From contig NZ_JAAHGO010000041.1 of NCBI RefSeq assembly GCF_010672455.1, positions 1 to 64,000 of the forward strand: a stretch of DNA of 64,000 nucleotides, written 5' to 3'. Below the pieces are notes generated by a model, which did not search any database, was not told the origin of the DNA, and worked only from the letters and a program-made list of their open reading frames with translations. The DNA is from Okeania sp. SIO2C9. Its GTDB lineage: Bacteria > Cyanobacteriota > Cyanobacteriia > Cyanobacteriales > Microcoleaceae. This document shows, piece after piece, positions 1 through 64,000 of the stretch (position 1 is its first letter; the number at the start of each line of letters is the position of its first letter). The translations under genes and the position numbers were made by a program.

Positions 1-50
1 TCACATGAAGCAATGATACTCACTCCCCTGAGTGATGTACAGATTGTCGG

Positions 51-123
51 GAGCCGGATGCACGGAAACGGGCACGTCCGGATCTAACTGGGAGTTGCCC
101 TGGGTAATACCAGGCTTCGACCC
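51..123 (+). ncRNA. 3' end of a group II intron (domains V and VI)
   Basis: Positions 51-84 form a 34-nt domain V: it opens with GAGCCG (the AGC catalytic triad region), has a GAAA tetraloop at about 65-68 and closes with CGTCCGGATC. Positions 87-123 fold as a domain VI hairpin (CCTGG pairs with CCAGG; GGG at the base pairs with CCC). The rest of the ribozyme and any intron-encoded reverse transcriptase would lie before position 1. The exact 3' splice site, probably just after the CCC at 121-123, is inferred. Confidence 0.8.
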
Positions 124-1183
124 AACCAGAGTCAGGAGTTATACCATTTCTCAAAAAGAATGCTATATATCATTGGGTGGGGAAGTGTGGGAAGTGTGGG
201 AGGTGTGGGGAGAGGTAGGGACGTTGCATAAGGGCGTCCGTACGAAAAATCTATACTAACCGACTAATAATTGTCAAAAACAGACTTTTAATCTTAGTAA
301 CTATTGAGGTGTTGAAGTATAGCTGAAGTATAGCATTACTTTTGGTAATTGGTATTAGATCGGAGAGCCGTCGGATTGGCGACGTACAGGAGGGAAGAAG
401 AAGGAAGTTTTTTATTACCAATTAAACGGACATGATATGACAATCAGTTTGGGTTGTAAGATAGTAGGGAGTAGGGAATAGAGAAATGTCCGCGCCCTAT
501 TTTCGTAGTGCTATAAATGCCAAAATGCCAATCAATCATTACCGAAAAGCTTCCGTTGAGAGTAAGTGTGTTTGAACCAGGGGATAAAAACGAGGGAGCC
601 TTTTAGGGTAAAGACTTTAGTTGTCCTAATTACCAGAAAATTGGGTTTAAAGCCTCGCCCATAAGCGGGCGACTTCTCAGTGTTATTATAAGATTGGTTT
701 CAACACTCGCCTTGTCTCATAAACACTGTCGAAAAGAAGATTAGGTTGAAACTCCTTCAGTTGAGAGCTGAACTTGGGAAGCTTTCAGGTCAATGAGCAG
801 TTCGCGCCTTGAAGGCACAAATAAACCCACAAGAATTTTTGCTCTTGTCGCGGGAGGGCATTCTGAGACTCGTGCGCGGATGCGGAGGCAAGGGTAACCG
901 ACCCCCATCCCCTCCCGGGAGGGGAGCAAGAGGGGTGGGTGCAGCAGCCTGTGTTAGCGGAGCTTTGCGGAGCGCAAAACGTCAACCCGCCGAGGAGCTA
1001 CGGCTCGGTAGGAATCCTCGTGCCTTTAGGCCGGGGAGGATGTAAAATAGTACAATTAGCTTCAGTTTAAAGTTTCCAGCTCGATAAATGTATGCTTGTC
1101 AACAAGTTTTAGGGGAGTCATACCAAATTCGGTTATTCAAGATATTTGGTAGTCCTGTATGGTAATGGTGAGGATATATATTA
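124..1183. other. Intergenic region with repeats and an IS200/IS605-like right-end remnant
   Basis: No gene is supported here. The stretch has G-rich tandem GTGTGGGA-like repeats (about 180-225), a repeat end AAACGGACATGATAT near 422-436, and a segment (about 900-1045) with low-complexity GC-rich reading frames. Positions 1012-1043 form a hairpin (ATCCTCGTGCC ... GGGGAGGAT) that resembles the right end of the TnpB element at 8.4-9.7 kb, so this is probably a decayed IS200/IS605-type end. Short open frames on both strands are repeat-derived. Confidence 0.45.
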
Positions 1184-1325
1184 GAGTTGTTGGTTCTTAA
1201 GCTAAAAAAATGGCTAAAACCCTTATTAGTCAATGTTTATAGTATTTTTTAAGCCTCAAAACACGAAAATCCTAATTAATATAGTAAGCTTTTGAGGCTT
1301 TTGAATTTTTATTTCCCAACAACTC
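1184..1325. repeat. MITE, GAGTTGTTGGGAA family, TA-flanked, copy 1
   Basis: A 142-bp non-coding element with terminal inverted repeats GAGTTGTTGG... and ...CCCAACAACTC, flanked by TA on both sides, as expected for IS630/Tc1-mariner-type MITEs. A second copy in opposite orientation is at 32634-32770. The uninterrupted version of the flanking DNA is found near 16050-16100. Confidence 0.8.
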
Positions 1326-1378
1326 TATTTTTTAATTTCTCCCACACTCCCCATCTCCCCATCCCCCTATCTGTATAT

Positions 1379-1535
1379 TAGACATCTCCAGAAAATAAAC
1401 TTGCCCTTTATTTGCTATAAACTAAGGTGTAATAAATCAAAAAAACATTTTCCGTGTTTTTTTCCTAAAAACATCTTCCCTGTTCCCTATTCCCTACTTT
1501 TACAAAAAGTCTATATCTTTATTAGGAGATGTCTA
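1379..1535. repeat. MITE, TAGACATCTCC family
   Basis: Bounded by TAGACATCTCC at 1379 and its inverted counterpart GGAGATGTCTA ending at 1535. The interior is AT-rich with a CTGTTCCCTATTCCCTAC-type low-complexity segment. Related copies are at 13869-13966, about 4524-4628 and about 58851-58970. It stops just short of the ankyrin gene's 3' end. Confidence 0.65.
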
Positions 1536-1546
1536 TTCATTTGGTA

Positions 1547-3037
1547 TTATGATCCAGCGTTATTAAGTAACCTGATAATATCTTGATAACCATTAAATTC
1601 TGCAAGCATTAAAGCCGTACAACCGCCTTGATTTTTATCATTCAAATTAGCACCATAATCAATTAATAGTTTTACAGCTTCAGCATGACCTTGATATGCT
1701 GCCCACATTAAAGCTGTCGCTTCATTATCATCTCTAAGATTAATATCAGCTCCTTTTTCTAAGAGTATTTTTAATGTTTCAATATCGCCTTGATATGCTG
1801 CTTTCATCATTGGAGTAGAACCACCTTGAGCAGGAATATTAACATCTGCCCCTACATCTAACAAAACATTAATAATTTCTTGATGTTTTTGCCATATTGC
1901 TAAAGTCAAAGCTGTTTCTCCAAGATGTTTACTATTCAATAAAGATGTCAAATTTTGCTTTTCTATTTTGTTCAATAAAATTGATACAATATCTTTATAA
2001 CCATGAAAAATTGCTCCAAATAAAGGTGTATCACCTGCTTGATTTTTAGTAACAATTTCTGCCTCATAATTTAGCAGTAGTTTTACCATTTCAGTATGAT
2101 TTTCTACTACAGCAAAACTTAAAGCTGTTTCTCCTTCTAAATCTTGAGAATTAACATCAGCATGAGCATCCAATAGAGTAGAAGCGATCGCTACATTTCC
2201 TTCTGCAGCAGCAGCCATCAAAGCTGTACCACCATTTCTACTTTTAATATTAACATCTGCCCCTGCTTCTAACAAAACTTTTACTACTTCTAAATGACCT
2301 AGGTCAGCAGCTAAAATGAGTGGATTTTCTCCATCTTTGTCTTTAAAATTAATATCAGCACCAGCTTTTAATAGAGTCTTTACAGCAGGTAAATCACCTG
2401 TTTCTGCTGCTTGCATTAACCATGTTTTACCTTGTAAATTTCTAGTATTTACATTCACACCATGATTAATCAAAATTTCTCTTATTTCTGCATAATTGCT
2501 ATCAGCAACTATAGATAAAGTAGACTCATCGACCCTCGCCCCACCATCTAGTAAGACCTTAACTACATCTTGATAACCTTGACTCGTTGCTAAACCCAAG
2601 GCTGTATCATAGTCTTTATCTACCACGTTAACATCAGCTCCAGCAGCGATTAATTGATTGGCCACTGCTACATAACCATTCATTGAAGCAACCATGAGTG
2701 GGGAACTACCATCATCATTTTTGGCATTGACATCAGCACCCCTACTTAGCAAAAGTTCTACTATTTCCGCCCGTCCATGAGCTGCAGCTAACATTAAAGC
2801 TGTTGCCCCAAACTTTTTTCTTATATAGTTGACATCAGCACCTTTATCTAGTAATGCAGAGGCTATTTGAGCATACCCCTTTTCTGCAGCAATCATTAAA
2901 GCCGTTGTACCATCTAGAGCTTGAGCATTAGCATCAATATTTTGAGCCAGCAAGGTACATACTTGGGCAAAATTAGCATTTTTAACAGCCTGGACTAAGA
3001 AAATTTCTTCTTTTTGCGAAGCCATACCGACAACCAT
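1547..3037 (-). CDS. Ankyrin-repeat protein
   Basis: A 496-aa protein made almost entirely of about 14 ankyrin repeats of 32-34 residues. Repeat cores such as GxTALMxAAxxGHxEVVKLLLxxGADVN recur from about residue 40 to the C-terminus. There is no signal peptide, membrane segment or enzymatic domain, so the likely role is a cytoplasmic protein-binding scaffold; the partner cannot be predicted. A second in-frame Met at residue 5 could be the real start. It diverges from the DUF4079 gene with a 90-bp gap. Repeats are well conserved and the frame is intact, so it is probably expressed. Confidence 0.9.
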   Translation of the reverse strand: MVVGMASQKEEIFLVQAVKNANFAQVCTLLAQNIDANAQALDGTTALMIAAEKGYAQIASALLDKGADVNYIRKKFGATALMLAAAHGRAEIVELLLSRGADVNAKNDDGSSPLMVASMNGYVAVANQLIAAGADVNVVDKDYDTALGLATSQGYQDVVKVLLDGGARVDESTLSIVADSNYAEIREILINHGVNVNTRNLQGKTWLMQAAETGDLPAVKTLLKAGADINFKDKDGENPLILAADLGHLEVVKVLLEAGADVNIKSRNGGTALMAAAAEGNVAIASTLLDAHADVNSQDLEGETALSFAVVENHTEMVKLLLNYEAEIVTKNQAGDTPLFGAIFHGYKDIVSILLNKIEKQNLTSLLNSKHLGETALTLAIWQKHQEIINVLLDVGADVNIPAQGGSTPMMKAAYQGDIETLKILLEKGADINLRDDNEATALMWAAYQGHAEAVKLLIDYGANLNDKNQGGCTALMLAEFNGYQDIIRLLNNAGS

Positions 3038-3127
3038 AATCTACGTTTTTAAGATCACATAAGATTAACTTGCTGTTATGCTAACTTTTATGAAGTTTTT
3101 TTACTAATCCCAGAGAGAAGATTAATT

Positions 3128-3595
3128 ATGGATCTGCCAATTCCAGAATCTATTAAACCATGGCTCAATTTTTTTCATCCCGCCATCATGTGGATATTAT
3201 TAGCCTTGACAATTTACGCCTTATATCTCGGTATCAAAGTTCGTAATAGTAGAACTGCTACAGATACAGAAAAGAAAAAAGAATTTGCTAAATTTAAAAT
3301 CAAACATCACCAAGTTGGCTCTTTTCTCTTAGCTTTTATGGTTTTAGGGTCTCTTGGTGGAATGGCCGTCACTTATATCAATAATGGAAAATTATTCTTT
3401 GGCCCTCATCTGTTAGCTGGGTTAGGCATGACAGGAGCGATCGCTATCTCTGCCTCTTTAACTCCTTTTATGCAGAAAGGTCAAGATTGGGCTCGCTACA
3501 GTCATATTGTTCTTAATGTGTCAATTCTTGGTCTTTTTAGCTGGCAAGCGGTAACGGGGGTCGAAATTCTGTTAAGGATTATTAGCAAGATGTAA
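3128..3595 (+). CDS. DUF4079 family membrane protein
   Basis: A 155-aa integral membrane protein matching the cyanobacterial/plastid DUF4079 family. It begins MDLPIPESIKPWLNFFHPAI and has about four hydrophobic segments (roughly residues 17-37, 63-83, 94-112 and 128-150). A charged cytoplasmic-type loop rich in Lys (about 40-60) follows the first segment. The family's function is not established, though it is confined to oxygenic phototrophs, so a thylakoid or plasma-membrane role is plausible. It is divergent from the ankyrin gene and convergent with the DUF1997 gene. Confidence 0.85.
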   Translation: MDLPIPESIKPWLNFFHPAIMWILLALTIYALYLGIKVRNSRTATDTEKKKEFAKFKIKHHQVGSFLLAFMVLGSLGGMAVTYINNGKLFFGPHLLAGLGMTGAIAISASLTPFMQKGQDWARYSHIVLNVSILGLFSWQAVTGVEILLRIISKM

Positions 3596-3651
3596 AAGAT
3601 TGAAATTAATCAGGGGATTAAATTTTTCCCTGATTTTCAGGTTCCATATCT

Positions 3652-4350
3652 TTACTTGCGTTTTCTTTGTTTGGGAAATGGCAAGTTATGAGTGGTATGA
3701 AAATTTATTTGAGTTTTGTGACTCAAACATCTAGATACTTGTTGTACTACTTTAAGTAATAAACTATCGCCAGTTTTCTGAATCAAACTAGGGGACATTT
3801 TCTGAATAAACTGGGGAAATTTTACACCTACGGTCAAATCTAAATCCCATTTTGCACCGGTCATCACAGGAGGGAGTCCTAACTTTTGAATTTCCTTGTG
3901 ACTAAAAAACTGCTCTGTGGGTAACTCTAGCAACTTCATTTCTGATTGAAAGTTTACTTGATATCCGGGTGGTGTATAATTAGGCACTGGGATAGATATA
4001 ATTTTATATATTCCTGCGGAGTCTGGTGGTACTAATTCCAAACCTACTCTAGCTTCAACCTGGTATCCAAAAGAACCAAATTTTCCAATCGACAAATCAT
4101 AACCATTTTCTCCTAGAGGCTCAACTTTCATCGGATGAGCGCATTGGCAAAACCAACTCCGATGAGATGCAAAGTGCTTTGCGACAGTATCTACATCTGC
4201 ATATAGTTTCATGCAGTCATTGTATTTTGTCTTAAACCAGGTGGTTAAGCTAGTTTTCGAGAGGTCTGTTTTTGTTGCACTGGCATAGAAATCACTAACC
4301 AAGTTTTTGTCCATCTCTAAAGTTTGATGTCCTGCAAAGTTGTGATGCAT
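3652..4350 (-). CDS. DUF1997 family protein
   Basis: A 232-aa soluble protein of the DUF1997 family, found in cyanobacteria and plastids. The conserved core covers about residues 50-200 and includes WFCQCAHPMKVEPLGENGYD, the GSFGYQVEARVGLELVPP stretch and the IPVPNYTPPGYQV segment. The length is usual for the family. No catalytic motif is recognised and the family has no established biochemical role. The C-terminus is basic (PFPKQRKRK). Its start lies by a TATATATATATAC tract at 4367-4380 that may belong to the promoter region. Confidence 0.82.
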   Translation of the reverse strand: MHHNFAGHQTLEMDKNLVSDFYASATKTDLSKTSLTTWFKTKYNDCMKLYADVDTVAKHFASHRSWFCQCAHPMKVEPLGENGYDLSIGKFGSFGYQVEARVGLELVPPDSAGIYKIISIPVPNYTPPGYQVNFQSEMKLLELPTEQFFSHKEIQKLGLPPVMTGAKWDLDLTVGVKFPQFIQKMSPSLIQKTGDSLLLKVVQQVSRCLSHKTQINFHTTHNLPFPKQRKRK

Positions 4351-4863
4351 GATTCATTCTCCGGTGTATATATATATACACTATATCCAATATTTTGAGG
4401 ATTTCCAAATTGCTATCTACTTTATACAAAGAATTTATATTTATAGCAGGCAACAGGGAAAAGTGGGAAAAACACCCTGATTCGGATGGTCATCAGTCTA
4501 TTGTCCGTGCTATACCTGTCTATTAGACCTCTTTGGAAAAGAGGGAGTAGGAGTAGGGAGTAGGGGGAAAGAATTGATGGTTTTTGCGCGATAATTGATT
4601 TTATTTTTGATTATCACGCCTATGTCTATTGCTATATCTTTAAAGTAGAGAGTTAGTAATTGAAGAAGGTGTTAGGAGGCAAAGTGAACTTCGTTGGAGA
4701 TACTCTTGTACAAATTATAAGGATTTGAAAACTCAAGTTGCCTCTTAACTAGAAGCACAGAGCTATCCAAATACCCTATCTACAATTCCCTTTTGAGCAC
4801 TGATTACTAACTGGCAGTCAAAAACTGTTAAAATTTAGAACTTTATTATAGATAAATTGAAAA
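4351..4863. other. Intergenic region with a MITE-like repeat
   Basis: About 0.5 kb without a gene. A TAGACCTCT...TGTCTAT-bounded repeat of the TAGACATCTCC family lies at about 4524-4628 and shares the interior GGGGGAAAGAATTGATG with the copy at 13869-13966. The remaining DNA is unique and AT-rich and presumably carries the promoters of the flanking genes. Confidence 0.55.
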
Positions 4864-5517
4864 ATGAAAGTATTCGTTGCTGGAGCAACTGGCCAAACAG
4901 GTCGTCGGATTGTACAAGAGTTAGTAAGACGAGATATTCCTGTAAAAGCTCTGGTTCGTGACTTAGAAACAGCTAAAGAAATTTTGCCTCCAGAAGCAGA
5001 GTTGGTAATGGGGGATGTCCTGAATTCTCAAGGTCTCTACGCTGCTATTGAAGATAGCACAGTACTATTATGTGCTACGGGTGCTAAACCCAGTTTTGAC
5101 TTGACTGGCCCATATAAAGTGGATTATGTGGGAACTAAAAATTTAGTGGATGTTGCTAAACAGAAGGGTATTGAGCGTTTTATTTTAGTTTCATCCCTAT
5201 GTGTGTCTCAATTTTTTCATCCCCTAAATTTGTTCTGGCTAATTTTATTCTGGAAGAAGCAAGCTGAAGGATATATTCAGAAAAGTGGTCTTAATTATAC
5301 TATTGTTCGCCCTGGCGGTCTGAAAAATGATGATAATCAATTTCCTATTGTTATGGAATCTGCCGATCGCTTATTTGAAGGTAGTATTCCTCGAACTAAA
5401 GTAGCACAAGTTTCTGTTGAGGCGATATTTCAATCAGCAGCTTGTAATAAAATTGTGGAAATTGTTACTCAGGAAGAAGCACCAGAAAAATCTTGGGAAG
5501 AGCTATTCAACAATTAA
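4864..5517 (+). CDS. NAD(P)-binding atypical SDR (NmrA/Ycf39-like)
   Basis: A 217-aa Rossmann-fold protein of the atypical short-chain dehydrogenase group. It has the glycine-rich dinucleotide motif GATGQTG (residues 7-13) after the first beta strand. A conserved acidic MGDVLN follows at about 58-63, VSSLCVS at about 117-123, and YTIVRPGG at about 153-160. The classical YxxxK catalytic pair is not evident, as is common in NmrA-like members, which may be regulators or isomerase/reductase-type enzymes. The length is typical of small cyanobacterial and plastid homologues. Substrate unknown. It is flanked on both sides by repeat-rich gaps, so it is probably monocistronic. Confidence 0.85.
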   Translation: MKVFVAGATGQTGRRIVQELVRRDIPVKALVRDLETAKEILPPEAELVMGDVLNSQGLYAAIEDSTVLLCATGAKPSFDLTGPYKVDYVGTKNLVDVAKQKGIERFILVSSLCVSQFFHPLNLFWLILFWKKQAEGYIQKSGLNYTIVRPGGLKNDDNQFPIVMESADRLFEGSIPRTKVAQVSVEAIFQSAACNKIVEIVTQEEAPEKSWEELFNN

Positions 5518-6388
5518 TAATTAATAATTAATAATTAATAATTAGGGATTTGCAATTTAATAAAGTACCAATTATTAGTGTAGAAAAAGGCTCGTGGCTG
5601 TCATTGCGAGGCGCTGATATTAGACTCAACCTCAATCGGGAATAGTTAAGCTAGTCGAAGCAATCTCTACTCTATAGATTAGCTGGTAGTCTATTTTTTT
5701 GCTAGTCCCTTACCTCTGCTTGAAAACGAATAGGATTGACTAAAAGGAAATTTTTTCTTCACAGGAGTCGATTGGATATGGTTAGGAAACCCATCCACCC
5801 CTCGACCGCTTTTTTCTCCTTTAAAAGAGAGGCTTTAAACCCCAATTATTCGGTAAAAGCAATTGAAAAATTGAGAGAGAATTCAAGGTTACTAGGTAAG
5901 CATTCAGCTATTAGCAGTCAGCTATCAGCAATTAGTAATGAATAATTACTTCTCAGGTTTAGTCCGGTGACTTTAACAGTAACTTTTATTCTGTCCCAAT
6001 TTCTCAATTATTTTTACCTTCCCCAAAATTAATAGCTGATAGCTAATAGCTGACCGCTGAATGCTTACGTTACTAGCAAGGTACACTCCTTCAACCTTAG
6101 GAGGAATTATTCATTATTTTCTGTTTGTGTAGCATCCCGCAGGGAATTGCTGACTGCTAAGAGCTGTTTGAGCAGCATTCCGCAGGAAATGCTTATGGTA
6201 ATAAGTTAAGATGATTTTTAAGTTATGGCACAGCACATTTGAGAATTATTTCAATACGGTAATTGTTGTAAAAAAATCAGCTATTGTACTTAAAAAAAGG
6301 GGGGAGCGCGACTTTTTAATAATTAGGTTAAACTAGGGGTTTATTAGAAAACTTTACTGCATGAAATTTATTGTAGAAAGTTGCCAAA
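5518..6388. other. Repeat-filled intergenic region
   Basis: No credible gene. It holds short TTAATAA tandem repeats (about 5513-5542) and a degenerate copy (about 5709-5861) of the dispersed family running from TTACCTCT to TTATTCGGTAA. It also has AGCTATTAGCAGTCAGCTATCAGC-like short repeats around 5905-5940 with an inverted counterpart near 6033-6065. The 69-aa open frame at 5736-5945 is encoded by this repeat DNA and is not a gene. Confidence 0.6.
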
Positions 6389-6529
6389 AAAATGTTGAGA
6401 AAATCCCTCTTTGATTATTTAGATGTATAGAGTTAAACCTGAGATTATCAGAACAAAGAAGTCAACGTCTTTTCATGGTCTTTTTATGTTGTTCAAGGGC
6501 TTAATTTTTATATTTATAGTTATCATCTT
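6389..6529 (+). repeat. Duplicated 5' end of the lysozyme-like gene (relic copy)
   Basis: About 141 bp nearly identical to 6582-6722, offset by 193 bp. It covers the upstream leader and the first ~35 codons of the lysozyme-like gene. After this the relic diverges and ends. Both copies carry a 12-codon ORF beginning MLRKSLFDYLDV that overlaps the start of the main frame. The relic copy has no downstream coding continuation. Confidence 0.85.
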
Positions 6530-6615
6530 GAGCTGGACATTGTAAATACCTGAGCGCTCATTGCTATAGAAAGCAGGAAAAAAAATGTTGAGAAAATCCC
6601 TCTTTGATTATTTAG

Positions 6616-7716
6616 ATGTATAGAGTTAAACCTGAGATTATCAGAACAAAGAAGTCAACGCCTTCCCATGGTCGTTTTATGTTGTTTAAACGCTTAATTT
6701 TTATATTTATAGTTATCATCTCTTTTGTTTCTTTTTCCCGAACTTTTAAGGGAAGTTTCAACATAGCTAAACAGGAAATAACTAAATTAATTTCTCCTAA
6801 TAAATATAATTACAATAATGGCAAAAAATGGCCTCAGCTAGCAATGAAAGGTGGAGATCCTTATATTCGCGCATTAATGCGAACTATTTCAGCTAGCGAA
6901 TCTAATTATCCTCGACCTTATCATGTTGTTTATACAGGTAAAAATGTATCTAATCTGAGTAAACATCCAGACTGGTGTATTACTATAGTTTCTGGTCCGA
7001 ATAAAGGAAATTGTACTACTGCAGCTGGACGATATCAAATGTTAACAAGTACTTGGTATCTCATGGCAAAACGTTATCATCCACAACGTGGCAGGTTTAT
7101 GTTTTGGGAATCTTACAGTTTTGAGCCAAAATATCAAGATGCTGTTGTACATGGTTGGTTAAGCGATCGCAAATATTGGAAAGCAGATATTCCTGGGTTA
7201 TTAAGAAGGGGAAAATTAGACCGAGTTTTGCGGTTATTATCTGGAACATGGACGAGTTTAGGATATGGAATTGAAACTAATTCTATGAGTAAGAATTTAC
7301 CAAGAGTATATCGGGAAGTTTTGGAGAATGAATTAAGTCTTTCAGGGAATAATTTTTATCAAAAAAATGAACAATCTTTGATAGTTGAGTATTTTCCTAA
7401 AGATGTTGACAATGGAGTAGTTGAAAAAGCTTTAAGAACTTTAGATTATCAGTTAATACTTCGACCAACTGTAGTAGCGGATATGCCTAGTAATTCAATT
7501 TGGTTTGGTTCAGAAGTAAGTATAAAAGAAGTTAAGTTAGTAGCAGAAAAATTAATTAGTTCAGGTGTGAATATTAAAGCTATTCGACCTTTTAATAAAA
7601 AAGTAGAATTCTCTGATTTATTGATTCGAGTAGGAGCTGACCCAGAGGTAAAAAATAGACCGTCTTTAACATTAGAGGAAGTTCGGGAAAAATCTAGTTT
7701 TACTAGAAATGATTAA
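6616..7716 (+). CDS. Membrane-anchored lysozyme-like (muramidase) protein
   Basis: A 366-aa protein with a basic N-terminus, one hydrophobic segment (about residues 24-44) likely to act as a signal anchor, and a glycoside-hydrolase/muramidase-like domain (about 75-255). Family signatures include the ISASESN stretch with a candidate catalytic Glu, the TTAAGRYQMLTSTWYLMA segment and the terminal TSLGYGIE. This fold is seen in phage-lysozyme-like muramidases acting on peptidoglycan. The C-terminal ~110 residues (about 255-366) are not recognised and include a repeated beta-alpha pattern. The ATG at 6616 is used because an upstream ATG at 6585 is in another frame and stops at 6623. A partial duplicate of the 5' region precedes it. 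Confidence 0.78.
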   Translation: MYRVKPEIIRTKKSTPSHGRFMLFKRLIFIFIVIISFVSFSRTFKGSFNIAKQEITKLISPNKYNYNNGKKWPQLAMKGGDPYIRALMRTISASESNYPRPYHVVYTGKNVSNLSKHPDWCITIVSGPNKGNCTTAAGRYQMLTSTWYLMAKRYHPQRGRFMFWESYSFEPKYQDAVVHGWLSDRKYWKADIPGLLRRGKLDRVLRLLSGTWTSLGYGIETNSMSKNLPRVYREVLENELSLSGNNFYQKNEQSLIVEYFPKDVDNGVVEKALRTLDYQLILRPTVVADMPSNSIWFGSEVSIKEVKLVAEKLISSGVNIKAIRPFNKKVEFSDLLIRVGADPEVKNRPSLTLEEVREKSSFTRND

Positions 7717-8205
7717 TTCAATAATTAATAATTGTAAGCATTTCCTGCGGATGCTGCGCAGACAGCCGTCATTTCAGTTATCAGTTATCAGTACCTCTGC
7801 AATAAGGAGGCTTGAAATACGGAATTATCTTTTTTTATCTCCTTAAAAGAGGAGGCTTTAGACCAGGATTTTTCGGTAAAAGCAACCTTTAAAATTGAGA
7901 AATAATAAAAGTTACTGCCAAATTTCCCTTCCTAAACCTTAGAAGTAGTTATTAATTAATTAGGGCTTGCTGATTAAATATCAAACCATTGACTAATATT
8001 AGTTGTAGCATTTTTTTGTCTAAAAAAGTGTCAGCTTTTCGGTGGAAAGAGCTGCATAAAGCTAGTATTTTGGGATGATTGTGGCAGAAAAATCACTCTG
8101 ACAATTTTTACGACTACCTCCTCTATAATTCCCATTTCTTCTGACTTCTAAATCCTGACTCCTGACTCCTGACTTCTACCCCCACTAAAAGACTTTATTC
8201 AGCAC
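7717..8205. other. Intergenic repeats, including a GGGCTTGCTGAT...CAGCA element
   Basis: Contains a degenerate copy of the TTATTCGGTAA family (about 7795-7890). It is followed by an element from AGGGCTTGCTGATTAA (about 7966) to ATTCAGCA (about 8203), also present at 45520-45800 and, in part, near 39606 and 40780. A CTGACTCCTGACTCCTGA low-complexity run sits near 8155-8175. No gene is supported. Confidence 0.55.
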
Positions 8206-8346
8206 TATAGTCTACCTTCATCAAGGAACGTCGGCTGGTGCTGAAAAATTCAATGCAAGAGGAAAGACTGCCCCTCTTGATGCCTTTCCTCCAGAAATTC
8301 AACAGTTAGGAGCTGCTCATCTCAATGTTGGTTGGAGACCCGCGCT
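8206..8346 (+). pseudogene. Unidentified gene fragment
   Basis: An open stretch of about 47 codons starts right at the end of a repeat element and ends at the hairpin preceding the TnpB element. It reads TIVYLHQGTSAGAEKF and, further on, DAFPPEIQQLGAAHLNVGWR. Codon usage and composition look like a real gene, but there is no start codon and no full domain. I do not recognise the family. It is most simply a host gene fragment truncated on both sides by mobile DNA. Confidence 0.4.
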
Positions 8347-8438
8347 CTCCCGAAGGGGAGCTAGGGCATGAAAACCAATCAATGTTGTGGTTTTACACAT
8401 AGTATGTTAAAGTTTGAAAAATTTTCGGTCAGTAGTAG

Positions 8439-9686
8439 ATGGTTGAAAAAGCATACAAATTTAGGTTCTATCCTACTCCAGAACAGGAAAACCTGTTGCG
8501 GAGAACCTTGGGATGTGTACGCCTCATCTACAACAAAGCTTTAGCTGCTAGAACTCAAGCCTGGCATGAGAAACAGGAACGGGTAGGATATGCCCAAACC
8601 TCAGCTATGCTTACCAATTGGAAAAAGCAGGAGGACTTACAATTTTTAACAGAAGTAAGCTGTGTACCACTACAGCAAGGTTTAAGGCATCTGCAAACTG
8701 CCTTCACTAACTTTTTTAGTGGGCGTGCCAAATATCCTAACTTCAAGAAAAAACGTAATGGTGGTAGTTCTGAGTTTACAAAATCGGCTTTTAAGTGGAA
8801 AGATGGTCAAGTTTATTTAGCCAAATGTACAGAACCATTACCAATAAGATGGAGTAGGCAACTACCACTTGGTTGCGTACCGACTACAATAACAGTTAAA
8901 CTTGATCCCTCTGGTAGATGGTCTGTTTCGTTGAGAGTCAATGATACCAGAGATTTAAAACTCAAGCCGACCAATAAACTCTTAGGCATTGACTTAGGAA
9001 TTACCAGTTTAGTGACTACAAGTGATGGAGAAAAAGTTGCTAACCCTAAGAATTTGAACAAATTACGCAAAAAACTAAGGTTAGCTCAAAAATCACTTTC
9101 TCGTAAAACCAAAGGTTCTAATAACTACCATAAAGCCAGGCTGAAAGTAGCCAGGATACACGCAAAAATTAAAGATTCAAGGCTTGACTATACTCACAAG
9201 CTGACAACCCAACTAATCAGAGAAAATCAAACTGTGGTAGTGGAGGATTTGGCAGTCAAAAATATGGTCAAGAATCATAAGTTAGCTAGAGCAATAAGTG
9301 ACGCTAACTGGGGAGAAATAGTCAGACAGTTAGAGTATAAAGCTCAATGGTATGGACGGGAATTAATCAAGATTGATAGGTACTTTCCTAGTTCCAAACG
9401 TTGTTCTAATTGCGGTCATGTAGTGGATAAATTACCTCTAAGTATCAGAGAGTGGAATTGTCCAGAGTGTGGTAGCCACCATGACCGGGACATTAATGCA
9501 AGTATCAATATTTTGCGGATGGGAACCCGCGTCGGCGTCAGACGCAAGGGAACGCCCACCAAGAAGGCTGCGGGACTCGCAGTGTCAGTCTGTGGAGCGA
9601 CTGTAAGACCCGAGGAGAGTAAATCTCGGAAGGCGGGTGCTATGTTAGCGCAGCTCCTCTGTCAAGAGGAAACAGAAAGCCCCTAG
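8439..9686 (+). CDS. tnpB: TnpB RNA-guided endonuclease (OrfB)
   Basis: A 415-aa TnpB with a complete split RuvC active site: D185 (GIDLGITS), E269 (VVVEDLAV) and D351 (HDRDINAS). A zinc ribbon lies between motifs II and III (C322, C325, C341, C344). The N-terminal helix-turn-helix/OrfB region covers about residues 1-100. TnpB family members are reprogrammable DNA nucleases guided by an omega RNA made from the element's 3' end. The final ~55 residues are GC-rich and partly repeat-like (RVGVRRKGTPTKKA), so the C-terminus may include absorbed repeat DNA. All catalytic residues are present, so it may be active. Confidence 0.92.
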   Translation: MVEKAYKFRFYPTPEQENLLRRTLGCVRLIYNKALAARTQAWHEKQERVGYAQTSAMLTNWKKQEDLQFLTEVSCVPLQQGLRHLQTAFTNFFSGRAKYPNFKKKRNGGSSEFTKSAFKWKDGQVYLAKCTEPLPIRWSRQLPLGCVPTTITVKLDPSGRWSVSLRVNDTRDLKLKPTNKLLGIDLGITSLVTTSDGEKVANPKNLNKLRKKLRLAQKSLSRKTKGSNNYHKARLKVARIHAKIKDSRLDYTHKLTTQLIRENQTVVVEDLAVKNMVKNHKLARAISDANWGEIVRQLEYKAQWYGRELIKIDRYFPSSKRCSNCGHVVDKLPLSIREWNCPECGSHHDRDINASINILRMGTRVGVRRKGTPTKKAAGLAVSVCGATVRPEESKSRKAGAMLAQLLCQEETESP

Positions 9687-9741
9687 CAGTGATGTTAAGG
9701 AATCCCGCGCTGTCTCCTAGAGCAGCGTCGGGAGGATGTCA
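9560..9741 (+). ncRNA. Candidate omega RNA / right-end region of the TnpB element
   Basis: In this group the guide (omega) RNA overlaps the 3' end of tnpB and ends at the element's right end. The expected place is this GC-rich, structured segment ending with the 9704-9732 hairpin. The 5' boundary is a guess and no transcription evidence is available. Confidence 0.35.
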
Positions 9742-9897
9742 AGCGGAGAATTTTTTGTGTATTTACAAACAGCATTTTATGTAATTATGGTTTTTCCAAA
9801 AAAATTAGATTCTTTGCCCAGTCAATAACTAGAAATTATGGCTACATCAAAAAATAGAAAAGAAATACACGAAACTATTCATTCTGACTCCTGACTC

Positions 9898-11001
9898 CTA
9901 AAAAACTTCCGCCATTTCCACCAACTCTACACAAACTTGATTCAAAAATTCCCGGTCTACTTGTTCTGGCAATTCAGTTTTAATCTCTTTAATTTCATCA
10001 AACAAATCATCAGCTAATCTTTTCACATCCTCATAAATAACATCCCCATTTCTAATCGATAATAAATACTCTGCATCTCCCATTCTTTTCCGATTCACAT
10101 AAAGCACCCCCTCCCGCAAAATTTCAATTCCCATTCTTAACAACCGAATACAATGACTCATGTGCTTGGCATCATATCCACACTTCCTTTCTAACTCCTT
10201 TCGTTGCAAATTTCTACCTTTATTCCAACTACAATAAGCTTCCCATTGACTTAAACCTTGCCGATAAGCTTGAGTTAAGTGCAAAAGATGAATAAAATCA
10301 TTTTTTGCTCGGGTATATTCTTGCACTTTTGGTAATAATTCCTCAGAAATAGGGTGCTGTTTAAGAATGGCTTTATAGTCAATTTTTTCTAACAACAAAT
10401 CTCGTAGTTGCTGAGTTGGTTCTAAAAATTCTATGCAGTCTCTAACCAACATATAAAGGAATTCCATAAAAGCATTAACTTCTGATTTGGTTAAAGGTCG
10501 ATAGCTATTTTCATTCAGTCCAAAATCTTGAGGTTCTGGCTTTTTTACTGGAGGATTTAATAGCCATTTTCTATGAGTTTCCACTCGTTTAATTTGAGAG
10601 TAAGCATAGCCCGCAAAAGAAGCTCTGATTTTCTGGGAAATAAATGCCTGACGATAGGAAATTAGCTTTTTTCCGACTGGCGATAAATGTAAGTAAAATT
10701 CTGAATCTAACCACAGAGTTTCTAATATATTGGGATTGTTGTTATAGACCAAGGTCAGAAATTTTCTTAACTCATAAACCACACAATCTTTGACATTATC
10801 TAATACTGGATATAAACCTATTCCTGGTTCATCCCAACCTCGGTCTTTTTGTTCAAAAGATTTGAAGCCTAAATAATAATCTTTAGGTGCAATAAAAACT
10901 CCTTTATAATCACAGTCTGATGAAGGTGTGGAAGTACCGTAAGCTTGAGAACCTGTCAGGGCGAGTAATATCAATCCTGATTCTACTGTTTTTCTATCCA
11001 T
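9898..11001 (-). CDS. RlaP-type nucleotidyltransferase (DNA polymerase beta superfamily)
   Basis: A 367-aa protein with a pol-beta nucleotidyltransferase core at the N-terminus: GSQAYGT at 17-23 and SDCDYKG at 28-34, with D29 and D31 as the metal-binding pair. It matches the family described as RNA-repair-pathway DNA polymerase beta (RlaP). Downstream helical segments include VYELRKFLTLVYNNNPNILE and a Cys/His-containing CGYDAKHMSHCIRLLRMG stretch. The family is linked bioinformatically to RNA repair or phage systems, but its substrate is not established. No RNA ligase or other repair gene is adjacent here. The stop lies within a GACTCCTGACTCCT repeat, so the last residues may be repeat-derived. 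Confidence 0.8.
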   Translation of the reverse strand: MDRKTVESGLILLALTGSQAYGTSTPSSDCDYKGVFIAPKDYYLGFKSFEQKDRGWDEPGIGLYPVLDNVKDCVVYELRKFLTLVYNNNPNILETLWLDSEFYLHLSPVGKKLISYRQAFISQKIRASFAGYAYSQIKRVETHRKWLLNPPVKKPEPQDFGLNENSYRPLTKSEVNAFMEFLYMLVRDCIEFLEPTQQLRDLLLEKIDYKAILKQHPISEELLPKVQEYTRAKNDFIHLLHLTQAYRQGLSQWEAYCSWNKGRNLQRKELERKCGYDAKHMSHCIRLLRMGIEILREGVLYVNRKRMGDAEYLLSIRNGDVIYEDVKRLADDLFDEIKEIKTELPEQVDREFLNQVCVELVEMAEVF

Positions 11002-11837
11002 TCAAATCAAAATTCAAAATTCAAAAGTTATATAAGAAGATCCTTGGGGCTTTTGATCACTTTTTTTCAGAGGGATCGCTTCGGCGTATTTATATATTAC
11101 TAATATACTACAAAAGAAATATTCCTGCCATCTGGTAAAGATGTTGATTGACTGCTGTGAGAATGTGATTTTTTACTATTGCGTATGTCAAAATAGTAAT
11201 GAATATATTTTTTATTTCTAATTTTTAATAATCCTAGTTGTTTGTGTCGGTTGACTTGTGAGAGTAGTTTGATGAGAGCGCAAATGACTTCAAGTTCAGT
11301 TTTCACAAGGCTTGATACTCTACTATTGCGTATGTCATAATAATAATGAATATATTTTTTATTTCTAATTTAGAATTAGTCATAAATATGATCCTTTGTG
11401 TTGGGTCATATCAAATCCGGTTAAACAGCCATAGAATGGTTAAGTTAGGAGTCCTCAGGAGTCAGTCAGACCTCCTCAGGAGGAGAAAGAATTACAAAGA
11501 TAAACGTAGTTATGGCGATTGAAGATTTTTTTTATGTCCAATTAAACGGATTTGATATCAGAGTGTTTTGAGATGAACCACATCGTCACAATCACGCGCC
11601 CAGTAGGGAAGTTCCATGGAACGTCCCTAATGTGGTCTACCGTGCAGGAAAACCGCGCTACCGGATTTGATATCATCTCCCCATATACTCAAATTTATTC
11701 TGCTATTTGAGAATAATGATTAAGATTTTTAGACATAGATTTGAAAAAGAATGCAGAGAAGTTCAATAGAGCTTCCCTGCAGGTGTTTGATCAAAGGTTT
11801 ATTTATGATGATAATTCAGTGTTAACCTGAGATCATA
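11002..11837. other. Intergenic region with a 50-bp direct repeat and a MITE
   Basis: A ~50-bp direct repeat containing ACTATTGCGTATGTCA and AATGAATATATTTTTTAT lies at about 11173-11223 and 11321-11371. A MITE with TATCAAATCCGGTTAAAC and its inverted end TAAACGGATTTGATAT spans 11408-11559, followed by further fragments to about 11690. The 68-aa minus-strand frame at 11100-11306 includes one copy of the direct repeat and has no recognised homology, so it is not called. Confidence 0.6.
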
Positions 11838-13547
11838 TTATGCCTCAACTGCCATACTTTTGATTCTTAACTCTTCAGAATTAATCCCCATTGGCGATTT
11901 CCACAAGCGATCGCCCTGCACCAAAGTATGTACGTTCCAACGGTCAGAAGTTTGAGGATAATCGCTACGATAATGTCCACCTCTACTTTCAATTCGCCAT
12001 GCAGCACTTTTGAGAATTAAATAACCTAGATCCAAAAGATTGAGCGTTTCTGCAACCATCCGCAACTGTTGTTCAGCATCAGTCGAGTTTAACTCTATCA
12101 TCTGGTTAGGCAATAGATTTGCTAAAAATTGAACTATATCCAAACCTGCCAAACTTTCTCGCCAATTATTAATTTTATGTAGGGATCTATCTAACAACTC
12201 TCTTTCACGAGAGATACCCGCACTTTCCCACATTAAACTCGGTAGCATTTGCCGAATCAATTCTATCTTTTCCATATCCCCACTCCAATTAAAGTCTACC
12301 TGCGACACCTCAGAATTAGGCGCAACTAAATTTGGCTGAATTTCAATGCGAGATAGTTGAGAAGCAAACACTAAACATTCCAACAAAGAATTACTAGCTA
12401 AACGATTTGCTCCATGAACTCCCGTACTTGCCGTTTCTCCGATGGCATAGAGTCCACGAATTGAGGTTTTACTCATTAAGTTACAAGCAATTCCACCCAT
12501 CCAATAATGAGCAGCAGGAGCAACCGGAATAGGTTCTTGAAAAACATCAATACCCCATTGTTTGCAGACATTGATAATATTGGGGAAGCGATAACGAATG
12601 CGGTCGGGAGCAATAGGTCGCAAATCTAAATAAACATGAGCTTGGGTGGGATCATCTGCATTTTTTTGCAAGTGATGAAAAATAGCTCTACTGACAACAT
12701 CTCTTGGCGCCAACTCTCCAGCAGGATGATATTCAAAGGCAAAGCGGTTTCCGCGAACATCAATTAGATGAGCTCCTTCTCCCCGCACAGCTTCACTAAT
12801 CAGAAAATGAGGAGCGCCTGGTTTAGTTAAAGCAGTAGGATGAAATTGGAAAAATTCCAAATCTCGTAAAACAGCTCCCGCACGCCAAGCTATTGCTACT
12901 CCATCCCCTGTACTCACTTCCGGGTTAGTTGTTTGAGCAAATATTTGACCCCCTCCACCCGTTGCCAGCACAACTACAGAAGATTTTAACCACTGAATTT
13001 TACTTTGATGGAGAAGACTAATACCTTGGACGCGATTTTTTTGTGGTGTTAGCCATAAATTTAATGCTACTGCCTGAGAAATAACTTGAATGTTTTGACG
13101 TTCCAACACTTTTGCTGTCAGTGTATCAATAATAGCTCGACCTGTAGTATCTGCGGAATGAAGTACGCGAGGATGTGAGTGGGCAGCTTCTAAAGTCATT
13201 GCCAGTTTTTCTCCTTTGCGGTCAAAAGCAACACCCATTTCTACTAGATGAGCGATCGCTTCACCTGCATTCTCAACCATGAATTTTACCGCTTCTTTTT
13301 CACATAAACCCACACCTGCTTTGAGGGTATCTTCTAAGTGTAAGAATGGATGATCTGATGGATCTACAGCAGCAGCAATACCTCCCTGAGCGCAGTTACT
13401 CGATCCCATATTTATGACATCCTTAGTAACTAAACCAACTCTAAGATGAGTAGGTAAACAAAGTGCAGCATAAAGTCCTGCTGCACCCGAACCTACTACT
13501 ATAACATCAAAGTAGGGAGAAATGTTTAGAGATTTTAATCTTGGCAT
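11838..13547 (-). CDS. nadB: L-aspartate oxidase
   Basis: A 569-aa FAD enzyme that oxidises L-aspartate to iminoaspartate, the first step of de novo NAD synthesis. The FAD Rossmann motif is VVGSGAAGLYAAL (about 17-29). The succinate-dehydrogenase/fumarate-reductase flavoprotein signatures follow: SSNCAQGGIAAA, FQFHPTAL with the active-site His, and SEAVRGEGAHL with the catalytic Arg. GLYAIGETASTGVHGANRLASNSLLE is the C-terminal FAD-binding segment. The length is normal. Its pathway partner nadA is represented in this window only by a fragment near 27.2 kb; nadC is intact at 27.7 kb. The C-terminal helical domain includes HYRSDYPQ, diagnostic for NadB over SdhA. Confidence 0.95.
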   Translation of the reverse strand: MPRLKSLNISPYFDVIVVGSGAAGLYAALCLPTHLRVGLVTKDVINMGSSNCAQGGIAAAVDPSDHPFLHLEDTLKAGVGLCEKEAVKFMVENAGEAIAHLVEMGVAFDRKGEKLAMTLEAAHSHPRVLHSADTTGRAIIDTLTAKVLERQNIQVISQAVALNLWLTPQKNRVQGISLLHQSKIQWLKSSVVVLATGGGGQIFAQTTNPEVSTGDGVAIAWRAGAVLRDLEFFQFHPTALTKPGAPHFLISEAVRGEGAHLIDVRGNRFAFEYHPAGELAPRDVVSRAIFHHLQKNADDPTQAHVYLDLRPIAPDRIRYRFPNIINVCKQWGIDVFQEPIPVAPAAHYWMGGIACNLMSKTSIRGLYAIGETASTGVHGANRLASNSLLECLVFASQLSRIEIQPNLVAPNSEVSQVDFNWSGDMEKIELIRQMLPSLMWESAGISRERELLDRSLHKINNWRESLAGLDIVQFLANLLPNQMIELNSTDAEQQLRMVAETLNLLDLGYLILKSAAWRIESRGGHYRSDYPQTSDRWNVHTLVQGDRLWKSPMGINSEELRIKSMAVEA

Positions 13548-14412
13548 TCGTATAAAGTTATTTATTTGATATAGAATAAATCAGTGTACAATTTTGTTGA
13601 GCAAAGCTTTTCTATAAGGAATTTCAGATACATATTTATAGATAGCAATAAACTATCCCTTGCAATTAAGAGGGGACAAGAAGAATGCTTGCTCATTGTC
13701 TACAGATTAGAAAGATTATAATTGCTTTCTTAAAATTCAGCTACTTTTTTACAATTTCTTCGGTTATGAATCAAAAATTATTTAGAGGAACTTATATTTA
13801 TATTCAGAAGTTATTATGTTTCGGTTTTACTTTTAATATCAAATCCGGTTAAATAACCTCACAATCATTAGACATCTCCATAAAAGAGGGAGTAGGGAGT
13901 AGGGGGAAAGAATTGATGAATAAAAGTACGATAATTGATTTGATTTTTTCTAATTGGAGGTGTCTATTAGGCTAAAACTGATCGTAAGGTAATTGGAAGC
14001 ATATGCAATTAGACGGATTTGATATCAGCTTTTAACTTTGAACTCTAACAGTAATTAAATAAATACAGCAAATTTCAGGGGAGTAAGGTATAATTTAAAG
14101 TTTATCTCTAATTCTTATTCCCTATTCCCTGTGTTTTAAAAGCATAATTTTTTCTACCTCCAAGACTCGAAAACTTCTTTATTTGCTACAAATATTTGTG
14201 ATTTTTTACCGAATAATTACGGTATAGTTTATGAATAATCTATAATTTTTATTCATTCCTTGATCCCTGCTACCTATTCCCTAAAAGTATCAAACTTTGT
14301 AACTGATCAACTCGAAAACTGCTGTAATTTTTGAAGCTTATCATCAACACAGTATAGGTGTCTAACTTATTTTCAATACCGGAAAATTCTACTTTTAACA
14401 GTCGGTCGGCCT
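13548..14412. other. Intergenic region with nested MITEs
   Basis: Unique AT-rich DNA to about 13835, then a nested pair of MITEs (13836-14025), then sequence with low-complexity CCCTATTCCCT tracts. No gene is supported. The 69-aa minus-strand frame at 14373-14582 overlaps the 3' end of the downstream hydrolase in another frame. Confidence 0.55.
13836..14025. repeat. ATATCAAATCCGG MITE containing a TAGACATCTCC MITE
   Basis: The outer element has TIRs ATATCAAATCCGG (13836) and CGGATTTGATAT (ending 14025). Inside it, 13869-13966 is a complete TAGACATCTCC...GGTGTCTA element. One element therefore inserted into another. Confidence 0.75.
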
Positions 14413-15156
14413 CTAAATTTCAATAGTAGAAGCAATAAATGCACCGCGTTCGGCCATTTTATATAATCCGACATGGTGTGATACTTTCTGTGGATGAATA
14501 GCAGTTTTTGGTAAACCTTGCTCTGCTGCCATTTCTGCTGTGAGGTCAAAGGTAGCACAACCTTTTTCATATACAGCCACATCTTTTAAAGTAGGCACTA
14601 AACCATGATTACGAACCGACAGAATAGTTACAACAAAATCCATCACACAGATATCGGTGCAAATTCCTACCACAACTAAGACTTCCAGTTTGTATTCATT
14701 TATCCAGTTTAACAATACATTACGCTGAGTATTAACATCAATAGAACCGATAAATCCATTAATACAATCCTTGGGAACTAATGTTGCGAGGGGATTATCG
14801 TGTAACCATTTCAGTTCTGGGACAAGTTCTTCTTCTCCTGTTCCCTTTTCGCAATGAGGTGGATAAGGAGGTTCTGGTTTCCCTGGTTCGTGGGTATCTA
14901 AAAATGCTAAAACTGGCCAACCTCGTTCAACAAAAGTTCTCGCTAGGCGATCGCTTTCTGAAATCATTGTAGCAATTTGTTCGTTAGGTTCTTGGGGTGC
15001 TAAGGGACCAAACCCAACAGTGCAAAAACCATTAAGTACATCCACTACAATTAATCCGGCAGAGCGATCGGCTATAATATAAGGTTGTGGATCAACAGGT
15101 AAAGCAGCTTGAATAGTTGCTAAGGTAGTATCAGGAGTCCCTAGAGTTGTTGTCAT
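14413..15156 (-). CDS. Nicotinamidase-like cysteine hydrolase (isochorismatase superfamily)
   Basis: A 247-aa isochorismatase-fold hydrolase with the full Asp-Lys-Cys triad: D39 (LIVVDVLNGF), K129 (LVPKDCINGF) and C170 (GICTDICVMD). A THEPGKPEPPYPPHC segment resembles the metal-binding region of nicotinamidases, and the sequence resembles plant-type nicotinamidases. The expected reaction is nicotinamide to nicotinate plus ammonia, feeding NAD salvage, which fits the neighbouring nadB. A related amide substrate cannot be excluded. Its 5' end and upstream 56 bp are repeated at 26095-26165. Confidence 0.8.
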   Translation of the reverse strand: MTTTLGTPDTTLATIQAALPVDPQPYIIADRSAGLIVVDVLNGFCTVGFGPLAPQEPNEQIATMISESDRLARTFVERGWPVLAFLDTHEPGKPEPPYPPHCEKGTGEEELVPELKWLHDNPLATLVPKDCINGFIGSIDVNTQRNVLLNWINEYKLEVLVVVGICTDICVMDFVVTILSVRNHGLVPTLKDVAVYEKGCATFDLTAEMAAEQGLPKTAIHPQKVSHHVGLYKMAERGAFIASTIEI

Positions 15157-15212
15157 TATAATTTACTCAATGAAACAATAGTATAAATAATTTTAGCTAA
15201 ATTTTATTTATT
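15142..15212 (-). repeat. 71-bp direct repeat: nicotinamidase 5' end and promoter region (copy A)
   Basis: Covers the first five codons of the nicotinamidase-like gene and 56 bp upstream. It aligns without gaps, with about eight mismatches, to 26095-26165 in the same orientation. The shared core includes ATAGTATAAATAATTTTAGC, which contains a plausible -10 (TATAAT-like) element for the minus-strand gene. The two copies bracket the minus-strand pathway region. Confidence 0.8.
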
Positions 15213-15606
15213 CAGGACTTACGCAAAGACACTATATATAGCGTATACTAAATATAGTGATCGCCTACAAAATTATAGCTATCGCCCAGCTTTGCTGATT
15301 CTATTCCTATTCATAAAAACTTAAACCACCGTCATTTTAATTGTAGGATATTTGAGTTCAGATACTAAATATTTAGATAACAATTGATGTTTCAGTTGAT
15401 AAATAGTTTTCCCCATTTTTCCAGCTAACTCTTTTAAATGGTTCCAAACCAACATACCACAAGCAATATGGTTTTTCTGAATTCTCGCCCTACGACATTG
15501 GCACTGCTCAAGTCCTGTTAATTGCTTAATTTCTCTATGGAACTCTTCTATTTTCCATCTGGTTTGTGACTCAAATTCTACATCATCGCTCTTAAGATTG
15601 GCTCAA
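15211..15606 (-). pseudogene. Transposase C-terminal remnant with its right end
   Basis: Reading the minus strand from about 15600 to 15325 gives the C-terminal part of a DDE transposase: WKIEEFHREIKQLTGLEQCQ, then RRARIQKNHIACGMLVWNHL, ending with SELKYPTIKMTVV. The conserved E in the EEFHREIKQ region is the family's last catalytic residue. The N-terminal part is missing. The end CAGGACTTACGCA at about 15213 is the IS terminal repeat, shared with the MITEs at 19.6, 48.9 and 62.5 kb. Confidence 0.75.
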
Positions 15607-15616
15607 ATCATTAGTA

Positions 15617-15912
15617 ATATCAAATCCGGTAGCATCGGTCTTGTATAGTAAATAGGCAACAGGCAACAGGCAACAGGCAACAGGCAACAGGCAACAGGCA
15701 ACAGGCAACAGGCAAGAAAAAAACTTAAATTTCCTGCAAATATCCACGCCAACTTTTACACAAACGATTGCCTTCGGACATGATATTATTCAGTATTAAA
15801 GAACTGTAGGGGCGAATGGCCATTTACTAACGCAAAGCTGCCGAATTGCGCCCTTACACATTGTATGACGATCAACAGAATTATATTACTCCGAAGCCAA
15901 CGGATTTGATAT
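15617..15912. repeat. Composite ATATCAAATCCGG repeat with heptamer array
   Basis: Begins ATATCAAATCCGGTAGCATC. It contains nine tandem copies of the heptamer AGGCAAC (about 15654-15714), then an internal end CGGACATGATATT (about 15776-15788), and finishes with CCAACGGATTTGATAT at 15912. Parts are shared with 19220-19310, 30731-30880 and 49201-49324. The heptamer is the same as the one inside the PKSE gene. Confidence 0.7.
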
Positions 15913-16280
15913 AACAATATATTCTGTTTTGTTGGCGGTAACAGTAGCCCAAAATAATTTCACTGTCAGATATGCGTCTTACATTCTGAGGAAACCTCAG
16001 AATTACGCACTCGCTTTTTTGTCTCGTGGAAAACCTTTTATTTTAAGGTAGTCCTGCATGGTAATGGTGAGGATATATATTTTTTAATTTTTCCCACACT
16101 CCCCATTTCCCCACATTCCCCTCCACCGGAGGGGTGCGCGGGTGGGTCCCCATCTCCCCACACTTCCTTTACCATTACTATGCACCACCACCTATTTTAA
16201 TAACTTTTTTTCTGTAAAATAATTGCCCTAACCTAACATTGTTATTGATATTAGTACCATTTCCGAGAAAAGTCATCATG
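15913..16280. other. Intergenic region with MITE host site
   Basis: Includes a palindromic repeat (about 15964-16017: TCTTACATTCTGAGG ... CCTCAGAATTACGC) related to those at 34.2 and 62.3 kb. It also includes the block GTAGTCCTGCATGGTAATGG at about 16051-16070, the uninterrupted counterpart of 1151-1330. No gene is seen. Confidence 0.5.
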
Positions 16281-16480
16281 CAACAATGAATAATGAATAA
16301 TGAATAATTACCTCTCCATGAATTGAAGAGGATTGACAAAGAGATGAAAATTTTTTCTTCACAGGAGTCGATGGTCGGACAGCTCCGAGACCTCGCCATC
16401 CCATCCTAGGTCATGCTGCGCAAACGACCGCTTATTATCCCCTATCCAAGGGGAGGCGCATACCCACAATTTTTCGGTAA
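16281..16480 (+). repeat. ~200-bp dispersed repeat (TTACCTCT ... TTCGGTAA family)
   Basis: A 200-bp non-coding repeat: CAACAATGAATAATGAA, ATTACCTCTCC, CACAGGAGTCGAT, GACCTCGCCATCCCATCC, ACGACCGCTTATTATCCCC and a terminal TTTTTCGGTAA. Near-identical copies are at 26546-26751 (inverted) and 29984-30185; more diverged copies lie at 5.7, 30.6, 49.4 and 51.6 kb. The frame at 16178-16399 is an artefact of it. Confidence 0.8.
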
Positions 16481-16488
16481 AGCAGTTT

Positions 16489-17379
16489 TCACTCTTTGTG
16501 GGGCAATCTTCTTAGAAATATACCTTTCCTTTTATTACCGTCAGTTTCCTTTCCGTGAAATATTTGATCATCAAAAGCTGAACAATTAGCATCTTTTAGT
16601 GCAGAGTCTGGTAATTTAGTTAGTGGTTTATATAAGTGATGTTGTTGTCGTTCACGAAAAATAGGCTCATTAGATCGTGCATTAAAAGTTGAATGTATTA
16701 AAGAACGAACTTCATGACTATTGTTGCCATCAGAACCATGAAGCGTTTTAGCATGAAAAAATAAAACATCACCAGCGTCCATTTCACAATACACCAATTC
16801 ATGGTTTTCAAAAGCTTTTTCCATACGAACCGGATCACCAGCCACAGAATTACCTCTAGTCACATCATCTAGCCTAGCCATAACGTGGGAACCACGAAGT
16901 ATCTGCAAACAACCATTAGAAATATCATTCTTGTCTAGTGCAATAGAACAAGTAATCATATTAGGGTAAAGGCATCCATCCTGATACCATGCAGAGAAAT
17001 CAGCGTGCCAATCAACTTTACCATCACCAGGTTGCTTGATCACAATTTTTGAGTGCCAGTGGTAACATTCTTCTTCTAATAGTAACTCAATAGCATCAAC
17101 AATTCTTGCTGTACGAGGCATAATGCCCAAAAAAGTTTCCCCTAAGTCTGTCCAAGCTGAAACTTTCCAACTCTTGCCGTCCTCATATATTACGGCTGTT
17201 TGTGAATTTCCCATAGTAGGATCTTTTTTCAGGGCTTCTTGAAGAGGTTTAAGCTCTTGTGCAGAGAACATATTTCTGATGATGATAAAACCATCTTTAT
17301 GAAAACGAGTAACTTCCTCATCAGTGAGAGGACGAATACTTTTAATTTCTTGATTTGTTTTTACTGTTGTTTGAGTCAT
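16489..17379 (-). CDS. PhyH-family Fe(II)/2-oxoglutarate dioxygenase
   Basis: A 296-aa phytanoyl-CoA dioxygenase-like (PhyH) protein. The iron-binding facial triad is visible: H125 and D127 (DWHADFSAWYQ) and H214 (AKTLHGSDGNNS), with R225 as the likely 2-oxoglutarate-binding Arg. Such enzymes hydroxylate, halogenate or desaturate small metabolites using O2 and 2-oxoglutarate. The substrate cannot be read from sequence. It is the last gene of the minus-strand pathway run, 170 bp after the FAD oxidoreductase, and its stop is 8 bp from a dispersed repeat. Confidence 0.88.
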   Translation of the reverse strand: MTQTTVKTNQEIKSIRPLTDEEVTRFHKDGFIIIRNMFSAQELKPLQEALKKDPTMGNSQTAVIYEDGKSWKVSAWTDLGETFLGIMPRTARIVDAIELLLEEECYHWHSKIVIKQPGDGKVDWHADFSAWYQDGCLYPNMITCSIALDKNDISNGCLQILRGSHVMARLDDVTRGNSVAGDPVRMEKAFENHELVYCEMDAGDVLFFHAKTLHGSDGNNSHEVRSLIHSTFNARSNEPIFRERQQHHLYKPLTKLPDSALKDANCSAFDDQIFHGKETDGNKRKGIFLRRLPHKE

Positions 17380-17549
17380 TGTTTAAAAAGTTAAATTATA
17401 TTTACCCATAGAACTTTAGGCGTTGCTGATGCGTTGGTATGATTTGTATTTTTTGGCGATTGCTAAACTATATTAATGACAAATATTTGAGATTCTTCAG
17501 TTTTGATTTTCATACCTTGATTCAGCAATACCAATTATAAAGTATAACT

Positions 17550-18998
17550 TTACTCCTTTGCAACATTCCGGCCAGCTATACGACCAAATACAAGGCAGTC
17601 TGTTATGGCTAAGGTACTTAATCTACAAGCACCATGAACACCACCTGTTACTTCTCCAGCCGCATATAAACCCTTAATTGGTTTCTCCTTTGAATTAAGC
17701 ACCTGTGCATCTGCATTAATTTTGAGTCCACCCATTGTATGATGAACCTTTGGGTATAAACGTACGCCATAAAATGGAGGTTTTAATGGTTTGCTACCTT
17801 CAAGAATAGGTTTGCCCAATGCCACATCACACTGAGTCTCAACATAAGTATTGTATTCAAGTAGTGTTTCACATAAAGTCTTAACAGGGATGTTATATGC
17901 CTCAGCTAAAGTCTCTAAAGTCTCAAATTTTTTCACAACACCACGCCTCAAAGCACTTTTAATACTTTTTCCAGCTAATTCGACTCCTTGGGAATCTGCA
18001 ATACCAACACTTGGCTGTGAGAGTTCAAACATGGCATCTGTACAGGTTTTTCTATCTGCTAATTCATTAACAAATCGTTTACCTGTGGCTACATCAACCA
18101 TAAATCCATATTGGAATACAGCGTAACTAGCAAAAATTGGAGCCGTACCATAAGATTTCTCGTCAGGCGAAGTCCAAGGGGCAAGTTGAATATAGTTTAA
18201 ATTGACTGTTTGAGCATCTAGTGCTACAGCTTGTAACATTCCTTGGGCAGTAGTGTTAGGTATATTCGTATGATCAACTTCAGCATTGAGACGCCGATCA
18301 TATTTGATTCTGAATGAAATATCCCCCGAAAAACCACCAGTAGCTAAGACAACTCCTTTTCGTACTTTAATATATTCCAGAGAAAGTGTTGATTTTTGTT
18401 GAACAGACTGAATAACCACACCAGTGATTTCATTCTTTTCATTGGTAAGGAATTCTCTAAAACTTGTATTAGGTTTAATCTTACCATCTAAGCTTTTGAA
18501 TTTAGCCAACATCGGTTTAATAATTCCCTTGCCAGAGTCATCACAAGGTGTATAACTACGAGGCATTGAATGCCCACCAAATTTATCTACACGATCTTGG
18601 AAACAACATCCAATGTCTTCAACAAGCCATTGAAAAACCTCATTTGCTTGATTAGCCAAGATATTTACTAGTTTTTCATCGCAATAACCACGTCCTGCTT
18701 TTAACATATCTCGCATAAGTAAATCAGGAGAATCAACTAATCCATTTTCACCTTGAAAATTCGGATTAACTATTGCTAAAACTCCATCACTAAATAAAGA
18801 ATTACCACCGCAATGATTTTGCTTTTCTAAAACCATTACGGATGCTCCTACTTCTCTAGCAGAAATGGCGGCGGCTAAACCGGCAAAACCACTACCGAGC
18901 ACAATGACATCTACCTCATTATTCCATTTATGTAAATTTTTCTCAGATTCCTTATATTTATCTTGCTGTGAATTAAGCATTATTAATGATATGTTCAT
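17550..18998 (-). CDS. FAD-dependent oxidoreductase, fumarate-reductase/urocanate-reductase type
   Basis: A 482-aa single-domain flavoprotein of the fumarate reductase/3-ketosteroid dehydrogenase superfamily. The FAD motif is VIVLGSGFAGLAAAISA (about 31-47) with LEKQNHCGGNS following. The C-terminal VHHTMGGLKINADAQVL and GLYAAGEVTGGVHGACRLS segments are typical of soluble reductases that reduce an activated C=C bond. No heme domain or FMN-binding domain is fused. Its ATG overlaps the TGA of the upstream PhyH fragment (ATGA), a sign of translational coupling in an operon. An alternative start at Met7 is possible. Confidence 0.88.
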   Translation of the reverse strand: MNISLIMLNSQQDKYKESEKNLHKWNNEVDVIVLGSGFAGLAAAISAREVGASVMVLEKQNHCGGNSLFSDGVLAIVNPNFQGENGLVDSPDLLMRDMLKAGRGYCDEKLVNILANQANEVFQWLVEDIGCCFQDRVDKFGGHSMPRSYTPCDDSGKGIIKPMLAKFKSLDGKIKPNTSFREFLTNEKNEITGVVIQSVQQKSTLSLEYIKVRKGVVLATGGFSGDISFRIKYDRRLNAEVDHTNIPNTTAQGMLQAVALDAQTVNLNYIQLAPWTSPDEKSYGTAPIFASYAVFQYGFMVDVATGKRFVNELADRKTCTDAMFELSQPSVGIADSQGVELAGKSIKSALRRGVVKKFETLETLAEAYNIPVKTLCETLLEYNTYVETQCDVALGKPILEGSKPLKPPFYGVRLYPKVHHTMGGLKINADAQVLNSKEKPIKGLYAAGEVTGGVHGACRLSTLAITDCLVFGRIAGRNVAKE

Positions 18999-19210
18999 TC
19001 ATAAAATTTATCACTAGCCACAATAGCTTTTTGCTCAGGATTAGACAAGTGAGCTACACGGCTTTCATTATTTCGAGTAGGAAGATTATTAACACTATTA
19101 TACCACATAATAATAGCTCTACGTTGATAAGGTGAAATATTTGGCTGTGAAGCATGAAGTAAGTTTACAGGAATGAGAGAGATAGTTTGAAATAAAAGGA
19201 TCGATTTCAT
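18995..19210 (-). pseudogene. Truncated PhyH-family dioxygenase (C-terminal fragment)
   Basis: The 71-codon frame keeps only the C-terminus of a PhyH-like protein: NLLHASQPNISPYQRRAI carries the distal iron-binding His and the Arg, but the HxD half of the triad is absent. An in-frame stop lies just upstream, where an ATATCAAATCCGG repeat begins (19220). The 3' end overlaps the next gene by ATGA, so the original gene was a regular member of the operon. Confidence 0.75.
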
Positions 19211-19332
19211 CTGTCAGGCTTTTAATATCAAATCCGGTAGCATCGGTGTTATTCAGTATTAAAGAACTGTAGGGGCGAATGGCCATTCGCCCTTACACAT
19301 GGAGCAAGTCCTGCTTGATGGTATTTATCTGC

Positions 19333-19539
19333 TAGTGCCGCTACGCGGAAGTTAAAAGTCAAAATTCATGCATCGAGTGCTAATTGGCGAGGTGTCCTAC
19401 GGGGCGCCTACTGTGCGGAAGTAATTCCGCACACAGCCCCTCCAGAATGTAAGACGCATATCTGACAGTCAATCATTTTTGATTTGTAATTGTTTTGGGA
19501 TTTTGTAACTGGTCAGTTATTTCCGCCATCCTGCACTAG
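19333..19539. repeat. 207-bp direct repeat, copy 1
   Basis: Runs from TAGTGCCGCTACGCGG to CCATCCTGCACTAG and reads the same, base for base as far as I can compare, at 31983-32189. Perfect identity suggests a recent duplication. It has no recognised coding content. Confidence 0.8.
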
Positions 19540-19587
19540 GCACATTACAATAGCTGCCGATTCTGATACCATATGTTTAAATTAGTC

Positions 19588-19705
19588 AGGACTTACGCAA
19601 ATTGACTTTTAAACCACCATTTGTAGGGGCGCGATTCGGAGCTTTGCGAAACGCAAATGGTATTCGCCCTCGCTATATGTAAAGTCTCTAGGTAAGTCCT
19701 GTTAG
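19588..19705. repeat. MITE with CAGGACTTACGCA ends
   Basis: Starts CAGGACTTACGCAAAT and ends TAAGTCCTG, the terminal repeats of the transposase remnants at 15.2 and 29.4 kb. The interior carries a GTAGGGGCG...ATTCGCCCTCGC palindrome. It is a likely non-autonomous derivative of that IS. Confidence 0.7.
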
Positions 19706-19733
19706 TTTCTTTCATTTAATGATTGCAATTAAA

Positions 19734-21056
19734 TTAACTCAAGCTAGGTTGATTCATCAATTCAAGCAGACTGCTTACATTTGATAAACTTATGCAATTC
19801 CAAACCATTTCCTCCAAATCAGTTGCTCGTTTTTCTGACAACTCACCTTTGGTTAAAGCTCGAAACTTTTCTTTTAATTCTTCATCCGTGGGTGGCTCAG
19901 TTGATGCCCATTTTTCCTCAATATCACCAGAATCATAAGTCATTCCACTGTATGTTTTGATAATTACCCTTGCAAATCGCTGATTGGGATAAATACTGGT
20001 AAATTTTTCTTCTTCAATAGTCTCTATACAATCATACAAATGAGCAACAATATCACTTTTAAATGCGGCTTCAAATGTTGTTGCTCTGCCTAATTCACCA
20101 TAAACGAGTATAGCCGCCACTGCAAATTTAAGATTAAATTGAGCTTCCTCGGTATTTTTTGGCATAGGCATATTTCTTTCCTTGGTTGCCACAGCAAAGG
20201 AATGAACTTTGATAGACGTAATACTTTTAAAATCTTCTTTCAGATGATCTCTAAGTACTAATGCCGCATCCATACCTGCTTGCATCCACCGACAAACGGT
20301 ATAAGGTTTGTAATAAGATTTAGATAATTGCCAATGTTGTCCTAAATCATCCCAAATATCGGCTACTTCTTTTTCCTCGATATTGAAAGTGGGCGCTCCT
20401 GTAAAACCTTGTCTAGCTAACAATGCAGAGGTAACCCCTTCCATTGCTGCCCAACCAGCACCAGTTCTCACCATAGTGGGATAACCAACGGTTTTGGGAA
20501 TGGGTGCAACAGGCGCTACATATTCAGCTATACCAAGAGCGTGTTCCGTTTCAGAGGGACTCAATGATAACAGACGAGATGCGATCGCAGCACTACCTAT
20601 AATATTCCAAGTACAAGCGGTATGAGCTTTACTACTATCTCTCTTATTTAAAGCTATTCCTGCTCTGAAAGCTATTTCAAAGCCCATAATCCATGATGTC
20701 AAAAGTTCCTTTCCTGTAGCATTGGGGGTAACTGTAGTTAATAAAGTAGCTAATAAAGTAGCCCCAGCTGTACCCCTAGCGAGGGGATGTCCTCCATAAA
20801 TACCCATAGCATCGGTAGTCATCCCATTAGCAAATACTGCCGCAGGTAGAGATACTTCCCTACCATCAAGCCATAAAAACCCGCCTTTACCACCATAAGT
20901 CGCCACTACATATTCATTCACAATGTGGGAAAGTTTGGTGTTGTGACCAATTATTGCCGCTCCCAAAGTATCAATTAAGCTACGAATTCCTTCTCGTTGG
21001 ATTGCTTCTGGAATCTCTTCTAACTTAAGTTGATGAATAAAATTGATTACTTGCAT
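19734..21056 (-). CDS. MmgE/PrpD family protein
   Basis: A 440-aa member of the MmgE/PrpD superfamily (2-methylcitrate dehydratase, cis-aconitate decarboxylase, epimerases). Recognisable segments are SLIDTLGAAIIGHN near residue 25, the VFANGMTTDAMGIYGGHP stretch around 93-110 and GAGWAAMEGVTSALLARQGF near 200. Its substrate is probably a branched di- or tricarboxylate or a sugar-like acid, judged from the family only. No propionate or methylcitrate genes are nearby, so a PrpD role proper is unlikely. It is 16 bp after the DRE-TIM aldolase gene, so co-transcription is likely. Confidence 0.87.
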   Translation of the reverse strand: MQVINFIHQLKLEEIPEAIQREGIRSLIDTLGAAIIGHNTKLSHIVNEYVVATYGGKGGFLWLDGREVSLPAAVFANGMTTDAMGIYGGHPLARGTAGATLLATLLTTVTPNATGKELLTSWIMGFEIAFRAGIALNKRDSSKAHTACTWNIIGSAAIASRLLSLSPSETEHALGIAEYVAPVAPIPKTVGYPTMVRTGAGWAAMEGVTSALLARQGFTGAPTFNIEEKEVADIWDDLGQHWQLSKSYYKPYTVCRWMQAGMDAALVLRDHLKEDFKSITSIKVHSFAVATKERNMPMPKNTEEAQFNLKFAVAAILVYGELGRATTFEAAFKSDIVAHLYDCIETIEEEKFTSIYPNQRFARVIIKTYSGMTYDSGDIEEKWASTEPPTDEELKEKFRALTKGELSEKRATDLEEMVWNCISLSNVSSLLELMNQPSLS

Positions 21057-21072
21057 TTTTAATGTCAGAGAT

Positions 21073-22059
21073 TTAAACAGTAACTTCTTGTGGTTGTAAA
21101 ATTTCTTCTATTGTCTTGTAACGTTTCCAAGGCAATTGTTGTAAAAAATCGATTGTTGTATTCCCATAACGTTCTAATAGAGGGGCTACCCATAATCCTG
21201 AAAGATTTTTACTACCTGCGAGGTATTGTAAATATCTTTGTTCAGGTAAAACAGGAACTTGGAGTATATGGAAAAGAGAGTTGAGATGTTGATATTGATA
21301 TAACTTCTCATTGTGAAAATGTTCCACAATAGCTAAAGCTTGATCAATTTTAGTATTACCTGCACCTAAACCATAGCCATTAATAGAACCATCAATTATA
21401 GTACATCCTGCTGCCATCGCTGCATGAGAGTTAGCAGAAGCCAAACCTAACATATCATGAGCATGAAAACCTAATACCCCATCCCATTCTTGACGTGCAG
21501 ACTTGATAAAAGAAAAAACTTCATCGGGTTGTGCTGCACCCCTAGAATCAGCAAAATAAAATATATCAAATACCTCTTTTGCTGTGGCTGCTAATTTAAC
21601 TGCGGATAATAATTCATCAGGGGTATAGACTGTAAAATTAGCAAAATTCAAGCTAGATAATATACCTAATTTTTTGATTTTTTCAGCTATCTTTATTGCC
21701 AGAGGAATTTCTTCTTTTACACTCACTACAATACGAATCAGATCAAGAAATTCACCCCTTGAATCTAATATTTCATCTACTTTTTCTTCGTAACATCTCA
21801 ACATTCCACCAACAGAGGCGGAGTTAACTTTTTCTTTTAAACTAGCTAATAAGGATGATGGACAAGTAGCAGTAAGCATACTTTCAGGATCTTCACTCAG
21901 ATAACCAACTTCAATAACATCTACACCAACTTTATCCATTCCAGTAACGACTTGGAAAACCTCACTTTCAGAAAAGTCCCAATTGTTAAGGAAACCTGCA
22001 TCTCTTAAGGTTACATCTATAGCGCTATGTTTTTGTAAAAAATTCATTTTTGATAACAA
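21073..22059 (-). CDS. DRE-TIM metallolyase/aldolase (HMG-CoA lyase-like)
   Basis: A 328-aa TIM-barrel protein of the HMGL-like superfamily. The DRE-type signature is D15-V-T-L-R19-D20 (IDVTLRDAGFLNNWDFS). Metal-binding HxH is H199/H201 (GFHAHDMLGLASAN), and GSINGYGLGAGNTKID matches the glycine-rich loop. It most resembles the 4-hydroxy-2-oxovalerate aldolase-like branch, whose members make or break C-C bonds next to pyruvate-derived enolates. The exact reaction is unknown. It lies 18 bp after the HpcH/HpaI gene and 16 bp before the PrpD gene, so two different aldolase folds are encoded side by side. Met5 is an alternative start. Confidence 0.85.
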   Translation of the reverse strand: MLSKMNFLQKHSAIDVTLRDAGFLNNWDFSESEVFQVVTGMDKVGVDVIEVGYLSEDPESMLTATCPSSLLASLKEKVNSASVGGMLRCYEEKVDEILDSRGEFLDLIRIVVSVKEEIPLAIKIAEKIKKLGILSSLNFANFTVYTPDELLSAVKLAATAKEVFDIFYFADSRGAAQPDEVFSFIKSARQEWDGVLGFHAHDMLGLASANSHAAMAAGCTIIDGSINGYGLGAGNTKIDQALAIVEHFHNEKLYQYQHLNSLFHILQVPVLPEQRYLQYLAGSKNLSGLWVAPLLERYGNTTIDFLQQLPWKRYKTIEEILQPQEVTV

Positions 22060-22077
22060 ATAATTATATCGATCGCT

Positions 22078-22890
22078 TTAGTCAACTGAAGCAACTAATT
22101 TTTTCTTGGTAATTTCAACTCTGGATTGATAAAAATCATTCCTTTGAGGATTCAAGTTTTTAAGACTTTCATAATATGCTATTTCTGTATTTAACATCAA
22201 TCTTACACCTTCAGATAAGTCTTGACACTTATCAATATTCAGTAAAAAATTAATGGTATTCAAATGATCCGCTTGGAACTCATTCTTGATAGAAATAGCA
22301 GTACGAGGATTTACAAAACCTCCCACAGAAATACTTTTCCCTTTTTTATGTACTGCGTCAATGATTTTTTTGCATATTTCTTGTACTTCTGGATCGTCAA
22401 CATTTTGTGTTCCCATTGAATTTGCTAAATCCCAGCGTCCTAACACCAGCATTTCTAGTTCATCAAAATAGGGACTATTGAGAATGATGTCAAGATTATT
22501 ATAAGTCTGAATTGATTCAATCATCATAGACAGTCTGGGCTTTTTATGATGTTTCTGACAAATTTCTTTAATAATTGTGACAAACTTTTCCAAGGCAAAC
22601 TCAGACTCTACCATTGGAGCTAAAAAAGATTCTACTCCAATCTCTAGCAAATTTCTAATTTCTGTTCTTGCTTCTACTCCACCAACTTTCATTAATACGG
22701 GTATATCATGGCTTCCTAATTGCTTGAGGTAAGCAATTTCTTCTAAGTCCATATTTTCCCATTCTGAACCAGCTTTAAACATTCTTAAACCGTAAGAGTT
22801 ATAAAGCTCATCAACCATTATATTTAAAGTTTTAGTCTCTAAATCTAGTGATTTTTTCAGCTCCAGTTCAGTTTTTTTCATCGCTTTCAT
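22078..22890 (-). CDS. HpcH/HpaI aldolase/citrate-lyase family protein
   Basis: A 270-aa (beta/alpha)8 protein of the HpcH/HpaI family. Features are a VLMKVGGVEARTEIRNLLE segment (about 66-84), MMIES with the metal-binding Glu (E125) and LGRWDLANSMG (about 150-160) with the metal-binding Asp. Members carry out reversible, divalent-metal-dependent aldol cleavage of 2-oxo acids or acyl-CoA-linked substrates. It lies 4 bp after the dehydrogenase-like gene and 18 bp before the DRE-TIM aldolase gene, supporting an operon. The substrate is unknown. Confidence 0.82.
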   Translation of the reverse strand: MKAMKKTELELKKSLDLETKTLNIMVDELYNSYGLRMFKAGSEWENMDLEEIAYLKQLGSHDIPVLMKVGGVEARTEIRNLLEIGVESFLAPMVESEFALEKFVTIIKEICQKHHKKPRLSMMIESIQTYNNLDIILNSPYFDELEMLVLGRWDLANSMGTQNVDDPEVQEICKKIIDAVHKKGKSISVGGFVNPRTAISIKNEFQADHLNTINFLLNIDKCQDLSEGVRLMLNTEIAYYESLKNLNPQRNDFYQSRVEITKKKLVASVD

Positions 22891-22894
22891 AATT

Positions 22895-23800
22895 TTAAAA
22901 ATTTCTCAAATAATTCGTAAGAGTCTCTACAACCATTTTAATTCTTCGTGTAAAGGATTCTTTAGTATACCAACCACGACGAGGTGTAATGATTAGATTA
23001 GGAAGTTGAAAATATTTTTCATCTTCACTCAGTAAGTCTATTCCAGCATAGGATAATTTGCCATCTTCCAAAGCCCACTTCAAAGCATTAAATTCGATCA
23101 ATTTATCAGGAGAAATATTAATCAATATAGCTCCTTTTTTGATTTGGGAAATATTCTGAAAATTTATGATATTCTTAGTATCTTGGTTTAAAGGTAGTGT
23201 CAGAAAAATAACATCACTTTCTGATAGTAAGGTATTCAAATCTGTTTGTATCCCTAAACTAGTAGTAAGCTGACTTCTATTACTATACTTAACTTTCATT
23301 TCAAAACCTTGAAGTATTTTAGCAATTCTTTTCCCAATATCACCCATTCCTATAATGCCTACTTTTTTGCCAGATAATTCCATACCTTGATGTTCAAACA
23401 ATTGAAAGTCACCCGATCTGACTTTAGTATTAAAATCAACAATTCTTTTAGCTGCCGAAAGCATTAAAGCTACAGCATGTTCAGCAACTGATGCACCTGT
23501 ATATTTGGGAGTGTTTACAACTTTTATGTTGTTTTTGTGACAATATTCCCGATCTATATAACTGGTTTCCGTTGTTGTTGCCAGTATAAATTCCAGTTGA
23601 GGAAGTTTTGATAAATTACTTGCATCTAAATTCATGAAAGTTGTTATCAAAATTTCTGTATCATTATGGGTCTCTAATATTTTTTCTAGGGAAAATGAAC
23701 CCGAATTATCCTGATACCAAACTACATTCACATGAGAAAGATGATTGAATATATCTTCTGGATAAGGCTCTCTATTATTTAAAAATAAGCATTTTTTCAT
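22895..23800 (-). CDS. D-2-hydroxyacid dehydrogenase-like protein with altered active site
   Basis: A 301-aa protein with the two-domain D-isomer-specific 2-hydroxyacid dehydrogenase fold and an intact NAD motif GMGDIG (151-156). Two of the three catalytic residues are changed: where the family has Arg (NxARG), this has P231 (INISPDKLIE), and where it has His (TPH), this has R274 (ITPRRGWYT). An acidic residue remains near 259-261. Normal oxidation or reduction of a 2-oxo acid by the standard mechanism is therefore doubtful; it may be repurposed or degenerate. It overlaps the methyltransferase stop by one base. Confidence 0.8.
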   Translation of the reverse strand: MKKCLFLNNREPYPEDIFNHLSHVNVVWYQDNSGSFSLEKILETHNDTEILITTFMNLDASNLSKLPQLEFILATTTETSYIDREYCHKNNIKVVNTPKYTGASVAEHAVALMLSAAKRIVDFNTKVRSGDFQLFEHQGMELSGKKVGIIGMGDIGKRIAKILQGFEMKVKYSNRSQLTTSLGIQTDLNTLLSESDVIFLTLPLNQDTKNIINFQNISQIKKGAILINISPDKLIEFNALKWALEDGKLSYAGIDLLSEDEKYFQLPNLIITPRRGWYTKESFTRRIKMVVETLTNYLRNF

Positions 23801-24414
23801 TATTTTTTACTTTCAGGAATAGCAAATACCCAGTAATGTGCGTTTGATTCCTCTCCTAAATAAGGTTTATTCATTCTGCAATCTATTAATTTTAATTCTC
23901 CAAGTTGCTCTAATTCTTTATAATAACCTTCAAAATTATAAGTCTCACAAAAAACCAATCTTGTACTCATTAAAATTATGCCTCCTGGTTTTGTTACTTC
24001 CATCAGCCATCTTAATGCAGTCGGCTTTACTAAGTCAAATGAAAATACACCACAACAAATAGTTAAATCATATTGATGATGGAAAAAAAAGGGTGGTTTT
24101 TTATTCAAATCACACCAACCCATCAAGTATTGATATGCGCCTGTTTCATAGGCTAACTTTACCATCTCATGAGAAAAATCTACCCCATCAATATAAGAAA
24201 ATCCCTCTTTGCGTAATTTAACTCCAAGCAAACCTGTACCACATCCGGCATCTAAAACCTTAAGCTCAGATTTGTTACTGTAATCTATTACTTGCTGATT
24301 TACAACTTCCATGAGATATTCTACGATGTAGCTTGGAGCATAATAATTTCTATTTTTAACATCTACATTGTATGTGGAAGCCCATTTATCATATCGTTCT
24401 TGGTGATTGATCAT
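23800..24414 (-). CDS. Class I SAM-dependent methyltransferase
   Basis: A 204-aa Rossmann-type methyltransferase. Motif I is VLDAGCGTGLLG (53-64), followed by an acidic GVDFSHEM (about 77-84) for ribose binding and DLTICCGVFSFD as motif II. The size is that of small-molecule O-, N- or C-methyltransferases. It is the second gene of the minus-strand run, 42 bp after the enolase-superfamily gene and overlapping the next by one base. The substrate is unknown, but its place between catabolic-type enzymes suggests methylation of a pathway intermediate. Confidence 0.85.
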   Translation of the reverse strand: MINHQERYDKWASTYNVDVKNRNYYAPSYIVEYLMEVVNQQVIDYSNKSELKVLDAGCGTGLLGVKLRKEGFSYIDGVDFSHEMVKLAYETGAYQYLMGWCDLNKKPPFFFHHQYDLTICCGVFSFDLVKPTALRWLMEVTKPGGIILMSTRLVFCETYNFEGYYKELEQLGELKLIDCRMNKPYLGEESNAHYWVFAIPESKK

Positions 24415-24456
24415 CTATATTATATGTTGTTTAGAAAATACTTTTAGAAAAAATTA

Positions 24457-25572
24457 CTATGATTTAGTATAAACGGCAATGGGTTCACCTAATATTTCCA
24501 TAATCGGTTCTATGCCTAAACCTGGTGTTTCTGGTGGAATACCTGTACCCTTTTTGTAAGTATAGCCACCTTTGGCAGGAATGACGGTATGTAATCTAGT
24601 AGAGTCTGAAGTCGCTAAACGATATCTGAGGGGAGTAGCAACGGCCAAATGTATCGCACCTGTGCCTCCTATGACGCTACCGCCTGTTTCTTCTATATTC
24701 ATACGAAGTCCAGTGGCCAGACAAAAATCTCGCATTTGACGGGCTTTAGTTAACCCTCCAACTCTTCCAATTTTAATATTGATAGCTTGTGCCACACCTT
24801 CTCGTTGAGCCAATAATAAATCTTGAAAAGTGTGAATGCACTCATCTAAAATAATGGGGTGTTGAGTTAGGCGACGCACGGCTAAACATTCTTCCAATGT
24901 TTCACAGGGTTGCTCAAAATATACTGTTTTATCATTGATAGAATTCATAATTTGAATAGCATGATCTGGCAACCAAGCACGATTAGCATCTATGGTAATC
25001 TTTTCCTGTGGCTGTAATTCTGCCATGATTGCTTGAATACGGGAAATATCAAGGGAAACCTCCCCACCAATTTTAGGAGAAAAAATATGATATCCTTGAT
25101 CTCTTCGTTGTTTGAGATCGGCAACCATTTCTTCTGGTGTACCATTGGCAAAAGCCCCTATTAAATCAGCGTGTTCGCTAAAACGTCCTCCCAGCAGTGT
25201 ATGGAGGGGCAAATTAGCATATTTACCTAATATATCCCAACAAGCTACATCAATAGCAGACTTGACATATAAATGTCCTTTGAGAGTTAAGTCCATAAGA
25301 TGATTTATGTTCTCTAACTCAAGGGGATTAGCTCCTATTAGTATAGGAGCTAATTGAGCCATTCCTGCCTTTATTCCTCCAGCAAAAGCAGGTAAGTAAG
25401 ATGGTCCAAAAGGACAGGATTCACCCCAACCTACGATACCATCACTGGTTGTAATAGCGACAATAATGCTGTCCATTTTGTCCACAAATAAACGTCCACC
25501 TGAAATTCGATATGGCTTAATTAATGGTAATTCTACTTCGTAAATATTGATCTCACAAATTTTTATTGTCAT
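24457..25572 (-). CDS. Enolase-superfamily enzyme (MLE subgroup, cis-3-hydroxyproline dehydratase-like)
   Basis: A 371-aa mandelate racemase/muconate lactonising-type protein. Visible catalytic and metal residues are K167 (FSPKIGGEV), D195 (TIDANRAW), E220 (YFEQPCE), D243 (LDECIH) and K267 (NIKIGRVGG), the Lys-D-E-D-Lys set of the MLE subgroup. The first Lys of the usual KxK motif is Ser. The GWGESCPFGPSYLPAF stretch and the loop after it resemble cis-3-hydroxy-L-proline dehydratases more than cycloisomerases, which is a similarity judgement from memory. The gene heads the minus-strand run; a tandem inverted-repeat array lies upstream. Confidence 0.85.
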   Translation of the reverse strand: MTIKICEINIYEVELPLIKPYRISGGRLFVDKMDSIIVAITTSDGIVGWGESCPFGPSYLPAFAGGIKAGMAQLAPILIGANPLELENINHLMDLTLKGHLYVKSAIDVACWDILGKYANLPLHTLLGGRFSEHADLIGAFANGTPEEMVADLKQRRDQGYHIFSPKIGGEVSLDISRIQAIMAELQPQEKITIDANRAWLPDHAIQIMNSINDKTVYFEQPCETLEECLAVRRLTQHPIILDECIHTFQDLLLAQREGVAQAINIKIGRVGGLTKARQMRDFCLATGLRMNIEETGGSVIGGTGAIHLAVATPLRYRLATSDSTRLHTVIPAKGGYTYKKGTGIPPETPGLGIEPIMEILGEPIAVYTKS

Positions 25573-25652
25573 GTTTGAATTTTGTTGTTAACTCAAAAAT
25601 AATAGCTTAAATCATTGACTAAAACTTAAGTAAGAAAGTGGTAAATAACAGG

Positions 25653-26094
25653 AGTAGTGGCGTGACACAGCTAAAACTGTGGATTAGATTTTTTCCTATA
25701 ATTCTGGTTATGGCAAGGTTTGACCATTTTTTTTCTAATACACCATTTAAGGTGTTTCACGCCAGTAGTGTCGTATCAAGCTGAAAATGTGTTATTAAAT
25801 TTTTGAGTATAATTCTTGCTCTGACTAAGGTTTGGAGAATTTTCCTAAAACACTATTTCAAGCTTGACACGACAGTAGTGGCGTTTCAAGCTAAAAATAG
25901 GGTAATAGGAAAATGGCAAAATCTATATAATACATTGTTTTTGTCGAAAATTCTAATACAACATTTAAGGCTTGACACGACAGTAGTGGCGTGTCAAGCT
26001 GAAAATAGGGTAATAGGAAAATGACAAAATCTATATAATACATTGTTTTTGTCGAAAATTCTAATACAACATTTAAGGCTTGACACGACAGTAG
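25653..26094. repeat. Tandem array of four inverted-repeat-bounded units (108-111 bp)
   Basis: Four head-to-tail units start with AGTAGTGGCGTGTCAAGCT-like sequence at 25653, 25764, 25874 and 25982. Each ends with AAGGCTTGACACGAC-like sequence, the inverted complement of the start. Units 3 and 4 are almost identical; 1 and 2 are diverged. The array ends with AGTAG at 26090-26094, touching the 71-bp nicotinamidase repeat. It lies just upstream of the enolase-family gene. Confidence 0.88.
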
Positions 26095-26165
26095 TTAGAG
26101 TTGTTTTCATTATAACTTACTCAACTAAAGAATAGTATAAATAATTTTAGCTGAATTTGATTTAT
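26095..26165 (-). repeat. 71-bp direct repeat: nicotinamidase 5' end relic (copy B)
   Basis: Matches 15142-15212 with about eight differences, including the start codon and upstream region of the nicotinamidase-like gene. Here the gene body is missing: reading on the minus strand, the tandem array begins after five codons. Confidence 0.8.
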
Positions 26166-26545
26166 TGTTTATTTTTCCCTAAAGTACAGCTAGATAAACT
26201 AGATTTAGTTTGGATAGCATACCCGCCAACGTAGTATTAATAGTTCGGAAAATATCAAGGTAATACCAATTAGATCAACGTTTGTTACAAATAGTATAAG
26301 TAAGAAATAATAAATAAGGAAGAAGCAATAAGGGATAAGCATTAAAGATAAAGGGAAAACGACAGGAAAAAAAATCTAAAATGGACTGAATAAGCTATTT
26401 TTAAGCATATCCAATAGAGATGCACTTTTTTTTTAGCATTCTTTTTTCAAACTAGTATAAGCTAGTTTCAGCTACAGTTTTTTCTAGTTATGTAGTTAGT
26501 TTGAGGCGACCGCTCCACAGCTTCAAATAGTCAAATTATCATATT
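26166..26545. other. Intergenic, nothing recognised
   Basis: AT-rich sequence with several short TATAAGT-like and AAGAAATAAT-like runs. No gene, RNA or element boundary is recognised. Confidence 0.4.
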
Positions 26546-26751
26546 TTACCGAAAAATTGTGGGTATGCGCCTCCCCTTGGATAGGGGATAATAAGCGGTC
26601 GTTTGCGCAGCATGACCTAGGATGGGATGGCGAGGTCTAGGAGCTGTCCGACCATCGACTCCTGTGAAGGAAAATTTTCATGAATTTGTCAATCCTCTTC
26701 AATTCATGGAGAGGTAATTATTCATTATTCATTATTCATTATTAATTGTTG
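26546..26751 (-). repeat. ~200-bp dispersed repeat, inverted copy
   Basis: The reverse-complement counterpart of 16281-16480, with near-identical core blocks. Together the two inverted copies flank the minus-strand pathway region at a distance of about 10 kb and could serve as a substrate for inversion. Confidence 0.8.
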
Positions 26752-26872
26752 AAATCTAGCTTTAATCACACCCAAAATATCGCGCCATTGTTTTTGAGAG
26801 TAATTATCTGCAATTTTGCACCATTTCAATTTATGTAAAATAATGTCTTCAGGAGAAGTAATATAAATAGAT
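26745..26872 (-). pseudogene. Fragment resembling a nucleotidyltransferase-like protein C-terminus
   Basis: Reading the minus strand gives about 40 residues including SPEDIILHKLKWCKIADNYS and QKQWRDILGVIKA. This is typical of the C-terminus of small cyanobacterial nucleotidyltransferase-like (toxin/antitoxin-type) proteins. The upstream part is missing and the end runs into the dispersed repeat. Confidence 0.5.
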
Positions 26873-26976
26873 TTCTTTGCCGAAAAGAGTGAACTTGTTT
26901 TCAGCCAGACATAGCTGACAACTCAAAGTTATGAGACTATTTTGTTTAATAGGATAAAGATTGGCTTTGATAGCTT

Positions 26977-27115
26977 ATATAGCAATGTGCGCTGGTATAT
27001 TTACAAATTACAGGAGATTTCCAATAGCTAAAATCTTATATTATCAGCTTTTTATTTCCCCAGATGAGCTGTTGCTTTCCGGAGCTGTTGCCTGCCCACA
27101 GCGCTATACTGTATG
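26977..27115. repeat. Dispersed repeat with ATAGCA...GCGCTATA ends, copy 1
   Basis: Shares TATAGCAATG, GCGCTGGTATATTTACAAATT, TCTTATATTATCAGC and CCCAGATGAGCTGTTGC with about 28758-28950, and both copies finish with CACAGCGCTATA. The ends are short inverted repeats (TATAGC/GCTATA). No coding content. Confidence 0.6.
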
Positions 27116-27131
27116 AATAACATTAAAGGTA

Positions 27132-27350
27132 TTAGTACAACGCCAAATACAGTTTTTCTAAAGTATTCAGTCTCATGTGAGGATATTCGTTACAAGCACA
27201 ATTATTCATCGCTGGTGCAGGGATAAAGTTTTTGCTAGGTGCTTTCTTTTCCATTTGATGAATTATTCCCGGTTCAGTTGCCACAATAAATGTTTGGTTT
27301 TGGTTTTCCTGACAATACTTCAATAAAGCAGTAGTCGAACCAATTTTATG
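27132..27350 (-). pseudogene. nadA: nadA (quinolinate synthase) fragment
   Basis: About 72 codons of the C-terminal third of NadA survive: [34 protein letters not shown], and [20 protein letters not shown] followed by [11 protein letters not shown] and a stop. The [4Fe-4S] ligand motif CxxC (CACNEC in intact enzymes) has its second Cys changed to Tyr here. There is no upstream coding (an in-frame TAA lies just before) and the final ~20 residues are missing. A functional nadA must lie elsewhere if de novo NAD synthesis operates. Confidence 0.85.
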
Positions 27351-27744
27351 ATAGATTTATTAATTATCGTAGAATTCATCAAAAATTGAATTTAGAGTTA
27401 GTTATGGGAGAAAAAATTAATCTTGTTGAGTAAACGAATATATATTCAAAAAATGGACGAGTTTATATCTGCTGGCTTGAAGTAGCAGTCAGCACTCAGC
27501 TTGCCTGCTAGTAGGAGGAACTACGTTATCAGCAGTCAGCTTTTCAAGGTGCATTCAAACCTCCATAAAAGGCGCACCACTAATTTTTTCAAATAAGCGT
27601 GGGTGACCGTTACCCTCGAATTTTTAGCACTCCAGCTAAATGCTGGCAAGGGTCGCATTCTGGAACGTCCAAGCTGATAGCTAGTTAAAGATTTGAGGTG
27701 GGAGCTACTCTACCAGTAATTTTGAATGAAATTTAAGTAAAAAT
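27351..27744. other. Intergenic region upstream of nadC
   Basis: About 0.4 kb with AGCAGTCAGC and TCAGCAGTCAGC short repeats around 27485-27540. It presumably contains the nadC promoter, but no convincing -35/-10 pair stands out. Confidence 0.4.
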
Positions 27745-28644
27745 ATGCAATCTGTTATACCTTCAAAGATAATATTAGACAACTTATTAAAAAATTGGCT
27801 GCTAGAAGATATTGGCAGGGGCGATCGCACTACTGCCGGCTTATTTTCAGCAGACCAGGTAATTCCAGGTGCAGGTTATTGGTTGGTCAAGGAGTCTGGA
27901 GTTATTGCCGGGTTGCCTATGGCAGCTAGGGTATTTCAGCTTTTGGATGAAAAGGTCAACTTTGTACCTACTGTTACAGAGGGGAAATGGTGTGAGTCGG
28001 GTACTGTAATAGCTAAGTTAGATGGGCCTTTAGATAGTTTATTGACTGGGGAAAGGGTGGCCTTAAATCTAGGGATGCGTTTGAGTGGGATAGCGACTAT
28101 GACTCGTCAATATGCAGATAAAATTGCCGATCTGTCGGTGCAACTGGTTGATACTCGCAAGACAACTCCAGGACTGAGAATTTTAGAAAAATATGCGACT
28201 CAAGTTGGTGGGGCAAAAAATCATCGGATGGGTTTGGATGATGCGGTGATGATTAAGGATAATCATATTGCTGCTGCTGGAGGTCTTGGGGAAGCGATCG
28301 CTAAAGTCAGAGAAACAATACCTTATCCTTTAACTATTGAAGTGGAGACAGAAACATTGGCAGAAGTAGAAACTGCTTTGGAATATCAGGCAGATATTAT
28401 TATGCTTGACAATATGTCTGTTGAAATGATACAGCAAGCAGTGAAAAAGATTAGGCAAAATAATAGTCGGATTAAAATTGAAGCTTCTGGGAATATTACT
28501 TTAGAAACTATTAGAAGTCTGGCTGAAACAGGTGTCGATTATGTTTCTACTAGCGCTCCTATTACTCGGTCAACTTGGTTAGATTTAAGTATGAAAATAG
28601 AAAAGAATATTATAGGAAGAAAGAGGGATGAGGAAGGTATTTAG
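27745..28644 (+). CDS. nadC: Nicotinate-nucleotide pyrophosphorylase (carboxylating)
   Basis: A 299-aa quinolinate phosphoribosyltransferase, which converts quinolinate and PRPP to nicotinate mononucleotide, CO2 and PPi. Conserved residues are seen in EDIGRGDRTT (21-30), DTRKTTPGLR (136-145), GGAKNHRMGLDDAVMIKDNH (155-174, with R161 and K171) and the C-terminal VDYVSTSAPITRS phosphate-binding region. The length is normal. A nadA fragment lies about 0.4 kb upstream on the other strand. The gene is alone on its strand between repeat regions. Confidence 0.95.
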   Translation: MQSVIPSKIILDNLLKNWLLEDIGRGDRTTAGLFSADQVIPGAGYWLVKESGVIAGLPMAARVFQLLDEKVNFVPTVTEGKWCESGTVIAKLDGPLDSLLTGERVALNLGMRLSGIATMTRQYADKIADLSVQLVDTRKTTPGLRILEKYATQVGGAKNHRMGLDDAVMIKDNHIAAAGGLGEAIAKVRETIPYPLTIEVETETLAEVETALEYQADIIMLDNMSVEMIQQAVKKIRQNNSRIKIEASGNITLETIRSLAETGVDYVSTSAPITRSTWLDLSMKIEKNIIGRKRDEEGI

Positions 28645-28757
28645 TTATCTAGGTGATTAGTTCTCTGGGATAGAAGGTAAATTTTTCATATTCCATTATT
28701 TTAGATATTCCATAAGTCAAGAGTAATAATGGCAGTTGCTATACTATATAAAAATTA

Positions 28758-28950
28758 AATATAGCAATGAGCGCTGGTATATTTACAAATTGCAGGAGGG
28801 GCAAAATAGCTAAAAGTCTTATATTATCAGCAATTTATTCCCCCAGATGAGCTGTTGCCTCACAGGAGTGCGCATTCTGCAAGCGAACTGGCGTCGTCGC
28901 GGGGTCGCACCGCTGTTGCCAGATGAGCTGCGCACAGCGCTATATTTTCT
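28758..28950. repeat. Dispersed repeat with ATAGCA...GCGCTATA ends, copy 2
   Basis: Shares its ends and several internal blocks with 26977-27115. It also carries a GC-rich insertion (about 28860-28920) with palindromic CGTCGCGGGGTCGC sequence. Confidence 0.6.
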
Positions 28951-29983
28951 CTGATTTACTTTCAGTATTTTTCCATGATTTTAAAATTATATTCGCTTGA
29001 ATATTTATGATTTCATATCTTAAATTACAGTAGTTTTCATCCCTGTAGTGACGTTCCATGGAAAGTCCCGAAAAAAGGGAGGATTTATACCAATTATCAC
29101 GCATTTTTGCTACATCTTCTTGAGGTCAGGGAGCAAGGAGCAGGGAGCAGGGAGCAGGGAGCAGGGAGCAGGGAGCAGGGAAATAAGAAATAATATATTT
29201 TTAACTTCATGAAAATAAATTGTGAAAAACATTGCTAAACCTGACTTATTACTTAACAACTGAACTGTTCAATAAATATAGGATTATTTTGAGGAGTTGG
29301 TATTAGTTGTATGATTAAGAAAAAATAATATCAATAGTAATAATTATGATTAATCAGGACTTACGCAAAGACACTATATATAGCCGATTAATCTAGGTGA
29401 TCGCTAAAATATCTAGTCCGAACACTTCTAGTTTTTTACCTTCTCAAATGTCCCTAAAAACAGTTAATTTTATACTTTATTTACCTACTCTAAAATTACA
29501 ACTACTTTAAATTTTATTGCTGGATACTTAAGTTCATTTCTTAAATAATTTGATAATAATTCATGTTTTATTCGCCAAATTTGTAATAGTATAATTTTTT
29601 TGACTACTTATTAAATACTGACAATATTGTATGTAATCAAAGTTCATCTCAAAAGCCTTCATCAAACCTTTTTAATTATACACTGTAATGCTTGATAATA
29701 TAGATAAACTTGACTCAATTTTTTCAGTATATGATTTGTATTTTTGAGGGAGTTTGTCAGGAGTAGGTGATTTGCTCGTCTTCAAAAAGTCTTGCCATGG
29801 CACAATTAACCCATAGCACAAGCGGAGGTATAATTAACTTAAAAGTTGTTGCAATGCTGATACAGAAATAGTTTCAGACTAGGTTAGACTATCTGACTAT
29901 TCTCCCTCGGCAAGTTTTCGGCCCGCTTTTTTTAGTCTAAACTCCAGTGAGAACGAACCAATTTTAAATCGCAGAATCGTCTT
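28951..29983. other. Repeat-rich intergenic region with a second transposase remnant
   Basis: Contains about six tandem GGGAGCA heptamers (29134-29179). An IS end TCAGGACTTACGCAAAGACAC (about 29354) is followed on the minus strand by a short C-terminal transposase fragment at about 29490-29595 (KHELLSNYLRNELKYPAIKF), homologous to the one at 15.3 kb. The rest is unassigned AT-rich DNA. Confidence 0.6.
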
Positions 29984-30185
29984 CAACAATTAATAATGAA
30001 TAATGAATAATGAATAATTACCTCTCCATGAATTGAAGAGGATTGACAAATTCATGAAAATTTTTTTCACAGGAGTCCATTGGATATGGCGAGGAGACCT
30101 CGCCATCCCATCCTAGGTCATGCTGCGCAAACGACCGCTTATTATCCCCTTAAAAGGGGAGGCGCATACCCACAATTTTTCGGTA
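29984..30185 (+). repeat. ~200-bp dispersed repeat, third close copy
   Basis: Near-identical to 16281-16480 in the same orientation. It directly abuts, and truncates, the 3' end of the potassium-channel pseudogene. Confidence 0.8.
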
Positions 30186-31049
30186 AAGAATGTCCTTCAG
30201 CAGAAATCTCTTTATTAATGGATAAAGTTACTCTCACTTGAGTTTCTACTATCCAATTTTGGCGTTGATTGGCAATACGAAACATAAGAGTCCGAATACC
30301 ATTGTAGGGAGAAATAACTGCTACCTTACTGAAAAGCACCCGCGCAGTTGGCACAGAAAAACGGGCAAACATTAGTCTTGTAATCATTGCCATGGCAATT
30401 AGACCAATAAAAACTTCTATAGTTACTAAAATATGGGTATAAGTATTTGTCGGGTACATCGCGCCATAACTAATAGTGGCCATGGTTTGTACGCTGAAAG
30501 AAAAAGCATCACTAAAAGAACCAGGTTGAGCATTAGCAATTCCATTACTACTGGCTAAATATAAAAATCTAAATCTAGTATTAATTATTAAATAAAAACC
30601 AATAATTATTACCGAAGAATTAAGGTTTAAAGCCTATCCTTAGCTGCGCCGCGAGCTGTCGCTCTACAAGGAGAAACAGGAAAAAAAATTCATGATTAGT
30701 CAATCCTCTTCTTTTCCAGGAGAGGTAATTATATCATGTCCGGTAGCATCGGTATTGTATAGAGAAGGTAAGGAAGAAGGAAGAAGGAAGAAGGAAGAAG
30801 CTTTAAGAGAAGGAAAAACCTTATATGGCGCTAGATATTTCCCCAACTTTATACACAAACGATACCAACGGACATGATATTATTAATAATTAATTGTTAA
30901 TTGTTGAAACATAGCTTTTGTCAAGAAATTTGTATTCACTAATTGTAAAGATAACTCCACTCAAAGCGAGTCATTCCTAAAATTATAAAGTCTACATAAC
31001 CGATTTTTATTACAAAATTTTTTTGAGGTTTTAGTTTAATATTTTTCAT
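30186..31049 (-). pseudogene. Inward-rectifier potassium channel (KirBac-like) pseudogene, broken by nested repeats
   Basis: Read on the minus strand. An N-terminal piece starts with ATG at 31049 (MKNIKLKPQKNFVIKIGY). A gap of repeat DNA follows (30609-30907). The channel then resumes with GFYLIINTRFRFLYLASSNG (end of TM1), NAQPGSFSDAFSFSVQTMAT, selectivity filter TISYG, TM2, and the cytoplasmic RPT-like region RFSVPTARVLFSKVAVISPY. The 3' end runs into another repeat after VRVTLSINKE, losing most of the cytoplasmic domain. A 113-codon open piece (30142-30483) survives but lacks TM1. Confidence 0.85.
30609..30907. repeat. Nested repeats inside the channel gene
   Basis: The outer element is a TTACCGAAGAATTAAGG...AATTGTTGAA copy of the dispersed family. 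Within it, 30731-30880 is a complete ATATCATGTCCGG...CGGACATGATAT element with GAAGGAA-type tandem repeats. The order of events is readable: outer into the channel gene, inner into outer. Confidence 0.75.
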
Positions 31050-31263
31050 TTTAATTACCGAATAATAGTGCGGATGAAAATTATAAAATTATCTGACAAA
31101 TAACCATGGCAAAAAAAATTGAAATTAGTCAAACTAAGTTCTGAGTATAAAATAAAGATGACCGATGTGCCAGTCAAAATTTCCAACTGATATAAGTTTG
31201 AAAAATTATAAGTTAACTTATACAGAGGATGGCTAATAGTAACAATGTAATAATCGCCCTAAT

Positions 31264-31764
31264 ATGTCTCATACTGACCCAGATTTAGAAAAACTAACAA
31301 AACGTCTTGCTCAAAATGTAGCTCGAAACACTTTTATCCAAGAAACTCTTGATAATATTAGAGGCTATATTAAATCAGAAAGAGTTGTATTATATTATTT
31401 TTATCGTGAGTGGAAAGGACAGGTAACATTTGAGTCTTTGAGTGATGGGGAACTATCAATTTATGGTTCAACAGGAGCTGATGAATGTTTTAATGATGAA
31501 TATGCTGCTATGTATCAAGAGGGAAGAGTCCGAGCGATCGAAGATATTGAATTAGAAGCAATACATCCTTGCCATCGAGATTTTCTCCGTAGTATAAGGG
31601 TTAAAGCTAATTTAGTAGTGCCTGTTCTTAATTCTAGGAGGTTATGGGGGTTGCTAGTTGCTCATCAATGTCAGGATGCACGCTCCTGGTCAAAGTCAGA
31701 TATAGAAATTATGCAAAAGGCAGCAGTCATTTTGGCAACTGCACCAGCTATTAGAGATAGCTAA
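31264..31764 (+). CDS. Single-domain DXCF-type cyanobacteriochrome GAF protein
   Basis: A 166-aa protein made of one GAF domain with cyanobacteriochrome hallmarks. C103-H104 (AIHPCHRDFL) fits the canonical bilin-attachment Cys and its His. D73-E-C75-F76 (GADECF) is the DXCF motif whose Cys adds reversibly to C10 of the bilin. VKANLVVPV and LWGLLVAHQC complete the family signature. No histidine kinase, GGDEF or other output domain is fused and there is room for none. It would covalently bind phycocyanobilin or phycoviolobilin and sense light, probably through a partner protein. Light colour cannot be predicted. Confidence 0.88.
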   Translation: MSHTDPDLEKLTKRLAQNVARNTFIQETLDNIRGYIKSERVVLYYFYREWKGQVTFESLSDGELSIYGSTGADECFNDEYAAMYQEGRVRAIEDIELEAIHPCHRDFLRSIRVKANLVVPVLNSRRLWGLLVAHQCQDARSWSKSDIEIMQKAAVILATAPAIRDS

Positions 31765-32323
31765 TATTAAGGGAATAGGGAATAGGGAACAGAAAGAAAT
31801 ATTTGAATATTTATGGATAAGAATTAATTTTATTTTGGATTTTTACCAGATGTCTATTATACCAATTTGAACAAAGAATATTACGAGTAATAAGTTGGAT
31901 TAAAATATTTTACAGGAGATGTCTCTTTGACAAAGCGGTGCGACCCCGCGATGACCTTAGCTTTAGCTCCTCTGGAAGAGGGTAGTGCCGCTACGCGGAA
32001 GTTAAAAGTCAAAATTCATGCATCGAGTGCTAATTGGCGAGGTGTCCTACGGGGCGCCTACTGTGCGGAAGTAATTCCGCACACAGCCCCTCCAGAATGT
32101 AAGACGCATATCTGACAGTCAATCATTTTTGATTTGTAATTGTTTTGGGATTTTGTAACTGGTCAGTTATTTCCGCCATCCTGCACTAGTCGCAAGCGGT
32201 CAGAACCCGCGGGGTGCGACATACGCAAGCTGTCGGAACCCGGCGAGGTCTCCTTGCCATGGGAATACCGAGCAAGAGAGGGAATGCTGACCAAGAGAAA
32301 AAGAGAATTTCCGACCTAAAAAC
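31765..32323. other. Intergenic region with a 207-bp repeat
   Basis: Contains GGAGATGTCT-type repeat ends (about 31848 and 31916) and copy 2 of the 207-bp direct repeat (31983-32189). GC-rich palindromic sequence (CGCAAGCGGTCAGAACCCGCGG region) follows at 32190-32270. The 62-aa frame at 31927-32115 lies on repeat DNA. Confidence 0.6.
31983..32189. repeat. 207-bp direct repeat, copy 2
   Basis: Same length and, by eye, the same sequence as 19333-19539. Confidence 0.8.
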
Positions 32324-32426
32324 CAATACGGTTCAGATAAGACCAAAACTTATAAAGTATAGAACTATTAGATGAGGTTTTCAGGAGACAGAACTGCAAA
32401 AAAAAATCCTTAACTGAACCGTATTG
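32324..32426. repeat. MITE with CAATACGGTTCAG ends and target-site duplication
   Basis: A 103-bp element with TIRs CAATACGGTTCAG and CTGAACCGTATTG, flanked on both sides by ACCTAAAAAC. The perfect 10-bp duplication indicates a fairly recent insertion. Confidence 0.85.
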
Positions 32427-32633
32427 ACCTAAAAACTGGTATTTAAGTCATTCATTCTGACTCGGTCTTCCTGAACTATGACTCCTAATAAAGAGTCTAG
32501 TCATTTGTAGAAAACATTTATCAAATTGGTATTAGTTAACAGTTAATATTTTTAACAGCTTTGTTTCAGACTTCCACGTTTATCTTAAAAAGATAATTGA
32601 TGAAATTAAAAATGGTATTAAACTTATTCATTA

Positions 32634-32770
32634 GAGTTGTTGGGAAATAAAAATTCAAAAGCCTCAAAAGCTTACTATATAAGATTTTCAGGATTGGAGG
32701 CTTAAAAAACACTATAAACGTTCACTAATAAGGGTTTTAGCCATTTTTTTAGCTTAATTCCCAACAACTC
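32634..32770. repeat. MITE, GAGTTGTTGGGAA family, TA-flanked, copy 2
   Basis: A 137-bp element with TIRs GAGTTGTTGGGAA and TTCCCAACAACTC and TA flanks, in opposite orientation to 1184-1325. Confidence 0.8.
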
Positions 32771-32901
32771 TATTATGACTCCTGACTCTTGTACGTCGCC
32801 AATCCAACAGCTCCCCTACCTGACTTCTAAGAAATACCCTAGCTATTTTTAGCAAATATCTATCAATGTGCTATTATGGTATTTTTATCATCTAAATTCA
32901 G

Positions 32902-34026
32902 TTAAAAGCTACTACTATTTTCCAGTAATGTATCTAAATCTGGCACATTTACCCAAGTACCTGTCATATTAGATTCATGGGTTAAATCCATTAATAACTG
33001 AGAATAAACACCTTCTCTCAGAGATGGAACTACAGATTTTCCGACCTCTATTGCTTTTACCCAATTATCAACTACTCGAATAAAAGGTGCAATTCTACCA
33101 TCAGGATAAATTTGAGGAAATTCTAATCTGTCAGGAACTTTTATTTCTACTAAAGTCTCCCCATTTTGAGAACCCCAAACTTTGAACCCATGTACATAAT
33201 CTTTTTGATTATCGCTACCTATAATTAGTGTACCTTTACTACCATAAACTTCTACCCAATGACCACGTCCTTGATAAGTGACAGAACTAATACAAATTTG
33301 ACAGGGAGTACCGTCCGCCAAATCTAGCATAATATTACAAGTATCATCTGCATCTACTGGTTTTAACTTGTTATCCTCTGTGGGGTCAGGACGAGTTTTA
33401 ATTGAAGTATTCAGTTGTCCCCAAAGTTTTTTCGTAGGTCCAAATAACCAGTTAATATAATCAAAAGAATGAGAAGCGATCGCTCCTAATGCACCGCCAC
33501 CTTTATCTTTTTGAGCATACCAATTCCAAGGACGATTTGGGTTAGCACGACTTGATGCTAACCAGTCAATTTTTATTAGGCGTTTATCTCCTACATATCC
33601 ATCGGCTAAAATTTCTGCAAATAGTTGCCAAGCAGGAACATAACGAAATTCAAAATCCATAGTTGCTACACATTTATTAGTAGTAGCGATATGATATAAT
33701 TTTTGCGCTTCTTCTACTTTTAAAGTTGTGGGCTTTTCTAACAATAAATGTTTTCCTGCTTCTAATACTTGCTTTGCCATTTCATAGTGTATAAATGGTG
33801 GAGTTGAAATCGTTACAGCAGTAACTTCAGGTAGGGAAATAATTTCCTCTATAGTATTACAACCATGAGGTATATTATGGCTTAATGCAATTGATTTAGC
33901 TTTTTCTAAATCAGGGTTATAGACAGCTAATACTTGAGTTTTGTGATGTGCTTGTAAACCTGGTATATGTACTTTTTGACCAAATCCTGTACCAATAACT
34001 GCTACGCCAATAGTTTGATTGTTCAT
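32902..34026 (-). CDS. Gfo/Idh/MocA family NAD(P)-dependent oxidoreductase
   Basis: A 374-aa two-domain oxidoreductase. The Rossmann motif is GVAVIGTGFGQKVHIPGL (about 7-24), STPPFIHYEMAKQVLEAGKH follows, and LLLEKPTTLK (about 94-103) has the family's EKP catalytic Lys. The C-terminal alpha/beta domain has GGGALGAIASHSFDYINWLFG with a candidate catalytic His. The family oxidises or reduces sugars, inositols and related compounds; the substrate is unknown. It is the third gene of a minus-strand group after grxC and gshB, 209 bp downstream of gshB, so it may be transcribed separately. Confidence 0.88.
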   Translation of the reverse strand: MNNQTIGVAVIGTGFGQKVHIPGLQAHHKTQVLAVYNPDLEKAKSIALSHNIPHGCNTIEEIISLPEVTAVTISTPPFIHYEMAKQVLEAGKHLLLEKPTTLKVEEAQKLYHIATTNKCVATMDFEFRYVPAWQLFAEILADGYVGDKRLIKIDWLASSRANPNRPWNWYAQKDKGGGALGAIASHSFDYINWLFGPTKKLWGQLNTSIKTRPDPTEDNKLKPVDADDTCNIMLDLADGTPCQICISSVTYQGRGHWVEVYGSKGTLIIGSDNQKDYVHGFKVWGSQNGETLVEIKVPDRLEFPQIYPDGRIAPFIRVVDNWVKAIEVGKSVVPSLREGVYSQLLMDLTHESNMTGTWVNVPDLDTLLENSSSF

Positions 34027-34235
34027 TGTTTATAAGAAGTAAGAAGGAAGAAGTAAGAAGGAAGAAGGTAAATTTTTAGTAAGTAGGTAGGTTTCATTAA
34101 TGGATAATTGATAATGGATAATTACCTCTCCCTCAAAATACAAATCCAGATAAATTCAAATACAGGAATTACAAATTATTACTTTTGACTTTTGACTGTC
34201 TTGAGTGTGTCTTACATTCTGAGGAGACCTCAGAA
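34027..34235. other. Intergenic repeats between the oxidoreductase gene and gshB
   Basis: Tandem GAAGAAGTAAGAAG-type runs (34036-34065), TAATTGATAATGGATAATTACC, and then the AGTGTGTCTTACATTCTGAG palindrome (about 34200-34252), which continues into the 3' end of gshB. Confidence 0.6.
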
Positions 34236-34265
34236 TTACACACTCGCTTTTGACTTTTGACTTTT
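34188..34265. repeat. Palindromic repeat forming the 3' end of gshB
   Basis: Core palindrome TCTGAGGAGACCTCAGA flanked by AAGTCAAAAG-type sequence. The reverse complement occurs, apparently identical over about 70 bp, at 62288-62357 inside the PKSE gene; a diverged copy is near 15964-16017. Here it supplies the last ~11 codons and stop of gshB. Confidence 0.8.
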
Positions 34266-35225
34266 AACTTCATCAATTATCCATTCTATTACTTGTTTAC
34301 CCAAATTAACATTATCAAGCAAATCAATTTCTCTAATTCCTGTCGGACTGGTAACATTAACTTCTGTAAGATAACCACCAATTACATCTATACCTACAAA
34401 ATATAAACCATCTGCTATTAATTTAGGTGCTAAATACTCACAAATTTCATATTCCCTTTCTGTAATTTTTGTCTGAGCAACCCTACCTCCCACTGCCATA
34501 TTTCCTCTAAATTCTTTGCCAGTAGGAATTCTATTTACCGCTCCAATAGGTTTACCATTCAACATAATAATTCGCTTATCTCCTTCTTTTGCTGCTGGTA
34601 AATAACTCTGAACCATTACAGGTTCTTGACCTTGTTTTGTACTAATTTCTATTAGAGAATTAAAATTTCTATCCGTAGGTTCTAAGAATAAAATTCCCTC
34701 CCCAGCTTTTCCACCTAAAGGTTTTAAAACTGCTGCTCCTTGTGCCTCTAAAAATTCTCTAATTACCTGTTTATCTTGACTAACAATTGTCTGCGGAATT
34801 ACTTTTGTAAATTGCAAGGCATACATTTTTTCATTAGCAGTACGTAATCCTTGAGGAGAATTTATTACTAAGGTTTTTTCTGGATTAATATAGTCTAGAA
34901 GATAAGTAGCATAAAGATAAGGAATTGTTACTGGTGGATCTTGCCGCATAAATACAGCATCCATCGATTCTAATGGTTCCAGCATAGTTTTTCCTAGATC
35001 GTACCAAGGATTACTTGCCACCCAATGATTTTCTATCCTTTCAATTGGGGTCAAATGTACCTGCTTAATTGTTGCCCAGGTTTTACTATCAATAATAGTT
35101 AGTTGATTAACTTCCGTTATCCAAACTTCGTGACCAAGTTCTTGAGCAGCTTCCATTAGTGCCACGCTACTATCGTGAACTGGGTTAAGTCTATCTATGG
35201 GGTCTATGATGAATGCAAATTTCAT
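34236..35225 (-). CDS. gshB: Glutathione synthetase
   Basis: A 329-aa ATP-grasp enzyme that joins gamma-glutamylcysteine and glycine to make glutathione. It begins MKFAFIIDPIDRLNPVHDSS, characteristic of GshB. MRQDPPVTIPYLYATYLLD (substrate-binding region), VLKPLGGKAGEGILFL (ATP-grasp glycine-rich loop), GDKRIIMLNGKPIGAVNRIP and a C-terminal FVGIDVIGGYLTEVNVTSPTG with metal-binding residues follow. The extreme C-terminus (VKSQKSKASV) is encoded by a dispersed repeat, making it slightly longer than usual. It follows grxC by 128 bp on the same strand, a logical thiol-redox pair. Confidence 0.95.
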   Translation of the reverse strand: MKFAFIIDPIDRLNPVHDSSVALMEAAQELGHEVWITEVNQLTIIDSKTWATIKQVHLTPIERIENHWVASNPWYDLGKTMLEPLESMDAVFMRQDPPVTIPYLYATYLLDYINPEKTLVINSPQGLRTANEKMYALQFTKVIPQTIVSQDKQVIREFLEAQGAAVLKPLGGKAGEGILFLEPTDRNFNSLIEISTKQGQEPVMVQSYLPAAKEGDKRIIMLNGKPIGAVNRIPTGKEFRGNMAVGGRVAQTKITEREYEICEYLAPKLIADGLYFVGIDVIGGYLTEVNVTSPTGIREIDLLDNVNLGKQVIEWIIDEVKSQKSKASV

Positions 35226-35353
35226 CTTTTTTTTGTTAATTAATTCAAAATATTTTTACTCATTAAGTAGGGGAAAATAATCATCTTAAAATTAAGAAGT
35301 ACCCCTAAAAAATCATAAATTTCCGTAGAGTTTTTGTATTACCAAAGTTGATA

Positions 35354-35614
35354 CTAAACTCTTAGAAGTTGGTCTAGTTTTCCTTCAGCTTCTAGTCCGT
35401 ATAGCTCATCACAACCGCCGATATGTTGGTCATTGATAAAGATTTGGGGCAAAGAACGACGGCCATTTGCTCTCACAGCCATCTTTTCCCGTTCTACATC
35501 ATCGCCATCTATTGCATATTCCTGATAGTTTACTTGCTTTTTATCTAAAAGGGCTTTAGCACGAATACAAAATGGACAACTTGACCAAGTGTAAATTTCT
35601 ACGTTAATAGACAT
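35354..35614 (-). CDS. grxC: Glutaredoxin 3
   Basis: An 86-aa class I glutaredoxin. The dithiol active site is C13-P-F-C16 (WSSCPFCIRAK), with the TxP-like SLPQIFIN cis-Pro loop (about 54-61) and the glutathione-binding GGCDEL (67-72). It reduces protein disulfides and glutathione mixed disulfides in the cytoplasm, using glutathione made by the adjacent gshB product. The length is normal. Confidence 0.93.
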   Translation of the reverse strand: MSINVEIYTWSSCPFCIRAKALLDKKQVNYQEYAIDGDDVEREKMAVRANGRRSLPQIFINDQHIGGCDELYGLEAEGKLDQLLRV

Positions 35615-35701
35615 ATAATTCTTGAACTGCGATATTTATTAATTAATCTTAATATTAACTCGTTGTTTGGGAATATTTTTAGATTTTAGATATTTTTTAG
35701 G

Positions 35702-35727
35702 GTAAAGAAAACGGTCGTTTTCTTTAC
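35702..35727. promoter_or_regulatory. 26-bp inverted repeat (possible operator or hairpin)
   Basis: GTAAAGAAAACG and its exact complement CGTTTTCTTTAC are separated by only GT. It lies 88 bp upstream of grxC and 193 bp upstream of the 515-aa orphan gene, in the divergent intergenic region. It could bind a dimeric regulator or form a cruciform; it has no T-tract, so a terminator is less likely. Confidence 0.4.
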
Positions 35728-35919
35728 ATAATTCTGGCCGAAAAGTTCAGCTTTGCTAGTCCGGGGCTTAACTCAATTACCACCGACTACAATTATGTTA
35801 CAAATATTAATATTTGATTTTTTTGCGTAAACTTTTAATATACGGAGTGATTAATAGTAGAGGCAACGCAAAGATGCTACACCCTCAGCTTAAACAATTA
35901 ACGAAGTTCATAAGTCTAA

Positions 35920-37467
35920 ATGAGTATAAAGATAAAAATTGTTCCTGGAAAAATCACACCAAATCAAGAGTATATAGTAGAAGTTCCCAAGAGTTGGAAT
36001 GATAAATCCGTAGATTATGAGTTAACGACTGCCAAGTTAGATTTTTCGGATCGCCAGGATTCATCTGGTGTATGGCAGGCAAAAAATGGAAAAATTACTG
36101 TTTCTCCTCCTGAAGGTGGTTTCCGCGTAGGCATTTGTATGGTGCGTTTGAAACAGAATAAATCTGAGTGGAGCAATTATGATGTATTAGTGGTTGATAA
36201 TTTACCGACTGCGCCACCCGTTCAATATACGGCTCAAAAAATTAGCCTTCCCCCTCTGGGTTCGTATATGCTCTTTAAAAACTACAATGCTCAAGGCAAT
36301 TTCATTGGCTACACAAGAATTGATATTGAGACAGATCCCTCTAGTTTAGGTGGATATACTATGAGGTTTACCAAAACCAGGAGTTGTGCTTACTGGAATG
36401 CAGGTTTTCCAAGCCAATTACGCTGGTATCTCAAAGAAGAAGATACCCCTCAAGGAAAGCTTCTGCTAGCTCTTGGTGGCACGAGTTACGGAGTTAAAGA
36501 AGGTGGATCGCTAAACAAGACAGCTCAACAAATTAAGGTCACCTATTCACGAACAGGATTGGAAGATGCTGCTACTCAAGGAATGCTTGGTGGTTTTTCC
36601 ACAGAAAAATTTGCAACAGACTATTATTTAAAAGATGAAGATATGGCAGCACATTACTCTTTACTGCCACCAGACCGAAAAATACCGGCGAATTTATCTT
36701 CAACACCACTAACGATTTTTGAACTCCTATTCGGACATCCTCTTCCTGAGAATGGTGGTTATAATGAATCTGGTATGGATATTTGGCACTTGGAAGCTCT
36801 CAAGTCTGTGGTTTCTGGTTCCGCCATCACGATGCGTTATATTGAGTATGCTGCAAGAAAACTTTTGTCAGTACCCAACTGGAGTGTGACAGAAGATTGG
36901 ACATGGAGAGCTGACGGTTTATTAAGTCAGATTACTCAATATGTCAATGTAGAACGAAAATGTTGGGAAACTCCTTACTCATGCACTGCGGATCGACCTC
37001 TAATAAAAAAAGAACATCTATCCTGTAGTAATAGTCAACCCCTAGTCAGAGCAGAGTTGTTTGACTGGTACATTCCCGATCGAGAACCTCTCTTGCTACG
37101 CTTGAGATCGGCGTTCGATCCAACTAATCGCAGTAATCTCACTATCAAAAACGGAGAAGAGTATGACTTGTTCGTTAAAAAGTCGGATGGAAGACCCTAT
37201 AGTGGATTTCTAGAAGTTAAAACAAGTTCAGGTTCTCAACTTTTATGGCGAGATAAAGATAATCATCCAATTTATGTAAGCAATGGTTTAGTTACAGTTG
37301 GACCAGCTGCTTATGGAAATTTACCTAACTTTAGTTTAACATTTGCAGTCAGACCATATCTAACCTGTTCTTCTCTCAATTCTGCCTATCCTGTGGATTT
37401 GGAGAACCTTTACTCTAATAAGTCTTTGGCAGCATTTTCAAATCTGGTTACATTGAATATAAGGTAG
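35920..37467 (+). CDS. Uncharacterised 515-aa protein
   Basis: Intact frame, no family recognised. No signal peptide or membrane segment is seen. The N-terminal ~95 residues look like a beta-sandwich (alternating hydrophobic strands from IKIKIVPGKITPNQEYIVEV to YDVLVVDNLP). The middle (about 190-330) is rich in aromatic and charged residues with DIWHLEALKSVVSG. The C-terminal ~120 residues are again beta-rich. Several Cys (KCWETPYSCTADRP, HLSCSNSQP, LTCSSLN) lie in the last 180 residues. The start at 35920 gives the first plausible Met; an overlapping frame starting at 35814 is different and not real. Confidence 0.65.
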   Translation: MSIKIKIVPGKITPNQEYIVEVPKSWNDKSVDYELTTAKLDFSDRQDSSGVWQAKNGKITVSPPEGGFRVGICMVRLKQNKSEWSNYDVLVVDNLPTAPPVQYTAQKISLPPLGSYMLFKNYNAQGNFIGYTRIDIETDPSSLGGYTMRFTKTRSCAYWNAGFPSQLRWYLKEEDTPQGKLLLALGGTSYGVKEGGSLNKTAQQIKVTYSRTGLEDAATQGMLGGFSTEKFATDYYLKDEDMAAHYSLLPPDRKIPANLSSTPLTIFELLFGHPLPENGGYNESGMDIWHLEALKSVVSGSAITMRYIEYAARKLLSVPNWSVTEDWTWRADGLLSQITQYVNVERKCWETPYSCTADRPLIKKEHLSCSNSQPLVRAELFDWYIPDREPLLLRLRSAFDPTNRSNLTIKNGEEYDLFVKKSDGRPYSGFLEVKTSSGSQLLWRDKDNHPIYVSNGLVTVGPAAYGNLPNFSLTFAVRPYLTCSSLNSAYPVDLENLYSNKSLAAFSNLVTLNIR

Positions 37468-37749
37468 TGCAGAGAAATTGTACATACAATTTTGAGCAAA
37501 AGTTATATCAAATCTGTTGACTTCGGAGTAATAGACTTGTCGCTTAATAAGGTAAACTATAGATTAGTGTTTTAAAGATCAGAAGGAAAAATGCTGGACA
37601 TCCGATCATCATGCAATGGGTAGGGGCGAATGGCCATTCGCCCCTACCGTAGGGAAAAAAATTGGTGGAATTAGAAAATATAAAAAATTTGACAACTCAT
37701 CAACCTGTAGGAAAGTTCCATGGAACTTCCCTACATTATGGGTAGTTGA
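37468..37749. other. Intergenic palindromic repeats
   Basis: Holds a TATCAAATC repeat fragment near 37505, the palindrome GGGGCGAATGGCCATTCGCCCC (about 37623-37644) and GGAAAGTTCCATGGAACTTCC (about 37711-37731). The last lies just beyond the 3' end of hflX and could act as a bidirectional terminator-like hairpin. Confidence 0.5.
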
Positions 37750-39483
37750 CTACGAAGCAATAACATAATCAATAAGTTGCGCAAGTCGTTGACGCAAAGT
37801 TTCCAAACCTAGAGCTTTAGCAGCAGAAATAAATACTGCCATCGGATATTCTTCGTGAGCAAATCTTAAAGTATCTCCATCTACTTCATCGATCTTGTTA
37901 AAAGCAACTAAAGCAGGTCCTGGAGTTTCTGGCATTTCCGCCAAAATAGTCATCACAGAACGTATTTGACTTTGCCACGCAGGGTGAGACAGATCGACAA
38001 CATGAAGTAAAGCATCTGCTTCTGTCACCTCTTCGAGAGTTGCCCGAAAAGCATCAATTAGGGTCGGTGGAAGTTCGTGAATAAATCCTACTGTGTCGGT
38101 GATCACAATCGGAATTCGCTTACCCGTAACTGCATCAGGAATAATTAGACGACGAGAGGTAGGGTCTAGAGTTGCAAACAATTGGTCTGCAGCATAAACC
38201 TCTGATTTAGTAAGTGTATTCAGTAATGTAGACTTACCAGCATTAGTGTATCCAACTATTGCCACCGTTGGTACTTCTTGACTTTGACGATGTTGACGTA
38301 GACGGGAGCGGTGTGCTTGTAACTGATTTACTTCTTTCTGCAACCGAGATATTCGAGCATTAATTGCCCGACGTTCTGTTTCTAACTTAGTTTCACCAGG
38401 TCCTCTAGTACCAATACCACCACCAAGACGAGACATTGCCTCACCTCGACCAGTAAGACGTGGGATAGTATATTCCAGTTGAGCAAGTTCGACCTGTAAT
38501 TTTCCGGCACGAGACTGAGCGCGTTGGGCAAAAATATCGAGAATAACTTCAGTACGGTCTACTACTCTCACACCAACTTTAGTTTCTAGGTTACGAACTT
38601 GAGCAGGAGAAAGGTCGCGGTCAAATACAACTAAATTAGCTCCTACAGTTTGAACAGTCAGAGCAATTTCTTGGACTTTACCCTCTCCCACCACAGTTTG
38701 AGGATGGGGTTGCGATCGCTTCTGTTGCATTGTCTTTAATACCAGACCTCCAGCAGTATTAACAAGTCTAGCTAATTCTGCTAACCCATCTTCAAATTCC
38801 CTATCCTTCATTTTGTCTGTTTTTAGCCCCACCAACAGAACTTTATCTTGGTCAGAATCAACTTCTTGAGCAATAAATTCTCTTTGAAATTCTGCTTCTA
38901 ATCCATCAATCAATTCAATAAAGTCTTGTTTGGCAAGCATATCCAGACTCAGAGGGGGTGATACAGTCCAAAACGGTAATTCTTGGATATTAGTATCTGT
39001 CCGGTCTGTTTGAGTGGGTAACAAGTGAGCTAAATAAGCTTGTTTAATGTAACCAGTAGCTCCACCCCCCTTGCGTTTAAATCCTTCACCTGTGAGGGTA
39101 AGCACCACCAGAGCATCAAGTCGTTGAATCACCATTGCAGTCAGAGCAGCTTCTGAAGGCACTTCTGGTTTCAGGTTAGTAGCGATGCAACGAATACCAC
39201 TAAGGCGACTTGCACCGTAACGGGGTAATTCTAGAGGAGGAATTTGGGTTTGGCGGGGTGTGCCAATTCCTACCCGGATAATTTTTCCTCTACGATTGAC
39301 ATAAACACAGACTGGTTGGCCAACTTCTTTGCTGATTGAGGCGACTCTTTGGGCAAATTCTGAGGTAGTTAGGCAATCGCTTGGTAATCGCTGATGGTAC
39401 AACCGTTGCAGTTGTTTGAGTTGGCTAGATTTTAGACCTTGAAGATTTCCGTAGATGGTTTCGATAGGCATTCCTAGCCACAA
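37750..39483 (-). CDS. hflX: GTPase HflX
   Basis: A 577-aa ribosome-associated GTPase that splits stalled or hibernating 70S ribosomes. The G1 motif VAIVGYTNAGKST is at about 406-418, G3 DTVGF at about 462 and G4 NKID at about 527. The HflX domain upstream carries VGEGKVQEI, VVFDRDLSPAQVRNLE, LAQLEYTIPRL and RLGGGIGTRGPGETKLE. It is longer than the ~420-aa E. coli protein because of an N-terminal extension of about 200 residues typical of cyanobacterial HflX. It stands alone on its strand. Confidence 0.95.
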   Translation of the reverse strand: MWLGMPIETIYGNLQGLKSSQLKQLQRLYHQRLPSDCLTTSEFAQRVASISKEVGQPVCVYVNRRGKIIRVGIGTPRQTQIPPLELPRYGASRLSGIRCIATNLKPEVPSEAALTAMVIQRLDALVVLTLTGEGFKRKGGGATGYIKQAYLAHLLPTQTDRTDTNIQELPFWTVSPPLSLDMLAKQDFIELIDGLEAEFQREFIAQEVDSDQDKVLLVGLKTDKMKDREFEDGLAELARLVNTAGGLVLKTMQQKRSQPHPQTVVGEGKVQEIALTVQTVGANLVVFDRDLSPAQVRNLETKVGVRVVDRTEVILDIFAQRAQSRAGKLQVELAQLEYTIPRLTGRGEAMSRLGGGIGTRGPGETKLETERRAINARISRLQKEVNQLQAHRSRLRQHRQSQEVPTVAIVGYTNAGKSTLLNTLTKSEVYAADQLFATLDPTSRRLIIPDAVTGKRIPIVITDTVGFIHELPPTLIDAFRATLEEVTEADALLHVVDLSHPAWQSQIRSVMTILAEMPETPGPALVAFNKIDEVDGDTLRFAHEEYPMAVFISAAKALGLETLRQRLAQLIDYVIAS

Positions 39484-39719
39484 AAATGTGGCCCCTCTCT
39501 AATACTACATTTCTTTAGGATTATAAATATTCTATTATAACCCTAATTTTTGAGTTCAACACAGTCCACTTGATACATTACTTCTGTACAATTTTTTTTT
39601 GTGGAAACATAAATAAATAGGGTTTGCTGAATAAGTCTGATGTTGACTACTCTCCGGAGGTCAGTCACGGGGAAACAAGCGCAGATACTACGCAACAGGA
39701 TAAATCCGTGTTGCTCCGT

Positions 39720-40560
39720 CTGTTCTTAGCTGAAATACACTCTCTGGGGACAAGTCAAAGTGCCCCTACACAGTCGGCTTAAATTTAACCTTAGCTTTCT
39801 GCTTACTTTTGTGATTATATTTGCAGCTCCATTACAGTCTGCATTAATTAACCAATTATTACTACTTCTATACAAACCACGCTGTCTTGATGCAGTCGCT
39901 CATGGGGGAAACCCCCTTTGGCGGCGCTGCATCGCTTTATTCTTTTCGGTGACGGTTTCCAATCATTGGGTTTCTCACCATAAATAGGCAGATCGTCACC
40001 ATCTAAAAATGTAGGGGCGAATGGCCATTCGCCCCTACAAGTATAACTTTCTTGGTGTTTCTATAAAAATAATTCCATACTCTTCACATAATTGAGCTAT
40101 TCTCTGTTTAAGTCTAGCTGTCGGAATTGGTACAAATTCTGAATTACTTTTCTTTCCTAATTTGATTTCATTTTTTTGACCTTTATTCCAACCAAAAACA
40201 ATTGTACCAATATAATTTTCGTGCGCAATGATTAATCACTATTCTGGCTGCTTTATTAATTCCATCACGGATTTGACGGTTGCGAATTTCAGTAATGGCA
40301 GCTAATTTATTTGACCAAAATCCAGTCGGTTAATTTTCTTTAATAGTTGATACCTGTTTGTTGTACCAACGATTCATTGATTTGAGATGTTTACCATCTA
40401 CTACCCGTGCTCGTACCTACATTCGATACACAGGTCAACCAATTATTGACACCATGGTCTATCCCTAATACATTGCCTTGATTTAATTGAGGTTTAACTA
40501 CTTCTTCTTTTTCATAGACAAATTCTTGGGTAAAGCATCTATTTCTCGGTTTTTCTAAAT
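39720..40560 (-). pseudogene. tnpB pseudogene (IS200/IS605 group), broken and repeat-interrupted
   Basis: Reading the minus strand, pieces of a TnpB appear in order but in changing frames. First NVLGIDHGVNNWLTCVSN (RuvC I), then HLKSMNRWYNKQVSTIKEN and a stop, then WSNKLAAITEIRNRQIRDGI and KLKQRIAQLCEEYG-like sequence. The C-terminal RSSNNWLINADCNGAANIIT (RuvC III region) and RGTLTCPQRVYF come last. A GGGGCGAATGGCCATTCGCCCC palindromic repeat interrupts it near 40016-40037. Frameshifts and stops make it non-functional. It belongs to a different TnpB subtype from the 8.4-kb gene. Confidence 0.8.
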
Positions 40561-40828
40561 TTTGTTTAGCAGGGGAGTGGGGGAGTGGGGAAGAAGCAAA
40601 CATAAGAATAATTAACATTAAATTAGCTGAAATTAGCAAAAAAGTGATTTTGCTTGCGCTGATTAATTGACAACTGAAGTCTTGCCAAAGTATAGCAATA
40701 ATGCATGGGAGTTGGTATGACACTTTCTGCGAGCTAAAAATGCTAAAACTTTTACCTGTTAATGCTTTAAGAGTTAATCAACAAGCCCTAATTATTAATT
40801 ATTAATTGTTAATTATTAATTGTTAAAC
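40561..40828. other. Intergenic repeat segment
   Basis: Includes CAACAAGCCCTAATTATTAA, an end of the GGGCTTGCTGATTAA repeat family, and TTAATTGTTAATTATTAATT low-complexity sequence next to the HEAT-repeat gene's stop. Confidence 0.45.
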
Positions 40829-42049
40829 TTACCTTGGACGAATTCTATTTAACTGCTCTAAAGCCCATTTTGCTGTTTTTTCAACTTCCGGATCTGGGTC
40901 ATATTCTGCTTGTTGCAATAAACTAGTTGTTTGAATGATTAACTCATAAATTCGAGTTAAATCTCGGATAGCATTTTTTCTTACTTCTGCATTGTCATTT
41001 TGTATTGACATAGCTAAAGCTCTATTCATTGGTTTTAATGTTTTAGTTCCTATTTCTGCGAGAGTAGCTAAAATTAAACTTTGCTGTTTAGAATCAGAAT
41101 CTATCAGTAAATTAACTAATGGTTGAACAGCTCTAGAGTCTCCTCTTTGACCTAATTCCCATATAGCATGATGCCGTTTTTTCGGGTCAAAATTTTGTAG
41201 CTCACTAATTAATTCTTCAACAAGATTAACTTCAGGTAAAGGATAGTTATTTGGCAGAGTAATATCTTCAGAGTATTCAACTTTAGAATTTTCGTTATTT
41301 GCTTGTGATAAATTCACTTTAGTTTCTGGTCGCTCATAGTGATTATTTTCTTCACTCTCAATTGTAGAAAAATTTTCAGCTTTAATATCTAAATTATGAT
41401 TATGGGATTGTAAACTATGTTTTGAAATTTCTACAGAAGTATTTTCTCCAGATTCTTGTAATGAGGGGACAAAAGAATCTAAAGAATCGTTTTTATTGGC
41501 CAAAGAAGAGTTTTTTGGGAATCTAGGCCATCTAGAGGGGAGCAGTTCGGAATCGTTAGCCTTTACATCTAAATCAGTTGAAGTTGTTTCTGGTATTTGA
41601 TCTTGAGATTGTAAGTCTTCTGGAGCTGAGTCTTTAGGCTGATGATCGTCAAAAAGTTTAAGTAAGATAAATACTGCTGTACCAGTGACAAGAACTGATG
41701 TTATGCTTAAAATAAATAGTGCTTTTCGTCCTCCTAGAGCCTTGAGTATGACACGAATAGCTTTCGGAACTTTTGAGTTCGAGGATTTCGATTCTTTTTG
41801 ATTGTTATTTTGAGATTTATTGGCCTCTGAATCAGTATCTTGAGCAATATGCAGAGGAAATGAAGATTTGGCTACTGATACTGGATAATTAATTTGATTG
41901 GTTGATTGTAAATTTTCTGCCTCTGTAAAGCTACGATTATTTAATTCTCCTGTACTGTAATCATCTACGATAGCTCTACTCGGGGTCGCAGAAGAGTACA
42001 GGAAAGTCAACGACGTAATGATAAAAAAGATGGATTTGTAATGGGCCAT
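40829..42049 (-). CDS. HEAT-repeat membrane-associated protein
   Basis: A 406-aa protein with an N-terminal signal peptide or anchor (about residues 6-26, ending PSRA) and a second hydrophobic segment at about 109-131 (ALFILSITSVLVTGTAVFIL). A long acidic, Ser/Asn-rich low-complexity linker spans about 132-270. Two to three HEAT/PBS-lyase-type repeats follow (about 275-405; KRHHAIWELGQRGDSRAVQPL is one). HEAT repeats usually mediate protein binding. No phycobilin lyase genes are nearby, so a lyase role is not suggested. It is probably a periplasmic or membrane-tethered adaptor. Upstream is a repeat-rich 1.1-kb gap. Confidence 0.78.
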   Translation of the reverse strand: MAHYKSIFFIITSLTFLYSSATPSRAIVDDYSTGELNNRSFTEAENLQSTNQINYPVSVAKSSFPLHIAQDTDSEANKSQNNNQKESKSSNSKVPKAIRVILKALGGRKALFILSITSVLVTGTAVFILLKLFDDHQPKDSAPEDLQSQDQIPETTSTDLDVKANDSELLPSRWPRFPKNSSLANKNDSLDSFVPSLQESGENTSVEISKHSLQSHNHNLDIKAENFSTIESEENNHYERPETKVNLSQANNENSKVEYSEDITLPNNYPLPEVNLVEELISELQNFDPKKRHHAIWELGQRGDSRAVQPLVNLLIDSDSKQQSLILATLAEIGTKTLKPMNRALAMSIQNDNAEVRKNAIRDLTRIYELIIQTTSLLQQAEYDPDPEVEKTAKWALEQLNRIRPR

Positions 42050-43147
<1,098 letters not shown>

Positions 43148-45115
43148 ATGAGCTACTGTATTAATCCTAATTGCTTCTCCCCAGAAAATCAGAATAATCC
43201 TTTATATTGTGCAGCTTGTGGCTCGAAGTTATTAATTGAAGGACAATATCAAGCTGTCAAAAAACTTAGGGTTCTTGACTGGGGAACTATTTATGAAGTT
43301 AAAAGAGAAGAAACCACAGAAATTCTCAAAGTATTGCATATAAATAGTCCTGAATCTATCTCTCAATTTCAACAACAAGCCAAGATATTAGCACAACTGA
43401 ATCATCCTGGAGTTCCTCAAGTAAAACCTGGTAGTTATTTTACATTTATACCGAGAAACAGTAATCAAAAATTACACTGTTTAGCTATAGAAAAAGTTTC
43501 TGGAGAAAATCTACAAACTTGGTTACAAAAAAACAATTTACCAATTAATCAAGAATTAGCTGTTGAATGGTTAAATCAATTCATAGAAATTTTAAGCTTA
43601 TTACACGAAAAACAATTTTTCTATCAAAATATTCAACCTAGTAATATTATTCTCCGTCCCAATGGGCAATTAACATTAACTAATTTTTCTCTAGAGCTAC
43701 AGTCTGTACAATCTGATTTTGTGGCTCTCGGATATATGTTTATTTACTTGTTAACTGGTCAGCCTGCATCTACATTTTTAAATTCTGATACTAAGACCTT
43801 AAATTGGCGAGATAAAGTTTCTCAAATATCCCCAAAATTAGTAGATTTTATTGATAATTTAATTTCACAACAATATCCTGAAAATCATCAGACTCTTCTA
43901 CATAAGTTGAGCAAGATAAAAGATGATTTATCTCCATCTTTGATGCCAAAAAAATATCATCCATTAAAAAGCAAATTATTATTAGGTAGTGCAATTTTAT
44001 TTCTAGGACTGGGTATCACTCAAATTATTAGTTATTTGCCCAAGCAATTTAATACCGATTTACTGCTTTCAGAACAGTCAAACGAAATCCCATCTGACAA
44101 TCTAGAGAATTTTTTCTATGAAAATAAAGGCAAATTTTTAGTAGGTGGAATAATTTTTATCCTCGCTATAGGAGGTAGTCATTTTGTTGGTTATTTTCGG
44201 ATTCATCCCAAATATTTAAAATTAAGTTTGCCGAATGGAGTGTCTTTAGAAGAAACTTTTAATACAGATTCAGAAAGAGTTTATTCTGTAGTTATTAGTC
44301 AAGACGGTCAAATTTTAGCCTGTGGTAACGGTAATGGTACTATTCAAGTTTGGAATTTAGAAACAAGAGAAGAATTAGGTATAATTGAAGGCCATACTAG
44401 TGACGTAGTAGCGATCGCTCTCAGCCAAGATGGAAATATATTAGCTAGTGGTAGTTATGATGGGACGATAAAAATTTGGGATTTAGCAACAGAAGCAGAA
44501 CTAACTTTGCAAAGTCATTTTATGCGAGTTACTTCTATTGCTATTAGTCCTGATGGAGAAAAATTAGTGAGTGGTAGTAGCGATGATTCCATCAAAATTT
44601 GGCATATACCTACAGGTAAAATGCTACATACTTTTCGTGGTCATTCTGACAGTATTTATGCAGTTGATATTAGTCCGAATGGGAAAATATTAGTCACAGG
44701 AAGTCACAATAATATTAAAACTTGGAATCTGGAAACTGGAACAGAAATTTACACATTAGTCGGTCATCATGGCAGAATTTTATCTGTGAATGTCAGTCCT
44801 GATGGAGAGAAAATAGCCAGTGGTAGTAGCGATAAAAATATTAAAATTTGGCAGCTAGAAACAGGAAAACTTTTACGCACTTTAAGCGCTCATATTAATG
44901 ATGTTAATTCTGTAGTTATTAGTGCAGATAGTCAAACTTTAGTTAGTGCAAGTAGCGACCATAATATCAAAATTTGGCATCTAGAAACAGGCAAACTTTT
45001 ACGCACTATAAAAGGGCATTCTCGATGGGTTAGTTCCGTTGCATTTAGTCCTGATGGAGGAATTTTAGCTAGTGGTAGTTTCGATCAAACTGTTAAACTT
45101 TGGAAATTGGGATAA
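43148..45115 (+). CDS. Pseudokinase-WD40 fusion membrane protein
   Basis: A 655-aa protein. It has an N-terminal zinc ribbon (C4, C9, C21, C24), a protein-kinase-like fold (about 30-265), hydrophobic segments at about 278-300 and 334-353, and a seven-bladed WD40 propeller (about 375-655) with repeats ending IWxLETGK. The kinase core looks inactive: the HRDLKPxN catalytic loop reads FYQNIQPSN (Asp to Asn) and DFG reads NFS. The beta-3 Lys (EILKVL) and a Glu-like position remain. The architecture is that of cyanobacterial Ser/Thr kinases fused to WD40; here it probably works as a membrane scaffold or allosteric partner. Confidence 0.85.
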   Translation: MSYCINPNCFSPENQNNPLYCAACGSKLLIEGQYQAVKKLRVLDWGTIYEVKREETTEILKVLHINSPESISQFQQQAKILAQLNHPGVPQVKPGSYFTFIPRNSNQKLHCLAIEKVSGENLQTWLQKNNLPINQELAVEWLNQFIEILSLLHEKQFFYQNIQPSNIILRPNGQLTLTNFSLELQSVQSDFVALGYMFIYLLTGQPASTFLNSDTKTLNWRDKVSQISPKLVDFIDNLISQQYPENHQTLLHKLSKIKDDLSPSLMPKKYHPLKSKLLLGSAILFLGLGITQIISYLPKQFNTDLLLSEQSNEIPSDNLENFFYENKGKFLVGGIIFILAIGGSHFVGYFRIHPKYLKLSLPNGVSLEETFNTDSERVYSVVISQDGQILACGNGNGTIQVWNLETREELGIIEGHTSDVVAIALSQDGNILASGSYDGTIKIWDLATEAELTLQSHFMRVTSIAISPDGEKLVSGSSDDSIKIWHIPTGKMLHTFRGHSDSIYAVDISPNGKILVTGSHNNIKTWNLETGTEIYTLVGHHGRILSVNVSPDGEKIASGSSDKNIKIWQLETGKLLRTLSAHINDVNSVVISADSQTLVSASSDHNIKIWHLETGKLLRTIKGHSRWVSSVAFSPDGGILASGSFDQTVKLWKLG

Positions 45116-45972
45116 GAAGTCAAAAGTCAAAAGTTAAAAGTTAAAAGTCAAAAGTTAAAAGTAAGATTTTATCTCAACGTTGGTTGAATACTTATAAATA
45201 ACGATTAAGGAGTCAGGAGTCTAGAGTTTATAATTCTATAGAACCCATTTGATATCTATATAATTATGGTAGTCAAGTCTTTTCGTGCATCAATTTTGAG
45301 GAAAAATCACCTGAAGGAGTGTTGAATTTTTTGTATTATTTCTCCCCACATCTTCCCTCCTGTCTCCTGACTCCTAGCTAAAAAAAACTTAATATTTATG
45401 AAGATACCAAATGGGTTCTATAAATTACTTCAATATTTAGGGTTTGCTGAATAAGTCTTTTGGTAAGGGGAGGAGTCAGGAGGAACGGGGAATTTAGAGG
45501 AGGTAGTCGGATATATTTAGGGCTTGCTGATTAATTATCAAAGTATTGACTGCTATTCGTTTGAGCGTTTTTGGGTTTAAAAAAGTACCAGCTTTTCGGT
45601 GGAAAAAGCTCATGCATGCGAGTATTTTAGGATGATTATGGCAGAAAAATTGAAGGAAAATTTTTCCGACTACCTCTTCTAAATTTCCATTTCTCCTGTC
45701 TTCCCCTCCAGGGAGGGGGAGGGGCGAGGGGTGGGTTGTCTCCAGTATAGCTGTCTCCTACCCTCACCCATAAGACTTTTTCAGCAAACCCTATTTATCC
45801 CTTGATTTTTTTGGCGATAGCTAGCCCAAAATCCTAACTTTTTGGTTGCTCAAGCTGAAAAAGTTACACTTTTTTTCGCTCCTTAAAGGCTAAAACCTTT
45901 ATCTGCAAATGCTTTTAGATTTAATCAGCAAGCCCTATTTAATCTCCCCTACTCCCTCACTCCCCCACTTCC
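45116..45972. other. Repeat-filled intergenic region
   Basis: AAGTCAAAAGTTAAAAG tandem repeats follow the pseudokinase stop (45119-45163). A GGGTTTGCTGAATAAGTCT end near 45440 and a GGGCTTGCTGATTAATTATC element (about 45521-45800, ending TTTTTCAGCAAACCCTAT) match copies at 7966-8203. A final end AATCAGCAAGCCCTAT lies at about 45925. No gene. Confidence 0.6.
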
Positions 45973-48489
45973 CTATTCTCTTTCAGACAATACTAATTCA
46001 ACCTCTGTAGCAATCTTTTTCGCTTTTTTCAGATACTTGTGAGCTAGTTGTTGTTGTTCAGGATGAACTTGTAAAATAGTCAGACCCAGATAATAGTAAT
46101 TATAGGCTCGCATAGAGTAAAATTCAGTTTCTTGCAGTAACTCTTCTAAATGCCTATATTTTGCCAGAGCTTCCGAATATTTACCTTGAGTATAAAGCCA
46201 ATTAGCATAACATTTTAGTGGATGAGCTATTGACCATTTTTCACCTTGATTTACAGATAAATCCAAAGCTTTTTCATAATATTCTTGTGCTATTTGTATT
46301 TGCTTTTTGGCAGAGTAATAAATTGCAAACTCTAAAGCCAATAAACATTGTTGATTATTATCTTCTGGCTCCAGCATTTTTTGAGCTAAATCTAAAATAT
46401 TCTTAGCCACTTCAAAAGATTTCATTGCATTAAAACATCTAGCAATATTCCAGAGAATATTAAACTTTTTAATCCGGTCTTCTCGCTCATTCTGATTATA
46501 TTTTTGAAAAAAATTTTGAACTTCAGCTATTTGGTCATTCGTGGGATTAAATAGTAATCCAAATAGCTTTTTCATTTCCCCTTTCAACTCTTGAGTAATG
46601 CCACCAAGTTTGGCATAAATTGCTGCAGCAAAAAAATGACGCAAAGCTTTCCTTGGTCTATCTTTTTCCAGATAAACTGCTCCTAAACCATAAAAAGCTA
46701 TGGCTTGCCAATAGTTTTTACCAGACTTGGAGGCAATTTTATTAGCTTGTTGACAAGCCACTTCAGCCTTGTGTAAATTTCCTAGATAACGATAAGCTTT
46801 ACCTGCTATTGAATAAGCAGACATCCGAGCAAAACGAATTTTTTCGTCTGACTCATCTTTTTCTCTAGTAATAGCAATAATTTGTTCACTAATATTCAGT
46901 GCTTTGCTATTTTTGCCCACTTCTGAATAAATTGTTCCTAGAGGAATAAGAAGAAATGCTCTTTGTATTCCAGATAAGCGATCGATAATTTTTTCGCTGC
47001 TAATAATAAACCGCGACATATTATTCCAAAGGTTAGCTGTGCCACGAAGATTTTCAATTTTTTCTGCTGCTAAAATTTTATATAATAAAACATTACAACA
47101 TTCCTCAAAATCTCCAATAGTTGCTAAATGCTCAACAGCTTCAAAAGCATATTTCTGAGTTATTTCCGACTCAACTTTATCGACTTCGAGATAAAATTCG
47201 GCAGCTGCACGGTTTGCTAACAACCACTCCTGACACTCTTCCTTACCTGTTTCTACTTCCTCCAACTTACCCACAATATTATCCCTAATTTCCCCCTTCA
47301 ACCTTTCTCTAGCTTTAGCCTGCATTACCGGATGCAGGTAATAGCCATCCTCACACCACTCAATTAAAGCGCGATCGCGTAAAGCTTTGATAACCCTTTC
47401 TCGACGGGATATTGGCACATCCCACAATAAACATAAAATTGCTGCTTTGGGTAAAGTAGGAATTTCTTGATAGCGGTAACAACCTAAACGAAAAAGGAGT
47501 CGAGCAGCTCTGGGACGATCGTCCTGGAGTTTGTCAAACTGCCCTTCAATCAAGTTTTCTAAGGTCGGAACGACAAGCAAGTCGTGGCGATTTTCTTGCC
47601 AATAAGCCTGTAAATTCCCCTCAAAGTCGAGACGTATGGCATTAGCCAGAATACACATTGCTTCCGCATTACCACCGTAAGCACAGTGCATTTCCTTTAA
47701 AGCAGCAGTATCTATCTCAACCTGGTGACGGCAAAAAAACTCTTGCCAAGCGGTCTCACTCAACCCTGCCAAACGATAAATTTCCACTATAACAGCAGGT
47801 TCAAATAATTGTTCGCGACTGGTGAGCAGAGTGACAGAGTTTAAATTTGGACTACCTAGCATCCTCAATAATTCTGCGTAGCAGCGATGTTGGGGCACAA
47901 AACGACCTCTTTGCAACGCTGGTTCGAGACGATCGATAAGTATGCCAATTTTTTGTGTGCTATTTTGGAGCTGACGTCGTAACCGGTCTAAAGTAATGCC
48001 AAATTCTCTTCCCGGCTCTTCTCCAAAATAGCATTGTAACCATTCCTCTATGACCAACTCCACCGAAATGATATTTTCTTTCTCCATGGCAATATGCAAT
48101 TTGATCGTCAAATCAAACCCTTGAGTCTCAAAAAAGTAGCGGGCCAAAGTAGTTTTACCTATACCCCCTTCCCCTTGAATGAGAATCAATTTAGCCCCTT
48201 CGGCGATGAGCTGGTTAAGACCATTAATGGCCTCTTCCCGGCCAACAAAATTTGAGTCTCGTACTGTAGGTCTGCTTTGTTCGACTATTTCTTGCCAATT
48301 AACATTGACAGCTTGACAAATATCTTGAAAAGTTTTTTGTTTAATGGCTTCTCTGCGCCAAAACCTTCTTAAGGTTGCTTCAGAGGTATAAGCAGCCTTT
48401 AGCCATTGAGGAGCAGCTTTTGTCCAGTTTTTCTGTTTTCTAGCCTGCTCCACTATTTTTAGTCCCTGTGGAGATGCTCTGAGGGCCAT
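45973..48489 (-). CDS. STAND NTPase (NB-ARC-like) with N-terminal HTH and C-terminal TPRs
   Basis: An 838-aa signal-transduction ATPase. Residues 1-75 form a helical, helix-turn-helix-like domain (SEATLRRFWRREAIKQKTFQDIC). FVGREEAINGL (81-91) leads to Walker A GEGGIGKT (106-113) and a Walker B-like KIGILIDRLEPAL. A winged-helix region follows, and tetratricopeptide-like repeats fill about 440-838 (e.g. AGKAYRYLGNLHKAEVACQQ). Such proteins act as sensors that oligomerise on ligand binding, in regulation or in antiphage/cell-death signalling. No effector domain (TIR, protease, nuclease) is fused. The upstream region is present in extra copies at 50.0-50.45 kb. Confidence 0.85.
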   Translation of the reverse strand: MALRASPQGLKIVEQARKQKNWTKAAPQWLKAAYTSEATLRRFWRREAIKQKTFQDICQAVNVNWQEIVEQSRPTVRDSNFVGREEAINGLNQLIAEGAKLILIQGEGGIGKTTLARYFFETQGFDLTIKLHIAMEKENIISVELVIEEWLQCYFGEEPGREFGITLDRLRRQLQNSTQKIGILIDRLEPALQRGRFVPQHRCYAELLRMLGSPNLNSVTLLTSREQLFEPAVIVEIYRLAGLSETAWQEFFCRHQVEIDTAALKEMHCAYGGNAEAMCILANAIRLDFEGNLQAYWQENRHDLLVVPTLENLIEGQFDKLQDDRPRAARLLFRLGCYRYQEIPTLPKAAILCLLWDVPISRRERVIKALRDRALIEWCEDGYYLHPVMQAKARERLKGEIRDNIVGKLEEVETGKEECQEWLLANRAAAEFYLEVDKVESEITQKYAFEAVEHLATIGDFEECCNVLLYKILAAEKIENLRGTANLWNNMSRFIISSEKIIDRLSGIQRAFLLIPLGTIYSEVGKNSKALNISEQIIAITREKDESDEKIRFARMSAYSIAGKAYRYLGNLHKAEVACQQANKIASKSGKNYWQAIAFYGLGAVYLEKDRPRKALRHFFAAAIYAKLGGITQELKGEMKKLFGLLFNPTNDQIAEVQNFFQKYNQNEREDRIKKFNILWNIARCFNAMKSFEVAKNILDLAQKMLEPEDNNQQCLLALEFAIYYSAKKQIQIAQEYYEKALDLSVNQGEKWSIAHPLKCYANWLYTQGKYSEALAKYRHLEELLQETEFYSMRAYNYYYLGLTILQVHPEQQQLAHKYLKKAKKIATEVELVLSERE

Positions 48490-48760
48490 AATGTTTATTT
48501 TTAAATTGGTATTAACGTTTAAATCGGACTTTTCAGGATCTTTTATGAAATGGACTTTTATTTTATAGATAAGATTTTTTCAAAACACCCCAAATGAGTT
48601 CAAGTATTGTTTCAACTTGGCCAGATAATTATTTTGTCTATACTACTTTAAATTTAAAGTTTTGCTCAGTTGTGCAGTGGAATTGTACAAAAAATTAACA
48701 ATTTGAATAGGTAAGTGAACAGAAAAGTGAACAGAAAAGTGAGCGATCGCTGCGGGATAG
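48490..48760 (-). promoter_or_regulatory. Upstream region of the STAND gene with 11-bp direct repeats
   Basis: Contains GCTCAGTTGTGCAGTGGAAT (48664-48683) and then three tandem copies of an AAGTGAACAGA-like 11-mer (about 48713-48744), the last running into a GCGATCGC octamer. The same block (about 94 bp) recurs at 50049-50142 and 50343-50436. Iteron-like spacing suggests a binding site for a regulator, possibly the gene's own N-terminal HTH domain; that is inference. Confidence 0.5.
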
Positions 48761-49103
48761 GTTCTGTATTCTTAAGAATATAAGTAGATAAACGCAAGGA
48801 ATGCAGCCAAGATTCTCGGTTTTCGTGAAACCGTAATTGAGGATAGCCTCAAAGTTTTTGCCCATCTACTTAGGACTTACGCAGTCGCTCCTACCTAACA
48901 GTGTCTATGCTATTGAACTGTGTAAGTCCTGTTCAAGCAAAATCCTTAAAAACGAGAGCAACATGAAAAACTATTTTTTATCTAGCTTTTTAGGAATCTC
49001 AGCATTGAGTGGAACCATTACTTGCATAGTATTTGGCTATATGCTCAAAGCCTCAGCTATAACAATTACTAAAAATTTTATGTTTGAATCGGATGTGTAA
49101 ATA
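48761..49103 (+). other. Short signal-peptide-like ORF and an AGGACTTACGCA repeat
   Basis: A 45-codon frame at 48963-49100 (MKNYFLSSFLGISALSGTIT...) looks like the N-terminal export signal of a secreted protein and stops 4 bp before an ATATCAAATCCGG repeat, so it may be a truncated gene. A TAGGACTTACGCA...GTAAGTCCTG MITE (about 48869-48933) precedes it. The longer frame from 48837 only arises by reading through that repeat and is not accepted. Confidence 0.35.
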
Positions 49104-49406
49104 ATATCAAATCCGGTTAAACATTTATAGAATGGTTAAGTCAGGAGGAGTCAACACCCCTAGCCCCTCCCCCTCCCTGGAGGGGGAGGACCGAGTCAGA
49201 TTAAATCCGGTAGCATCGGTGTTATTCAGTATTAAAGAACTGTAGGGGCGAATGGCCATTCGCCCTTACACATTGTATGACGATCAACAGAATTATATTA
49301 CTCCGAAGCCAACGGATTTGATATCAGGAGGAGAGAGAATTGCAAAGATGAGCGTAGTTATGACGATTGGAGATTTTTTTTATGTCCAATAAAACGGATT
49401 TGATAT
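49104..49406. repeat. Nested ATATCAAATCCGG repeats
   Basis: The outer element runs from ATATCAAATCCGGTTAAAC (49104) to AAACGGATTTGATAT (49406). Inside it a second one runs from AAATCCGGTAGCATCGG (about 49203) to AACGGATTTGATAT (49324) with a GGGGCGAATGGCCATTCGCC core. The outer sequence also resembles 11408-11559. Confidence 0.7.
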
Positions 49407-49429
49407 AACTGATGTTACCGAATAATTAA

Positions 49430-49633
49430 GGTTTAAAGCCTCTCCTTGGCTGCGCCGCGAGCTGTCGCTCTACAAGGAGAAACAGCGGTCGATATTCGTA
49501 GCTTCCCCGTTGGGTGGGATGGCTCCGAAACCTGCGCCATATCCATGAGACCAAGAGAAGAAAAATTTTTCATAATTAGTCAATCCTATCCGTTTTCACT
49601 CTTGAGGTAATTATTAATTATTAATTGTTGAAG
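49430..49633. repeat. Diverged copy of the ~200-bp dispersed repeat
   Basis: TTACCGAATAATTAAGGTTT at one end and ATTAATTATTAATTGTTGAA at the other, inverted relative to 16281-16480. It contains GCGCCGCGAGCTGTCGCTCT, which also occurs in the 30.6-kb copy. Confidence 0.65.
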
Positions 49634-49815
49634 AACTCTATATCTGAAACCTTATCTTCTGAAAATTTATAAAGGTGAAATAAAAATGAATCAATATATT
49701 TTCCTGAAGACAGCCAGTATTACATTTTTCCTGCTTCATAAAACTGATATAAAACGTCACATAGCGTGATATTTTAATGTTTACTTCCTGCTTCCACTGA
49801 GACCGTCGGCAGCTA

Positions 49816-50025
49816 CTCATCCACAGGCATTGACGGTCAAGCCGACCGCATTTGTTAAATTTATACTGGCGTTTAAATCTCTATCCATTGATCAGCCACA
49901 TTCAGGGCAATCATAAGTTCTCAGATTTATCTGACAAAGACAGAGACTCTTTAACCTGACCACAGTTAGAGCAAGTTTTAGAGCTAGGAAACCATCTATC
50001 AAAAACGATTAAATGATCATATTCT
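49816..50025 (-). pseudogene. tnpB C-terminal remnant
   Basis: The minus strand encodes FDRWFPSSKTCSNCGQVKES, then (with disruptions) a second Cys pair in DCPECG, MDRDLNASINL (RuvC III) and NAVGLTVNACG followed by a stop. Only the zinc ribbon and last RuvC motif remain. Confidence 0.75.
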
Positions 50026-50029
50026 CTAT

Positions 50030-50450
50030 ATTACCTTAAATTGACAGTTTTGCTCAGTTGTGCAGTGGAATTGTACAAAAAATTAACAATTTGAATAGGT
50101 AAGTGAGCAGAAAAGTGAACAGAAAAGTGAGCGATCGCTGCGGAATTACTGTGCAATTATAAAACTGAAGGCCATAATTTTTATCTTTGAATTCATATTA
50201 ATATTTCAATCGGATTTTTCAGAAGCCTTGATGAAATCGGTTTTTATTTATAGACAATATTTTTTCAAAGCACCCCAGAATAGTTCAAGTCTTGGTCCAA
50301 CTTTGCCAGATAATCTTGTCCATAGTACTTGAAATTGAAAATTTTGCTCAGTTGTGCAGTGGAATTGAATAAAAAGTGAACAATTTGAATCAGTAAATGA
50401 ACGGATAGCTGAACAAAAAGGTGAGCGATCGCTGCGAGATAAATTCTGTA
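50030..50450 (-). repeat. Two relic copies of the STAND-gene upstream region
   Basis: Positions 50049-50142 repeat the conserved 94-bp block. Positions 50173-50450 repeat the whole upstream region, including the start codon and a few codons (ATGGCCTTCAG on the minus strand, compared with ATGGCCCTCAG in the gene), before diverging. The second relic lies within 100-375 bp of the UnbL/E3 start codon. Confidence 0.75.
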
Positions 50451-50546
50451 TTATGAATAATATCTTGAATTTTGAAACTTAATCTCACTATAAAAAATTA
50501 GCTTAAAACTTTTTGTATAAGTTTTATCACCTAGGAGATTGTTTAT

Positions 50547-51611
50547 ATGACCCAGATTTTAGCTAAACCTAACCTAGATAAGCACACAAAACAAAGTCTT
50601 TACTCCGCAACCTCCCCAAAGTCCCCGCCTTTACAACTCTGGGTGAAGTTACGCCAGCGCTTACTAGGAATTTCCACCGCAGAAGCAACTGTTGCCCGAC
50701 GGGGGTTTAAAACGAATAGTCCTCGTATTCAACAGCGATTAGAAACCATCGGCAAAACTTTTTTGCAGGGCTACCATGCAGCCATTAGCGATGCCAGACT
50801 AGAATCCCTAATTCCTCACCTCAACACCGTAGAAGCCGAGTGGCGAGGCTTTGCTTATGAAGGCGCAGGGATGGGACTTGCCTTACTTGATGGGCTGACC
50901 CCTTGGAAACGAAACCGCTTGCAGCAGTTCTTGGCAGATGCTGGAGGTGAGCATATTTATATGGTGTATGTAGGAATAGGATGGGCTTTAGCTCGCCTTC
51001 CTTGGGGCATCAATAGATATCTCAAAGACATGGGGGAGAAAAATCAATTCCCCGATCCCTTACTTGGTTGGCTGGCGCTAGATGGCTACGGTTTTCACCA
51101 AGGATATTTTTACTGGCGTCAATATGTCGAGGGAATAGCAATTCCCAAAAAACTATCTGGTTATGCCTATAGTGCCTTTGATCAAGGTTTGGGTAGGAGT
51201 CTCTGGTTCGTTTATGGGGCAGATATTAACCTCATTACCCAAGCTATCCAAAATTTCTCTATCAACAGGCAGGCAGATTTGTGGAGTGGAGTTGGGTTGG
51301 CCTGCACCTACGCAGGTGGTGTAAGCAAGGAAGTAGTACAATACCTATCCACGGCAGCAGGAACTTATTTACCCCAAGTATGTCAGGGAGCAGCCTTTGC
51401 TGCCAAGGCGCGTCTGAGAGCTGAAAACCTTGCGACTCATACAGAGATGGCTTGTCAAATTTTGTGTGGTATTAGTGCTGAGGCAGCAGCTGAGATTACC
51501 GACAAGGCTTTAGAAAATTTGCCCTATAACCAAAGAAAACCAGCTTATGAAATCTGGCGACAACGAATTCAAGCTCACTTTGCAATAGAAGAATTAATTG
51601 TTAATTATTAA
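50547..51611 (+). CDS. Enediyne cassette protein UnbL/E3 (DUF1702)
   Basis: A 354-aa protein of the DUF1702 family, the UnbL/E3 member of the conserved enediyne warhead cassette. Signatures are LLGISTAEATVARRGF (about 42-57), YEGAGMGLALLDGLTPW (about 109-125), GGEHIYMVYVGIGWALARLP (about 134-153) and LLGWLALDGYGFHQGYF (about 172-188). The biochemical role is not established; genetic work on the cassette links it to warhead formation together with PKSE. A Shine-Dalgarno-like AGGAG sits 9 bp before the ATG. E4 follows after a 304-bp repeat insertion, so the operon was probably tighter once. Confidence 0.9.
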   Translation: MTQILAKPNLDKHTKQSLYSATSPKSPPLQLWVKLRQRLLGISTAEATVARRGFKTNSPRIQQRLETIGKTFLQGYHAAISDARLESLIPHLNTVEAEWRGFAYEGAGMGLALLDGLTPWKRNRLQQFLADAGGEHIYMVYVGIGWALARLPWGINRYLKDMGEKNQFPDPLLGWLALDGYGFHQGYFYWRQYVEGIAIPKKLSGYAYSAFDQGLGRSLWFVYGADINLITQAIQNFSINRQADLWSGVGLACTYAGGVSKEVVQYLSTAAGTYLPQVCQGAAFAAKARLRAENLATHTEMACQILCGISAEAAAEITDKALENLPYNQRKPAYEIWRQRIQAHFAIEELIVNY

Positions 51612-51915
51612 TAATAAATTCTTACCTCTCCTGGAAAACGGATTATAATTGACTAAGTAATAAAATTTTTTTCTTCTCTTGGTCGATTGGATATGGCGAG
51701 GAGACCCGAAGAGTGACAGAGCCGCTTTCCTAGCGGAATGCTATCGCCAACCCTAACGCTATCCCACCCTACGGGAAGCTCCGAAGAGAGAACTCCGTTC
51801 CGCGGTCGCGTTTCGCGTCAGCGTTGCGTTACGCCAGTTTTGCGAAGCAAAAGCAAACGACCGCTTGTTTCTCCTTGAAAGGAGAGGCTTTAAACCTTAA
51901 TTATTCGGTAACAGC
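51612..51915 (+). repeat. Dispersed repeat between UnbL and UnbV genes
   Basis: A ~300-bp copy of the TTACCTCT...TTATTCGGTAA family in the sense orientation, with a GC-rich insert containing CGTTTCGCGTCAGCGTTGCG. It ends at TTCGGTAA (51903-51910), 5 bp before the next start codon, so it displaces any native ribosome binding site of that gene. Confidence 0.75.
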
Positions 51916-53925
51916 ATGATAGGATTAGTTCATTTTATGCGAGATCAGAGCAAGAGACTGATCGCGATTGTCCTGATTATGGGTTTATTCTGGTTTACCC
52001 GCCTTCCAGCTTTATCAGTTAGTGAAAGGGCAGCGATCGCCTCCAGATTTAATTTCACTCCCTTCCCTTTGCCAGAATTAGCTGGAGGAACTCCCAAATA
52101 TTTACGTTCAGTTCATCCTAGTTTAGAACGTCATTCAGCTTGGATTTCTGCAGTAGGAGCTTCTATTGCCCTGAATGACCTTGATGGCGATCGCTTGTCT
52201 AACGATGCTTGTTATGTAGACACACGGACAGATAGAGCGATCGTTTCCCCAGTACCAGGGACGGGAGAGCGTTATCAACCCTTTGAATTAAAGCCGACAA
52301 ATCTTCCCTACGATGCTTCAACTATGGCACCAATGGGCTGTCTTCCTGGAGATTTGAATGAAGATGGGTTGATGGATCTTCTCGTTTATTACTGGGGAAG
52401 AACTCCGGTGGCATTTTTGCGTCAAAGAAGTGAGACGGTGGGTGACAATACAATAGATTCTGGTAACTCAGTCTACACACTTAACTATCTTCCTCAAGAA
52501 ATAATCCCAAATCTCAAATCTCAAACTCCAAATCAACCCGAACGTTGGTATACTAATGCTGCTACCTTTTCTGACTTGGATGGCGACGGACACAACGATC
52601 TGATTATTGGGAACTACTTCCAGGATGGGGCAGAAATTATCAACCCCAATGGCACTGGTACTGAAGAAATGCAGCATTCTATGACTCGTGCTTATAACGG
52701 CGGGAAGAATCGTATTCTCCTGTGGGCAGGGGCAACGAAATCAACCGTCCATTTCCAAGAAGCTGAAGGAGTTTTAGACAATAATGTTGCCCATGGTTGG
52801 ACACTGGCAGTGGGAACAGCAGATTTAGATGGAGATCTTCTGCCGGAAATCTACTTATCTAATGATTTTGGTCCCGATCGACTGTTACACAATCTTTCTC
52901 AACCAGGAAAACCAAAGTTTGCACTTTTGGAAGGTCAGAAGGGTTTAACTACCCCTAATTCTAAAGTGTTAGGACATGATGGCTTTAAAGGTATGGGAAT
53001 TGATTTCGGCGATATTAATCAAGATGGTTTACTCGATCTCTATGTGAGTAATATTGCTAATGAATATGCTTTGGAAGAAAGTCATTTTCTCTTTGTCAGT
53101 ACAGGAGAATTGGATAAGATGAATCGAGGTATTGCTCCATATATTGACCGCAGCGAACCTTTAGGTTTATCTCGTAGTGGCTGGGGTTGGGATACCAAAT
53201 TTGGCGATTTTGATAATGATGGAGTCCTAGAAGCATTACAGGCGACAGGATTTAGGAAAGGGAAGATCGATCGTTGGCCAGAGTTACAGGAATTAGCGAT
53301 CGCTAATGATGAAGTGCTGAAATCTCCTGGTAGTTGGTTTCACTTTCAATCTGGAGATGATTTAAGTGGACATCAGCATAATCCTTTCTATGTCAGTGAT
53401 TCTAATGGTCGCTATTACGATATTGCTAAGGAATTAGGTTTAGATAATCCTTTTGTAACTCGTGGTATTGCTACAGCGGACGTAGATGGAGATGGAGATT
53501 TAGATTTTGCAGTAGCTAATCAGTGGGAAGATTCCTATTTCTATCGTAATGACAGTCCTGAACCAGGAGCATTTTTGGGGCTGAAACTATGGCAAACCTC
53601 AACTATTTCTCAATCAATCGAAAATCAATCATCTAAAATCAGCAAGAATTTAGTTTTTCCCGCCATCGGGGCAACCGCTACGGTTCATCTCCCCGACGGG
53701 CGTCAGTTAGTTGCCCAAGTAGACGGTGGGAATGGGCATTCGGGGGCGAGGAGTCCTGAACTGCACTTCGGTTTAGGTCAAATACAGGATGAAACCCCCT
53801 TACCAGTGGACTTGCAGTGGCGCGATACAGAAGGGCAAGTCCACCGAGAAAGTTTGTTGTTGTTACCTGGTGAGCATCAAGTTCTGCTAGGTGAGGCGGC
53901 AAAACCTCTTTCTGGCTTGAGCTAG
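51916..53925 (+). CDS. Enediyne cassette protein UnbV/E4 (FG-GAP/VCBS, ASPIC-UnbV)
   Basis: A 669-aa protein of the UnbV/E4 (CRTAC1-like) family. One hydrophobic segment near the N-terminus (about 15-32) suggests export or anchoring. About seven calcium-binding FG-GAP/VCBS motifs follow, e.g. DLDGDGHNDLIIGN, DLDGDLLPEIYLSND, DINQDGLLDLYVSN and DVDGDGDLDFAVANQ. The ASPIC/UnbV domain is at the C-terminus (about 570-665: IGATATVHLPDGRQ). Its role in warhead biosynthesis is not established biochemically. Its last ~80 codons were duplicated twice downstream. No obvious ribosome site precedes the ATG because a repeat ends 5 bp upstream; TTG or GTG starts further in cannot be excluded. Confidence 0.9.
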   Translation: MIGLVHFMRDQSKRLIAIVLIMGLFWFTRLPALSVSERAAIASRFNFTPFPLPELAGGTPKYLRSVHPSLERHSAWISAVGASIALNDLDGDRLSNDACYVDTRTDRAIVSPVPGTGERYQPFELKPTNLPYDASTMAPMGCLPGDLNEDGLMDLLVYYWGRTPVAFLRQRSETVGDNTIDSGNSVYTLNYLPQEIIPNLKSQTPNQPERWYTNAATFSDLDGDGHNDLIIGNYFQDGAEIINPNGTGTEEMQHSMTRAYNGGKNRILLWAGATKSTVHFQEAEGVLDNNVAHGWTLAVGTADLDGDLLPEIYLSNDFGPDRLLHNLSQPGKPKFALLEGQKGLTTPNSKVLGHDGFKGMGIDFGDINQDGLLDLYVSNIANEYALEESHFLFVSTGELDKMNRGIAPYIDRSEPLGLSRSGWGWDTKFGDFDNDGVLEALQATGFRKGKIDRWPELQELAIANDEVLKSPGSWFHFQSGDDLSGHQHNPFYVSDSNGRYYDIAKELGLDNPFVTRGIATADVDGDGDLDFAVANQWEDSYFYRNDSPEPGAFLGLKLWQTSTISQSIENQSSKISKNLVFPAIGATATVHLPDGRQLVAQVDGGNGHSGARSPELHFGLGQIQDETPLPVDLQWRDTEGQVHRESLLLLPGEHQVLLGEAAKPLSGLS

Positions 53926-53934
53926 GAAGAAAAA

Positions 53935-53953
53935 AAGCTCCTCACAGGAGCTT
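53935..53953. promoter_or_regulatory. Hairpin AAGCTCCT/AGGAGCTT before PEP-CTERM gene 1
   Basis: AAGCTCCT-CAC-AGGAGCTT with an A-tract before it and no T-tract after it on the plus strand. On the minus strand it would look like an intrinsic terminator. It recurs at 55151-55169 and 56245-56263, each time 31-36 bp before a GTG start. Confidence 0.6.
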
Positions 53954-53984
53954 GATCAAATCAAATTTACAGGAGTATTATCAG

Positions 53985-54791
53985 GTGAATATTTTTAAAT
54001 CATCAAGATTCGTAACTCGTAGTCTAATTGGAGCTTTGGGATTAAGTGCGATCGCTCTTTTTGGTGTCGTAGCTCCTGCAGCAGCAGAAGCAGATTGTGG
54101 CCCCGGGGAGGGTTGGGTTGATAATTGTGAGGCTGGAACCGATCATTTTTCAAACAGTTGGATCAATATTCACTTGTGGTGGGATATTCCCGCACTGGAG
54201 GGAATAGTTGGCGATCTGCCCGATGATTTCTCAATGGAAGACTGGATTATGGTCAAAGGTCCTGTATGGGTAGAGCGAGAAGCAGGGGAAAATAATATGA
54301 TCGAAACTACTCTATCTCATACACTCTCTGGAAATCATGACTTTTTCGGGCCACTTACTCTGGAGACAACAGGAACGGGTGTAATTACAGAAATAGAGCC
54401 TGGTCTGGCCGATAGCTCCTTTGAAGTTGATTTCACACTTAATGGTATGTTCGGAGGCAAGACCACGATAATAGCAGATCGTCTATTGAGAGGTGTATCT
54501 CCAGATGCTTCCAGTGTACTTCCAGGAGTTATTCCTAACCCTTCTAACCCCACAGGATGCCCTAGTACTGATTCAGTCAATGCTGCAGTTATCTATTGTA
54601 ATACCGATCCAAGCGATCTATTTTATTTTGGCGCTGATGGAATTTTCGGAACTGAAGATGACGTTGTGGTAGCTACTATACATAGTGAAGAACACATAAT
54701 TCATATTCCTGAACCTTCCATGGTACTAGCATCTATTTTCGGACTCGGTGGAATGTTGGGATTGAAGAGAAAGAAAGAATCTGACAGCTAA
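53985..54791 (+). CDS. PEP-CTERM exoprotein 1 of the enediyne locus
   Basis: A 268-aa secreted protein. The GTG at 53985 is chosen because AGGAG (53971-53975) precedes it by 9 bp and the two paralogues start at the equivalent codon; an upstream in-frame TTG at 53952 is within the hairpin. The signal peptide covers about 1-36 (cleavage near APAAAEA). The mature domain has DCGPGEGWVDNCEAGTD and SNSWINIHLWWDIP with a Cys pair. The C-terminal sorting tag is IPEPSMVLASIFGLGGMLGL followed by KRKKESDS: PEP motif, membrane helix and basic tail, the substrate form for exosortase. Function of the mature domain unknown. It shares most of its sequence with the next gene. Confidence 0.85.
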   Translation: MNIFKSSRFVTRSLIGALGLSAIALFGVVAPAAAEADCGPGEGWVDNCEAGTDHFSNSWINIHLWWDIPALEGIVGDLPDDFSMEDWIMVKGPVWVEREAGENNMIETTLSHTLSGNHDFFGPLTLETTGTGVITEIEPGLADSSFEVDFTLNGMFGGKTTIIADRLLRGVSPDASSVLPGVIPNPSNPTGCPSTDSVNAAVIYCNTDPSDLFYFGADGIFGTEDDVVVATIHSEEHIIHIPEPSMVLASIFGLGGMLGLKRKKESDS

Positions 54792-55199
54792 GTCAATAGC
54801 TAAAGTTCTGTAGGTTTGGTTAAGCAACAAACGCAACCCAAGATCCTAATCCTTAGCAATGTTGGGTTTCCTTGGGTCAATCCAACCTACTTCTACTACG
54901 GTTCGCTTCCCCGACGAGCGTTATTGAGTAGCGCAGGTAAGCCATAAGAATGAGCATTTGGGGGCAGGGAGTCCTGAATTGCACTTCGGTTTAGGTCAAA
55001 TACCGGAGGAAACCCCCCTTACCAGTGGACTTGCCGTGGCGCGATACAGAAGGGCAAGTCTATCTGTGAAAGTTTGTTGTTACCTGGTTTGTATCAAGTG
55101 CTGCTAGGTGATGCAGCAAGACCTCTTTCTGGCTTGAGCTAGGAAGAAAAAAGCTCCTCACAGGAGCTTCATCAAATCAAATTTACAGGAGTATTATAG
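54792..55199 (+). pseudogene. Decayed duplicate of the UnbV/E4 3' end (relic 1)
   Basis: From about 54893 to 55143 the DNA follows the last ~250 bp of the E4 gene (53680-53930). It shares ACTTCGGTTTAGGTCAAATA, CTTACCAGTGGACTTGC, GGCGCGATACAGAAGGGCAA and the terminal CTTTCTGGCTTGAGCTAGGA, with frameshifts and stops. The first 100 bp (54792-54892) carry a GTTGGGTTTCC...TCAATCCAACC palindromic repeat. The hairpin at 55151-55169 follows. Confidence 0.9.
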
Positions 55200-56015
55200 G
55201 TGAATATTTTTAAATCATCAAGATTCGTAACTCGTAGTCTAATTGGAGCTTTGGGATTAAGTGCGATCGCTCTTTTTGGTGTCATAGATCCTGCAGCAGC
55301 AGAACCAGATTGTGGCCCCGGGGTTGGTTGGGTTAATAATTGTGAGGCTGGAACCGATCGTTTTTCAAACAGTTGGATCAATATTCACTTGTGGTGGGAT
55401 ATTCCAGCACTGGAGGGAATAGTTGGCGATCTGCCCGATGATTTCCCAATGGAAGACTGGATTATGTTCAAAGGTCCTGTATTGGTAGAGCGAGAAGCAG
55501 GAAACAATAATATGATCGAAACTACTCTATCCCATACACTCTCTGGAAATCATGACTTTTTAGGGCCACTTACTCTGGAGACAACAGGAACGGGTAAAAT
55601 TACAGAGATAGAGCCTGGTCTTGCCGATAGCTTCTTTGATGTTGAATTCAAACTTAATGATATGTTCGGAGGCAGCACCACGATCAAAGCAGATCGTCTA
55701 TTGACAGGTGTATCTCCAGACGATCCCAGTTTACCTCCAGGAGTTTTTCCTAACCCTCCTAACAACATATGTGATAGTACTAATTCAGTCGATGCTGTAA
55801 TTATCTATTGTAATATGGAGAATGATCCGAGCGATCTATTTTATCTTGGCGCTGATGGATTGTTAGGAACTGCAGATGACGTTCTGGTAGGTACTATACA
55901 TCGTGAAGAACACATAATTCATGATCCCATTCCTGAACCTTCCATGGTACTAGCATCCATTTTCGGACTGGGTGCCATGTTGGGATTGAAGAGAAAGAAA
56001 GAATCTGACAGCTAA
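55200..56015 (+). CDS. PEP-CTERM exoprotein 2 of the enediyne locus
   Basis: A 271-aa paralogue of exoprotein 1, nearly identical through the signal peptide and the first half. It differs mainly around residues 160-215, where the linker is changed (PSLPPGVFPNPPNN). It starts with GTG after AGGAG (55187-55191). The C-terminal tag is IPEPSMVLASIFGLGAMLGL plus KRKKESDS. The high identity at DNA level, including the flanking hairpin and ribosome site, indicates recent duplication. Function unknown; the gene is intact. Confidence 0.87.
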   Translation: MNIFKSSRFVTRSLIGALGLSAIALFGVIDPAAAEPDCGPGVGWVNNCEAGTDRFSNSWINIHLWWDIPALEGIVGDLPDDFPMEDWIMFKGPVLVEREAGNNNMIETTLSHTLSGNHDFLGPLTLETTGTGKITEIEPGLADSFFDVEFKLNDMFGGSTTIKADRLLTGVSPDDPSLPPGVFPNPPNNICDSTNSVDAVIIYCNMENDPSDLFYLGADGLLGTADDVLVGTIHREEHIIHDPIPEPSMVLASIFGLGAMLGLKRKKESDS

Positions 56016-56294
56016 GTAGATAGGAAAAGTTCTGTAGGTTTGGTTAAGTAATAAATGCAACCCAACATCCTAATCCTTAGCAATGTTGGGTTTCCTGCGG
56101 TCAACCCAACCTACTTCTACTACGGTTGGCCTCCCCGATGGGCGTTATCAAGTCTATCAAGAAAGTTTATTGTTACCTGGTTGGTATTAAGTGCTACTAG
56201 GTGAGGCGACAAAACCTCTTTCTGGCCTGAGCTAGGAAGAAAAAAAGCTCCTCACAGGAGCTTCATCAAATCAAGTTTACAGGAGTATTATAAA
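56016..56294 (+). pseudogene. Decayed duplicate of the UnbV/E4 3' end (relic 2)
   Basis: Positions about 56112-56240 retain only scraps of the E4 tail: CCTCCCCGATGGGCGTTATC, AAGAAAGTTTATTGTTACC, GTGAGGCGACAAAACCTCTT and the GAGCTAGGAAG end. It is more deleted than relic 1. The same GTTGGGTTTCC palindromic repeat comes first (about 56070-56115). Confidence 0.85.
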
Positions 56295-57590
56295 GTGAAT
56301 ATTTTTAAATCATCAAAGTTTGTTATTGGAATTATCACAGTTTTAGTGACAACAGGAGCACATGCGGCAACGTTTCCGCTGACATCTGAACCATTAGATG
56401 GATTAGTACTAGAAACGACTGTATTTGATGTTGTTGATGGAAACATAGTTGCTGAAGTTACCCTTGATGGGAACCGTGTTGGTCAGTTAGATGGACTGGA
56501 ATGGGAGATTCTGGAAGGTACAGCATCTATCAATGAGGATAAATTCAATAACCTTGCACTGTTCAAACCTGTTGGAACTACGACTGTTATTGCTCGACCA
56601 CGTTTGGGTAGTATTATTGGAGAACCTACAATCGTGGGAATAGATCCAAATATCATACCATCTGACGAGAGCATTTTCTTAGCTGCTGGAGGAGGGTTAT
56701 GTATAGCCAACCCGAATCATTTCGCTGCTTTTGCATTAAACGTGGATGTGCGCTCGTTAACCATAGCAAATGCAATACCCATATCCCTCACTGAGAGATC
56801 GCTAGTCTATCGTGACGGAGAGTACTATGCACATGATCCGGTAGCTGGGACTATGAGAATAACTTACAATCCGAATTTTGAATCTCATACTACCATAACA
56901 TCTACATCTGCTGATCCTCTAAATGATTTCTTCGCTTCTGCTACTGCTGAAAGTGAATTTTTCTTTAATATCGAGTTCCTTGATTTCGGAGTCACCGTCT
57001 TTAATAAGGACCCAATGGTTTTTCTTGACAACAGTACAGAATGGCCTGTATTCGGAACAAATCTTGATCACCAGGCTCCAGTCGAATTTTATTTTTCAGA
57101 TAATCCTGAAACTCTTTTCATGACTATCGAAAACCAGAATATGTATCTTTATCCTACAAGTGAATTAAGAGTAACAAATACTGAATGGATGATTGACGAA
57201 ACTGGAATGCTTACTTCGTCTTGGCTTATAGAAAATTTAATTGATGTCGAAGGAGTATTGCAATGGTTCTTGATCGGTGACGATGGCACTCCTTTATCAC
57301 CAAGCTCTGGTAGTTTAACTATTGAAGCTGAAGGCAATGGTACTGTCGAGTTCAATTCACAACTGTCGCCATCTATGCTGACTCAAACCCTGAGTTTAGG
57401 TGTCGTCAGCCTAAAGGGACCGAGGATGTCGGGATCGAGCACTGTTGATTTCCGTTTCACTTATAGCGTTCCCGAACCCACCTCTATCCTGAGCTTCCTT
57501 GCCCTCGGCACTCTAGGAACAGCTTTAACCCTTAAACGCAAACTTAAGTCTTTTAAATCCACAGAAAGAAAGAATTTAACAGCTAAGTAA
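56295..57590 (+). CDS. PEP-CTERM exoprotein 3 of the enediyne locus
   Basis: A 431-aa secreted protein with the same ribosome site, GTG start and first eight codons (VNIFKSSK) as exoproteins 1 and 2, but otherwise different in sequence. The signal peptide is about 1-24 (ending AHAA). The mature domain is beta-rich with no recognised family and contains ITYNPNFESHTTITSTSADP. The C-terminal tag VPEPTSILSFLALGTLGTAL plus TLKRKLKS is a PEP-CTERM signal, followed by an unusually long basic tail. It probably received its leader through the tandem duplication event or is a much older paralogue. Confidence 0.82.
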   Translation: MNIFKSSKFVIGIITVLVTTGAHAATFPLTSEPLDGLVLETTVFDVVDGNIVAEVTLDGNRVGQLDGLEWEILEGTASINEDKFNNLALFKPVGTTTVIARPRLGSIIGEPTIVGIDPNIIPSDESIFLAAGGGLCIANPNHFAAFALNVDVRSLTIANAIPISLTERSLVYRDGEYYAHDPVAGTMRITYNPNFESHTTITSTSADPLNDFFASATAESEFFFNIEFLDFGVTVFNKDPMVFLDNSTEWPVFGTNLDHQAPVEFYFSDNPETLFMTIENQNMYLYPTSELRVTNTEWMIDETGMLTSSWLIENLIDVEGVLQWFLIGDDGTPLSPSSGSLTIEAEGNGTVEFNSQLSPSMLTQTLSLGVVSLKGPRMSGSSTVDFRFTYSVPEPTSILSFLALGTLGTALTLKRKLKSFKSTERKNLTAK

Positions 57591-57649
57591 ATAGCAAATT
57601 GATTATCTTAGTGCATTACGGCAAAACTTTTCATTGGGTTTCAACTATT

Positions 57650-58582
57650 ATGACCAAATCTATCCTTTACCAAAGCAAACGATTAGCTGGACTACGCCGC
57701 TTTGCCATAGCAATTACCTTCCTCAATATTCTAGGACATACCGTATTAGGATTTGAACAATCTTGGGCGCAACCAATAGTTGCTCTAGTAACCGCTTACA
57801 GTGTCGAACTCCTACTAGAAACTATTGATGCTAGGATAAATCGACAGCAACCCCGTTTTCTCGGCAGTTTCAGCAATTTTATCGACTTTCTGCTTTCTGC
57901 TCATATTACTGCTTTAGCTGTGGCAATGCTGCTGTATGCTAATGAGCGATTATTCCCTATCGCCTTTGCAACCGCTGTCGCTATTGGCTCAAAAGCAATT
58001 TTTCGCCTTCCTGAAGGAAAACGACATTTCTTCAACCCTTCTAACTTTGGTATTACCATTACCTTGCTGTTGTTTCCTTGGGTAGGTATTGCTCCCCCCT
58101 ATCAATTTACAGAAAATTTAAGCGGTTGGGCAGATTGGATTTTACCTGCACTGATTGTTTGTACCGGGACTTTTCTCAATGCTCGCTTTACCAGAAAACT
58201 GCCATTGATTGCAGGATGGCTGGGAGCTTTTGTCCTTCAAGCAGCATTGAGGAGTTATGTTTTTGAAACGCCTTTGATACCTGCCTTACTGCCAATGACA
58301 GGAGTTGCTTTTGTCCTCTTCACCTTTTATATGGTGACCGATCCAGGTACAACCCCGAGAAAACCTTTAGACCAAGTGTTTTTTGGAGCATCAGTCGCTG
58401 CTGTTTATGGCTTGTTAATGGTCTGTCATATTGTATTTGGACTGTTCTTTGCTCTGACAATTGTTTGTACTTTGAGAGGGTTGAATTTTTATACTCAGAC
58501 TTGGATTAATCAGATGTCCAGAACTAAGATTCTTGTACCAGCACCAATCGCAGTGAGTTATCAAAAATCTAGCCAAAGTTAA
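57650..58582 (+). CDS. Enediyne cassette protein UnbU/E5 (membrane protein)
   Basis: A 310-aa polytopic membrane protein (about eight hydrophobic segments) matching UnbU/E5 of the enediyne cassette and distantly the RnfD/NqrB-type electron-transport subunits. Typical stretches are KRHFFNPSNFGITITLLLFP (about 121-140) and FYMVTDPGTTPRKPLDQVFF (about 225-244). The ATG at 57650 is preferred; an in-frame TTG at 57599 would add 17 residues that look non-native. RnfD relatives bind covalent flavin at a (S/T)GAT-type Thr; that motif is not obvious here. A redox or transport role in warhead biosynthesis is inferred for the family only. Confidence 0.88.
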   Translation: MTKSILYQSKRLAGLRRFAIAITFLNILGHTVLGFEQSWAQPIVALVTAYSVELLLETIDARINRQQPRFLGSFSNFIDFLLSAHITALAVAMLLYANERLFPIAFATAVAIGSKAIFRLPEGKRHFFNPSNFGITITLLLFPWVGIAPPYQFTENLSGWADWILPALIVCTGTFLNARFTRKLPLIAGWLGAFVLQAALRSYVFETPLIPALLPMTGVAFVLFTFYMVTDPGTTPRKPLDQVFFGASVAAVYGLLMVCHIVFGLFFALTIVCTLRGLNFYTQTWINQMSRTKILVPAPIAVSYQKSSQS

Positions 58583-59002
58583 CCACTATGACTGATAACT
58601 TATAATAAATTTTTTGTTTGTAGTTGGGCTTTAGCCCAAACAATACTTATATGAGGGCTAAAGCCCAACTACGAGCATGATTATAACTTTTCCGAACATA
58701 ATATTACATTGGCTTTTGTCGCATTTGGTAAAAAACTAGCTCTATTGCACAAATCAGAAGGATAAATAATTATTCGTTCATCGTCAAAATTATTCCCTCT
58801 CCTAACAATCTGTGGAAAACAAAAAAAATGAATAGTGAGTAACAAATAGAGATCTCCAATAATAAAAAATCAAATCAATTATCGTAGATAAATCATCAAT
58901 TATTTACCCCCTACTCTTTACGGACGTTGCATACAACGTCCCTACTCCCTCTTTTCCGGAGAGGTCTAATAACAAATAAATACAAAAAAGAGAGATTTAA
59001 TT
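58583..59002. other. Intergenic region between UnbU and PKSE
   Basis: Contains an inverted repeat (58620-58672: GTAGTTGGGCTTTAGCCC ... GGGCTAAAGCCCAACTAC), a strong hairpin and a candidate transcription stop. An inverted copy of the TAGACATCTCC family lies at about 58851-58970, carrying GACGTTGCATACAACGTC inside. The PKSE promoter, if separate, would lie after 58970. Confidence 0.6.
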
Positions 59003-62000
59003 ATGAAACCTGCTATTGCTATTGTCGGAATGGCTTGTCGGTATCCAGATGCGCGATCGCCTGTCGAACTCTGGGAGAATGTTTTGGCACAACGTCGTGC
59101 TTTTCGACGCATTCCAACTGAAAGATTATCTTTAGATGATTATTTCTCTACCGATAAAAGTACTCCTGATTGCACCTATGGAGCAGAAGCTGCTCTGATT
59201 GAAGGTTACGAATTCGACCGCGTTGATTTTCGTGTAGTCGGTAGTACTTTTCGTTCGGCTGATTTAGTTCACTGGTTGGCATTAGATATTGCTGCCCAAG
59301 CTTTAGCTGATGCTGGATTTGCTGAAGGAGAAAATTTACCCCGCGAAACTACAGGAGTTTTACTGGGAAATACCCTCACTGGAGAATTTTCGAGAGCTAA
59401 TTCTTTACGTTTGCGTTGGCCTTATGTGCGCCGAGTTGTGGAAACGCAACTCATACAGCAGGGAATCTCCTTAGAAGAACGTCTTGCCTTCCTCAAAGAT
59501 TTAGAAAGCAAATATAAAGAACCTTTCCCAGAGATTGGTGAAGAATCTTTAGCCGGGAATTTGTCTAATACTATAGCAGGCCGAATCTGTAATCATTTTG
59601 ACCTCAAAGGGGGAGGTTATAGCATTGATGGAGCTTGTAGTTCTTCCTTACTAGCTGTTGCTAATGCCTGTTCTGCTTTAATGACAGAAGATTTAGATGT
59701 GGCGATCGCTGGTGGAGTAGATTTAAGTTTAGACCCCTTCGAGTTAGTGGGATTCGCTAAAGTAGGAGCATTAGCTACCCAAGAAATGCGGGTCTATGAT
59801 GCTCGTTCTGCTGGTTTTATTCCTGGGGAAGGCTGTGGGTTTGTCGTATTAATGCGCTACGGAGATGCAATAGTACAGCAGCGACGTATTTACGGTGTCA
59901 TTCGTGGTTGGGGTATCTCTTCTGATGGCAATGGTGGCATTACCCGGCCCGAAGTTGAAGGTCAGTTATTGGCAATTAAACGTGCCTATCGTCGAGCAGG
60001 GTTTGGCATTGATACATTAGGATATTTTGAGGGACACGGTACTGGTACTAGCGTTGGTGATGCTACAGAACTGCAAGTATTGTCTCGTGCCCGTTTGGCA
60101 GCAGAGGCAGCATTGTCTCCTGCTGCAATTAGTTCTATTAAGGCAAATATTGGTCATACAAAAGCTGCGGCCGGAATAGCAGGAATAATCAAAGCTACCA
60201 TGGCACTCCACACTCAAATACTTCCGCCGACTACTGGTTGTGACCAACCCCATCCCTCACTGCAGGTTGAAAACTCGCCCCTGAAAGTCCTGAAAGAGGG
60301 TCAAGCTTGGTCAGAAGATGTACCTCTGCGGGCTGGGGTAAGTGCAATGGGTTTTGGTGGTATTAATACTCATATTGTCCTAGAAGGAAACTCTAGCATT
60401 CGTCGTCACAAGCTAACACCTAAAGAACGCCAACTTATAACGACACCTCAAGATGCCGAACTCATTTTACTAGCAGCCAAAAATACGGAAGAGTTAGAGC
60501 AAAAAGTTAAGCATCTTTTAGAAATAGCTCCCAGATTATCAAGAGCTGAAGTAGGAGATTTAGCTGCGGAATTAGCAAGCAACTTAGATATTAGTTTACC
60601 TGTACGCGCTGCTATTGTTGCTAGTCATCCCCAAGAGTTCACCACTCACTTAGAAACTCTCCTCAATAAAATTCAAAATTCACAATTCAAAATTCACAAT
60701 TCATCGGGTGTCTTTTTAGGGATAGATGGAAAAAATCCACGAATTGGTTTTCTTTTCCCTGGACAAGCTTCTCCTGTGTATCTTAATGCTGGGGTGTGGT
60801 CTCGTCGTTTTCCGTTCTTACAAGAATTATATGCCAAGGCTAATTTACCAACAGTAGAAGATACGAAGTCAACAGCGATCGCTCAACCAGCAATTGTCAC
60901 CTCATCTACGGTAGGTTTACGAGTATTAAACCAACTGGGTATCGTCGCTGATGTTGCTGTCGGTCACAGTTTAGGAGAATTAAGTGCTTTACACTGGGCT
61001 GGAATTTTCGATGAAACTGCCTTAGTTCGCATTGCCAAGATGCGCGGTAAAATTATGGCGGAACTGAGCAACCCTACAGGGAAAATGGCGAGTATTGGTG
61101 CAGGGGAACAAGAAGTTAAAGCACTGCTGAATGGTCGAGTAGTTGCTATAGCTGGATTGAATTCACCTTATCAAACAATTGTCTCAGGGGAACCAATAGG
61201 AATCAGTAACATAGTAGCAAAAGCACAAGCTAAAGGATTGAAAAACTTTACTTTACCAGTGTCTCATGCTTTCCACTCGCCTCTAGTTGCTGCAGTAGCA
61301 CCACCTTTAGCTGATTATCTCGCACAGGAAGATTTTCATCCGTTACAAGGTAAGGTGGTCTCAACCATTACAGGTACTTATTTAGAAGAAACAGCCGATT
61401 TACGATCGCTTTTGGTGCAACAAGTAACTTTACCTGTGCAGTTTATGGAAGCTGTTACTACAGCAGCTAAAGACTTAGATTTATTTATTGAAGTCGGTCC
61501 GGGACAAATTTTAAGTAGGTTAGTCAGCGATCTGGTAGATGTTCCTACAATATCCTTAGATGCGAGTGGTAATTCTCTTAAAGGTTTATTAAAAGCGGCA
61601 GCGGCAGCTTTTACTTTGGGAGTTCCCATTAACCATCAAGCTTTATTTGCGGGACGTTTTACCCGACCATTTAATTTAGATTGGCAGCCTCAATTTTTCG
61701 TTAATCCCTGTGAGTTAGCCCCTGTTTCTCAGTCAACAGGTAACAGGCAACAGGCAACAGGCAACAGGCAACAGGCAACAGGCAACAGGCAACAGGGAAA
61801 TACTAACACCTCTAGTTATGACCGTTTCGAGTATAACAAAAGTAGGCAACAGGCAACAGGCAACAGGCAACAGGGAAATATTAACACCTCTAGTTATGAC
61901 CGTTTGGAGTATAACAGTCGAGCAGAAATAGATAATCCTCAGCAATTAAATGTTATTAATAGCTCTTCTAAAATTGACTGTGTTCGCCAACTTGTTGCTC

Positions 62001-64000
62001 AACGAACAGAACTTCCTGTTGCCAGTATTTTAGATAACCATCGACTATTGAGCGATTTGCATCTCAATTCCATAACCGTCAGTCAATTAGTAGTTGAAGC
62101 TGCCCGCAGTTTAAATTTATCTCCTCCCATAGCACCAACAGATTATGCAGATGCCACAGTTGCTGACATTGCCCAAGCATTAGAAGAACTTTCTAGTATT
62201 GGTGAAACTCACTCTGTTGAGCAACTGCCTTCAGGAGTAGATTCCTGGATACGGACATTTACTGTTGAGTTGGTAGAGTCGCCTTTAGAAGTCAAAAGTC
62301 AAAAGCGAGTGTGTAATTCTGAGGTCTCCTCAGAATGTAAGACACACTCAAGACAGTCAAAAGTAAAAATTAAAGACATTGATTCTAATTGGCAAGTTAT
62401 TGCTCCTGCTAACTACCCTTTAAATCTTCTATTATCAGAAGCATTTAGTCAACTTGAAGGTAATGGTGTTATCATTTGTCTTCCTCCAACATTAAATATT
62501 CAGGACTTACGCACCGGCACTAAATCAAGTGAGGGCGAATGCCATTCGCCCCTACAGATGGCGTTTTCAAGGTTAATTTGCGTAAGTCCTGATATTGAAG
62601 AACAAATTGAGCTTTTATTAACAGGAGCTAAAAATTTATTAGCTAAAGCAGAAGAGGAAAAATCAAAGCAACATAGTTTTATCTTAATACAACATGGTAG
62701 TGGTGGAGCGTCCTTTGCTCGGACATTCTATCTAGAAAACCCCAAGATTACAACTTGTGTAATTGATGTTCCCATAGATCATCCTCAAGCAGTTGAGTGG
62801 ATTATTACTGAAGCCTCTTCAACCTCTGGGTATTCTGAATCCTATTATGATGTTGAAGGAAAAAGGCGATCGCCTGTTCTCCGTTTGTTACCTATTCCTT
62901 CAGAGGAAAACGACGAATTAACCCTAACTTCAGAAGATATCTTATTAGTTACAGGGGGTGGTAAGGGAATTGCTGCCGAATGTGCTTTATCTATCGCTCA
63001 AGAAACAGGAGTTCGTCTAGCATTGTTAGGACGTTCTCAACTCGAAACTGATGCCGAACTAGCAACTAATCTCAACCGGATGACTAATGCTGGTATTCAG
63101 GTGAAATACTTATCAGTGGATGTTACCGATAGTCAAGCAGTGAAAAGTGCAGTAAACCAAATCGAAACAGATTGGGGTCACATCACCGCTATTATCCACG
63201 GTGCGGGAGTCAATAAACCGAAACTAATTAAAAATCTCGATCGCCAAGACTGCTTAGATACTTTAGCACCTAAAGTTCATGGTCTGCAAAACCTATTCGC
63301 AGCAATTAATTCCGAGTATCTGAGACTATCAGTTACTTTTGGTTCAATTATTGCCCGGACGGGTTTACCAGGAGAAGCAGATTACGCTCTCGCTAACGAA
63401 TGGCTCGCTCATCTGACAGAACAATTCCAAACCCAAAACCCCCTCTGTCGCTGTCTGAATTTAGATTGGTCAGTTTGGTCTGGTGCAGGTATGGGAGAAC
63501 GTTTAGGTCGAATCGATACTTTGATGCAACAAGGGATTACAGCAATTCCCCCAGATCGAGGAATTACTATTCTGCGTCGTCTGATAGCTCAATCGTTACC
63601 AACCACTTCTGTTGTTGTAACAGGTCGCTTTGGAGAACCTCCCACCCTCAAAGTTGAACAGCCGGAACTTCCTTTCAGTCGGTTCCTGGAACAAACTAGA
63701 GTCTATTATCCTGGAGTAGAGTTAGTAGTAGATGCAGAACTCTCAACAAGCAGTGACCTTTACCTAGACGATCACGTTTACCAAGGAGAACGAATTTTTC
63801 CTGGGGTGATAGGGCTGGAAGCTATGGCGCAGGTAGCAACGGCATTACATCCTTTAATGAGTGTGGATAAAGCCTGTGTTCAACCTTCTGAGTCAGATAT
63901 CTATCCCCCCCAACCCCCCTTAGTAAGGGAAGATAAAAAATCATTCAGATTTGAAAACATTCAGTTTAATCGACCAGTTGTTGTTCCTGAAGGTGAAACA
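59003..64000 (+). CDS. pksE: Enediyne-type iterative polyketide synthase PKSE (partial, C-terminus beyond window)
   Basis: Open from ATG at 59003 to the window end, 1666 codons. The KS domain (about 1-460) has C212 (DGACSSS), H345 (EGHGTGT) and H385 (NIGHTKAAAG). The AT domain (about 570-860) has S656 (GHSLGEL) and H758. An ACP around 1023 has SDLHLNSITVSQLV, the PKSE-type ACP signature with S1023 for phosphopantetheine. The KR domain has VTGGGKGIAAE at about 1316 and Y1461. The DH domain has LDDHVYQGERIFPGVIGLEA with H1591. This is the order of enediyne PKSEs, whose last domain, a PPTase, would follow. The family makes a linear polyene from malonyl units that becomes the warhead. Five dispersed repeats are read in frame. 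Confidence 0.93.
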   Translation, partial: MKPAIAIVGMACRYPDARSPVELWENVLAQRRAFRRIPTERLSLDDYFSTDKSTPDCTYGAEAALIEGYEFDRVDFRVVGSTFRSADLVHWLALDIAAQALADAGFAEGENLPRETTGVLLGNTLTGEFSRANSLRLRWPYVRRVVETQLIQQGISLEERLAFLKDLESKYKEPFPEIGEESLAGNLSNTIAGRICNHFDLKGGGYSIDGACSSSLLAVANACSALMTEDLDVAIAGGVDLSLDPFELVGFAKVGALATQEMRVYDARSAGFIPGEGCGFVVLMRYGDAIVQQRRIYGVIRGWGISSDGNGGITRPEVEGQLLAIKRAYRRAGFGIDTLGYFEGHGTGTSVGDATELQVLSRARLAAEAALSPAAISSIKANIGHTKAAAGIAGIIKATMALHTQILPPTTGCDQPHPSLQVENSPLKVLKEGQAWSEDVPLRAGVSAMGFGGINTHIVLEGNSSIRRHKLTPKERQLITTPQDAELILLAAKNTEELEQKVKHLLEIAPRLSRAEVGDLAAELASNLDISLPVRAAIVASHPQEFTTHLETLLNKIQNSQFKIHNSSGVFLGIDGKNPRIGFLFPGQASPVYLNAGVWSRRFPFLQELYAKANLPTVEDTKSTAIAQPAIVTSSTVGLRVLNQLGIVADVAVGHSLGELSALHWAGIFDETALVRIAKMRGKIMAELSNPTGKMASIGAGEQEVKALLNGRVVAIAGLNSPYQTIVSGEPIGISNIVAKAQAKGLKNFTLPVSHAFHSPLVAAVAPPLADYLAQEDFHPLQGKVVSTITGTYLEETADLRSLLVQQVTLPVQFMEAVTTAAKDLDLFIEVGPGQILSRLVSDLVDVPTISLDASGNSLKGLLKAAAAAFTLGVPINHQALFAGRFTRPFNLDWQPQFFVNPCELAPVSQSTGNRQQATGNRQQATGNRQQGNTNTSSYDRFEYNKSRQQATGNRQQGNINTSSYDRLEYNSRAEIDNPQQLNVINSSSKIDCVRQLVAQRTELPVASILDNHRLLSDLHLNSITVSQLVVEAARSLNLSPPIAPTDYADATVADIAQALEELSSIGETHSVEQLPSGVDSWIRTFTVELVESPLEVKSQKRVCNSEVSSECKTHSRQSKVKIKDIDSNWQVIAPANYPLNLLLSEAFSQLEGNGVIICLPPTLNIQDLRTGTKSSEGECHSPLQMAFSRLICVSPDIEEQIELLLTGAKNLLAKAEEEKSKQHSFILIQHGSGGASFARTFYLENPKITTCVIDVPIDHPQAVEWIITEASSTSGYSESYYDVEGKRRSPVLRLLPIPSEENDELTLTSEDILLVTGGGKGIAAECALSIAQETGVRLALLGRSQLETDAELATNLNRMTNAGIQVKYLSVDVTDSQAVKSAVNQIETDWGHITAIIHGAGVNKPKLIKNLDRQDCLDTLAPKVHGLQNLFAAINSEYLRLSVTFGSIIARTGLPGEADYALANEWLAHLTEQFQTQNPLCRCLNLDWSVWSGAGMGERLGRIDTLMQQGITAIPPDRGITILRRLIAQSLPTTSVVVTGRFGEPPTLKVEQPELPFSRFLEQTRVYYPGVELVVDAELSTSSDLYLDDHVYQGERIFPGVIGLEAMAQVATALHPLMSVDKACVQPSESDIYPPQPPLVREDKKSFRFENIQFNRPVVVPEGET
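60660..60705 (+). repeat. AAAATTCACAATTC repeat in the PKSE KS-AT linker
   Basis: Tandem AAAATTCAAAATTCACAATTC sequence encodes NKIQNSQFKIHNSS at about residues 555-568, a region rich in Asn/Gln unlike the rest. This simple repeat type is common in intergenic cyanobacterial DNA. Confidence 0.6.
61734..61918 (+). repeat. AGGCAAC heptamer array and duplicated unit in the PKSE AT-ACP linker
   Basis: The heptamer AGGCAAC, seen outside genes at 15654-15714, is repeated about eight times at 61737-61796 and again at about 61851-61875, and is read as TGNRQQATGNRQQ. Around it a unit ending GGGAAATAYTAACACC...GAGTATAACA occurs twice (encoding TNTSSYDRFEYN and INTSSYDRLEYN). The frame stays open throughout. 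Confidence 0.9.
62288..62360 (+). repeat. CTCAGAAT palindromic repeat inside PKSE
   Basis: About 70 bp, apparently identical to the reverse complement of 34190-34260 at the gshB end. It encodes a Ser/Lys/Cys-rich stretch (KSQKRVCNSEVSSECKTHS) at about residues 1097-1117, between the ACP and the KR region. Confidence 0.9.
62501..62592 (+). repeat. AGGACTTACGCA MITE inside PKSE
   Basis: A complete element with ends CAGGACTTACGCA and TGCGTAAGTCCTGA and a GAGGGCGAATGCCATTCGCCC core. It is read in frame as about 31 residues (QDLRTGTKSSEGECH...FSRLICVSP). The same ends flank the transposase remnant at 15.2 kb and the MITE at 19588-19705. Confidence 0.9.

Follow-up and report, generated by a model that had tools for sequence, protein, structure and literature searches.

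A complete five-gene enediyne PKS cassette in the marine cyanobacterium Okeania

The window analysed here comprises bases 1–64,000 of contig C254 (85,154 bases) in the 10.88-Mb, 317-contig genome of Okeania, a marine filamentous cyanobacterium; the host is the cyanobacterium that an earlier note on this DNA had supposed. A cassette composed of E3, E4, E5, the enediyne polyketide synthase (PKS) PKSE and E10 is complete, lies entirely on the plus strand and spans 17.8 kb, with PKSE running across the window edge and E10 following beyond it (Table 1). The earlier note had placed UnbL/E3, UnbV/E4, UnbU/E5 and PKSE in one direction, and the shared strand is confirmed, while Pfam and comparison with the Sgc proteins bear out the family assignments. 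Because PEP-CTERM genes and several gaps of ∼280–420 bp break up the cassette, it is not a tight operon. The E5 reading frame as listed opens at TTG, and since the copy in Okeania SIO1I7 starts at the counterpart of aa 18, the start is probably near 57650.

Table 1. The cassette and its surroundings, in contig positions
Feature	Position	Strand	Remarks
E3 / UnbL, DUF1702 protein, 354 aa	50547..51611	+	PF08012 414.7 bits, E 2.7e-124
E4 / UnbV, 669 aa	51916..53925	+	Pfam FG-GAP and UnbV_ASPIC; 43.9% to SgcE4
PEP-CTERM protein 1	53952..54791	+	start probably GTG at 53985; TIGR02595 18.5 bits (cut-off 16)
PEP-CTERM protein 2	55200..56015	+	TIGR02595 17.1 bits (cut-off 16); 84% identical to protein 1 in alignment
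PEP-CTERM protein 3, 431 aa	56295..57590	+	TIGR02595 19.2 bits (cut-off 16)
E5 / UnbU, RnfD/NQR2-like membrane protein	57599..58582	+	53% to SgcE5; PF03116 26.6 bits, just below cut-off 27.7
PKSE, 2089 aa, KS-AT-ACP-KR-DH-PPTase	59003..65272	+	window edge at 64000
AT-ACP linker of PKSE: in-frame heptamer repeats (CAGGCAA)n with a duplicated 73-nt stretch (spacing 78)	61728..61930	+	
ACP-KR interval of PKSE: in-frame 91-bp element whose 13-bp inverted ends are perfect	62501..62591	+	
Matrixin-like PEP-CTERM protein	65312-67021	+	past window
131-aa protein	67326-67721	-	past window; family not recognised
E10 thioesterase, 139 aa	67910-68329	+	past window
TauE/SafE permease	68750-69760	+	past window; PF01925 94.1 bits
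RND pump	70625-73720	+	past window; membership doubtful

Alignment of PKSE with SgcE of the C-1027 cluster gives 53.6% identity over the first 908 aligned columns (aa 4–909) and 37.8% over 942–1927; with domain borders that we set ourselves, the values are 63% for KS, 47% for AT, 46% for ACP, 55% for KR, 38% for DH and 36% for PPTase. The KS-AT-ACP-KR-DH order claimed in the earlier note is reproduced on this alignment, as are its ACP motif LHLNSITVSQL at aa 1019 and its DH motif DHxxxGxxxxPGxxGLEAMAQ at aa 1590, and the C-terminal PPTase that it proposed to seek past 64 kb is present as an aligned region. Retained motifs include GACSSS, EGHGTGT and NIGH in KS, GHSLGE in AT, the ACP Ser, GGGKGI in KR, HxxxGxxxxP in DH, and CD.E and ECLKK in the PPTase region, among which lie what we take to be the catalytic residues. 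The ACP scores 20.2 in Pfam against a cut-off of 20.8 and is absent from the whole-protein listing, and no PPTase domain of PKSE was named by the Pfam scan; because neither passes a Pfam cut-off, both calls rest on the SgcE alignment.

The class of PKSE was addressed with a KS tree of 25 rows (24 of 31 KS places plus that of the window), in which SgcE is the only characterised PKSE reference, three PUFA-type KSs come from other cyanobacteria and six modular KSs come from the same genome as the window. KS phylogeny had been named beforehand as a test, and the 16 PKSE rows, including those of Okeania and SgcE, split from the PUFA-type and modular KSs at 100/100. Okeania and Calothrix MO_167.B12 group at 100/98; most of the branching among the cyanobacterial PKSE rows is unsettled, with seven inner branches open and a long-branch warning for Sinorhizobium and one modular KS. 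Two partial KSs (L024, L026) and five more modular KSs of the same genome (L003, L007, L051, L053, L056) were left out.

The E10-type thioesterase that was likewise to be sought past 64 kb was found there. Its best PDB matches are 4i4j (1.8e-44), whose sequence is that of SgcE10, and CalE7 (2.1e-42), and DynE7 (2.5e-38) follows after two PDB entries titled only ‘Thioesterase’; these matches exclude chance similarity. The reference for the remaining proteins was the nine-membered C-1027 (sgc) cluster on the Streptomyces globisporus C-1027 plasmid NZ_CP013739.1 (L044), the only characterised cluster compared, from which 32 of 39 annotated features were used at a threshold of E 1e-3. Six of the 32 match the 85-kb contig, namely the five cassette proteins and SgcE2, the latter via the single E3 gene only. 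Identities are 53.0% for E5, 52.8% for E10, 43.9% for E4 and, for E3, 43.5% (225 bits) to the C-1027 DUF1702 protein beside E4 and 35.5% (182 bits) to the other one, the two being presumed from their positions to be E3 and E2. E3 is the sole PF08012 match in the whole Okeania genome, where no second DUF1702 gene was found, and being closer to E3 than to E2 it leaves the nine-membered marker E2 absent as a separate gene. According to the portion of PMC5181780 concerned with types, nine-membered enediynes are marked by E2 and ten-membered ones by R3.

Several repeats lie in frame within PKSE. The 91-bp element carries the same five bases on both flanks, and 91 + 5 = 96 bases correspond to 32 codons. 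It is missing at the corresponding site in SIO1I7, and if that absence is ancestral, this mobile-looking element entered PKSE after the split from SIO1I7. The AT-ACP linker is enlarged by the heptamer repeats and the doubled 73-nt stretch, the SIO1I7 linker being shorter. A palindromic repeat of ∼80 bp additionally lies in the ACP-KR linker (window ∼62289–62369), with a 94% copy inside one of the genome's own modular PKS frames (34183–34263; also L048:2353–2434); it is reminiscent of palindromic elements known to insert into coding sequences without shifting the reading frame.

Pairwise dN/dS values of 0.07–0.24 against SIO1I7 (E3, E4, E5, PKSE, E10, TauE) and 0.11–0.19 against Calothrix (E4, E5, PKSE, E10, TauE) indicate that the cassette is under purifying selection; for PEP-CTERM protein 1, dN is 0.055 and dS 0.087. 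The distribution of the cassette is sparse. E10 occurs in two of 386 evenly drawn cyanobacterial genomes, the window's own and Richelia sinica, and E3 in four of 61 genomes of the family, all within Okeania (five genomes). A genome scan for E10 returned 20 loci, 17 of them cyanobacterial and one each from Chloroflexota, Acidobacteriota and a proteobacterial bin; the search patterns, built from four sequences of cyanobacteria, are biased towards these. PKSE stretches accompany 14 of the 17 cyanobacterial loci and are missing from three Crocosphaera loci. The cassette genes also occur in other cyanobacteria and in members of Acidobacteriota and Chloroflexota, and a number of these loci are packed runs. 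The PKSEs of Okeania and Calothrix sp. MO_167.B12 share 81.9% identity at a pS of 0.40, against 73.6% and a pS of 0.77 for HflX from the same two organisms, and the HflX proteins of Mojavia, Dulcicalothrix, Richelia and M. wesenbergii are equally close (72–76%). Of six rows in the HflX pS comparison, the four of two Okeania, Dulcicalothrix and Richelia had been translated from the wrong strand (32–47 stops) and were set aside, and that of Mojavia has one stop. These values point to a likely transfer of the cassette between the Okeania and Calothrix lineages, with the binning of the Calothrix assembly taken as given; because HflX was the only yardstick gene, they fall short of proof.

The families that recur beside cyanobacterial cassettes are hypA, TauE, PEP-CTERM proteins, the 131-aa protein, a regulator and exporters. 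SIO1I7 has relatives of PEP-CTERM proteins 1 and 2; Richelia carries one between E4 and E5, Crocosphaera MO_192.B18 one next to E4, and UBA11372 one, at 28% identity, before E5; a search bearing on whether the PEP-CTERM proteins might be enediyne apoproteins gave no PDB sequence match. The TauE/SafE permease adjoins E10 in Okeania, Calothrix, Cyanothece and three Crocosphaera loci. hypA is a histidine-rich membrane protein, annotated ‘hypothetical protein’ in the C-1027 cluster (L044:40517–41080), and stands by PKSE or E10 in Richelia, Microseira, Microcystis wesenbergii, Mojavia, UBA11370 and UBA11372; in Dulcicalothrix it is on the cassette contig, farther away. Searches with members of the family gave no Pfam match (three members), no NCBIfam match of note (two members) and no PDB relative.

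Whole-genome searches recovered hypA in none of nine genomes with TauE beside E10, nor in G418, G421 and G444, and a TauE protein at 1e-10 in none of seven genomes with hypA and in neither G451 nor G444. hypA and TauE never occur together in 16 genomes; hypA is present in seven cyanobacterial genomes, beside the cassette in six, and both are lacking from at least one genome with the cassette, Aphanocapsa (G444). In an E10 tree with 23 rows, which left out L043 and in which 10 of 20 inner branches are open, the hypA and TauE states need at least two changes, which suggests that one may replace the other, a suggestive reading drawn from few independent events. Among plasmid records, hypA occurs in 14, 13 of them among those with E10 and the remaining one a Geminocystis plasmid.

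Other neighbours vary from locus to locus. The RND pump is doubtful as a cassette gene, since the Okeania genome that lacks E3 has two tandem RND genes (76–78% identity) on a 22-kb stretch without other query genes. The 131-aa protein adjoins E10 on the opposite strand in Okeania and Microcystis (L031, L038); an assignment to SCP2, a lipid carrier, was not retained, with a single Pfam match at 0.018 below cut-off, no such match in either Microcystis copy, and no SCP2 found in a PDB profile search with the protein. A VCPO-domain protein (PF22778, vanadium-haloperoxidase type) follows the Aphanocapsa cassette (L040:10434–11879), with a relative beside the Ktedonobacter cassette (L041:1112–2692), and a halogenation step at these two cassettes is possible. 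An AraC-type regulator stands after E10 in L030, L036, L042 and, there after TauE, in L027, and all four loci also match the C-1027 cluster's AraC regulator; none was seen at that place in Okeania. A MacB/FtsX-type permease, probably an exporter, lies near E10 in L031, L033, L034 and L037, with an HlyD-like partner in L031 and L034; these calls are by Pfam for the L037 permease and the L031 HlyD and by similarity for the others. Farther off, contig ∼78261–79166, past the window, holds a reading frame that by eye resembles a caspase-type protease with an apparent PEP-CTERM-like tail, and window positions 11838–25572 hold, on the minus strand, a catabolic-looking run with FAD oxidoreductases, isochorismatase, PhyH, MmgE/PrpD, HMGL, HpcH, 2-hydroxyacid dehydrogenase, methyltransferase and mandelate-racemase types.

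By analogy with actinomycete homologues, the PPTase domain of PKSE would arm the enzyme's own ACP, on which KS, AT, KR and DH would act iteratively on one bound chain to give a fully conjugated polyene. The hotdog thioesterase E10 would then release this polyene as 1,3,5,7,9,11,13-pentadecaheptaene, the chain length being reached with loss of CO2. It would next be acted on by E3, E4 and E5, the last of them a membrane protein, the trio that turns the polyene into an alkyne-bearing intermediate. Because PKSE and E10 give the heptaene and E3, E4 and E5 follow, the reach of the recognised genes would end at a linear alkyne-bearing compound. Judged from its position by E10, the TauE/SafE permease, perhaps with the PEP-CTERM proteins, may serve export or extracellular handling. 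The chemistry assigned to the five genes recognised here is thus inferred from that of actinomycetes, where PKSE and the thioesterase yield the heptaene as a shared precursor, according to the relevant extract of PMC10971088; the heptaene also appears in an extract of PMC8725005. Taken together, we consider it highly probable that the five genes form a complete enediyne PKS cassette maintained by selection, for which the polyene route is the likely mode of action.

What the end product would be is less certain. The reading that survives best, which we hold tentatively as a serious possibility, is that the cassette alone makes a linear conjugated polyene or polyenyne, such as a pigment, membrane or signal compound, and no ring-closed enediyne. 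SgcE6, E7, E8, E9 and E11 are without a match on the 85-kb contig; the annotation of the C-1027 region itself names only SgcE6, the other E numbers being labels of our own, set with the help of gene position. DUF5987 (E8) was found in none of 13 genomes, in a search whose controls also gave nothing, and for E9 the window's genome yields nothing beyond short, weak GMC-oxidoreductase matches, the best at 1.3e-10 across 60 residues. An E10 match is present in 53 plasmid records, of which 49 reach at least 42% identity; 34 of these 49 also carry E8, and 13 of the 15 without it are from Streptomyces clavuligerus, the one examined being a bare five-gene set. Enediyne clusters often span 80–120 kb with 50–75 ORFs in the account excerpted from PMC5181780, a size that likewise favours a linear product here. 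Against it, only the nine-membered C-1027 cluster was compared, and P450s matching SgcE7 at 26–38% occur on nine other contigs of the window's genome. Additionally, because the ten clusters described in the cited section of PMC5181780 have E3, E4, E5, E and E10 in common with all enediynes and no conservation beyond them, the missing C-1027 genes leave room for a ten-membered or new type.

Possible, if somewhat less probable, is that the product is a true enediyne and that the enzymes for ring closure and tailoring are peculiar to the lineage or encoded at other places in the 10.9-Mb genome. All five enediyne-common genes are present and under selection, P450 genes are available on other contigs, and FAD oxidoreductases lie ∼30–40 kb upstream. 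However, the genome offers no second DUF1702 gene, and no redox enzyme was seen to recur beside cyanobacterial cassettes, where most loci reach no more than 10 kb from E10 and the Pfam scans covered only some of the neighbours. Neither the halogenase nor the epoxidase that the earlier note proposed to seek was found when 29 of the 43 window ORFs with at least 80 aa, and nine ORFs beyond the window, were scanned with Pfam. Its phrase ‘enediyne warhead cassette’ consequently stands as regards a complete enediyne PKS cassette and not as regards a warhead or DNA-cleaving product, E6–E9, E11, halogenase and epoxidase not having been found.

That the locus is decaying and makes nothing is unlikely. 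Signs of decay are found in relatives: Okeania SIO2B3 has E10, an E3 match with an internal stop and PKSE only as pieces, with E4 and E5 both missing from its 15.6-kb contig; no E3 was found in one Okeania genome; the cassette of the Microcystis aeruginosa locus L038 is in fragments; and Crocosphaera watsonii (L033) retains E10 next to a TauE broken into two frames, with no PF08012 match in its genome, so that its E10 locus is probably a remnant. The repeats inside the window's own PKSE could be read in the same way. The Okeania genome without E3 and the broken SIO2B3 copy do show the pathway to be dispensable. In the window's genome, however, all five frames are open, and the low dN/dS ratios against SIO1I7 and Calothrix argue against decay. 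It is scarcely conceivable that PKSE belongs to a PUFA or heterocyst-glycolipid type synthase, a reading prompted by its PUFA-related KS and a TIGR02813 score of 562.6 bits on the within-window part and ruled out by the distance of that score from the cut-off of 1010.1, by the full support with which the KS tree parts it from PUFA-type KSs, and by the company of E3, E4, E5 and E10.

The preferred reading, a complete enediyne PKS cassette under selection, has precedents in the phylum. Enediyne clusters of cyanobacteria were drawn in 2014 (PMC4247773, in the excerpt containing Fig. 6B), so that the earlier description of such gene sets as known mainly from actinomycetes understates the record, and a lake bin carries an enediyne-type PKS nearest to a Microcystis one (PMC5826242, in excerpt). 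Its statement that cyanobacterial enediyne products are not characterised agrees with the extract of PMC10308959 (2023), which lists Cyanobacteria among phyla with enediyne KSs and no reported compound. Since PMC4247773 and PMC10308959 already record such genes in the extracts cited, the Okeania cassette is a further example and not new for the phylum. As a lean cassette with few recognised neighbours, that of this marine cyanobacterium is suited to asking directly what the five common genes produce by themselves. In addition, the alternation of hypA and TauE names two genes outside the five as candidates for a missed step or transport, hypA being common to actinomycete and cyanobacterial clusters despite its annotation. 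A more speculative and rather doubtful extension is that outside actinomycetes the five-gene cassette is self-sufficient and makes a linear, membrane-soluble polyenyne, of which drug-type enediynes would be a later elaboration; export in cyanobacteria would then be by hypA (common to C-1027) or TauE/SafE interchangeably, and the Okeania PEP-CTERM proteins would meet the compound outside.

Compared with known systems, Okeania resembles C-1027 in its E3, E4, E5, PKSE and E10 homologues, in the E3-E4-E5-PKSE order and in the PKSE domain order. In C-1027, E10 stands apart from PKSE, and that cluster has in addition E2, E6, E7, E8, E9, E11, NRPS-type parts, regulators and hypA, which are unmatched on the Okeania contig except that E2 matches the E3 gene. 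Cyanobacterial PUFA-type and heterocyst glycolipid synthases share with PKSE a KS of related class; unlike PKSE, they have PfaA-type matches above cut-off, of which the window's genome has none, and their KSs form a separate clade. In contrast to Okeania, the acidobacterial locus L042 has a P450 shortly downstream of its cassette. Other cyanobacterial cassettes (Calothrix sp. MO_167.B12, Microseira, Richelia, Dulcicalothrix, Mojavia and Microcystis wesenbergii) hold the same genes within the stretches covered, with KSs 72–92% identical; several are packed runs, unlike that of Okeania, and PEP-CTERM genes accompany only some. A parallel in gene set outside these comes from the Streptomyces clavuligerus plasmid (L060), whose E3-E4-E5-PKSE-E10 genes are consecutive and whose KS is 62.6% identical. 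Its annotation within 15 kb is free of a second DUF1702, GMC oxidoreductase, DUF5987, P450 and TIGR03084 genes and, unlike Okeania, lists neither a PEP-CTERM gene nor TauE. Bare cassettes therefore also occur outside cyanobacteria.
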